From Betaproteobacteria bacterium (GTDB lineage: Bacteria > Pseudomonadota > Gammaproteobacteria > Burkholderiales > CAIKXV01): DNA of 33,728 nt. Shown piece by piece: positions 1-33,728 of the stretch; the first letter of the stretch is position 1, and each line of letters opens with the position of its first letter. The stretch is taken from positions 1-33,728 of the forward strand of contig CANHBC010000017.1 in assembly GCA_947458835.1 (NCBI GenBank). The letters run 5' to 3'. The notes below the pieces were generated by a model. The model was not told the DNA's origin and ran no database searches. It saw only the letters and a list, made by a program, of their open reading frames with translations. Made by a program: the position numbers and the translations under genes.

Positions 1-116
1 GCTCCTTAGCCGAACACGGCTACGTGACCCCGACCCCGATCCAAGCCCAGGCCATCCCTGTCATCATGGGACGTAAGGATCTCATCGTCGCCGCCCGCGC
101 CGCCAGCGGAAGCTGA
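1..116 (+). pseudogene. DEAD-box RNA helicase fragment (RhlE-like Q motif), cut by window edge
   Basis: Reading from base 3 gives a 37-residue peptide ending at a TGA at 114-116. It contains EHGYVTPTPIQAQAIPVIMG, the Q-motif region of RhlE/DbpA-type DEAD-box helicases, followed by the family's RDL-like step (RKDLIVAA). The P-loop that should follow (AxTGxGKT) is degraded to ARAASGS and then the stop, so the ATP-binding lysine and everything after it are missing. The gene start lies outside the window. The rest of a helicase (DEAD, SAT and HRIGR motifs) is not found downstream in any frame before ctaD. I infer a truncated relic. A sequencing or assembly artefact, or a breakpoint left by a rearrangement upstream of ctaD, is also possible. 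Confidence 0.72.
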
Positions 117-194
117 CCGGTCGCCCAGTCCATACCCAGAACACCCGAATACCGCGCTGTACCCGGAACACCAGGCATTCCACGGAGACGAGAC

Positions 195-1781
195 ATGCAG
201 GCCACCCATTCCCATCCGGCCGTCCATGACCATGGCGCACACGCCCAGCCGACCGGGCTGATGCGCTGGATCACGACGACCAACCACAAGGACATCGGCA
301 CGATGTACCTGTGGTTCAGCTTCACGATGTTCCTGGTCGGCGGCATCCTCGCGCTCATGCTGCGCACCGAGCTGTTCCAGCCGGGCCTGCAGGTGGTCGA
401 GCCGGAGGTGTTCAACCAGCTGACCACGATGCACGGCGTGATCATGGTGTTCGGCGCGATCATGCCGGCCTTCGTCGGCTTCGCGAACTGGATGATCCCG
501 CTGCAGATCGGCGCGGCCGACATGGCCTTCGCGCGGATGAACAACTGGAGCTTCTGGTTGCTGCCCCCGGCCGCGCTGCTGCTCGTGATCTCGTTCTTCG
601 TGCCCGGCGGCGCCGCCGCTGGCGGATGGACGCTCTACCCGCCGCTGTCGGTGCAGATGGGCCCCGGCATGGATCTCGCGATCTTCGCCCTGCACATCCT
701 CGGCGCCTCCTCGATCATGGGCTCGATCAACATCGTGACCACGATCCTGAACATGCGCGCGCCCGGCATGACGCTGATGAAGATGCCGCTGTTCTGCTGG
801 ACCTGGCTGATCACCGCCTACCTGCTGATCGCCGTGATGCCGGTGCTCGCGGGCGCGATCACCATGATCCTGACCGACCGCCATTTCGATACCCACTTCT
901 TCAATGCAGCCGGCGGCGGCGACCCGGTGCTGTTCCAGCACGTGTTCTGGTTCTTCGGGCACCCCGAGGTCTACATCATGATCCTGCCGGCGTTCGGCAT
1001 CGTGTCGGAGATCATCCCGGCCTTCGCGCGCAAGCCGCTGTTCGGCTACACCTCGATGGTGTACGCCACCTCGTCGATCGCGATCCTGTCGTTCATCGTA
1101 TGGGCGCACCACATGTTCACCGTCGGCATGCCGGCGACGGCCCAGCTGTTCTTCATGTACGCGACGATGCTCATCGCAGTGCCCACGGGCGTGAAGGTGT
1201 TCAACTGGGTGGCGACCATGTGGAAGGGGTCGATGACCTTCGAGACCCCGATGCTGTTCGCCTGCGGCTTCATCTTCGTGTTCACCATGGGCGGCTTCAC
1301 CGGCCTGATCCTGGCGATCACCCCGATCGACATCCAGCTGCACGACACCTACTTCGTGGTGGCGCACTTCCACTACGTGCTGGTGGCCGGCTCGCTGTTC
1401 GCGCTGTTCGCCGGCGTCTACTACTGGCTGCCGAAGTGGACCGGCCACATGTACAACGAGACGCTCGGCAAGGCGCACTTCTGGCTGTCGGTGATCTTCT
1501 TCAACGTCACCTTCTTCGTGCAGCACTTCCTCGGCCTGGCCGGGATGCCGCGGCGGGTGCCTGACTACGCGCTGCAGTTCGCCGACTTCAACATGATCTC
1601 GACGATCGGCGCCTTCGGCTTCGGCCTGACCCAGCTGCTGTTCCTCTATATCATCGTGAGCTGTATCCGCGGTGGCGAGAAGGCGGCAGACAAGCCCTGG
1701 GAAGGCGCACAGGGCCTCGAGTGGACGGTGCCTTCCCCGGCCCCGCATCACACCTTCGAGACCCCGCCGGTGGTTCGCTGA
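195..1781 (+). CDS. ctaD: Cytochrome c oxidase subunit I (aa3 type)
   Basis: Catalytic subunit of the respiratory heme-copper oxidase in the inner membrane. It reduces O2 to water and pumps protons. The 528 residues cover the full 12-helix core. Visible ligands are H80 and H393 for heme a, H391 for heme a3, and H256, H305 and H306 for CuB, with Y260 of the HPEVY motif as the His-Tyr cross-link. E258, D109 (AADMAF) and K334 (TGVKVFN) mark the D and K proton channels of an A-type oxidase. GGAG at 184-187 lies 7 bases before the ATG. It starts the run ctaD - small protein - ctaG - ctaE. Oddly, subunit II (ctaC), normally immediately upstream, is not there; a helicase fragment is. Identification is secure. 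Confidence 0.98.
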
Positions 1782-1807
1782 CGCTCCGCCATCGCCCCGG
1801 ATCTGCC

Positions 1808-1957
1808 ATGGCCAGTGTCGATCTAGACAGCCTGCCCCCCGCCGAACGCCAGCGCATCCAGCGACGTAACGCGGTGCGTACGGCGCTCGTGCTGGCGGCG
1901 GCAGCGGTGATGGTGTTCGGCTTCTACATCTGGCAGGTATCGAGGATCTCCGCCTGA
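1808..1957 (+). CDS. Cytochrome oxidase small assembly protein (49 aa)
   Basis: A 49-residue protein with a charged N-terminus (SLPPAERQRIQRRNAVRTA) and one membrane helix at about residues 26-44 (LVLAAAAVMVFGFYIW). Small single-span proteins of this type sit between ctaD and ctaG in many Betaproteobacteria and are annotated as cytochrome oxidase small assembly proteins; their exact job is not settled. The stop codon TGA (1955-1957) shares its last base with the ctaG start, so translation is probably coupled. The gap to ctaD is 26 bases. The assignment rests on position, length and topology rather than on a catalytic motif. Confidence 0.82.
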   Translation: MASVDLDSLPPAERQRIQRRNAVRTALVLAAAAVMVFGFYIWQVSRISA

Positions 1958-2613
1958 TGATCGAGCGCGCAGCCCAGCCGCCAGCGTCGCCGGCGGACGC
2001 ATCCACCGGGGCCTCCGTGGTCGCGGACAACCGCGTCACGCTGCGCAAGCTGCTGGTGGTCACCGCGATGATGTTCGGCTTCGGCTTCGCGCTCGTGCCG
2101 TTCTACGAGAAGCTGTGCGAGGTCACCGGCATCAACCGGATCGTCAAGCGCGACGACCACCAGCCGGCCAACACTCAGGTCGACACCAGCCGCAGCGTCA
2201 CCGTCGAGTTCGATGCCAACCTGCGCAGTAACCTGCCGTGGACGTTCAAGCCCCTCGAGGGCAGCCTGAAGGTCCACCCCGGCGAGATCGGCACCGTCAT
2301 CTACGAGGTGTCCAACGTGGCGGGCCGGGCAGTCACCGGCCAGGCCATACCGAGCTACGGCCCGATGCTCGCAGGGCAGTTCTTCCGCAAGATCGAGTGC
2401 TTCTGCTTCGACAAGCAGGAACTCGCCGCCGGCGAGACGCGCCAGATGCCGATCGCCTTCGTGGTCGATCCGTCGTTGCCGGCCGATGTGAATACAATCA
2501 CCCTGTCGTTCACCTTCTTCGAGGTGGCCGGCCGTTCCCAGGCAGGCAGCAGCCCGCTGGCGACGGCCTCCGCCCCGGCGACGGTAGCGGCACCGCAATC
2601 GAAGATCCAGTAG
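1957..2613 (+). CDS. ctaG: Cytochrome c oxidase assembly protein CtaG/Cox11 (copper delivery to CuB)
   Basis: A 218-residue membrane-anchored copper chaperone of the Cox11 family that delivers Cu(I) to the CuB site of subunit I. There is one N-terminal membrane helix (about residues 31-49), then the conserved FYEKLCEVTG segment with C54, and a periplasmic beta-sandwich domain. That domain carries the copper-binding ECFCF motif with C148 and C150. The family hallmarks PAGE (here AAGE) and the downstream MPIAFVVDP are also present. GAGGA at 1942-1946 is a usable ribosome site inside the preceding small gene, which overlaps this start by one base. It lies between subunits I and III, as in other alpha- and betaproteobacterial oxidase operons. 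Confidence 0.96.
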   Translation: MIERAAQPPASPADASTGASVVADNRVTLRKLLVVTAMMFGFGFALVPFYEKLCEVTGINRIVKRDDHQPANTQVDTSRSVTVEFDANLRSNLPWTFKPLEGSLKVHPGEIGTVIYEVSNVAGRAVTGQAIPSYGPMLAGQFFRKIECFCFDKQELAAGETRQMPIAFVVDPSLPADVNTITLSFTFFEVAGRSQAGSSPLATASAPATVAAPQSKIQ

Positions 2614-2641
2614 AGACCCCCAGGGTCCAACGGAGTTGCCC

Positions 2642-3511
2642 ATGAGCCAGTCGGCCACCGCTAACACCAGCACCGCCCCCTACTATTTCGTGCCGCAGCC
2701 CTCGACCTGGCCGATCTTCGGGTCGTTCGCCCTGTTCTTCATGGCGCTGGGCACCACGCTGTGGATGAACGACATCAGCTGGGGCAAGTACTTGCTGATC
2801 GGCGGCCTGTGCGTCCTGTTCTACATGATGTTCGGCTGGTTCGGCAGCGTGATCCGCGAGAGCGAGGGCGGGCTCTACAGCAAGCGCGTCGATGTCTCGT
2901 TCCGCTGGTCGATGAGCTGGTTCATCTTCTCCGAGGTGATGTTCTTCGCCGCCTTCTTCGGCGCGCTGTTCTACATGCGGGTGATCTCGGTCCCTGACCT
3001 CGGCAGCGTCGACGGCCGGCTGCTGTGGCCCGAGTTCACCGCGGGCTGGCCGCTCGCCGGCCCTGGCATCAAGGAGTCGTTCGAGACCATCCCGGCGTTC
3101 GGCCTGCCTGCGATCAACACGATGCTGCTGCTGACTTCGGGCATCACGATCACGTTGGCGCACTGGGCGCTGATCGCCAACAACCGTACCGCGCTCGTGC
3201 GCTGGATGATCGCCACGATCGCGCTGGGTACGGTCTTCCTGTTCGTGCAGGGCTTCGAGTACGTGCACGCCTGGCGCGACCTGAACCTTCAGCTCGACAC
3301 CGGCGCCTATGGCGCGACGTTCTTCATGCTGACCGGCTTCCACGGCTTCCACGTGACGATCGGCACCATCATGCTGATCGTCATCACCCTCCGTTGCGCG
3401 AAGGGGCACTTCACGCCCGAGAACCACTTCGGTTTCGAGGGCGTGGCCTGGTACTGGCACTTCGTCGACGTCGTCTGGCTGCTGCTGTTCGTGGTCGTCT
3501 ACGCCCTGTAA
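2642..3511 (+). CDS. ctaE: Cytochrome c oxidase subunit III
   Basis: A 289-residue, seven-helix subunit that binds subunit I and stabilises proton uptake through the D pathway. Diagnostic stretches are RWSMSWFIFSEVMFFAAFFG around residues 89-108, with the conserved glutamate E98, then GFHGFHVTIGTIML and the C-terminal HFGFEGVAWYWHFVDVVWL. The ATG at 2642 is chosen because GGAG (2632-2635) lies 6 bases upstream; a TTG at 2636 in the same frame overlaps that site. It follows ctaG by 28 bases. The DUF2970 gene often found between ctaG and ctaE in relatives is missing here. A GC-rich hairpin follows the stop codon. Confidence 0.97.
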   Translation: MSQSATANTSTAPYYFVPQPSTWPIFGSFALFFMALGTTLWMNDISWGKYLLIGGLCVLFYMMFGWFGSVIRESEGGLYSKRVDVSFRWSMSWFIFSEVMFFAAFFGALFYMRVISVPDLGSVDGRLLWPEFTAGWPLAGPGIKESFETIPAFGLPAINTMLLLTSGITITLAHWALIANNRTALVRWMIATIALGTVFLFVQGFEYVHAWRDLNLQLDTGAYGATFFMLTGFHGFHVTIGTIMLIVITLRCAKGHFTPENHFGFEGVAWYWHFVDVVWLLLFVVVYAL

Positions 3512-3575
3512 CACCGATCGACGCCCTTCGCCGGCTTGGCCGCGAAGGCGCCCTGGCAGGGTCGAAGGCAGTGCC

Positions 3576-3599
3576 CGCGGGCCGGCGTACCGGCCCGCG
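3576..3599. terminator. GC-rich hairpin between convergent ctaE and DUF2909 genes
   Basis: Perfect inverted repeat CGCGGGCCGG - CGTA - CCGGCCCGCG (10-bp arms, 4-base loop). It lies in the 174-base gap between the 3' ends of ctaE (plus strand) and the DUF2909 gene (minus strand). The position suits a shared bidirectional transcription stop. There is no following T-run, so it is not a textbook intrinsic terminator. Confidence 0.5.
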
Positions 3600-3685
3600 T
3601 CCCTCCCGGGGGTGTATTCACCCCGTCCCGCTCGCCCGCGCAAGCTGCGTCGGGCCCCGCCGCAGTCGCGCCGGCGCGGAAATCG

Positions 3686-3889
3686 CTACGGGGCAGAGCC
3701 GCGAAGCGTGATCAGCCCGCTGAAATGCGCGAGCATCAGCAAGGCGAAGAGCAGCACCGAGAGGCCGATGCGCAACGTGAGCGCACGCACGGTGCGGGTC
3801 GAGTTGCCCCTGTCGCTGAACAGGTAGAACAGGGCTGATCCGAGGCTCGCCAGGATCAGCACCAGGAATCCGACGATCAGGATCTTCAT
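3686..3889 (-). CDS. Twin transmembrane protein, DUF2909 family
   Basis: A 67-residue protein with two predicted membrane helices (about residues 2-23 and 39-60) separated by a short polar loop containing SDRGNSTRTVRALTLRI. Its length, topology and position between ctaE and SURF1 match the DUF2909 'twin transmembrane' family found in betaproteobacterial oxidase loci. Its biochemical role is unknown; a part in oxidase assembly is inferred from context only. It reads against the operon. Its ATG (3889-3887) overlaps the annotated SURF1 ATG (3888-3890) head to head, so either the SURF1 start lies further downstream or its transcript comes from within this gene. The ribosome site is weak. Confidence 0.78.
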   Translation of the reverse strand: MKILIVGFLVLILASLGSALFYLFSDRGNSTRTVRALTLRIGLSVLLFALLMLAHFSGLITLRGSAP

Positions 3890-4766
3890 GTCAATGCCCG
3901 GTAATGGAACAGGCAGTCTAGCGGATGCGGCCCTGCGACCTGCGGCGCCGACGACTGTCCCTGTAACGGCTGGGGTCGGTCAGCGCCGATTCAGGCCAGA
4001 ATGGATCCCGACGCTGGTGCTGGTCGCGGTGCTTGCGCTCACGCTGTCGGCCGGGCGCTGGCAGCTTGACCGTGCGGCCTACAAGGTGTCGCTGCAGCAG
4101 CGGATCGACTCGGCGGCCGCCGCACCGGCGGTATCGGTGCAGACGGGCATCAGTGGGGATCTGGCGGCGCTGGCCTGGCATCCGATCGAGGCGACCGGGC
4201 AGTTCGACGCAGGGCGCACGGTGTTCCTGGATAACCGGCTGCGCGACGGGGTACCCGGCTACGAAGTGCTGGTGCCGCTGCGCCTGTCCGGCAGCGACCG
4301 CGTGCTGCTCGTGAACCGCGGCTGGGTCGCCGCACCGCGCGCCCGCGAAAGCCTGCCGCAGGTCGACACGCCCTCGGGTGAGGTCCGGGTCGCCGGGCTT
4401 GGCTTCGTGCCGAGCGGACGCTTCATGGAGCTGCGCGCCGACACCGACGATGCGCGGCGGTGGCAGAACTGGACGATCGAGCGTGCACGGGAGCGCTGGG
4501 GTGTCGACCTGCTGCCGGTAGCGATGCTGCAGTCGGCCCCGGCCGAGGGCAGCGGTGCCGGTACCGGCAGTGCCGACGCGCTCGCGCGCAACTGGCCACG
4601 GCCGGACGTGGGCATCGACAAGCACCGCGGCTACGCATTGCAATGGTTCAGCTTCGCCGGCATTGGCTTCATCGTCTGGCTGGTGCTCAGCCTGCGCCGT
4701 GTGCCGCCCGGCGCCTCGCCATCGGGGGCGCCGGCTGACCCCGCCACGCGCGGGAGCGCCCGATGA
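3888..4766 (+). CDS. SURF1 family cytochrome oxidase assembly protein
   Basis: Inner-membrane assembly factor (Surf1/Shy1 family) that helps insert or retain heme a in subunit I. The 292 residues have the usual hairpin-like architecture. A first helix at about residues 40-55 runs into the GRWQLDRAAYK signature (56-66). A periplasmic domain carries VNRGWV (142-147), and a second helix at 252-269 follows HRGYALQWFSFA, with H246. The N-terminal 35 residues are poorly conserved and the start is uncertain: ATG at 3888 or 3894, with AGGA at 3879-3882. The last four bases (ATGA) overlap the next gene. The region from SURF1 to ctaA is tightly packed and is probably one transcript. Confidence 0.92.
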   Translation: MSMPGNGTGSLADAALRPAAPTTVPVTAGVGQRRFRPEWIPTLVLVAVLALTLSAGRWQLDRAAYKVSLQQRIDSAAAAPAVSVQTGISGDLAALAWHPIEATGQFDAGRTVFLDNRLRDGVPGYEVLVPLRLSGSDRVLLVNRGWVAAPRARESLPQVDTPSGEVRVAGLGFVPSGRFMELRADTDDARRWQNWTIERARERWGVDLLPVAMLQSAPAEGSGAGTGSADALARNWPRPDVGIDKHRGYALQWFSFAGIGFIVWLVLSLRRVPPGASPSGAPADPATRGSAR

Positions 4767-5398
4767 AGCTGTCACCCGGGTTGCGTCGCAAGCTGCCGCT
4801 GATCGTGCTGGTGCTCGTCTGCGCGACGCCGGCCTTGGGGCCGTACCTGCTGTGGTTCTTCTGGAAGCCGGGCGAGTACAGCAACTACGGCGAACTGGTG
4901 CAGGCGGTGGTGCTGCCGCCGGTGTCGCTCGAACCGCTGCTGCCACCCTTGGCGACGGAGGCCGCTACCGGCGGCGCGCCGCTGCCGGCCACCGCCCCGG
5001 CCACGCCGGGCCCGCAGACGCTGCGTGGCAAGTGGTTCCTGGTGATGGTCGATGGCGCCCAGTGCGACGAGCGCTGCGAGCGCAAGATCTGGCAGCTGCG
5101 CCAGTTGCGTACGGTGCAGGGCAAGGAAATGGAGCGTGTCGAGCGCGTCTGGCTGGTGGACGATCGCGGCGAACCCGCCGAGCGCCTGCGCGAGCCCTAT
5201 GCTGGCACCTGGATCGTCCGCCAACCCGATCCGGCCCTGCTGCAGGCCTTGCCCGTGCAGCCGGGCGCGAACCTGCGCGACCACATCTGGCTGGTCGATC
5301 CGCTCGGCAATCTGATGATGCGCTACCCGCCGGACGCAGATCCCGCGCGCATCCGCAAGGACATGAACCGGCTGCTCAAGTACTCGAGGATCGGATGA
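4763..5398 (+). CDS. SCO-like membrane-anchored thioredoxin-fold protein
   Basis: A 211-residue protein with one N-terminal helix (about residues 10-33), a proline/alanine-rich linker (50-85) and a periplasmic domain that resembles SCO1/SenC copper chaperones. It has a CDERC motif (C101, C105, the SCO CxxxC spacing) just after a beta strand (GKWFLVMVDG). It also has a later histidine, H174, in DHIWLVDPLGNLMMRYP, which aligns with the SCO copper-binding histidine before 'lvDP.G'. Related genes in betaproteobacteria sit between SURF1 and ctaA and are usually labelled hypothetical. From motif and context I infer copper handling or thiol chemistry for CuA or CuB. ATGA overlap with SURF1; 1-base overlap with ctaA. 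Confidence 0.75.
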   Translation: MKLSPGLRRKLPLIVLVLVCATPALGPYLLWFFWKPGEYSNYGELVQAVVLPPVSLEPLLPPLATEAATGGAPLPATAPATPGPQTLRGKWFLVMVDGAQCDERCERKIWQLRQLRTVQGKEMERVERVWLVDDRGEPAERLREPYAGTWIVRQPDPALLQALPVQPGANLRDHIWLVDPLGNLMMRYPPDADPARIRKDMNRLLKYSRIG

Positions 5399-6474
5399 TG
5401 TACAGGAAACTCCTGCTGCTCGCCCCGCTGCTGACGCTGATCGTCGTCGTCGTCGGTGCATACACCCGGCTGACCGACTCCGGGCTGGGCTGCCCCGACT
5501 GGCCAGGCTGCTACGGCCAGCTCACCGCGCCCGACACTCCGGCCGAGATCGCGCGTGCCGGCGAGCGCTTCCCGGGGCTCGAGATCGATCCGCTGAAGGG
5601 CTGGATCGAGATGATCCACCGCTACCTCGCCGGCACGCTGGGTCTGCTGATCCTGTCGCTGGCGGTGATCGCGTGGCGCAACCGGCTGCGTTCGGTACCC
5701 GGGCAGCCGCGGCTGCCCGGCAGCGATGCGCACTGGCTGGGCACCGGGCTGCTCGTACTGCTGATGGTGCAGGCACTGCTCGGCAAGTTCACGGTGACGC
5801 TGCTGCTCAAGCCGGGCATCGTCACGCTGCACCTGCTCGGTGGCATGCTGATCCTCTCGGTCCTGTTCCGGATGGCGATCGGCGAGTACGTCGACCGTGG
5901 CGCCGTGGCGGTCGCACGCGCGGCCCGGCTGGCGCCCTGGGTCGCCCTCGGCATCGGACTGCTGATCGTCCAGATCGTGCTGGGTGGCTGGGTCAGCACC
6001 AACTATGCGGCGCTGACCTGTCTCGACTTCCCCACCTGCCACGGTACCTTCCTGCCATCGATGGACTTCCAGCACGGGTTCCACGTGCTGCGCGAACTCG
6101 GCGAGGCGCCCGATGGCTCGCCGCTGTCCCATGAATCGCTGAACGCGATCCAGTGGACGCACCGGGTCGGTGCCCTGGTGATCACCGCCTACCTCGGTAC
6201 CCTGGGACTGATCGCGTGGCGCATCCCCGGCGTGTCGGCCGCGGCCGTCGCGATGCTGGTGCTGCTGGCCGCACAGGTCACGATCGGCATCCTGAACGTC
6301 GTATGGCTACTGCCGCTGTGGCTGGCGACGCTGCACAACCTCGGGGCGGCCCTGCTGCTTTGCTCCGTCGTGATGCTAAAATTCACGGTCACCCGCCCTG
6401 CCGGCGTCGATGTGCGCACCGGCCAGGCCGCCGGCCAGGGTGACAAGGGGTCGGCGCGTGCCGTTCACGCCTGA
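5398..6474 (+). CDS. ctaA: Heme A synthase (COX15/CtaA)
   Basis: An eight-helix inner-membrane enzyme of 358 residues that oxidises the C8 methyl of heme O to the formyl group of heme A. Four heme-ligand histidines are visible in two repeats: H74 (EMIHRYLAG), H145 (TLHLLGG), H255 (QWTHRVGAL) and H313 ([10 protein letters not shown]). Two cysteine pairs in the periplasmic loops are present: C32/C38 (GCPDWPGC) and C208/C214 (CLDFPTC). GAGGA at 5386-5390 is 7 bases from the ATG at 5398; an ATG at 5395 is also in frame. The start overlaps the preceding stop codon. ctaB follows after 77 bases. Confidence 0.96.
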
Positions 6475-6551
6475 CCCGCACGACCACCCGCCCGGGCCAT
6501 CTGCGCGCCGGCGAACCGCTTCCCGCGGTTGAAGCAGACGAGACCCGATCG

Positions 6552-7451
6552 ATGTCCCAGACCCTCGCCCTGAACGGCGGCACCCTGCGCCAGTTCTTCG
6601 AACTGACCAAGCCGCGCGTGGTGTCGCTGATCGTGTTCACCGCGGTGATCGGCATGTTCCTGGCGACCCAGCCCGGGACGTTGCCGCCGCTGTCTCCGGT
6701 GCTGTTCGCGACGATCGGCATTGCGCTGGTCGCAGGCGCTGCCGCCGCGGTCAACTGCCTGATCGAACAGAAGATCGATGCGGTCATGGCGCGCACGCGG
6801 GGCCGCCCGCTGCCCAGCGGCAACGTCAATTCGCTGCAGACGCTGGTCTTCGCCGGCCTGGTGGGCGGCGTCGGCCTGCTGGTGCTGCACAACCTGGTGA
6901 ACACCCTGACGATGTGGCTCACGCTCGCCACCTTCGTCGGCTACGCGATCATCTACACCGTGGTGCTCAAGCCGCTGACCCCGCAGAACATCGTGATCGG
7001 CGGGGCGTCCGGCGCGATGCCGCCGGTGCTCGGCTGGGCGGCCATCACCGGCGAGGTATCGCCGGCGGCGCTGGTGCTGTTCCTGATCATCTTCGCCTGG
7101 ACGCCGCCGCACTTCTGGGCGCTCGCGCTGTATCGCAAGCACGAATACGCGAAGGCTGGCATCCCGATGCTGCCGGTGACCCATGGCGACCGCTTCACGC
7201 TGCTGTCGGTCCTGCTCTACACGGTGATCCTGTTCGCCTGCTCGCTGCTGCCCTTTGCCATCCGCATGAGCGGCTGGCTGTACATGGCCTCGGCGGTGGT
7301 GCTGGGTGGGGTGTTCCTCTGGTATGCATGGCGGCTGTACACCAACTACAGCGACTGGCTCGCGCGGCGGACCTTCCGCTACTCGATCCTGTACCTGACG
7401 CTGATCTTTGCCGCCCTGCTGCTGGACCACTACGCGCCCTGGAACTACTAG
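6552..7451 (+). CDS. ctaB: Heme O synthase (protoheme IX farnesyltransferase)
   Basis: A UbiA-superfamily membrane prenyltransferase of 299 residues that adds a farnesyl group to protoheme to give heme O, the substrate of CtaA. The first Asp-rich motif is N68-x3-E72-x3-D76 followed by [11 protein letters not shown]. The NxxxExxxD form is common in betaproteobacterial CtaB. The second cytoplasmic loop has the [20 protein letters not shown] segment and the downstream [10 protein letters not shown] motif with its conserved histidine. Nine hydrophobic helices can be traced. It is the last cta gene. From memory, relatives have sco1 and then rpoH next; here an unrelated 12.5-kb block follows. Confidence 0.96.
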
Positions 7452-7500
7452 AACAGCGGGGCGCACCGAAGCTGCGCAGGCAACGAGGAGGAGACGCGCG

Positions 7501-8913
7501 ATGAGCCGTACCACGGGCAAGCCCGGGCATGCCACCGAGCCGGTATCGGAACTGATGCAGGCGCTGGCATCCTACATAGCTGCGACGCCACGACGTCCGC
7601 TCCCCGCGGCGGTATCCGAGCGGGCCAAGCTGCACCTGCTCGACACGATCGCCGCGATGATCTCCGGCGCACCGCTGCTGCCAGGTCGGCGTGCGATCGA
7701 GTACGTCACCGCGATGGGCGGTACGCCCGAGGCGACGATCCTCACGACCGGCACCCGTACCAGCGCGGTCAACGCGGCGCTCGCCAACGGCATGCTCGCG
7801 CATGCCGACGAGACCGACGACGCCTACTATCTCGCGCTGGTGCACCCGGGCTGCAGCATCGTGCCGGCCGCGCTGGCGATGGCCGAGCGGCAGAAGTCGA
7901 GCGGGCGCGAACTGCTGCGTGCGATCGTCCTCGGCTACGACGTATGCGCGCGCACCTCGATGGCGCTGGGCATCGAGCATTTCCGCAGCGCCGGTCACTC
8001 CACGCACAGCTTCGGCGGTACCTTCGGTTCGGCCGCTGCGGCCGGTGCGCTGGCGCGCATCGACGTGCGCCAGGCTCGCCACCTGCTGTCGTACGCAGCG
8101 CAGCAGGCGAGCGGCCTGTCGTGCTGGGCGCGCGACGTCGAGCATGTCGAGAAGGCCTTCGACTTCGGCGGCATGCCGGCGCGCAACGGCGTGACCGCGG
8201 CGACCATGGTGGCCGCCGGCTTCACCGGCGTGGAGGACGTGTTCAGCGGCGACCGCGGCTTCCTGCACGCGTTCCAGCCGTTCATCCGGCCCCGCGAGTT
8301 CGTCAAGGGCCTGGGCTCGCGCTACGACATCCTGCAGACCGCGATCAAGCGCTGGCCCGTCGGCTATCCGATCCAGGCGCCGCTCGATGCACTCTCGACG
8401 CTGATCGACCGGCACGGCATCCGCGCCGGCGAGGTCGAGAAGGTTCACATCACGGTCGACGAGCAGGGCGCCCGCACGGTCAGCGGCCGCAAGATGTCCA
8501 ACATCAACCTGCAGCACCTGGTCGCGATCATGCTGCTCGACGGTGACATCAGCTTCGAGGCTTCGCACGACCCGTCGCGTTCGCGTGACCGCGACGTCCT
8601 CGCGCTCAAGGACAAGGTCGAGCTCGTCGGCAGTGCAGCACTGTCAAAGACGAAGACCACCCAGGCGATCGTCGAGGTCACGCTGGCCCGGCCGGCGGGA
8701 CGCTCGCGAAGCACCGTCGTGCGCCACCATACCCGCGCAGTGCTGGGAAGCGCCACCCGGCCGATGGATCGCGCTGACCTCGAGCGCAAGTGCCGGCCCC
8801 TGCTGGAGCCGGCGCTCGGAGCGCGGCGGGCAGCGTCGCTGGTCGAGGCCGTCTGGACGATCGACGGGCTCGATGACGTGCGCGCGCTGCGCCGGCTGCT
8901 CAGTCGGCCTTGA
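7501..8913 (+). CDS. MmgE/PrpD family protein
   Basis: A 470-residue member of the MmgE/PrpD fold, which includes 2-methylcitrate dehydratase, aconitate decarboxylase and many uncharacterised dehydratases or isomerases. The helical domain shows LHLLDTIAAMISG (about 43-55), ANGMLAHADETDD (about 97-109) and GYDVCAR. The second domain carries KRWPVGYPIQAPLDAL, in the place of the usual 'K.yp.c...h' segment. The substrate cannot be read from sequence. No other methylcitrate-cycle gene (prpB, prpC) is nearby, so propionate use is not supported. GAGGAG lies about 8 bases before the ATG. The 3' end overlaps the convergent receptor gene by 14 bases. Confidence 0.86.
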   Translation: MSRTTGKPGHATEPVSELMQALASYIAATPRRPLPAAVSERAKLHLLDTIAAMISGAPLLPGRRAIEYVTAMGGTPEATILTTGTRTSAVNAALANGMLAHADETDDAYYLALVHPGCSIVPAALAMAERQKSSGRELLRAIVLGYDVCARTSMALGIEHFRSAGHSTHSFGGTFGSAAAAGALARIDVRQARHLLSYAAQQASGLSCWARDVEHVEKAFDFGGMPARNGVTAATMVAAGFTGVEDVFSGDRGFLHAFQPFIRPREFVKGLGSRYDILQTAIKRWPVGYPIQAPLDALSTLIDRHGIRAGEVEKVHITVDEQGARTVSGRKMSNINLQHLVAIMLLDGDISFEASHDPSRSRDRDVLALKDKVELVGSAALSKTKTTQAIVEVTLARPAGRSRSTVVRHHTRAVLGSATRPMDRADLERKCRPLLEPALGARRAASLVEAVWTIDGLDDVRALRRLLSRP

Positions 8914-9907
8914 TGCCGGCCTTGCGGACCACCTGCGCGATGCGCTGGGTCTCGCTCCGGATGATGGCGGCGAATTGCTGCGGCGTGTTGCCCACCGGCT
9001 CGGCACCCTCGCTCGCCAGCGCCGGCTTCAGTTCCGGGCTGTGCACTGCGCGCACCGCCTCGGCGTTGAGGCGGGCGATGATCGGCGCTGGCGTGCCGGC
9101 TGGCGCAAGGAACCCGGTCCACTGGACATGTTCGTAACCGGCCACGCCGGCCTCGGCAATGGCGGGCACGTCGGGCAGGGCGAAGCTGCGCCGCGTGGTG
9201 GTGACGCCCAGCGCACGCAGCTTGCCGGCGCGGACCTGCGACAGCACCGACGGCAGGGTGGCGAACGAGACCTGAGCTTCGCCGGCGAGCAGTGCGTTGA
9301 CCGACGGGCCACCGCCCTTGTAGGGCACATGAAGCAGGTCGGCACCGGTGAGGTTCTTGAACAGCTCGGCCGACAGGTGGGTTCCGGTACCGCTGCCGGC
9401 GGAACTGTAGGCGAGCTGGCCGGGCTTCGCTCGGGCGAGCGCGAGCAGCTCCTGCACGTTGCGCACAGGCAGCGCGACGTTGGCTACCAGCACGTTCGGG
9501 AATGCCGAGAGCTGGGTGATCGGTGCCAGGTCGCGCTGCGGGTCGAACGACAGCTTCGCATGCATGTTCGGGTTGATGGTGATCGACGAGGACACCACCA
9601 GCGTGGTGTAGCCGTCCGGGCTGGCGCGCACCGCGAGCTCGGTGCCGACCAGGCTGCCGGCCCCCGGTCGGTTGTCGATCAGCACCGCCTGGCCCAGCGC
9701 CTCGCCCAGCCGTGCCGCGAGCAGCCGGGCCATCGCGTCGGTGGAGCCGCCGGGCGATTGCGGCACGATGATGCGCACCGCCTTCTGCGGCCAGGCCTGG
9801 GCCTGTGCCGCAGCCGGCAGCACCAGCAGGACCGCTGCTGCAGCGGCGCTCGCGCCACCGGGGCGAAGCTGGATGCGCCACGACGGCGCGGACCCGTGCC
9901 TTCCCAT
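8900..9907 (-). CDS. Bug/TctC-type periplasmic solute-binding receptor (1 of 6)
   Basis: A 335-residue secreted receptor of the tripartite tricarboxylate transporter receptor (Bug) family. It has a long N-region and a signal peptide ending near AAAQAQA (about residue 38). The mature protein shows the family's ligand loops: IIVPQSPGGSTDAMARLL, IDNRPGAGSLVGTE, YSSAGSGTGTHLSAE and HVPYKGGGPSVNALL. Bug proteins bind small carboxylates or related anions, and the ligand cannot be predicted here. GGAGGAGG lies 5 bases before the ATG at 9907. It is divergent from the SMP-30-like gene (45-base gap) and tail-to-tail with the PrpD-like gene. No membrane components (TctA, TctB) are in the window. Confidence 0.93.
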   Translation of the reverse strand: MGRHGSAPSWRIQLRPGGASAAAAAVLLVLPAAAQAQAWPQKAVRIIVPQSPGGSTDAMARLLAARLGEALGQAVLIDNRPGAGSLVGTELAVRASPDGYTTLVVSSSITINPNMHAKLSFDPQRDLAPITQLSAFPNVLVANVALPVRNVQELLALARAKPGQLAYSSAGSGTGTHLSAELFKNLTGADLLHVPYKGGGPSVNALLAGEAQVSFATLPSVLSQVRAGKLRALGVTTTRRSFALPDVPAIAEAGVAGYEHVQWTGFLAPAGTPAPIIARLNAEAVRAVHSPELKPALASEGAEPVGNTPQQFAAIIRSETQRIAQVVRKAGIKAD

Positions 9908-9952
9908 TGCCTCCTCCTCGCTTCGCTGTCTTGTTTTCAATAGGATAGACCC

Positions 9953-10873
9953 ATGCGCTTCTTCAATCCACCGACCGAAATCGTCGCGGAAGTGTTCGCG
10001 ACCATCCCCGCCCACCTCGGCAAGTCGGGACAGCCGTCGACCTGGATCGAGTCCAACCATCCGGGCTCTAAGCTCGGCTGCTTCCTCGAAGGGCCGGCGT
10101 TCGACCGCGCGGGCAACCTGTACGTCGTCGACATCCCGTTCGGGCGTATCTTCCGCATCACCCCCGATGCGCAGGTGAGCGTCGCCGCCGAGTACGACGG
10201 CTGGCCCAACGGCCTGGCCGTGCACAAGGACGGCCGGCTGTTCATCACCGACTACCGCCTCGGCTTGATGACCTGCGATCCGTCCACCGGCAAGGTCGAA
10301 CCGTGGATCACCCACGCCCGCTCCGAAGGCTTCAAGGGCGTCAACGACCTGGTGTTCGCCAGCAACGGCGACCTGTACTTCACCGACCAGGGACAGACCG
10401 GCGTGCACGACCAGACCGGACGCGTGTGGCGCGCGACGCCCGACCGCCGGCTGGAGTGCCTGATCGACAACGGGCCCAGCCCGAACGGGATCGCGCTGTC
10501 GCCGGACGAGTCGGCGGTATACGTGGCGATGACCCGTACCAACTGCATGTGGCACCTGCCGCTGCGCGACGGCGTGCCGAGCAAGTGTGGCGTTTTCGGC
10601 TACCTGCCGGGGATGCATGGGCCGGACGGCCTGGCGGTCGACGCCAAGGGCAACCTGGCGGTCGGCCATGCGCGGGTCGGCATCGTGTGGCTGATGAGCC
10701 CGGCCGGCGAGTTCCTCTACGGCATTCGCGCCCCCGACGGCGGCGGACGCCTGACCAACATGGCCTACGGTGGACCGGAGGGCCGGCACCTGTACATCAC
10801 CGACTCCTACCGCGGCACCATCCTGCGCGCGGAACTGCCGGTGCCCGGTCTCAAGCTCTACTCCCACCAGTGA
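9953..10873 (+). CDS. SMP-30/gluconolactonase-like (LRE family) six-bladed propeller protein
   Basis: A 306-residue cytoplasmic beta-propeller of the SMP-30/gluconolactonase/LRE-like region family, probably a metal-dependent lactone hydrolase. Likely metal ligands by family pattern are E46 (FLEGPAFD), N131 or D132 (GVNDLVF), N178 (PSPNGIALSPDE) and D225 (GPDGLAVD). Blade repeats such as NLYVVDIPFGRIFRITPD and DLYFTDQGQTG are clear. No signal peptide is seen. AGGAT lies just upstream of the ATG. It is first in a plus-strand run with two Bug receptors and an ACMSD-like amidohydrolase, so a lactone intermediate of the same organic-acid route is a reasonable guess. Confidence 0.88.
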   Translation: MRFFNPPTEIVAEVFATIPAHLGKSGQPSTWIESNHPGSKLGCFLEGPAFDRAGNLYVVDIPFGRIFRITPDAQVSVAAEYDGWPNGLAVHKDGRLFITDYRLGLMTCDPSTGKVEPWITHARSEGFKGVNDLVFASNGDLYFTDQGQTGVHDQTGRVWRATPDRRLECLIDNGPSPNGIALSPDESAVYVAMTRTNCMWHLPLRDGVPSKCGVFGYLPGMHGPDGLAVDAKGNLAVGHARVGIVWLMSPAGEFLYGIRAPDGGGRLTNMAYGGPEGRHLYITDSYRGTILRAELPVPGLKLYSHQ

Positions 10874-10964
10874 TGCGCCACGGCCACCGCGGCGGCATGC
10901 CTGCCAACGATCGTATCCCGGACTGCTCGCGGGCCGACGGATGCGCGACACCGAGGAGGACCCC

Positions 10965-11966
10965 ATGAAGCCATCCACCGACCGTGCGCAGGCGGTGCAG
11001 GTCCTGCGCCGCCTGGCCGTCGTCTGTGCCGCGGCGATGCTGCCGTCGCTGGCTGCCGCCCAGGCACCGGCATGGCCGGCGAAGCCGGTACGCATCATCG
11101 TGCCGACCTCTCCCGGAGGCGGGACCGACATCGTCACCCGGCTGCTCGCGCAGCGGCTCTCCGATGTGTTCGGGCAGCCGGTGCTGGTCGAGAACCGGCC
11201 GGGGGCAGGCCAGGTGCTGGGCACCGAGTTCGTCGCGCGTGCGGCGCCGGACGGCTACACCCAGCTGATGGCCGCCAGCGCGATCGTCCTCAACCAGGTG
11301 CTGGCGAAGAAGCCGCCGTACGACACGTTGCGCGACTTTGTCCCGGTGACGCTGGCCGCCTCGCTGCCGAACGTGCTGACCGTGCATCCGAGCCTGCCGG
11401 TCCGCAACCTGAAGGAACTGCTGGCGCTTGCTCGGTCGAGGCCAGGGGCACTCAACTACAGTTCGGCCGGCTCCGGCACCTCGCCGCACATGTCGATGGA
11501 ACTGCTGCTGTCGATGGCGAAGATCGACATCACCCACATCGCCTACAAGGGCACCGGGCCGGCGACCACCGACCTGCTGGCAGGCCACGTCCAGCTGTCC
11601 ATGCCCAATACCCTGACCGCGGCGCAGCACCTGCGTACCGGGCGCCTGCGTGCGCTCGGGGTGACCAGCGCGAAGCGGGCGGCCGGCCTGCCGGGGGTGC
11701 CTAGCCTCGCCGAGGCTGGGTTGCCCGGCTACGAAGCGATCCAGTGGTACGCGCTGTTCGCCCCGGCAGGCACGCCACGCGACGCCGTCAACCGGATGCA
11801 GGCCGAGTCGGCCCGCGCCCTGCAGGCCGCCGACATGCGCGAGCGGCTCGCGACCGACGGCGCCGAGCCGGGTGGCCTGTCGCCGGAGGCCTTCGCGGCC
11901 TTCGTGAAGGCCGAGATCGAGAAGTGGAGCCGCGTCGTACGCGATGCGAAGCTCGCGCTGGACTGA
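10965..11966 (+). CDS. Bug/TctC-type periplasmic receptor (2 of 6)
   Basis: A 333-residue Bug-family receptor. The signal peptide is basic then hydrophobic (VLRRLAVVCAAAMLPSLAAAQA, cleavage near residue 31-32). The mature protein carries VPTSPGGGTDIVTRLL, ENRPGAGQVLGTEF, NYSSAGSGTSPH and HIAYKGTGPATTDLL. A strong GAGGAGGA precedes the ATG at 10965; an upstream in-frame extension into the SMP-30 end is less likely. It lies 91 bases after the lactonase-like gene and 49 bases before a near twin. The mature parts of the two proteins align without gaps at roughly 70-75% identity by eye, which marks a fairly recent tandem duplication. Confidence 0.93.
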   Translation: MKPSTDRAQAVQVLRRLAVVCAAAMLPSLAAAQAPAWPAKPVRIIVPTSPGGGTDIVTRLLAQRLSDVFGQPVLVENRPGAGQVLGTEFVARAAPDGYTQLMAASAIVLNQVLAKKPPYDTLRDFVPVTLAASLPNVLTVHPSLPVRNLKELLALARSRPGALNYSSAGSGTSPHMSMELLLSMAKIDITHIAYKGTGPATTDLLAGHVQLSMPNTLTAAQHLRTGRLRALGVTSAKRAAGLPGVPSLAEAGLPGYEAIQWYALFAPAGTPRDAVNRMQAESARALQAADMRERLATDGAEPGGLSPEAFAAFVKAEIEKWSRVVRDAKLALD

Positions 11967-12015
11967 ACCGCATCCGGACGCACGGATCGAACCGAACCGA
12001 AAGGCGACGCAACCG

Positions 12016-13020
12016 ATGATCGCAGCAGCTTTCCCTCGTTCCCGGCCGGGCACGTCCGCGCGGCTTGCCGTGGCCGCCCTCGCGCTGTGCCTGCCCGCGG
12101 CGGCGCTTGCCCAGCCGGCACCCTCCTGGCCTGCCAAGCCGGTGCGCATCATCGTACCCACCTCACCCGGGGGCGGTACGGACATCGTCACCCGCGTGCT
12201 CGCCACCCGAGTGGGCGAGGCATTGGGCCAGTCGGTGGTGGTCGAGAACCGTCCCGGTGCCGGGCAGGTGCTGGGCACCGAGTTCGTCGCCCGTGCCCCT
12301 GCCGACGGCTACACCCAGCTGATGGCGGCCAGCGCTATCGTGCTCAACCAGGTGCTGGCGAAGCAGCCGCCCTATGACATCCTGCGCGACTTCGTGCCGG
12401 TGACGCTGGCCGCGTCCCTGCCGCATGTGCTGACGGTGCACCCCAGCCTGCCGGTGAAGTCGGTGAAGGAACTGGTCTCGCTGGCCCGCGCGCGACCGGG
12501 CCAGCTCAACTACAGCTCGGCCGGGGCCGGCACTTCGCTGCACATGGCGATGGAGCTGTTCCTGTCGATGGCACGCCTGGACATCGTGCACGTGCCGTAC
12601 AAGGGTGCGGGTCCGGCCACCGCCGACCTGCTCGCCGGCCACGTGCAGCTCGCCACGCCCAACACGCTGACCGTCGCGCCCTACCTGCGATCCGGGCGGC
12701 TGCGCGCGATCGGCGTGACGGGCGCGAAGCGGGCGGCTGCGCTGCCCGAGGTGCCGACCATCGCCGAGGCCGGCGTGCCGGGCTACGAGGCCATCTTCTG
12801 GTATGCGCTGTTCGCGCCGGCGGGCACGCCGCGCGAGGCGGTGGGCCGCATGCACGCCGAGGTGGCGAAGGCACTTCGCCTGCCCGACGTCGGGCAGCGC
12901 CTCGCGGCCGACGGCGCGGAACCGGGCGGCATGCCGCCGGATGCGTTTGCCGCGTTCATCCGCACCGAGCTCGACAAGTGGGCGAAGGTGGTGCGTACCG
13001 CGAAGATCACGCTCAACTGA
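12016..13020 (+). CDS. Bug/TctC-type periplasmic receptor (3 of 6), tandem paralogue
   Basis: A 334-residue Bug-family receptor with a signal peptide ending near LPAAALAQPA (about residue 33). It shares long identical stretches with the preceding gene, such as VRIIVPTSPGGGTDIVTR and DGYTQLMAASAIVLNQVLAK. Differences cluster in the SAG loop (SAGAGTSLHMAME against SAGSGTSPHMSME) and in the second lobe around EAIFWYALF, so ligand range may have shifted. No strong ribosome site is seen: AAAGG at 11999-12003 is 12 bases away. Translation may rely partly on the upstream gene. The amidohydrolase starts 9 bases after its stop. Confidence 0.93.
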   Translation: MIAAAFPRSRPGTSARLAVAALALCLPAAALAQPAPSWPAKPVRIIVPTSPGGGTDIVTRVLATRVGEALGQSVVVENRPGAGQVLGTEFVARAPADGYTQLMAASAIVLNQVLAKQPPYDILRDFVPVTLAASLPHVLTVHPSLPVKSVKELVSLARARPGQLNYSSAGAGTSLHMAMELFLSMARLDIVHVPYKGAGPATADLLAGHVQLATPNTLTVAPYLRSGRLRAIGVTGAKRAAALPEVPTIAEAGVPGYEAIFWYALFAPAGTPREAVGRMHAEVAKALRLPDVGQRLAADGAEPGGMPPDAFAAFIRTELDKWAKVVRTAKITLN

Positions 13021-13029
13021 GGGCCGACC

Positions 13030-14016
13030 ATGAAGAACATCGACACCCACGCGCACTTCTTCCCCGAGCGCTTCATCGAACTGGTGGCGAAGCACGGGGG
13101 ACGCTGTGGCACCACGGTCACCAGCGACGCCAGCGGTGCGCGCTTCATCCAGGTGGGCCTGAACCTGCGCACCGGGCCGATCACTTCGGGCTTTATCGAC
13201 CTGGGCGAGCGGCTGGCCTACATGGACCGCATGGGCATCGACATGCACGCGCTGTCGATGACCCAGCCGATGGTCTACTGGGCCGACGACGAACTCGGCC
13301 TGCAGCTCTCGCAGGCAGTGAACGACGCGATCAGTGCCGCGCATGTCGCGCATCCGGACCGCTTCATCGGCTTCGCCCACCTGCCGTTCCAGAACCCCAG
13401 CCTCGCGCTGGAGGAACTCGAGCGGGCGGCGAAGCTGCCCGGCATCCGTGGCGTCTACATGGCGACGGCGGTGCGCGACCGGGAACTCTCCGACCGCAGC
13501 TTCTTCCCGGTCTACGAGCGCATGGCCGACCTCGGGCTGCCGCTGTTCCTGCATCCGATGATGATCAACAACGAGCGGATGAAGCAGTGGTACCTGATCA
13601 ACACGCTCGGCAACCCGTTCGAGGTGGCGCTCGCTGCCTCGCACCTGATCTTCGGCGGCGTGCTCGACGCGTTCCCGAAGCTCGAGGTGTCGCTGCCGCA
13701 TGCCGGCGGCGCGCTGCCGATCCTGCGCGGTCGCCTCGACCAGGGCTTCAAGGTGCGTCCGGAATGCAAGCACCTGCCGCGCCCGCCCAGCGAGTACCTC
13801 AAGCGCTTCACCTACGACACGATCAGCTACTGCCCCGAGGTGATGGACTACCTGGTGAAGCTGGTCGGCGTCGACCGCATCCTGATGGGCAGCGACTACT
13901 GCTTCGATATCGCGCACAACGACCCGGTAGGGGTCGTGCACGAGATCAGCGTGCTCGACGAGGCCGGCAAGCGTGCGGTGTTCTGGGACAACGCGGCGCG
14001 CCTGCTGCGCCTCTGA
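13030..14016 (+). CDS. ACMSD-like amidohydrolase/decarboxylase
   Basis: A 328-residue TIM-barrel protein of the amidohydrolase-2 family, closest in layout to aminocarboxymuconate semialdehyde decarboxylase (ACMSD) and related nonoxidative decarboxylases and hydratases. Metal and active-site residues are visible: H7 and H9 (DTHAHFF), H175 (LFLHP), H224 (LPHAGG) and D289 (GSDYCFD). The FGGVLDAFPKLEVSLPHAGG segment is typical of ACMSD-type enzymes. ACMSD proper removes CO2 from a kynurenine-pathway intermediate, but no kynurenine genes are nearby. A decarboxylase or hydratase acting on an aromatic ring-cleavage product is the better guess. It is last in the run that begins with the SMP-30-like gene. 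Confidence 0.87.
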   Translation: MKNIDTHAHFFPERFIELVAKHGGRCGTTVTSDASGARFIQVGLNLRTGPITSGFIDLGERLAYMDRMGIDMHALSMTQPMVYWADDELGLQLSQAVNDAISAAHVAHPDRFIGFAHLPFQNPSLALEELERAAKLPGIRGVYMATAVRDRELSDRSFFPVYERMADLGLPLFLHPMMINNERMKQWYLINTLGNPFEVALAASHLIFGGVLDAFPKLEVSLPHAGGALPILRGRLDQGFKVRPECKHLPRPPSEYLKRFTYDTISYCPEVMDYLVKLVGVDRILMGSDYCFDIAHNDPVGVVHEISVLDEAGKRAVFWDNAARLLRL

Positions 14017-14024
14017 CGATCCCA

Positions 14025-14041
14025 CCGCCCATGGAGGGCGG
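14025..14041. terminator. Short hairpin between convergent genes
   Basis: Inverted repeat CCGCCC - ATGGA - GGGCGG in the 34-base gap between the amidohydrolase (plus) and the lyase (minus). The stem is only 6 bp and has no T-run, but it is well placed to end both transcripts. Confidence 0.3.
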
Positions 14042-14050
14042 GCCGGAGGG

Positions 14051-15442
14051 CTACGTGCCCGCCTGCCCGTCCGTGGGCACCGGCCCGCCGCGGCCGGGCA
14101 GGCGGGCGGCAGCCTCGCGTGCGGCCGCTGCCATCTCGCGAGCCATCTCGGCGCTGCGCCCGGTGTATCCGCCCGGATCGAGCGCCGTGCGCAGCGCCGG
14201 TTCGTCCACCGCCGTGCGCACGCGCGGGTCGGCGAGCAACTGGTCGACGAGCGGGCCACCGTTGGCCAGTGCCTCCGCCAGCGCGTGGTGCAACAGGTCG
14301 TGCGCCTCTCCACGGCCGAGCGCTGGCGCGAGCAGCATCATTGCGTTCTCCGCGGCGATCGCGCCTCCCGAGCGTTCGAGGTTGCGCCGCATCCGGTCCG
14401 GATGCAGCCGCAGGCAGGCGAGCAACTGGTCCATCTCCCAGGCGACCGCGTAGGCGAGTGGTCCCGTGCCTTCCATCAGCCAGTACATCATCTGGTTGTT
14501 GGCGGCATCGCCTTCGTGCGTGGGCTGCATGGCCTCGAGGGCCATCGGAACCTGGCCGCGCAGTCGGCCGGCCAGCGCAATGACCTGCACCGCGATCTTC
14601 GAATTCACCTTCTGCGGCATCGTGCTGGAACCGACGACGTCCTTGCCCAGTGACTCTGACACTTCCTCGATCTCGTCGGCCATCAGCGCATAGAGTTCGC
14701 GCGCGATCTTCGAGAACGTCGTGCCCAGCAACGCCAGCAGCATCACGTACTCCGCCACGTGGTCGGTGCCGGCACGCGAGGGCACCACGAGCGGCGCGAG
14801 TCCGAGGCGCTCCGACAGTCGCCGGTTGACCTCCGGCCCGTGCTCGCCGAAGGCGTGCATCGCCCCCAGTGCGCCGCCCCACAGCGAGACGAACACTCGT
14901 GGCTCGGCGCCGCGAAGCCGGTCCACATGGCGCAGCAGTTCCTCGATCCACGCCGCGACCTTCAGCCCGAAGGTGATCGGAAGCGCATGTCGATGGTTGG
15001 TGCGTCCGGCCACGAGCATCCCGGCGCTGGCTTCGGCCAGACCGGCCATCCGGTCGAGGATGTCTCCCAGCAGCGCAAGCAGTGCATCATGTGCTTCGCG
15101 CATCAGCAGGGTGCGGCCGGTCTGCGTCAGGTTCTGGGTCGTTGCACCCCAGTGCACGAAGTCCCCCGCATCGCCCTCGCAGGCCTGCGCCAGCGCGCGC
15201 GCGATGGAGTGGATCGGCGCGCGGGTGCGCGCGATGTCGGCGGCGAGCGCCGCCGTGCCGATCGTCGCGAGGTTGGCCTTGCGCCGGATCTCGACCGCCG
15301 CCGCCGCCGGGATCATGCCCAGTTCGGCCTGGACCTCCGCCAGCGTGGCCTCGATGTCCAGGAACGCCTGCCAGAGGCGCTCACGGCTGAACAGCGCTTC
15401 GATCGCAGCGACGTCCGGGCGGGCGCGCCGTGCTGAAGGCAC
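14051..15442 (-). CDS. Fumarase/aspartase superfamily lyase, 3-carboxy-cis,cis-muconate cycloisomerase-like
   Basis: A 463-residue all-helical lyase. Numbering from the GTG at 15442, the superfamily signature GSSTMPQKVN is at 271-280 and FVHWGATTQN at about 95-104. The segment GRTNHRHALPITFGLK (146-161) matches the CMLE/PcaB pattern (GRTxxxHALPxTFG) better than adenylosuccinate lyase, whose first catalytic histidine is Asn149 here. The GTG at 15442 is preferred because GAGGAG lies 9 bases upstream. A GTG at 15472 gives ten more residues but has no ribosome site and sits in an 11-bp tandem repeat. It is probably co-transcribed with the two upstream minus-strand Bug genes. A house-keeping purB role is unlikely in this setting. 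Confidence 0.84.
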   Translation of the reverse strand: MPSARRARPDVAAIEALFSRERLWQAFLDIEATLAEVQAELGMIPAAAAVEIRRKANLATIGTAALAADIARTRAPIHSIARALAQACEGDAGDFVHWGATTQNLTQTGRTLLMREAHDALLALLGDILDRMAGLAEASAGMLVAGRTNHRHALPITFGLKVAAWIEELLRHVDRLRGAEPRVFVSLWGGALGAMHAFGEHGPEVNRRLSERLGLAPLVVPSRAGTDHVAEYVMLLALLGTTFSKIARELYALMADEIEEVSESLGKDVVGSSTMPQKVNSKIAVQVIALAGRLRGQVPMALEAMQPTHEGDAANNQMMYWLMEGTGPLAYAVAWEMDQLLACLRLHPDRMRRNLERSGGAIAAENAMMLLAPALGRGEAHDLLHHALAEALANGGPLVDQLLADPRVRTAVDEPALRTALDPGGYTGRSAEMAREMAAAAREAAARLPGRGGPVPTDGQAGT

Positions 15443-15464
15443 TGCGGACGACTCCTCGGGCGTA

Positions 15465-15497
15465 GGGATCACTTCGGGATCACTTCGGGGTCAGTTC
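15465..15497. repeat. 11-bp tandem repeat at a Bug/lyase junction
   Basis: GGGATCACTTC occurs twice in tandem (15465-15475 and 15476-15486), with a degenerate third copy (GGGTCAGTTC, 15488-15497) that overlaps the receptor's stop codon. On the minus strand each full copy presents a GTG, which duplicates a possible start codon for the lyase in different frames. It may have arisen by slippage. Confidence 0.6.
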
Positions 15498-16480
15498 GGT
15501 TGCACCTGCGCGAACTTCACGACCTTGGCCCACTTGGCGGTCTCGCTGCGGATCAGCTCCGCAAACTGTTCGGGCGTTCCGGCCACCGGCACGGCACCGA
15601 GGGAACCGTAGCGCTCGATGACCACCGGTGACCTGACCGCCCGCTGCATCTCCGCGTTCAGTCGGTCGAGGACGGGTCGGGGAATGCCAGCGGGTGCGAG
15701 GATGCCACCCCAGGTCATCACCTCGTAGCCTGGGACGCCTGACTCCGCCACCGTCGGCAACTCGGGATAGGCAGTCAGCCGCTTGCGTCCGGTCACCGCC
15801 AGTGCGCGCAGCCGACCCGATTGCAGATGCACGCCCACCCCGGTGAGCGGATCGAACAGCATCTGGACATGCCCGGCCATCACGTCAGCCGTGGCCTGCC
15901 CGCCGCCCTTGTAGGGCACGTGCAGGATGCTCGTGCCGGTGAGCATCTTGAAGTACTCGCCTGCAAGGTGGCCGATGGTGCCGGTCCCGGCCGACGCGTT
16001 GCTCAGTTCGCCCGGGCGTTTGCGGGCGAGCGCAATCAGGCTCTTGATGTCCTTGACGGGTAGCGCAGTCGTCACCGCCAGCAGCAGGGCGGCCTCCACG
16101 GCCTGCGACACCGGCTGGAAGTCACGGGCGACGTTGTAGGGCAGTGCTGGCGTGATCGCGGGGTTGATGGCAAGCGGCCCTGGCCCGGCATAGCCGATCA
16201 CGTAGCCATCCGGTACGGCCGCAGCCAGCGCCTGCATGCCGATCGCGCCGCCCGCGCCGGCCCGGTTGTCGGCCACCACCTGCTGGCCCGTCTGCTTCGC
16301 GAGCTCCGTGCCGAACAGGCGCGCCGAGACATCGGTGGCGCTGCCCGCGGCGAACGGGATGATCAGGCGGATCGGCTTGCCCGGAAACTCGGCCGCCGCC
16401 GACCATGCCGTGTCTGCGCCGGCGACAAGGCCGGCGCAGATCGCGACTGCACCGAACAGCGAGCGGACATCGGGGTTCAT
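15491..16480 (-). CDS. Bug/TctC-type periplasmic receptor (4 of 6)
   Basis: A 329-residue Bug-family receptor with a signal peptide (LFGAVAICAGLVAGADTAWSA, cleavage near residue 28). Ligand loops are IIPFAAGSATDVSARLF, DNRAGAGGAIGMQ, NASAGTGTIGHLAGE and HVPYKGGGQATADVM. The first loop has AAGSATD rather than the SPGGxTD of receptors 1-3, so it is a different subfamily and probably binds a different ligand. ATG at 16480 is chosen over GTG at 16489 because AGGAG lies 8 bases before it. It lies upstream of the cycloisomerase-like lyase on the same strand. Upstream, a -10-like TAGAAT (minus strand, about 16539-16544) may belong to its promoter. Confidence 0.92.
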   Translation of the reverse strand: MNPDVRSLFGAVAICAGLVAGADTAWSAAAEFPGKPIRLIIPFAAGSATDVSARLFGTELAKQTGQQVVADNRAGAGGAIGMQALAAAVPDGYVIGYAGPGPLAINPAITPALPYNVARDFQPVSQAVEAALLLAVTTALPVKDIKSLIALARKRPGELSNASAGTGTIGHLAGEYFKMLTGTSILHVPYKGGGQATADVMAGHVQMLFDPLTGVGVHLQSGRLRALAVTGRKRLTAYPELPTVAESGVPGYEVMTWGGILAPAGIPRPVLDRLNAEMQRAVRSPVVIERYGSLGAVPVAGTPEQFAELIRSETAKWAKVVKFAQVQPN

Positions 16481-16500
16481 GGCGGGCACTCCTCTGCTTG

Positions 16501-16515
16501 CGGTCGGTCGGTCGG
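16501..16515. repeat. Short tetranucleotide run (CGGT)3-CGG
   Basis: Three full and one partial CGGT units lie in the leader of receptor 4, between its ribosome site and the TAGAAT box. It is short, so copy-number switching is possible but weakly supported. Confidence 0.45.
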
Positions 16516-16619
16516 CGGCTGAATCTCCCGACAGGTCATTCTAGCGCGCATCGGCAGGCGTACCCGCGACGCACAAAAGAGGGTGCACGCCGCAGCGCGC
16601 CAGCGGGCTCGACCGTCGT

Positions 16620-17627
16620 TCAGTCGCCCTTGAGCCCGGAGGCCGCGATCACCTTGCGCCACTTCGCCATCTCGTCGCGCAGGAAGGCCGCGAACGCGGC
16701 TGGCGTCGAACCGATCCCGTCGATGCCCTGCGCCGCGAAGCGCTCGCGCACCTCAGGCGTGGCCAGGGTCTTCACCAGCGCCTCGTGCAGCCGCGCCACC
16801 ACCGGCTTCGGCAGGCCGGTCGGGCCGACGAAGCCGTACCAGCCACTGGTGTCGTAGCGGAAGCCCGCCTCCTGGATGGTCGGCAGTTCTGGCAGCAGGT
16901 TCGAGCGCTTCGTACCGGCCATCGCGATGGCGCGCAGCTTGCCGGCGCGCACCTGCGGCAGTGCCGAAGAGATGCCGTTGAACATCAGGTCGACCTCGCC
17001 GGCGATCAGCGCGCCCATGCCGGGTCCGGCGCCCTTGTAAGGCACGTGGACGACCTTCAGCCCGGCCACCAGGTTGAACAGCTCGGCGGCCATGTGGATG
17101 CCGGTGCCCGGGCCGCCCGAGGCGAAGTTCATCTGCCCCGGCCGCGCGCGCGCCAGCGCGACCAGCTCCTGTACCGTCTTTGCCTGCACCGACGGATGCA
17201 CGATCAGCACGTAGGCCTGCTCGGCGACCAGCGACAGCGCGGTGAAGTCGCGCATCGGGTCGTAGGACGGTTTCGACTGGCGCAGCGGCTCGATCGCCAG
17301 CGGGCCCGAGTGGCTGATCATCACGGTATAGCCGTCGGGCTGGCTGCGCGCGACGATCTCGGCACCGATCCCGCCGCCTGCGCCCGCGCGGTTGTCCGCG
17401 ACCAGCGGCTGCCCGATCGCCTCTCCGTAGTGCTGCGCGACGATGCGCGAGACGATGTCCGCGGGCCCACCGGGCGAGGCGGGGATCATGAGCCGGATGG
17501 GGCGGGTGGGGAAAGCCTGCGCCGCGGCCTCGGTGGCGCAGGGCCCTGCCGCGCACAGCACGGCTGCAAGCGTGGCAGCGCCGCGTCGGGCATCCAGTGC
17601 GGCTTTCGCCGTCTTCGGGGATGTCAT
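16620..17627 (-). CDS. Bug/TctC-type periplasmic receptor (5 of 6)
   Basis: A 335-residue Bug-family receptor. A signal peptide with LAAVLCAAGPCATEAAAQA ends near residue 38. Loops are LMIPASPGGPADIVSRIV, DNRAGAGGGIGAE, NFASGGPGTGIHMAAE and HVPYKGAGPGMGALI. AGGAGGAAT precedes the ATG at 17627. It is first in a minus-strand run (receptor 5, receptor 4, lyase) and divergent from the Gfo/Idh oxidoreductase across a 170-base region. Its loops differ from those of the other five, so it is not part of the recent tandem pair. Ligand unknown. Confidence 0.93.
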   Translation of the reverse strand: MTSPKTAKAALDARRGAATLAAVLCAAGPCATEAAAQAFPTRPIRLMIPASPGGPADIVSRIVAQHYGEAIGQPLVADNRAGAGGGIGAEIVARSQPDGYTVMISHSGPLAIEPLRQSKPSYDPMRDFTALSLVAEQAYVLIVHPSVQAKTVQELVALARARPGQMNFASGGPGTGIHMAAELFNLVAGLKVVHVPYKGAGPGMGALIAGEVDLMFNGISSALPQVRAGKLRAIAMAGTKRSNLLPELPTIQEAGFRYDTSGWYGFVGPTGLPKPVVARLHEALVKTLATPEVRERFAAQGIDGIGSTPAAFAAFLRDEMAKWRKVIAASGLKGD

Positions 17628-17797
17628 GGGTCGTATTCCTCCTCTGGGTCGATGGTGACCCCGCCAGCCAGCGCGGTCAACCGGCCGGCCAACGGCCGTG
17701 CGGCCGGTCGGGCGAGAGGCTCGGTGTGGGCGACGCAGCGGGCGGGCCCGGCGCGTATCATCGCGGCCAGTCCAGTCCATGCATTGAGGAGGAGAAG
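17628..17797. promoter_or_regulatory. Divergent intergenic region with palindrome, receptor 5 / Gfo-Idh
   Basis: A 170-base gap between two divergent starts. It holds an inverted repeat ACCGGCCG (17680-17687) and CGGCCGGT (17701-17708) with a 13-base spacer, within a run of GGCC-rich palindromic sequence. It also has a -10-like TATCAT (17756-17761) facing the oxidoreductase but no good -35. The palindrome could be an operator shared by both directions. No regulator gene is adjacent, so this is inference. Confidence 0.35.
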
Positions 17798-18880
17798 GTG
17801 AGCACCAGGCCCCTGGGCGTCGCCGTGGTAGGTGCCGGACGCATCGGCACCCTGCGCGCACGCCTGTCAGCGAAACATCCGTCGGTCGGCTTCCTCGCGA
17901 TCTCCGACATCGATCCGTCGCGCGCCCAGGCGCTGGCGAAGACCGCAGGTGCCGACTTCTCCAGCGGCAGCAACAACGAAGTGATCGAGCGTCCCGAGGT
18001 CAACGCGGTGTTCGTGTCCACGCCCGAGGGCGAGCATGTCGCGCCGATCATCCGCGCGCTCGAACTGGGCAAGCCGGTGCTGGTCGAGAAGCCGATCGCG
18101 CTCGAACTGGGCGACGCTCAGCGCATCGTCGATGCGATCCGAGCCAACGACGGCAACCTGCGCATCGGCTACAGCCGGCGCTTCAAGGAGTGCTTCCTGC
18201 GCGCCAAGGAGCAGATGAACCATGGCCGGCTCGGCACGGTCGTGGGTGGGCTGGCGCGGGTCTACAACTCGCGCGCCCAGGCGTTCTCGATCCTGAAGCG
18301 CGACCCCCACGCGACGCCGGTGCTCGACGTGCTGACCTACTACGTCGACCTGATGTGCTGGTTCCTCGAGGGCAACCGGCCAGTCGAGGTGGTCGCGCGC
18401 GGCCAGCACGGGATCTTCAAGAAGGCGGGCTACAGTGCCCACGACGTCACCTGGGCCATCGTCACCTTCGCCGACGGCGCGGTGATCAACTTCGGCGTGA
18501 GCTACGCACTGCCGGCGCAGTACCCGACCCTCGGCCAGTCGGACCGGGTCGAACTGCTCGGTACCGAAGGCACGATGATCATCGACGACGACCACATGGA
18601 CCACCTGATCTACTCGGAGAAGGGTATCCCGCACGCCTACGTGCCCGACCATGGCGTGCCGTTCGCGTTCCTCGGCAGCAACACCGCCGGCGACTGGGCG
18701 CTGGGCGACTTCTGGGGGCCGCTCGGCAATGAGACGCGCAGCTGGCTCGATTCGCTGGTCACCGGTGCGCAGACGCCACACTGCCGGCCGGATGCCGCGC
18801 TGGTCAACCTGGAGACGACGATCGCGATGGAGCGTTCCGCGCGCTCCGGGCAGGCGGTGCGCCTGCCACTGGAAACCTGA
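17798..18880 (+). CDS. Gfo/Idh/MocA family NAD(P)-dependent oxidoreductase
   Basis: A 360-residue two-domain dehydrogenase. The N-terminal Rossmann fold has VVGAGRIGTLRARL (GxGxxG at about residues 12-17). The family's EKP motif is at 97-99 (LVEKPIALE), with K98 the usual catalytic lysine. In the second domain the typical D-x3-H pair (as in DLGIH) is D177-VLT-Y181, so the histidine is replaced by tyrosine. Most members oxidise sugars or inositols; a few, such as LigC, act on aromatic ring-fission products. The GTG start at 17798 follows GAGGAGGAG by 3 bases (core GAGGAG about 6 away). Receptor 6 follows after 13 bases, so the two are probably co-expressed. Confidence 0.9.
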   Translation: MSTRPLGVAVVGAGRIGTLRARLSAKHPSVGFLAISDIDPSRAQALAKTAGADFSSGSNNEVIERPEVNAVFVSTPEGEHVAPIIRALELGKPVLVEKPIALELGDAQRIVDAIRANDGNLRIGYSRRFKECFLRAKEQMNHGRLGTVVGGLARVYNSRAQAFSILKRDPHATPVLDVLTYYVDLMCWFLEGNRPVEVVARGQHGIFKKAGYSAHDVTWAIVTFADGAVINFGVSYALPAQYPTLGQSDRVELLGTEGTMIIDDDHMDHLIYSEKGIPHAYVPDHGVPFAFLGSNTAGDWALGDFWGPLGNETRSWLDSLVTGAQTPHCRPDAALVNLETTIAMERSARSGQAVRLPLET

Positions 18881-18893
18881 GGACACCGCGTAC

Positions 18894-19913
18894 ATGGAGA
18901 GCATCAACCGCAACACCCCCTGGCGCGCGAAGGCCGCGCCGGCTATCGCCTGTGCAGCGCTGGGCATCGCCCTGCTCCCGGCCGTGCCTGCGCCAGCCAC
19001 CGCGCAGCAGGCCTACCCGTCGCGTCCCGTGCGGCTGGTCTCACCGAACCCGCCTGGCGGGGCGAACGACGTGATCGCCCGCATCGTGGTCAACCGGCTG
19101 GCCGAGGTCCTCGGCGTTCCGATGGTGATCGACAACCGGGGCGGGGCCGGCGGCACGATCGGCGGGGAGATCGCGGCGCGTGCGGTGCCCGACGGCTACA
19201 CGCTGCTCGCGGGTTCCATCTCGACGCATTCGTTTTCGCCGGTGATCTCACCCAAGCTCGCCTACGACCCGATCCGCGACTTCACCCCGGTCTCGCTCTT
19301 CGCGATCTCGCAGAACCTGCTGGTGGTCAACCCGACGCTGCCGGTGAACAGCGTGAAGGACCTGGTGGCGCTGGCGAAGGCCAGGCCGAACAGCCTGAAC
19401 TACGCCTCGGGCGGTACCGGTTCGACCAGCCACTTCGCGATCGCCCTGTTCGTGAGCGCGGCCGGTATCGTGAACGCCACGGTGCACGTGCCCTACAAGG
19501 GTGGCGCACCGTCGGTGGCGGCGACCGTATCCAACGAGACCCAGTTCTACTTCGGACCGATGGCCGGCAGCATCCCGCAGGTCAAGGCCGGGCGCCTGCG
19601 GGCGGTTGCCGTGGGCGGCGCGGCGCGTTCGGCGCTGATGCCCGATGTGCCCACCGTGCGCGAGTCGGGCGTCAACTACGCGGCGGCGGGCTGGTTCGGC
19701 CTGCTCGGTCCGGCCGGCCTGCCCAGGCCGATCGTGCAGCGGTTGAACAAGGCCGTGCACGATACGGTCGCTATGCCCGACGTGCAGCGCCAGCTGCTGG
19801 AGGTCGGCGCCGAAGGCGTGGTCAATACGCCCGAGGCATTCGCGAAGTTCATCGCCGAACAGCTCGACAGCACACGGCGCGTGGTGAAGGAGCTAGGGCT
19901 GAAGTTCGACTGA
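18894..19913 (+). CDS. Bug/TctC-type periplasmic receptor (6 of 6)
   Basis: A 339-residue Bug-family receptor with a basic N-region, a hydrophobic core (IACAALGIALLPAVPAPA) and cleavage near ATAQQA (residue 40-41). Loops are LVSPNPPGGANDVIARIV, DNRGGAGGTIGGE, NYASGGTGSTSHFAI and HVPYKGGAPSVAATV. PNPPGGAND in place of P.SPGG.TD is a distinct variant. It lies 13 bases after the Gfo/Idh gene, which suggests the oxidoreductase acts on its ligand or a derivative. A weak ribosome site (GAGGA at 18879-18883) overlaps the upstream stop codon. It is the last gene before the 26-bp-arm palindrome and the rpoH block. Confidence 0.93.
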   Translation: MESINRNTPWRAKAAPAIACAALGIALLPAVPAPATAQQAYPSRPVRLVSPNPPGGANDVIARIVVNRLAEVLGVPMVIDNRGGAGGTIGGEIAARAVPDGYTLLAGSISTHSFSPVISPKLAYDPIRDFTPVSLFAISQNLLVVNPTLPVNSVKDLVALAKARPNSLNYASGGTGSTSHFAIALFVSAAGIVNATVHVPYKGGAPSVAATVSNETQFYFGPMAGSIPQVKAGRLRAVAVGGAARSALMPDVPTVRESGVNYAAAGWFGLLGPAGLPRPIVQRLNKAVHDTVAMPDVQRQLLEVGAEGVVNTPEAFAKFIAEQLDSTRRVVKELGLKFD

Positions 19914-19923
19914 GCAGGAAGCC

Positions 19924-19978
19924 TGGGGTCAGGTCTTGCCTTTTGCCTCGAAGAGGCAAAAGGCAAGACCTGACCCCA
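19924..19978. repeat. Perfect long palindrome (26-bp arms, 3-base loop), REP-like or terminator
   Basis: Left arm 19924-19949 (begins TGGGGTCAGGTCTTGCC) and right arm 19953-19978 are exact reverse complements around a GAA loop. It sits in the 70-base gap between the convergent receptor 6 and rpoH. The core GGTCAGGTCTTGC resembles, from memory, dispersed elements linked to REP-associated tyrosine transposases in Proteobacteria. As RNA it would form a very stable hairpin from either strand, so it could end both transcripts. It is far longer and more perfect than a usual intrinsic terminator, and it marks the right edge of the metabolic block. Confidence 0.85.
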
Positions 19979-19983
19979 ACGTT

Positions 19984-20889
19984 TTAAGCTGCTTCCTTCA
20001 GGCTGGCCCGGATTTTCTGCATCGCCTTCTGCTCGATCTGGCGGATGCGCTCGGCTGACACGCCGAACTCGTCCGCGAGTTCGTGCAGGGTCGAGCCGCT
20101 GCCTTCCTGCAGCCAGCGGGCTTCGATGATCCGGCGGCTGCGCTCGTCGAGGCTGGCCAGTGCGTCGGCCAGGCCAGCCTGGCGCAGCTTCGCGGTCTGG
20201 GCCTGTTCGAGCTGCACTGCCGGGCTCGCGCCCGGATCGGCGAGGTAGGAGATCGGGCCGAACGAGGATTCATCGTCCTCGCCGCCCACCGGCTCGAGCG
20301 AGACGTCGTGTCCGCCCATGCGGGTCTCCATCTCGACCACGTCCTCGTTGCGCACGCCCAGGGTCCTGGCCATGCTGGCGACTTCTGCCGGGCCGAGGGT
20401 GCCGTGCGCCTGCTTCATGCTGCGCAGGTTGAAGAACAGCTTGCGCTGTGCCTTGGTGGTGGCGACCTTCACGATGCGCCAGTTCTTCAGGATGTACTCG
20501 TGCATCTCGGCGCGGATCCAGTGCACCGCGAACGAGACCAGCCGTACGCCGCGCTCCGGGTCGAAGCGCTTCACCGCCTTCATCAGGCCGATGTTGCCTT
20601 CCTGGATCAGGTCGGCCTGCTGCAACCCGTAACCCATGTACCCGCGGGCGACGGACACCACCACGCGCAGGTGCGACATCACCAGCTCGCGGGCGGCTGC
20701 GAGGTCGTCCTGGTCGCGCAGTCGGCGCGCAAGTTCGGTCTCGCGCTCGGGCGTGAGCATCGGCAGACGGTTGACCGTCTGGATGTAGGTCTCGAGGCTG
20801 CCCGCAGCCAGTGAAGGCAGCACGGTGGCGAACAGCGGGTTGGCGGCAGCGGGCAGGGCAGCGGTGGGGAAAGCGACAGCGGTGGTCAT
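19984..20889 (-). CDS. rpoH: RNA polymerase heat-shock sigma factor sigma-32
   Basis: A 301-residue group-3 sigma factor that directs RNA polymerase to heat-shock promoters. Region 2 is clear (LIQEGNIGLMKAVKRFDPER, 95-113). The RpoH box QRKLFFNLR is at 148-156 and separates it from housekeeping sigma factors. Region 4 ends with the helix-turn-helix LADEFGVSAERIRQIEQKAM. The ATG at 20889 is chosen for AGGAGG 7-8 bases upstream; longer in-frame starts would run through the leader hairpin and the CIRCE site. It lies downstream of ftsYEX in the same direction, but a 248-base gap carries its own control region. Confidence 0.97.
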   Translation of the reverse strand: MTTAVAFPTAALPAAANPLFATVLPSLAAGSLETYIQTVNRLPMLTPERETELARRLRDQDDLAAARELVMSHLRVVVSVARGYMGYGLQQADLIQEGNIGLMKAVKRFDPERGVRLVSFAVHWIRAEMHEYILKNWRIVKVATTKAQRKLFFNLRSMKQAHGTLGPAEVASMARTLGVRNEDVVEMETRMGGHDVSLEPVGGEDDESSFGPISYLADPGASPAVQLEQAQTAKLRQAGLADALASLDERSRRIIEARWLQEGSGSTLHELADEFGVSAERIRQIEQKAMQKIRASLKEAA

Positions 20890-20909
20890 GGGTGCGCCTC
20901 CTTGGACGG

Positions 20910-20930
20910 ACGGCCCGCACCGCGGGCCGT
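20910..20930 (-). promoter_or_regulatory. Leader hairpin just upstream of the rpoH ribosome site
   Basis: Perfect 9-bp inverted repeat (ACGGCCCGC - ACC - GCGGGCCGT on the plus strand). In the rpoH mRNA the hairpin would end 6 bases before the AGGAGG site. It could limit ribosome access or transcript elongation. There is no T-run, and no pairing to the ribosome site itself was found, so a thermosensor role is only a guess. Confidence 0.5.
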
Positions 20931-20966
20931 TTGTACGACACTGGAACGGCTCTGGATGAACCAACT

Positions 20967-20993
20967 TTAGCACTTAACGCAGCAGAGTGCTAA
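20967..20993. promoter_or_regulatory. CIRCE operator (HrcA site) upstream of rpoH
   Basis: TTAGCACTT - 9 bases - GAGTGCTAA. This matches the CIRCE consensus (TTAGCACTC-N9-GAGTGCTAA) at 17 of 18 arm positions with the exact spacer. It lies 78 bases before the rpoH ATG. On the minus strand its arms would overlap a possible promoter (TTAGCA-N18-TAAAGT), so HrcA binding would block rpoH transcription until heat or misfolded protein titrates GroEL away from HrcA. The site is seen directly; regulation follows from knowledge of HrcA/CIRCE; the promoter is inferred. Confidence 0.88.
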
Positions 20994-21137
20994 TGGTGGG
21001 CCGGATTCCCGACAAAGGTCATGGGGAACAGGCTGTCGAGCGCTGGTTTGCCTTGTCCAGACCGACGACCGGTAGTCAATCGTGCGCCGTATCAATGAGT
21101 TGTGCGTCAGTCTGTCGGCTGCCGAACTGCGGCGGGC

Positions 21138-22046
21138 TCAGGGGCCGGTACCGCGCCACAGATGCCGGGAGACCGCCAGCCACGCGCCCAGCCAGCCGAG
21201 TAGCGCGGCGAATCCGGTCACTGCCATGACGTCCGTGGCGGCTGGTAACTGCATCACCCACTCCGTGCCGTACAGCGTCGCCACGCCGGGCAACTGGCGG
21301 TTCACCCACGCCACGCACAGTACGGCAAGCGCGCAGGCGGCCAGCCCACCGGCGGCGCCCTGCAGCAGGCCAGCGTAGAGGAATGGGCGCCGGATGAAGC
21401 CGGGCGTGGCGCCGATCAGCTGGCAGACCTCGATCTCCTCCCGCCGGTTCACTACCTGCAGGCCGATGCTGTTGAAGGTGATGGCCAGCAGGGCAGCGGC
21501 GAGCAGGGCCGCCAGCCCTGCGGTCAGCGCCCGCGCCAGCCGCAGGCCGGCATCGAGCCGCGCGGCCCAGTCGGAATCGAGCTGGGCGAGCGCCACCCCG
21601 GGCCACTTCGCCGCCTCGCCGCGAAGGGCGTCGATCTCGCCCGGGTCGGTCGACTTCGCGCGCACGATGAAGGCATCGGGCAGCGGGTTCTTTGGCAGTG
21701 CGTCCACCAGGTCGGCGATCTCGTGGATGCGGCGCAGGTCCTTGATCGCGTCCTCGCGCGACACGAACCGGTGGCCGGCGACACCGGCATGCGCGTCAAG
21801 GCGCGCGGCGATCGCCTCTGCGTCCTTGGCGGTGGCTTCGGGCGCCAGGTACAGGGCGATCCGCGCGTCGGCCTCGGTCGCACCACCCAGCCGCTGCAGG
21901 TTCTGCACCGCCAGGTGCAGCAGCAGCGGCAGCAGGATGGCCACCGCGACCACCAGCACCTGGAAGAGGTGGGCGAACGGCGCGCGGGCGGCCTGGGTGC
22001 CGGTGACCGCGATCGCACGCCGGTGCTGGTTGAGCCAGGCTTTCAT
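21138..22046 (-). CDS. ftsX: Cell division ABC complex membrane protein FtsX
   Basis: A 302-residue inner-membrane partner of FtsE that links the divisome to peptidoglycan hydrolase activation. The topology is typical: a short cytoplasmic N-terminus and TM1 at about residues 26-48. A periplasmic domain to about residue 165 carries EADARIALYLAPEATAKDAE, and three more helices follow. The second half has the family's INRREEIEVCQLIGATPGFIRRPFLYAG-like segment (here beginning VVNRREEIEV), the FtsX-domain coupling region. It follows ftsE by 10 bases. The stop is followed by the rpoH control region, the same order (ftsY-ftsE-ftsX-rpoH) as in E. coli. Confidence 0.95.
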   Translation of the reverse strand: MKAWLNQHRRAIAVTGTQAARAPFAHLFQVLVVAVAILLPLLLHLAVQNLQRLGGATEADARIALYLAPEATAKDAEAIAARLDAHAGVAGHRFVSREDAIKDLRRIHEIADLVDALPKNPLPDAFIVRAKSTDPGEIDALRGEAAKWPGVALAQLDSDWAARLDAGLRLARALTAGLAALLAAALLAITFNSIGLQVVNRREEIEVCQLIGATPGFIRRPFLYAGLLQGAAGGLAACALAVLCVAWVNRQLPGVATLYGTEWVMQLPAATDVMAVTGFAALLGWLGAWLAVSRHLWRGTGP

Positions 22047-22056
22047 CGTGCAGGCC

Positions 22057-22734
22057 TCACGCCGGCGACTCCGTGGCCAGCATGCCGTGCGACAGCGCGA
22101 TCACCCGGGGCCCTGCCGTGCGCAGCGAGACCAGGTCATGCGTCGAGACGACCACGGTGACGCCGACCTGGTGGAACGAGCGCAGGATATCGACGATTTC
22201 CTGCGCGTAGTCGAGGTCCAGGTTGGCGGTCGGCTCGTCGACCAGCAGCAGCGACGGCCGATGCACGATCGCCCGGGCGATGCACAGGCGCTGCTGCTCG
22301 CCGCCGGACAGCGTGACGGGCCGCTCGCGTTCGCGCGACAGCAGCCCGACCTTGTCCAGCGCCGCACGCACCCGCCGGGCCGCCTCGCGTGGCGGGAAGC
22401 CGGTGATGTCCAGCGGCAACTGGACGTTGTCGAACACCGTGCGGTCGTGGAGCAGCTTGTGGTCCTGGAAGATCAGTCCGATCTTTCGCCGCAGGAAGGG
22501 CAGCGCGCGGGGTGATCGGGCGAGGTCCTGCCCGTCCACCCGCACCGTGCCCGAGGTCGGCAGTTCGATGCCCGCGATCAGCTTGAGCAGGGTGCTCTTG
22601 CCGGCGCCGGAGTGGCCGGTGACCACCGCGAACTCGCCGTCGGGTATCGACAGCGTGACCGACTTCAACGCATCGAGCACACCGCTGCCCCGACTGGCGG
22701 GGTAGCGCTTGCCGACCTGGTCGAGTTCGATCAT
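22057..22734 (-). CDS. ftsE: Cell division ATP-binding protein FtsE
   Basis: A 225-residue ABC ATPase that pairs with FtsX at the division septum. Walker A is GHSGAGKS (40-47), the Q-loop region is GLIFQDHKLLHDRTVFDN (the FtsE-typical QDHKLL), the ABC signature is LSGGEQQR, Walker B is LLLVDEPTANLD and the H-loop is STHD. Length and motifs match the family throughout. It starts 11 bases after the ftsY stop, so ftsY-ftsE-ftsX is very likely one transcript from the short region shared with the divergent M16 peptidase genes. Confidence 0.97.
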   Translation of the reverse strand: MIELDQVGKRYPASRGSGVLDALKSVTLSIPDGEFAVVTGHSGAGKSTLLKLIAGIELPTSGTVRVDGQDLARSPRALPFLRRKIGLIFQDHKLLHDRTVFDNVQLPLDITGFPPREAARRVRAALDKVGLLSRERERPVTLSGGEQQRLCIARAIVHRPSLLLVDEPTANLDLDYAQEIVDILRSFHQVGVTVVVSTHDLVSLRTAGPRVIALSHGMLATESPA

Positions 22735-22745
22735 CTCGCCGAGGC

Positions 22746-23810
22746 CTAGTCGAACAGCGCCGAGACGAACTCGCGCGGCTCGAAGGGCTGCAGGTCGTCG
22801 ATCGCCTCGCCGATGCCGATGTATCGGATGGGCACCGGATGCTCGCGCGCGATCGCCGCCAGTACGCCGCCCTTCGCGCTGCCGTCGAGCTTGGTGACCA
22901 CCAGCCCGGTCACGCCGAGCGCCGCGTCGAACGCCTTGACCTGCGACAGGGCGTTCTGTCCGGTGTTGCCGTCGAGCACGAGCAGCACCTCGTGTGGTGC
23001 GCCTTCGAGCGCCTTGCCGATCACCCGCTTCACCTTGCGGATCTCGTCCATCAGGTGCATCTGGGTCGCGAGCCGGCCAGCGGTATCCGCGAGCACGATG
23101 TCGATGCCGCGCGCCTGCGCCGCGCGGATCGCATCGAAGATGACCGCCGCCGGGTCGCCCGACTGCTGCGAGATCACGGTGACGCCGTTGCGCTCGCCCC
23201 AGGCCTCGAGCTGCTCGCGCGCAGCGGCACGGAAGGTGTCGCCCGCGGCGAGCAGCACGCTGCGTCCCTCGGCGCGGTAGCGTGCCGCGAGCTTGCCGAT
23301 GGTGGTGGTCTTGCCCGCACCGTTCACCCCGGCCAGCATCACCACGAACGGCTTGTGGGTGCCGACGTCGAGCGGCCGGGCGAGCGGGGCGAGCAGCGTG
23401 GTCATCGCGTCGGCCAGCGCCGACTGCAGTTGCGAGGCGTCGGTCAGTCCCTCCTTGCGCGCCCGCTGGCGCAGCGCGTCGATCAGCGAAAGGGTAGCCG
23501 AGGTGCCGACGTCGGCGGCCAGCAGCGCGGTCTCGAGTTCCTCGAACAGGGCCTCGTCGATCTTGCGGCCCAGCCCGAACAGCCCGGCGATCTGTACACC
23601 GACCTCGCCGATCGGTGCGCCGATGCTGCGGTTGAGCTGCTCGCGCGTCGCGCGAAGGCTTGCCTTGAGCCGTTCGGCCCAGCCCGGCCGGGGCGGCGCT
23701 GCCTCGGCCGCACCCGCCGCATCCGCCGCGGCCCGATCCGGCGCGTCATCCTGCGGCGCGTCGGTGCTGGACGCGAGCGCTTTCTTGCCCGGCTTCAGGA
23801 AACCAAACAT
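22746..23810 (-). CDS. ftsY: Signal recognition particle receptor FtsY
   Basis: A 354-residue SRP GTPase receptor that docks ribosome-nascent chain complexes at the membrane for co-translational insertion. The N-terminal region (about 1-55) is short, Ala/Asp-rich and much smaller than the E. coli A domain. The N domain follows, then the G domain with G1 GVNGAGKTTT (161-170), DTFRAAA (191-197), G3 DTAGR (242-246) and G4 TKLDG (306-310). The C-terminal IGIGEAIDDLQPFEPREFV is diagnostic of FtsY rather than Ffh. It is first gene of the ftsYEX run and is divergent from the M16 pair across 54 bases. Confidence 0.97.
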   Translation of the reverse strand: MFGFLKPGKKALASSTDAPQDDAPDRAAADAAGAAEAAPPRPGWAERLKASLRATREQLNRSIGAPIGEVGVQIAGLFGLGRKIDEALFEELETALLAADVGTSATLSLIDALRQRARKEGLTDASQLQSALADAMTTLLAPLARPLDVGTHKPFVVMLAGVNGAGKTTTIGKLAARYRAEGRSVLLAAGDTFRAAAREQLEAWGERNGVTVISQQSGDPAAVIFDAIRAAQARGIDIVLADTAGRLATQMHLMDEIRKVKRVIGKALEGAPHEVLLVLDGNTGQNALSQVKAFDAALGVTGLVVTKLDGSAKGGVLAAIAREHPVPIRYIGIGEAIDDLQPFEPREFVSALFD

Positions 23811-23864
23811 ACTTGCCCTCGTGCAATCAAACCGAATGCGGCTCGGGTGACGAACCGGTAGGCG

Positions 23865-25280
23865 ATGTTACGAGTTTCCATCCCGCTGCGGTCGCGTGCC
23901 CTCCTGACCGGCCGGCTGTCGATGGCCGCGCTTCTGCTCGGCACGGCGCTGCTGGCCTCAGGCTCCACGGCCCGCCCCACGGTCGAGCGCGTGCTGGACA
24001 ACGGCCTGAAGGTCGTGGTGCGCGAGGACCGGCGGGCGCCGGTGGTGGCGTCCATGCTCTGGTATCGGGCAGGCAGCATCGACGAGGTGAACGGGCTGAC
24101 CGGGCTGGCGCACGTCACCGAACACATGATGTTCCGGGGTACCCGCCGGCTCGCCGACGGCGAGTTCTCGCGGCGCGTGGCCCAGCTCGGCGGCCGCGAC
24201 AACGCGTTCACCGGTCGCGACTACACCGCCTACCACCAGCAGCTCGCCGCCCGCGACCTGGCGACGGTGTTCGAGCTCGAGGCCGAGCGGATGGCCAGCC
24301 TGGTGATGCAGCCGGAGGTGTTCGCCCGCGAGATGCAGGTGGTGATGGAGGAGCGGCGCTGGCGAACCGATGATCGCCCGCGCGCGGCGCTGTTCGAGCA
24401 GCTCTACGCCACCGCGTTCACCGCGCATCCGTACCGCACGCCGGTGATCGGCTGGATGAACGACCTCGAGAACCTGACCATCGAGGACGCGCGCGAGTTC
24501 TACCGTCGCTGGTACGCACCGAACAATGCAGTGCTGGTGGTGGTCGGGGACGTCGAACCCGAGCAGGTGTTCCGCCTGGCGGCCCGGCACTTCGGGCGGG
24601 TTCCCGCGCGTACGCTGCCCCGGCGGGCGCCGCAGGTCGAGCCAGAACAGCGCGGCACGCGGCGAGTCGCCTTCCAGGGCGCTGCGCAGGGCCCGTTCCT
24701 GATGCTCGGGTTCCATGTCCCGGTGCTGCGCGATGCGGAGCGCGACTGGGAACCCTACGCGCTGGAGGTGCTCGAGGCGGTGCTCGACGCGAGCGAGGTC
24801 GCGCGCCTGCCCCGGGTGCTGGTGCGCGAATCGCGGGTGGCCGGGTCGGCCGATGCGAGCTACGAGAAGTTCCAGCGCGGCCCGGGCCTTTTCGTGATCA
24901 GTGCCGCCCCGAGCGAGGGCCGCAGCGTCGGTGAGCTCGAGGCGGCCATCCGCGCCGAGATCGGACGGCTCGCGCGCGAGGGCATCGCCGCCGACGAACT
25001 CGCACGGGCCCAGACACAGCTCGTGGCCCAGCACCTGTTCCAGCAGGATTCCATGTTCACTCAGGCGAGCCGGATCGGCCATGCCGAGATGGTCGGCCAC
25101 TCCGCGCGCGTGTTCGACCGCTTCGTGGCGCGCACGCGTGCGGTGACCGCCGAGCAGGTGCGCGAGGTCGCGCGGCGCTACCTGGTCGACGACCGCATGA
25201 CCGTCGCGGTGCTCGAGCCCACGGCGCCCGGACAGCGCAAGCCGTCGCTGCCGCCCAGGGATACGCGGCATGTGGACTGA
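23865..25280 (+). CDS. M16 family zinc metallopeptidase, catalytic partner
   Basis: A 471-residue pitrilysin/processing-peptidase family protein with an N-terminal signal peptide or anchor (about residues 10-37; alternative start ATG at 23922). The inverted zinc motif HxxEH is present as H83-VT-E86-H87, and the third ligand E162 lies 75 residues on (VVMEERRWR), as expected for HxxEH-x74-E. Four M16 half-domains are arranged as two lobes. It overlaps the next gene by 11 bases. Bacterial M16 pairs of this type act as a heterodimer in the periplasm in which only this subunit carries zinc. Substrate unknown; peptide clean-up is the usual assumption. Confidence 0.93.
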   Translation: MLRVSIPLRSRALLTGRLSMAALLLGTALLASGSTARPTVERVLDNGLKVVVREDRRAPVVASMLWYRAGSIDEVNGLTGLAHVTEHMMFRGTRRLADGEFSRRVAQLGGRDNAFTGRDYTAYHQQLAARDLATVFELEAERMASLVMQPEVFAREMQVVMEERRWRTDDRPRAALFEQLYATAFTAHPYRTPVIGWMNDLENLTIEDAREFYRRWYAPNNAVLVVVGDVEPEQVFRLAARHFGRVPARTLPRRAPQVEPEQRGTRRVAFQGAAQGPFLMLGFHVPVLRDAERDWEPYALEVLEAVLDASEVARLPRVLVRESRVAGSADASYEKFQRGPGLFVISAAPSEGRSVGELEAAIRAEIGRLAREGIAADELARAQTQLVAQHLFQQDSMFTQASRIGHAEMVGHSARVFDRFVARTRAVTAEQVREVARRYLVDDRMTVAVLEPTAPGQRKPSLPPRDTRHVD

Positions 25281-26651
25281 CCGCCCGGGCGTGGTCCCGC
25301 TGCTGCTGCGCCGGATGTTGCTGCCGCTGGCCTTCGCCGCGCAGGCGCAGGCGGCGGGCATGGCGCAGGTCCAGACATGGACGCTGGACAACGGCGCGCG
25401 CGTGATGTTCGTCGAGTCGCGGGCGCTGCCGATCCTGGATGTCGCGGTCGAGTTCCGCGCCGGCTCTGCCTTCGACCCGGCCGAACGTGCCGGCCTCGCC
25501 GCGATGACCCAGCACCTGTCGCGCTTCGGTGCCGGTGGCCTGGGCGAAGAGGACATCGCCCGCCGGCTGGGTGAGGTGGGTGCACAACTGTCCGGGCGGA
25601 TCGACGTCGACCGCGCCGGCTTCACGCTGCGCACGCTCGCCACGCGGCCGGAGCGTACGCAGGCGCTGGACATGTTCGCGCGCGTGGTCCAGCAGCCGGA
25701 CTTCCCGCTGCCGGCACTGGAGCGCGAGCGCACCCGGATTGTCACCAACCTGCGCGAGGAGGCGACCCGGCCGGCGATCGTCGCCAGCCGGCAGTTCTTC
25801 GCCGCCGCCTACGGCAGCCATCCGTACGCCTTGCGCCCGCTGGGCGATGCGGACGGCGTGCGGGCCCTCACGCGCGACACCATCGTCGACTTCCGGCGCC
25901 GGTTCTACACCGGCGTGTCGGCCGTGGTGTCGATCGTCGGCGACGTGTCGCGCGCCGAGGCCGGCGAGATCGCGCGCCAGGTGGCCGGCGCGCTGCCCGC
26001 CGGCAGCGTGCGGCCGGTACCGCCGGCAGTGCCCTCGCTGCCCGCTGCGCAGGTGCGCCGGGTGCCACATCCTTCGCTGCAGAGCCACATCCTGCTCGGC
26101 ATGCCGGCGGTGAGCCTGTCGGACCCGGACTATTTCGCGCTGCTGGTCGGCAACCACGTGCTCGGCGGCGGCGGCTTCGCCTCGCGTCTGACGGTCGAGG
26201 TGCGTGAGCGGCGCGGATTCGCCTACAGCGTGTTCAGTTCGCTGCAGCCCTGGCTGGAGCGCGGCCCGTTCCAGGTGTCGCTGCAGACGCGGCGCGACCA
26301 GACCGACGAGGCGCTGGCGGTAGCCCGCAGTGTGCTTTTCGAGTTCCTCGCCAAGGGCCCGACGGAGGCCGAACTCGCAAGTGCGCGGCGCAACCTGGTG
26401 AACGGCTTCCCGTTGCGCATCGACACCAACCGGGAACTGCTCGACCTGGTCGCGACCATCGGCTTCCACGACCTGCCGGCCGACTGGCTCGCGCAGTGGC
26501 CGAAGCGGGTCGAGCGGGTAGGCCGCGAGGACGTCCTGCGGGCCTTCCAGCGCCTGGATCCGCAGCGGCTGGTGACCGTGGTGGTCGGGGCCGCGGACGA
26601 ACCGCCGCCGGCCCCGCCGCTGCCGCACCAGCAGCAGCCGAGGCTGCGCTG

Positions 26652-26652
<1 letters not shown>
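25270..26652 (+). CDS. M16 family peptidase-like protein, non-catalytic partner
   Basis: A 460-residue homologue of the preceding protein that lacks the zinc site. Where HxxEH should stand it has AMTQHLSRFG, so the first His and the Glu are gone. It keeps the substrate-binding Arg/Tyr segment RERRGFAYSVFSSL near residue 320, typical of the inactive subunit in M16B heterodimers. The N-terminal 30 residues look like a signal peptide (LLLPLAFAAQAQAAG; several possible starts). The translation start lies inside the upstream gene and the TGA overlaps the rsmD start by one base, so stoichiometric production is likely. Confidence 0.92.
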
Positions 26653-28260
<1,608 letters not shown>

Positions 28261-28276
28261 GCGCGACCGAGCACCG

Positions 28277-29095
28277 TTAGCGCTGGCAGTTCACGCAGTA
28301 GAAGGTCGACCGGTTGGCCTGACGGATCATCCGGACCGGCGTGCCGCAGCCTGTGCAGGCTTCGCCCTGGCGGTCGTAGACCCGGAACGCGTCCTGGAAG
28401 TGGCCGGCCTGGCCACTGCTGTCCACGTAGTCGCGCAGGCTGCTGCCGCCGGCATCGATCGCGCGCGCGAGGATCGCGCGTACCTCGTCCACCAGCCGAT
28501 GCAGGCGCGCGAGCCCGACGCGCCGTGCGGGCGTGCGCGGATGGATGCCGGCGGCGAACAGCGCCTCGTTCGCGTAGATGTTGCCAACGCCGGCCACCAC
28601 GCCTGCATCCATCAGGACCAGCTTGATCGCGGCGCTGCGCCCGCGGGTGACCCGGTACAGGTAGGCCGCGTCGAACGCGTCGGTCAGTGGTTCGGGGCCG
28701 ATCGAAGCGAGCAGCGCGTGTTCCGGTTCGCCGGCGGGCAGCCAGAGCACCGCACCGAAGCGGCGCGGGTCGCGCAGGCGGATCGCCAGTCCGTTGGACA
28801 GTTCCAGGTCGACATGGTCGTGCTTCGCGAGGGGCTCGTCGCGCGGCACCACCCACAGGCGACCGGACATGCCGAGGTGGACCAGCAGCCGGCCGCGGCC
28901 TTCGCAGTCGAACAGCAGGTACTTGGCGCGCCGGTCGACGCCGTCGATGCGCGCACCGGCCACCGCGGTCTCCATGCCTGCCGTGACCGGCCAGCGCAGC
29001 GACCGGTTGCGTACCACCGCGCGCTCGATGCGCTGGCCGACCGCCCGCGCCGCCAGGCCGCGGCGGGTGGTCTCGACCTCCGGCAGTTCAGGCAT
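28277..29095 (-). CDS. mutM: Formamidopyrimidine-DNA glycosylase (Fpg/MutM)
   Basis: A 272-residue base-excision repair enzyme that removes 8-oxoguanine and cleaves the abasic site. The N-terminal PELPEVETTRRGL provides catalytic Pro2 and Glu3 after Met removal, and RAKYLLFD carries the conserved lysine. A helix-two-turn-helix with VGNIYANEALF follows. The C-terminal zinc finger has C247, C250, C267 and C270 with the DNA-contacting Arg262. The protein looks complete and active. It is the first gene of the right-hand minus-strand group but separate in function from the ABC genes upstream of it; the gap is 42 bases. Confidence 0.97.
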   Translation of the reverse strand: MPELPEVETTRRGLAARAVGQRIERAVVRNRSLRWPVTAGMETAVAGARIDGVDRRAKYLLFDCEGRGRLLVHLGMSGRLWVVPRDEPLAKHDHVDLELSNGLAIRLRDPRRFGAVLWLPAGEPEHALLASIGPEPLTDAFDAAYLYRVTRGRSAAIKLVLMDAGVVAGVGNIYANEALFAAGIHPRTPARRVGLARLHRLVDEVRAILARAIDAGGSSLRDYVDSSGQAGHFQDAFRVYDRQGEACTGCGTPVRMIRQANRSTFYCVNCQR

Positions 29096-29137
29096 GGCTG
29101 GCCTGACGCCCGTCGATCGTGCGCCGGGACCGGTCGA

Positions 29138-29983
29138 TCAGCGCCAGTTCGGCTCGAACATCCGTCGCGCGGTCTCACGCGACAGGTGGTACTGCAGGCC
29201 CTCGTCCGGGCGCAGCACGATCCAGTCGTTGCCCTCGCGCGAGGCCAGGTGCACGGTGATCGACTTGCCTTCCTTGGTGCGGACGATGGTCGCGTTCCTG
29301 CCAGGCTTGAGCTTCATGGGCTGGGTCAGCGTGCCGGAGGCGAGCTTCCATTCGTCGATGAAGCGGTTCAGGTCGTCCTGGGTCGGGGTGATCAGCGGCT
29401 TCGGGGTCACCACCCAGTTGCCGTCGACCTGCTCGACCTTGAAGCCGGGCATCTCGACGCCGACGATCTGCTGCTCCGGCGTGGTCCACAGCCGGTTGTC
29501 GGCCATGCGCTCGGGTTGCGGCGGGATAGCCTGTGCATACTGAGGGTTCACCATGTAGACCGAGTCGCCGGTCATCACGTACTGCATCTTCATCATCCGG
29601 TTGATGGTGCCGAAGGTGAAGACCTGCTGGTCGAGGGTGACGGTGGCGAACGGCGGCTCGAGCTCGAAGCGGGCGAGGTCGGTGGCGGGCAGCTTCTGGT
29701 CGCTCACTGCGCGCACGAGGTCGGCCAGGCGCCGCGCCTCGAAGTTGTCGGCACGTGCGCGGAACGGCTTCACGAGGTACCACTGCTCGCCCTCCAGCTC
29801 GAGCACCACCGGGTCGCCCTTGCGCAGCTTCACCTCGATGCGCTTGATCTCCTCCGGCTTCAGCGTCGACAGCTTGTGCTCGGTCGGCTTGGGCTCCTCG
29901 GGCTTCGGCTTGAAGTAGAGGAGGGCGCCCAGGCCGAGCACCAGCACCAGGAGTACGACGTTGATCAGCAGGGTCTTCTTCAC
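29138..29983 (-). CDS. DUF4340-domain membrane-anchored protein of a Gld-like ABC system
   Basis: A 281-residue protein with an N-terminal membrane helix (residues 4-24, LLINVVLLVLVLGLGALLYF) and a Lys/Pro/Glu-rich linker. A periplasmic part carries the repeated beta-rich DUF4340 pattern (IKRIEVKLRKGDPVVLELEGEQWYL and VEMPGFKVEQVDGNWVVTPK). DUF4340 proteins are commonly encoded beside GldG-like proteins and ABC permeases. Their role is unknown; an accessory envelope function of the exporter is inferred. It is last of four co-directional genes and starts 33 bases after the GldG-like stop. Confidence 0.86.
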   Translation of the reverse strand: MKKTLLINVVLLVLVLGLGALLYFKPKPEEPKPTEHKLSTLKPEEIKRIEVKLRKGDPVVLELEGEQWYLVKPFRARADNFEARRLADLVRAVSDQKLPATDLARFELEPPFATVTLDQQVFTFGTINRMMKMQYVMTGDSVYMVNPQYAQAIPPQPERMADNRLWTTPEQQIVGVEMPGFKVEQVDGNWVVTPKPLITPTQDDLNRFIDEWKLASGTLTQPMKLKPGRNATIVRTKEGKSITVHLASREGNDWIVLRPDEGLQYHLSRETARRMFEPNWR

Positions 29984-30016
29984 GTCCGCACCTTCATGTG
30001 GGCGCCGCTGTGGGCG

Positions 30017-31375
30017 TCACGCCTTCCGGCGGCGACGCCACCAGATCGTACCGCCAGTGACGAGGAAGGCCAGCGGCAACAGCACCAGGAAGCCGTAGAC
30101 GATGAACATCATCGAGGTGCGGTTCAGGGTGAGCGCGGCGTCCAGCGTCGAGCGCGGCTGCACGGTGATCAGGTTCTCGTCGCCCGACAGCCAGTTGATG
30201 ATGTTGATGCCGAGGTCCATGTTGCCGACCAGCCCGACGTACTGGTTCGCGAGGAAGTGGCCGGAGCCGACGATCACCACCCGCTGCGGGCGGTCGTTCA
30301 GCGTGCGCTCGAGCGCGATGCCGACGGTGACCGGGCCGGGGACATCCTTGCCCTTGTCGAAGCTGACCGACGAGGTGCCCTCGGCGATCGGGGACATCTC
30401 CAGCCAGCCGCGCGGCGCGACCTCGATCAGCGGCGTCTCGCGCCAGTCGCGGCTGCCGTCCACGCCGATCGAGCGGGCGAACGGCAGGATCGTGTTCAGC
30501 GTGAAGTTGCGTGCGATCGGATGCTGGCCGTAGCCGGTGGCCACCGCCATCGTCGGCTGCGCGTTGATCAGCTGGGCGGACGGATCGACCACCGTGCCCG
30601 GGTTGAGCACCAGCCCGAAGATGTCGGCGATCGGCTGCAGGCCGCGCAGCGGCTCCTGGTCGACCAGCCAGAACAGGCTGCCACCCTTGTCGATCCAGTC
30701 CTTGATCTTCTTGACCTCGTGCGGCAGCAGGTCGACCTTCGGGCCGGCGATGATCAGGATCTTCAGGTCGGCAGGCACTGCCTGCGCGACCGACAGGTTC
30801 AGCGGGCCGGTGGCGAAGCCCTTGTTCTCGAGCTGGCGGCCGAACAGGCCCAGGTCGTGGTTGGCCTTGCCGTCGATCACACGCTCGCCGTGGCCGTCGA
30901 GCGACATCACCATGCGCTCGGTGCCGCGCGCCAGCCGCATGATCAGGTTGGCGAAGGCCTGCTCGGTCAGCGTGTTGATGTTCTCGCTGCGATTGCCGAA
31001 CTGGACGACCATCTCGCCGTTGACGGTGACCCCGGCGGCCTGGGCCAGTTTCGGCTGCTCGCGCGGGTCGACGAACGACAGGTTGATGTCCGGCTTGAGC
31101 CGCTGGTAGGGGGCGAGGAAGTCACGCACCATCTTGCGCAGGTCTTCCTGTCCGGTCGAGTACGAGGTGACGTTGACCGGTCCCGCGAGCTGGCTGAGCA
31201 TGTCGATCGTCGGCTGCGACAGCGTATTGCGCGCGTTCAGGCTGACGTCCCATTCCTTCTTGTACTCGCGCGCGACGTACGACGCGAGGCCGGCCAGTAC
31301 CAGCACGAGGATGACGAACAGCCAGTTCTGGGCCGACAGCTTCAGTCGGAACTTGCGATCGATTTTGGTGGCCAT
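30017..31375 (-). CDS. GldG-like ABC auxiliary protein
   Basis: A 452-residue protein with one helix near the N-terminus (about 18-36), a large extracytoplasmic domain and one helix near the C-terminus (about 421-443) followed by a basic tail. The segments RNTLSQPTIDMLSQLAGPVN and LKILIIAGPKVDLLPHEVKKIKDWIDKGGSLFWL are typical of the GldG / ABC-type uncharacterised auxiliary family (PF09822). In gliding Bacteroidetes GldG works with GldA and GldF, but relatives are widespread in non-gliders. Substrate and function are unknown. A 72-base gap separates it from the permease. Confidence 0.88.
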   Translation of the reverse strand: MATKIDRKFRLKLSAQNWLFVILVLVLAGLASYVAREYKKEWDVSLNARNTLSQPTIDMLSQLAGPVNVTSYSTGQEDLRKMVRDFLAPYQRLKPDINLSFVDPREQPKLAQAAGVTVNGEMVVQFGNRSENINTLTEQAFANLIMRLARGTERMVMSLDGHGERVIDGKANHDLGLFGRQLENKGFATGPLNLSVAQAVPADLKILIIAGPKVDLLPHEVKKIKDWIDKGGSLFWLVDQEPLRGLQPIADIFGLVLNPGTVVDPSAQLINAQPTMAVATGYGQHPIARNFTLNTILPFARSIGVDGSRDWRETPLIEVAPRGWLEMSPIAEGTSSVSFDKGKDVPGPVTVGIALERTLNDRPQRVVIVGSGHFLANQYVGLVGNMDLGINIINWLSGDENLITVQPRSTLDAALTLNRTSMMFIVYGFLVLLPLAFLVTGGTIWWRRRRKA

Positions 31376-31447
31376 CAGTCTGCCTGGATCGAGGGAGTCG
31401 GTTGGCGGTGCGGGGAGGGCGGGTGGGCGCGCGCGGGGCGTGCGCGC

Positions 31448-32190
31448 TCAGCCGCCCAGCCGGTCGGAGTCGAGCCGGCGGATCGCGAGGATCAGGAACA
31501 CGGCGGTGAACACCAGCAGGAACACGATGTCGCCGGTGTCGATCAGCCCCTTGGTGAAGCTCTCGTAGCGACGGATCAGCGCGAGCATCAGGAACGGACT
31601 GTCGGGGCTGGCCTGCGACATGTTGAGCAGCCACAGGCCGAGCAGCGTGGCCAGCGTCGCCGTGGCCGCGACCACCGGCTGCGCGGTCAGCGAAGAGAAG
31701 AACACGCCGACCGCGGCAAACGCGGCGATCAGCAGCGCCAGGCCGAGCGAGAGCGTGCCGAGCAGCCCGAGGTCGAGCCGACCGCCGAGGTACATCGAGG
31801 CGGCCATCACCAGGATCAGCCCGACCGACAGCATCAGGAACGAGTACAGGCCGACGAACTTGCCGAGCACGATCTGCGTCATCGACAGCGGCGCGGAGAT
31901 CAGGAAGGTCATCGTCTGGTTGCGGCGCTCCTCGGCGATCAGGCGCATCGACAGCAGCGGCACCGCCATGATCAGGATCACCGCTGCCGCGCCGAAGATC
32001 GGCGCGACGATGATCTCGGTCACCCCGGGCGGGGTGTCCATCTGCATCAGCTGGGTCTGCACGGAGAGGTAGGCATCCAGTCGGGTCACCAGGATCCATC
32101 CCATGGTGACCTGCAGGAAGGCGAGCACCACCCAGGCGAGCGGCGACGAGAACAGCGCGCGCAGTTCCTTGCCGGCAACGGTGAAGATCA

Positions 32191-32191
<1 letters not shown>
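31448..32191 (-). CDS. ABC-2 type permease (GldF-like)
   Basis: A 247-residue integral membrane protein with six predicted helices. It has the N-terminal amphipathic stretch of ABC-2 permeases (VAGKELRALFSSPLAWVVLA) and the cytoplasmic coupling segment RLIAEERRNQTMTFLISAPL, which is close to GldF and NosY proteins. The ATG shares one base with the stop of the ATPase gene, so the two are translationally coupled parts of one transporter. The substrate cannot be inferred: a nosDFY role is not supported because no nos genes are near, and gliding is not supported because other gld genes are absent. Confidence 0.9.
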
Positions 32192-33132
<941 letters not shown>

Positions 33133-33224
33133 CGATGGGCCAGTCGTGACGGTTGCATCAGCAGGGGAAGGGGGGCGATCGGATGAATCACGGCGCGGGG
33201 CGGGTTGCGGGTCACGGCCCCGCC

Positions 33225-33259
33225 GGCATCCGGCGGCCGAACCAGCGCCGCCGGATGCC
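33225..33259. promoter_or_regulatory. 13-bp-arm inverted repeat in the ABC operon leader
   Basis: GGCATCCGGCGGC (33225-33237) and its exact reverse complement (33247-33259) are separated by 9 bases. In the minus-strand transcript it would form a strong hairpin about 95 bases before the ABC ATPase start. It could be an attenuator, a protein-binding palindrome or a repeat element. No T-run follows it. Confidence 0.55.
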
Positions 33260-33328
33260 TCACCGGCCGGACCTTTCCGCTGTCGTGGCGGCATGCGCGA
33301 CGGGCAGACAAGAACACGACCGGTCGGC

Positions 33329-33372
33329 TTGTGACGGCGCGCAAATATACCTAAACTCTTCGCAAACATGAA
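33329..33372. promoter_or_regulatory. Overlapping divergent promoter candidates
   Basis: Plus strand: TTGTGA (33329-33334), 17 bases, TAAACT (33352-33357). Minus strand: TTCATG (complement of 33367-33372), 17 bases, TATATT (complement of 33344-33349). Both have ideal spacing and moderate matches to sigma-70 boxes and lie in the only AT-rich patch of the region. If both work they overlap and would compete. Confidence 0.45.
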
Positions 33373-33534
33373 CATTTTCGGAAACTGCGCTCATCGCCCT
33401 GCCGCCGGTGCCCCGCCGGCCGGAAGATGCGGCAGGCCGGCCAGCCCGATTCCAGTCACCGCCCCAGGGGTACCGCTTTGACCTGCAAACCCCGCTTCGG
33501 TTCCGGCGCTTCCGTTGCAGCCGGCACGGCCGGC

Positions 33535-33728
33535 ATGCGCCCGTCCAGCCGGCTGCGCCCGGCCGTGGCGGCCGTGCTGCTCGGCGGAGCGATGCTGTCG
33601 CCCGGCTTCGGAGCGGCGAGTCCGGTGCCGCCGGAACCCTCAGCGCGTGCCTGGTTCGATCGGGTCGCGGCCGGTCCGTTCGCGCCCCTGGTCGATGGCG
33701 TGGCGCAGGCACGCAAGCCGGCGCCGCC
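33535..33728 (+). CDS. Secreted protein, N-terminal part (cut by window edge)
   Basis: An open frame that runs off the window. From the ATG at 33535 it encodes a clear signal peptide (RPSSRLRPAVAAVLLGGAML, then SPGFGAA, cleavage near residue 27-28) followed by a Pro/Ala-rich start of a mature domain (ARAWFDRVAAGPFAPLVDGV). A TTG at 33478 in the same frame has AGGGG 7 bases upstream and would add 19 residues. The ATG is preferred because it gives a normal signal peptide, although it lacks a ribosome site. I do not recognise the family from 64 residues. It is divergent from the Gld-like ABC operon. Confidence 0.5.
   Translation, partial: MRPSSRLRPAVAAVLLGGAMLSPGFGAASPVPPEPSARAWFDRVAAGPFAPLVDGVAQARKPAP

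Follow-up and report, generated by a model that had tools for sequence, protein, structure and literature searches.

The question raised by this locus is how a set of apparently unrelated metabolic genes came to lie between ctaB and rpoH, and whether it was inserted there, as an earlier note made from the DNA alone had suggested. The stretch that was analysed, hereafter the window, comprises 33,728 nt of a Betaproteobacteria bacterium genome (GCA_947458835.1, contig CANHBC010000017.1, positions 1-33,728).

Gene content of the ctaB-rpoH interval

Pfam searches bore out both the coordinates and the content of the split described earlier. Between ctaB and rpoH we found eleven genes (g1-g11), six coding for Bug/TctC receptors and five for enzyme-like proteins (Table 1). 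The TctC domain (PF03401) was detected in the six receptor genes with scores of 220-266 bits, against a curated cut-off of 27. A plus-strand reading frame at 8543-9943 was rejected as a gene; its downstream part (8903-9943) was scanned without a family match, and the TctC domain lies on the opposite strand.

Table 1. Features of the ctaB-rpoH region, with positions in the window
Feature	Coordinates	Strand	Basis
Left flank: cox1, ctaG, cox3, SURF1, ctaA, ctaB			Pfam
ctaB (UbiA family), left anchor	6552..7451	+	Pfam UbiA 8e-64
g1, MmgE/PrpD-family protein	7501..8913	+	Pfam MmgE_PrpD_N 3e-55
g2, Bug/TctC periplasmic receptor, upstream end approximate	8900..9898	-	TctC 9e-79 on reading frame 8900-11224
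g3, SMP-30/gluconolactonase-like protein	9953..10873	+	Pfam SGL 4e-39
g4, Bug/TctC receptor, start approximate	10965..11966	+	TctC 3e-67
g5, Bug/TctC receptor, start approximate	12016..13020	+	TctC 4.5e-71
g6, Amidohydro_2, related to ACMS decarboxylase and 5-carboxyvanillate decarboxylase	13030..14016	+	Pfam 3e-35; PDB ACMSD 1.6e-50
g7, fumarase/aspartase-superfamily lyase (Lyase_1, ADSL_C)	14051..15472	-	Pfam 1.7e-32
g8, Bug/TctC receptor	15491..16480	-	TctC 2e-65
g9, Bug/TctC receptor, start approximate	16620..17627	-	TctC 6e-67
g10, GFO/IDH/MocA oxidoreductase	17798..18880	+	Pfam 3e-22
g11, Bug/TctC receptor, pair with g10	18894..19913	+	TctC 3e-65
REPIN-type palindromic repeat, outside the block	19924..19978	.	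26-bp stem
rpoH, right anchor	19984..20973	-	Pfam sigma-70 regions 1.2, 2 and 4
Right flank: rpoH, ftsX, ftsE, ftsY			Pfam sigma-70, FtsX and SRP54 domains for three
ftsE			Pfam general ABC-transporter domain only; name from position

The products of g4 and g5 share 225 of 298 residues (76%), and the nearest solved structures to g4 are terephthalate-binding proteins (1e-68). For the g7 product, none of the 16 listed NCBIfam models was matched above its cut-off, the PDB relatives being fumarate lyase, trans-aconitate decarboxylase and CMLE, while a search of solved structures at 1e-20 returned no relative of g10. None of the eleven genes gave a Pfam match to the TctA or TctB membrane components, and a complete tripartite tricarboxylate transporter was not found within the block. 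The block likely functions in the uptake and catabolism of small organic acids, with putative substrates. In the periplasm, the Bug receptors would bind aromatic acids or carboxylates for delivery to carriers of the TctAB type, whose genes presumably lie elsewhere. The products would then be processed by the enzymes encoded alongside, namely the lyase and the decarboxylase-like, lactonase-like and dehydrogenase-like proteins.

Conservation of the block within the genus

The genomes of the genus are fragmented drafts, and six of the ten relatives have no contig spanning the interval. Nevertheless, g1 lies directly after ctaB in all ten. In the four relatives where one contig spans the distance from ctaB to rpoH (9.7-15.8 kb), all eleven genes are present in three (G010, G005 and G009), whereas G001 has eight of them. 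For the other six, the block is shared as far as the partial contigs reach, with differences in G004 and G008. At the opposite end, g11 is the block gene nearest rpoH in each of the six relatives whose rpoH side was read (G010, G005, G009, G001, G004 and G008); two of the six, G005 and G009, carry a FIST and hybrid kinase pair between g11 and rpoH. Presence among close relatives was thus not patchy, as the block occurs at least partly in ten of ten, and the idea of an insertion specific to one genome gives way to a genus-wide trait.

The earlier note had named the same eleven genes across a whole family, with matching phylogeny, as the sign of ancestral and vertical inheritance. For gene content this is largely what the spanning relatives show, the family (f1) being represented by this genus alone among the 80 relatives searched; the phylogeny, in turn, matches only broadly. 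Trees of the block and of the flanks both set G001, G004 and G008 apart from the rest but differ in details. In AU tests, the ctaA+ctaB topology was rejected for g1+g3 (p = 0.0066) and, in reverse, the g1+g3 topology was rejected for ctaA+ctaB (p = 3.6e-5); the flank topology was not rejected by the five-gene set (p = 0.11). Identical block and flank trees were therefore rejected by two of three tests, and since the trees are not identical, some exchange of block genes inside the genus is possible.

The interval outside the genus and the location of sco1

Our survey of the order started from 69 non-genus genomes, of which 17 were dropped for want of a full-length ctaB and 52 were left. In 30 of these, ctaB and rpoH were convergent within 20 kb, with a gap below 3 kb in 25. 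Half of the convergent pairs (15 of 30) were separated by 0.6-0.9 kb with sco1, three by 69-86 bases without a Sco match, seven by 1.2-2.9 kb and five by 4.9-13.5 kb. The order ctaB-sco1-rpoH given in the earlier note is thus real, and with ctaB and rpoH some 0.7 kb apart it represents a common layout in other families of the order. It is relative to this layout that the proposed insertion, or deletion plus insertion, holds: genes have been inserted and sco1 is gone from the interval.

The block was found at none of 78 non-genus ctaB loci, taken from the best 80 of 592 relatives. A single Bug-like gene of 50% identity occurred at two of these loci, and rpoH lay no more than 1 kb from ctaB at 29. 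Four of the five longer gaps were read (G023, G025, G059 and G037) and held no block gene; G023 carries a cbb3 oxidase cluster there and G025 unrelated enzymes. In G138, from the other family that shares block parts, a Bug gene follows directly after ctaB-sco1 with more Bug genes behind, and no rpoH was present within the 20 kb read. Groups of receptor and catabolism genes might have landed repeatedly between the convergent ends of ctaB and rpoH, but we regard this as improbable, the reading being weakened because the long intervals of other families hold other things.

The claim that sco1 is missing from the ctaB-rpoH interval proved correct; the only SCO1-SenC match of the genome lies on another contig (C14). 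Nine of the 11 genomes of the genus gave one Sco match, on a contig other than that of ctaB, and in all six genomes read this gene has the same pair of neighbours on each side. A tree of Sco proteins places the copies of the genus with a non-adjacent Sco of G072 (97/99), so the genus Sco could conceivably stem from replacement by another Sco copy.

Counterparts of the block at other loci

Donor searches were performed with g6 in 200 genomes of the order and with g10, g3 and g1 in 300 genomes each. These four queries returned scattered counterparts or partial groups only, and no single donor emerged from them. In genus g46, which belongs to another family, PrpD, Bug and SGL genes stood together at all three loci read (PrpD 62-65%, SGL 63-65%), in a cluster that adds a GFO gene (58-59%), an amidohydrolase gene (34%) and more Bug genes. 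The same genus has g10 counterparts of 79-82% identity in four genomes, joined into a g10-g11 pair at three of the four loci read (G098, G208 and G237; 79-82% and 62-65%). Neither ctaB nor rpoH was present in the g46 stretches read around PrpD-Bug-SGL and g10-g11. A g10 counterpart without an adjoining g11 counterpart was seen in G055 and G064. Counterparts of g6 (70-71%) were found in two families at loci other than ctaB, and near counterparts of other block genes did not lie beside them. Because two parts of the block have counterparts at separate loci in another family, the block looks assembled from parts. At the same time, the kinds of gene in the g46 cluster are like those of the entire block, and the block may instead descend from a single cluster of this sort.

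Composition and the palindrome at the right edge

Base composition, previously described as similar to the flanks, was confirmed to be so: GC3 was 0.891 in the block vs. 0.909 in the flanks, and codon frequencies correlated at 0.995. The block genes were nearer to the flank mean than the flank genes themselves, and we saw no atypical composition. Of the earlier suggestion that the donor was a relative or the transfer old, "old" fits, but neither GC3 nor codon use gave a sign of a foreign donor. No integrase or transposase Pfam domain was detected among the eleven genes, and no tRNA in the window.

The long palindrome noticed at the right edge is real (z -12.6, with none of 200 shuffles as good), but it does not mark the edge of the block, being one of many dispersed repeats and absent at the block-rpoH junction in G010. 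The repeat family numbers 81 half-sites on 31 contigs of this genome, including 28 inverted pairs; only two exact sites fall in the window (19925 and 19963), and there are no exact copies at the left junction. As in REPINs, inverted REP copies form a hairpin and occur in many copies per genome. Two Y1_Tnp (putative RAYT) genes were found in the genome. One, on contig C20, has repeat copies on both sides, and the other, on C140, showed no exact copy in the 3.3 kb examined.

Origin of the block

We consider it probable (about 0.83) that the block is a mosaic, long established across the genus, of genes for the uptake and catabolism of organic acids. On this reading the rearrangement is old and ordinary rather than a recent insertion from a foreign source. 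The ancestor probably had ctaB, sco1 and rpoH side by side, ctaB and rpoH being convergent. By the time the sampled genus had its last common ancestor, sco1 would have left the interval, and several small "receptor plus enzyme" groups would have accumulated between the two convergent ends. The block would then have descended with the genus, g4 and g5 arising by tandem duplication, three of the eleven genes being lost or never gained in G001, and the FIST and hybrid kinase genes of G005 and G009 representing extra insertions. We infer both this order of events and the mechanism of insertion.

An unlikely alternative course is that the whole block arrived in one piece in the genus ancestor, through transfer from an unsampled relative or relocation of one existing cluster, and replaced sco1 simultaneously. 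The absence of the block from ctaB in the outside loci read and of sco1 from the same interval would agree with this, as would the g46 cluster of the same gene kinds (PrpD, Bug, SGL, Bug, GFO, amidohydrolase), and the similar codon use would be expected if the genes came from the genus itself or from a donor whose composition was alike. The g46 cluster, the place of G072 in the Sco tree and the contents of the long intervals raised our estimate of a one-piece arrival and slightly lowered those of the mosaic and of the landing place. However, close counterparts of the eleven genes were not seen together in any outside stretch read; the g10 counterpart nearest in sequence within g46 lies apart from the PrpD-Bug-SGL cluster, whose own GFO and amidohydrolase reach 58-59% and 34% identity. 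The lack of integrase or transposase domains among the eleven genes and of a tRNA in the window, and the survival of a Sco gene elsewhere, also speak against it.

It is very unlikely that the block is a genomic island acquired recently by this strain alone, with attachment marked by the palindrome. A long palindrome and metabolic genes among core genes would suit such an island, yet the block is common to the genus, its composition is that of the flanks, and the palindrome is a dispersed repeat that is missing from the junction in G010 and has no exact copy at the left junction. Least credible of all is an assembly or binning error that joined two unrelated contig pieces: this draft assembly comprises 257 contigs, but the same junctions occur in several separate genomes, among them G005 and G010, which are less fragmented (about 30 contigs each). 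Tests thus spoke against a recent island, a palindrome serving for attachment, a foreign composition and a faulty assembly, and the old mosaic remains our preferred reading.

The block in itself matters little. It illustrates that when a single genome shows a break in a conserved neighbourhood, the whole genus may share it, and that a dispersed repeat with no relation to the break may form a striking palindrome at its edge. It also adds one documented case in which Bug receptor genes and catabolic enzymes are gathered within a core neighbourhood while sco1 lies elsewhere.

Comparison with known systems

Expansions of Bug/TctC receptors are described in PMC5994714, which counts 434 of the genes in a single genome and reports lesser expansions for Bordetella, Comamonas and Cupriavidus. 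The genus resembles them in its many receptor genes per genome, often beside other genes: at least 46 TctC matches were present in each of its 11 genomes, and likewise in two of 30 other genomes searched. It differs in that, among the loci read, only the ctaB-rpoH location is particular to the genus. With the uptake of terephthalate and other aromatic acids by TctC-type receptors the block shares the closest solved relatives of g4, which bind terephthalate; unlike those systems, it contains, to our knowledge, no enzyme known to act on that compound. REPINs, together with REP-associated tyrosine transposases (RAYTs), are defined in PMC3116915. The repeat of this genome is alike in its short inverted pairs, which form hairpins and are scattered, and in the Y1_Tnp gene on C20 flanked by copies, whereas here it stands outside the block, in the gap that separates rpoH from the adjacent gene.

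Gene content and likely role of the ctaB–rpoH interval

The window belongs to a 3.76-Mb draft genome in 257 contigs. Pfam matches place ctaB at the close of a left-flank run of cytochrome oxidase and assembly genes, and rpoH, ftsX, ftsE and ftsY on the right (ftsE from its ABC domain and position). Between them lie eleven genes, as the earlier note had observed; six of them are for Bug receptors. Strand and spacing suggest about five transcription units (g1; g2; g3–g6; g9–g7; g10–g11). Outside the block, the minus-strand ABC group listed in the table may resemble gliding-type ABC systems.

Coordinates of features in the window and of the insert in two relatives
Feature	Position	Strand	Content
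ctaB	6552–7451
Block (g1–g11)	7501–19913
g1			PrpD-like
g2		minus	Bug
g3			SMP-30-like
g4			Bug
g5			Bug
g6			amidohydrolase
g7		minus	fumarase-superfamily lyase
g8		minus	Bug
g9		minus	Bug
g10			GFO/IDH/MocA oxidoreductase
g11			Bug
Palindrome	19924–19978
rpoH	19984–20973
ABC group	30017–33375	minus	ABC-2 type membrane protein, ATPase, ABC_transp_aux protein
Insert in G005	L024:1794–4945		FIST-domain protein, hybrid histidine kinase
Insert in G009	L025:1799–4839		FIST-domain protein, hybrid histidine kinase

Bug receptors are numerous in the genus: each of its 11 genomes has at least 46 TctC matches (236–576 first-look candidates), a level also reached by two of 30 other genomes, and such expansions are already described in PMC5994714. 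The solved structures nearest to g4 are terephthalate-binding proteins, those nearest to g6 are ACMS and 5-carboxyvanillate decarboxylases, and those nearest to g7 are fumarate lyase, trans-aconitate decarboxylase and carboxymuconate cycloisomerase. Judged from sequence, the block most likely serves to take up and break down carboxylates, with aromatic or aliphatic ones as candidate substrates, and its five enzyme-like genes may form one pathway. In PMC7597016, Amazon River TctC genes are linked, as a hypothesis, to the breakdown of land-derived organic matter, and betaproteobacterial TctC genes are reported as enriched in the freshwater or brackish parts.

Conservation of the block within the genus

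The gene g1 directly follows ctaB in all ten other genomes of the genus. The earlier note had suggested an insertion, and named the same eleven genes across a whole family with matching phylogeny as the finding against it. Among the four relatives with the interval on one contig, all eleven occur in unchanged order in G010 (12.7 kb), G005 (15.8 kb) and G009 (15.6 kb), and eight of them in G001 (9.7 kb). In the remaining six, known from partial contigs, the block is present as far as the contigs reach; in G004 and G008 some stretches are without close block counterparts and carry more distant Bug genes. About 3.2 kb of extra DNA separates g11 from rpoH in G005 and G009. The genes g4 and g5 are 76% identical, and where they stand G001, G004 and G008 each have a single close copy, which suggests that the other branch underwent a tandem duplication.

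For ten genomes, the ctaA+ctaB tree and the g1+g3 tree, both unrooted, set G001, G004 and G008 apart (support 88 and 100), yet are not identical: in AU tests, g1+g3 rejected the flank topology (p = 0.0066) and ctaA+ctaB rejected the block topology (p = 3.6e-5). With five block and four flank genes from six genomes, the block genes did not reject the flank topology (p = 0.11, one direction). The simplest reading is descent of the block with the genus, with some exchange inside it possible. The likeness in base composition that the earlier note had seen was borne out, mean GC3 being 0.891 for the 11 block genes vs. 0.909 for 19 flank genes and the codon-frequency correlation 0.995. Block genes were even slightly nearer to the flank mean than flank genes (0.065 vs. 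0.078, p = 0.02), and neither GC3 nor codon use of these genes gave a sign of a foreign source.

The ctaB–rpoH neighbourhood outside the genus and the fate of sco1

We searched for ctaB, rpoH and Sco in 80 genomes: the window's own, ten of its genus and 69 from elsewhere in the order, 17 of which lacked a full-length ctaB and were left out. In the remaining 52, ctaB and rpoH shared a contig in 39 and were convergent within 20 kb in 30. Among these 30, a gap of 0.6–0.9 kb contained sco1 in 15, a gap of 69–86 bases without a Sco match was found in three, and the gap measured 1.2–2.9 kb in seven and 4.9–13.5 kb in five. From 592 ctaB relatives in a named genome collection, the best 80 formed a second set, two loci being G010 and G001 again and thus non-independent. 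In its 78 non-genus loci, rpoH lay at most 1 kb from ctaB in 29, at 1–2.4 kb in eight and at about 7 kb in two, and was unrecognised in 39, some of these stretches being short; none contained the block, and two had one Bug-like gene (50% identity). These counts therefore confirm the order ctaB–sco1–rpoH that the earlier note had given. The long interval of G023 (L039:5646–13980) is occupied by a gene cluster for a cbb3-type oxidase and by an ATPase for metal transport; long intervals thus vary in content among families. In G138, from another family (L236, G138:C5:33000–52999), ctaB–sco1 has a Bug gene behind it, then MFS transporters, more Bug genes and a luciferase-like monooxygenase, with no rpoH found in these 20 kb.

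As to the sco1 gene reported missing, nine of the 11 genus genomes have a single Sco match, on a contig other than that of ctaB; G003 and G008 have none. Its neighbours are an isocitrate/isopropylmalate-type dehydrogenase and an amidase in all six neighbourhoods counted, leaving out two loci too short to tell. In a 39-protein tree with many weak inner branches, eight genus copies fell within a large group holding 19 ctaB-adjacent Sco proteins, and six secondary copies formed a group away from them. The simpler reading is that the old sco1 was relocated. Its replacement by another Sco copy is less simple, and would fit the presence of a non-adjacent, long-branched Sco from G072 in the nearest group of the genus copies (97/99).

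Origin of the block and of the palindrome

Counterparts of block parts were sought for four of the eleven genes in 200–300 genomes of one order. Those of g6 (70–71%) are carried by G138 and G175 (both family f46) and by G147 (f6), on contigs other than that of ctaB; two of the stretches hold distant Bug genes (36–55%) and one a remote PrpD (28%), with no close block neighbours. Counterparts of g10 (79–82%) were found in four genomes of genus g46 (family f46), adjoined by a g11-like Bug gene (62–65%) as in the window in G098, G208 and G237; no such gene stands beside that of G055 or the 78% copy in G064. PrpD (62–65%), Bug and SGL (63–65%) occur together in all three genus g46 loci examined (G055, G098, G237), near more distant GFO (58–59%) and amidohydrolase (34%) genes and further Bug genes, while in G105 a 68% PrpD has Bug genes on either side and no SGL beside it. 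The G055 counterparts are on contigs other than that of ctaB. None of these stretches contains ctaB or rpoH. The pattern favours assembly of the block from parts; the likeness in kind between the genus g46 cluster and the block tempers this reading, as does the reach of the searches. Taken together, this is an old event, shared across the genus, of a kind already familiar.

The palindrome at the right edge is real, folding into a 26-bp stem, but does not hold as a mark of insertion. Its 15-base half-site occurs 81 times on 31 contigs (at most one mismatch) vs. none for the reversed control, forming 28 inverted pairs, 18 of them spaced 35–39 bases. It is absent from the g11–rpoH junction of G010; G009 has a copy after g11, and G005 a variant with a different core beside the rpoH stop (L024, about 1700–1830). 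It is best read as an arrival separate from the block. The genome has two Y1_Tnp genes: that on contig C20 has repeat copies on both sides, and that on C140 has none in the 3.3 kb examined. Together, the palindrome family and the Y1_Tnp genes match a REPIN and its RAYT, as their anatomy is defined in PMC3116915.
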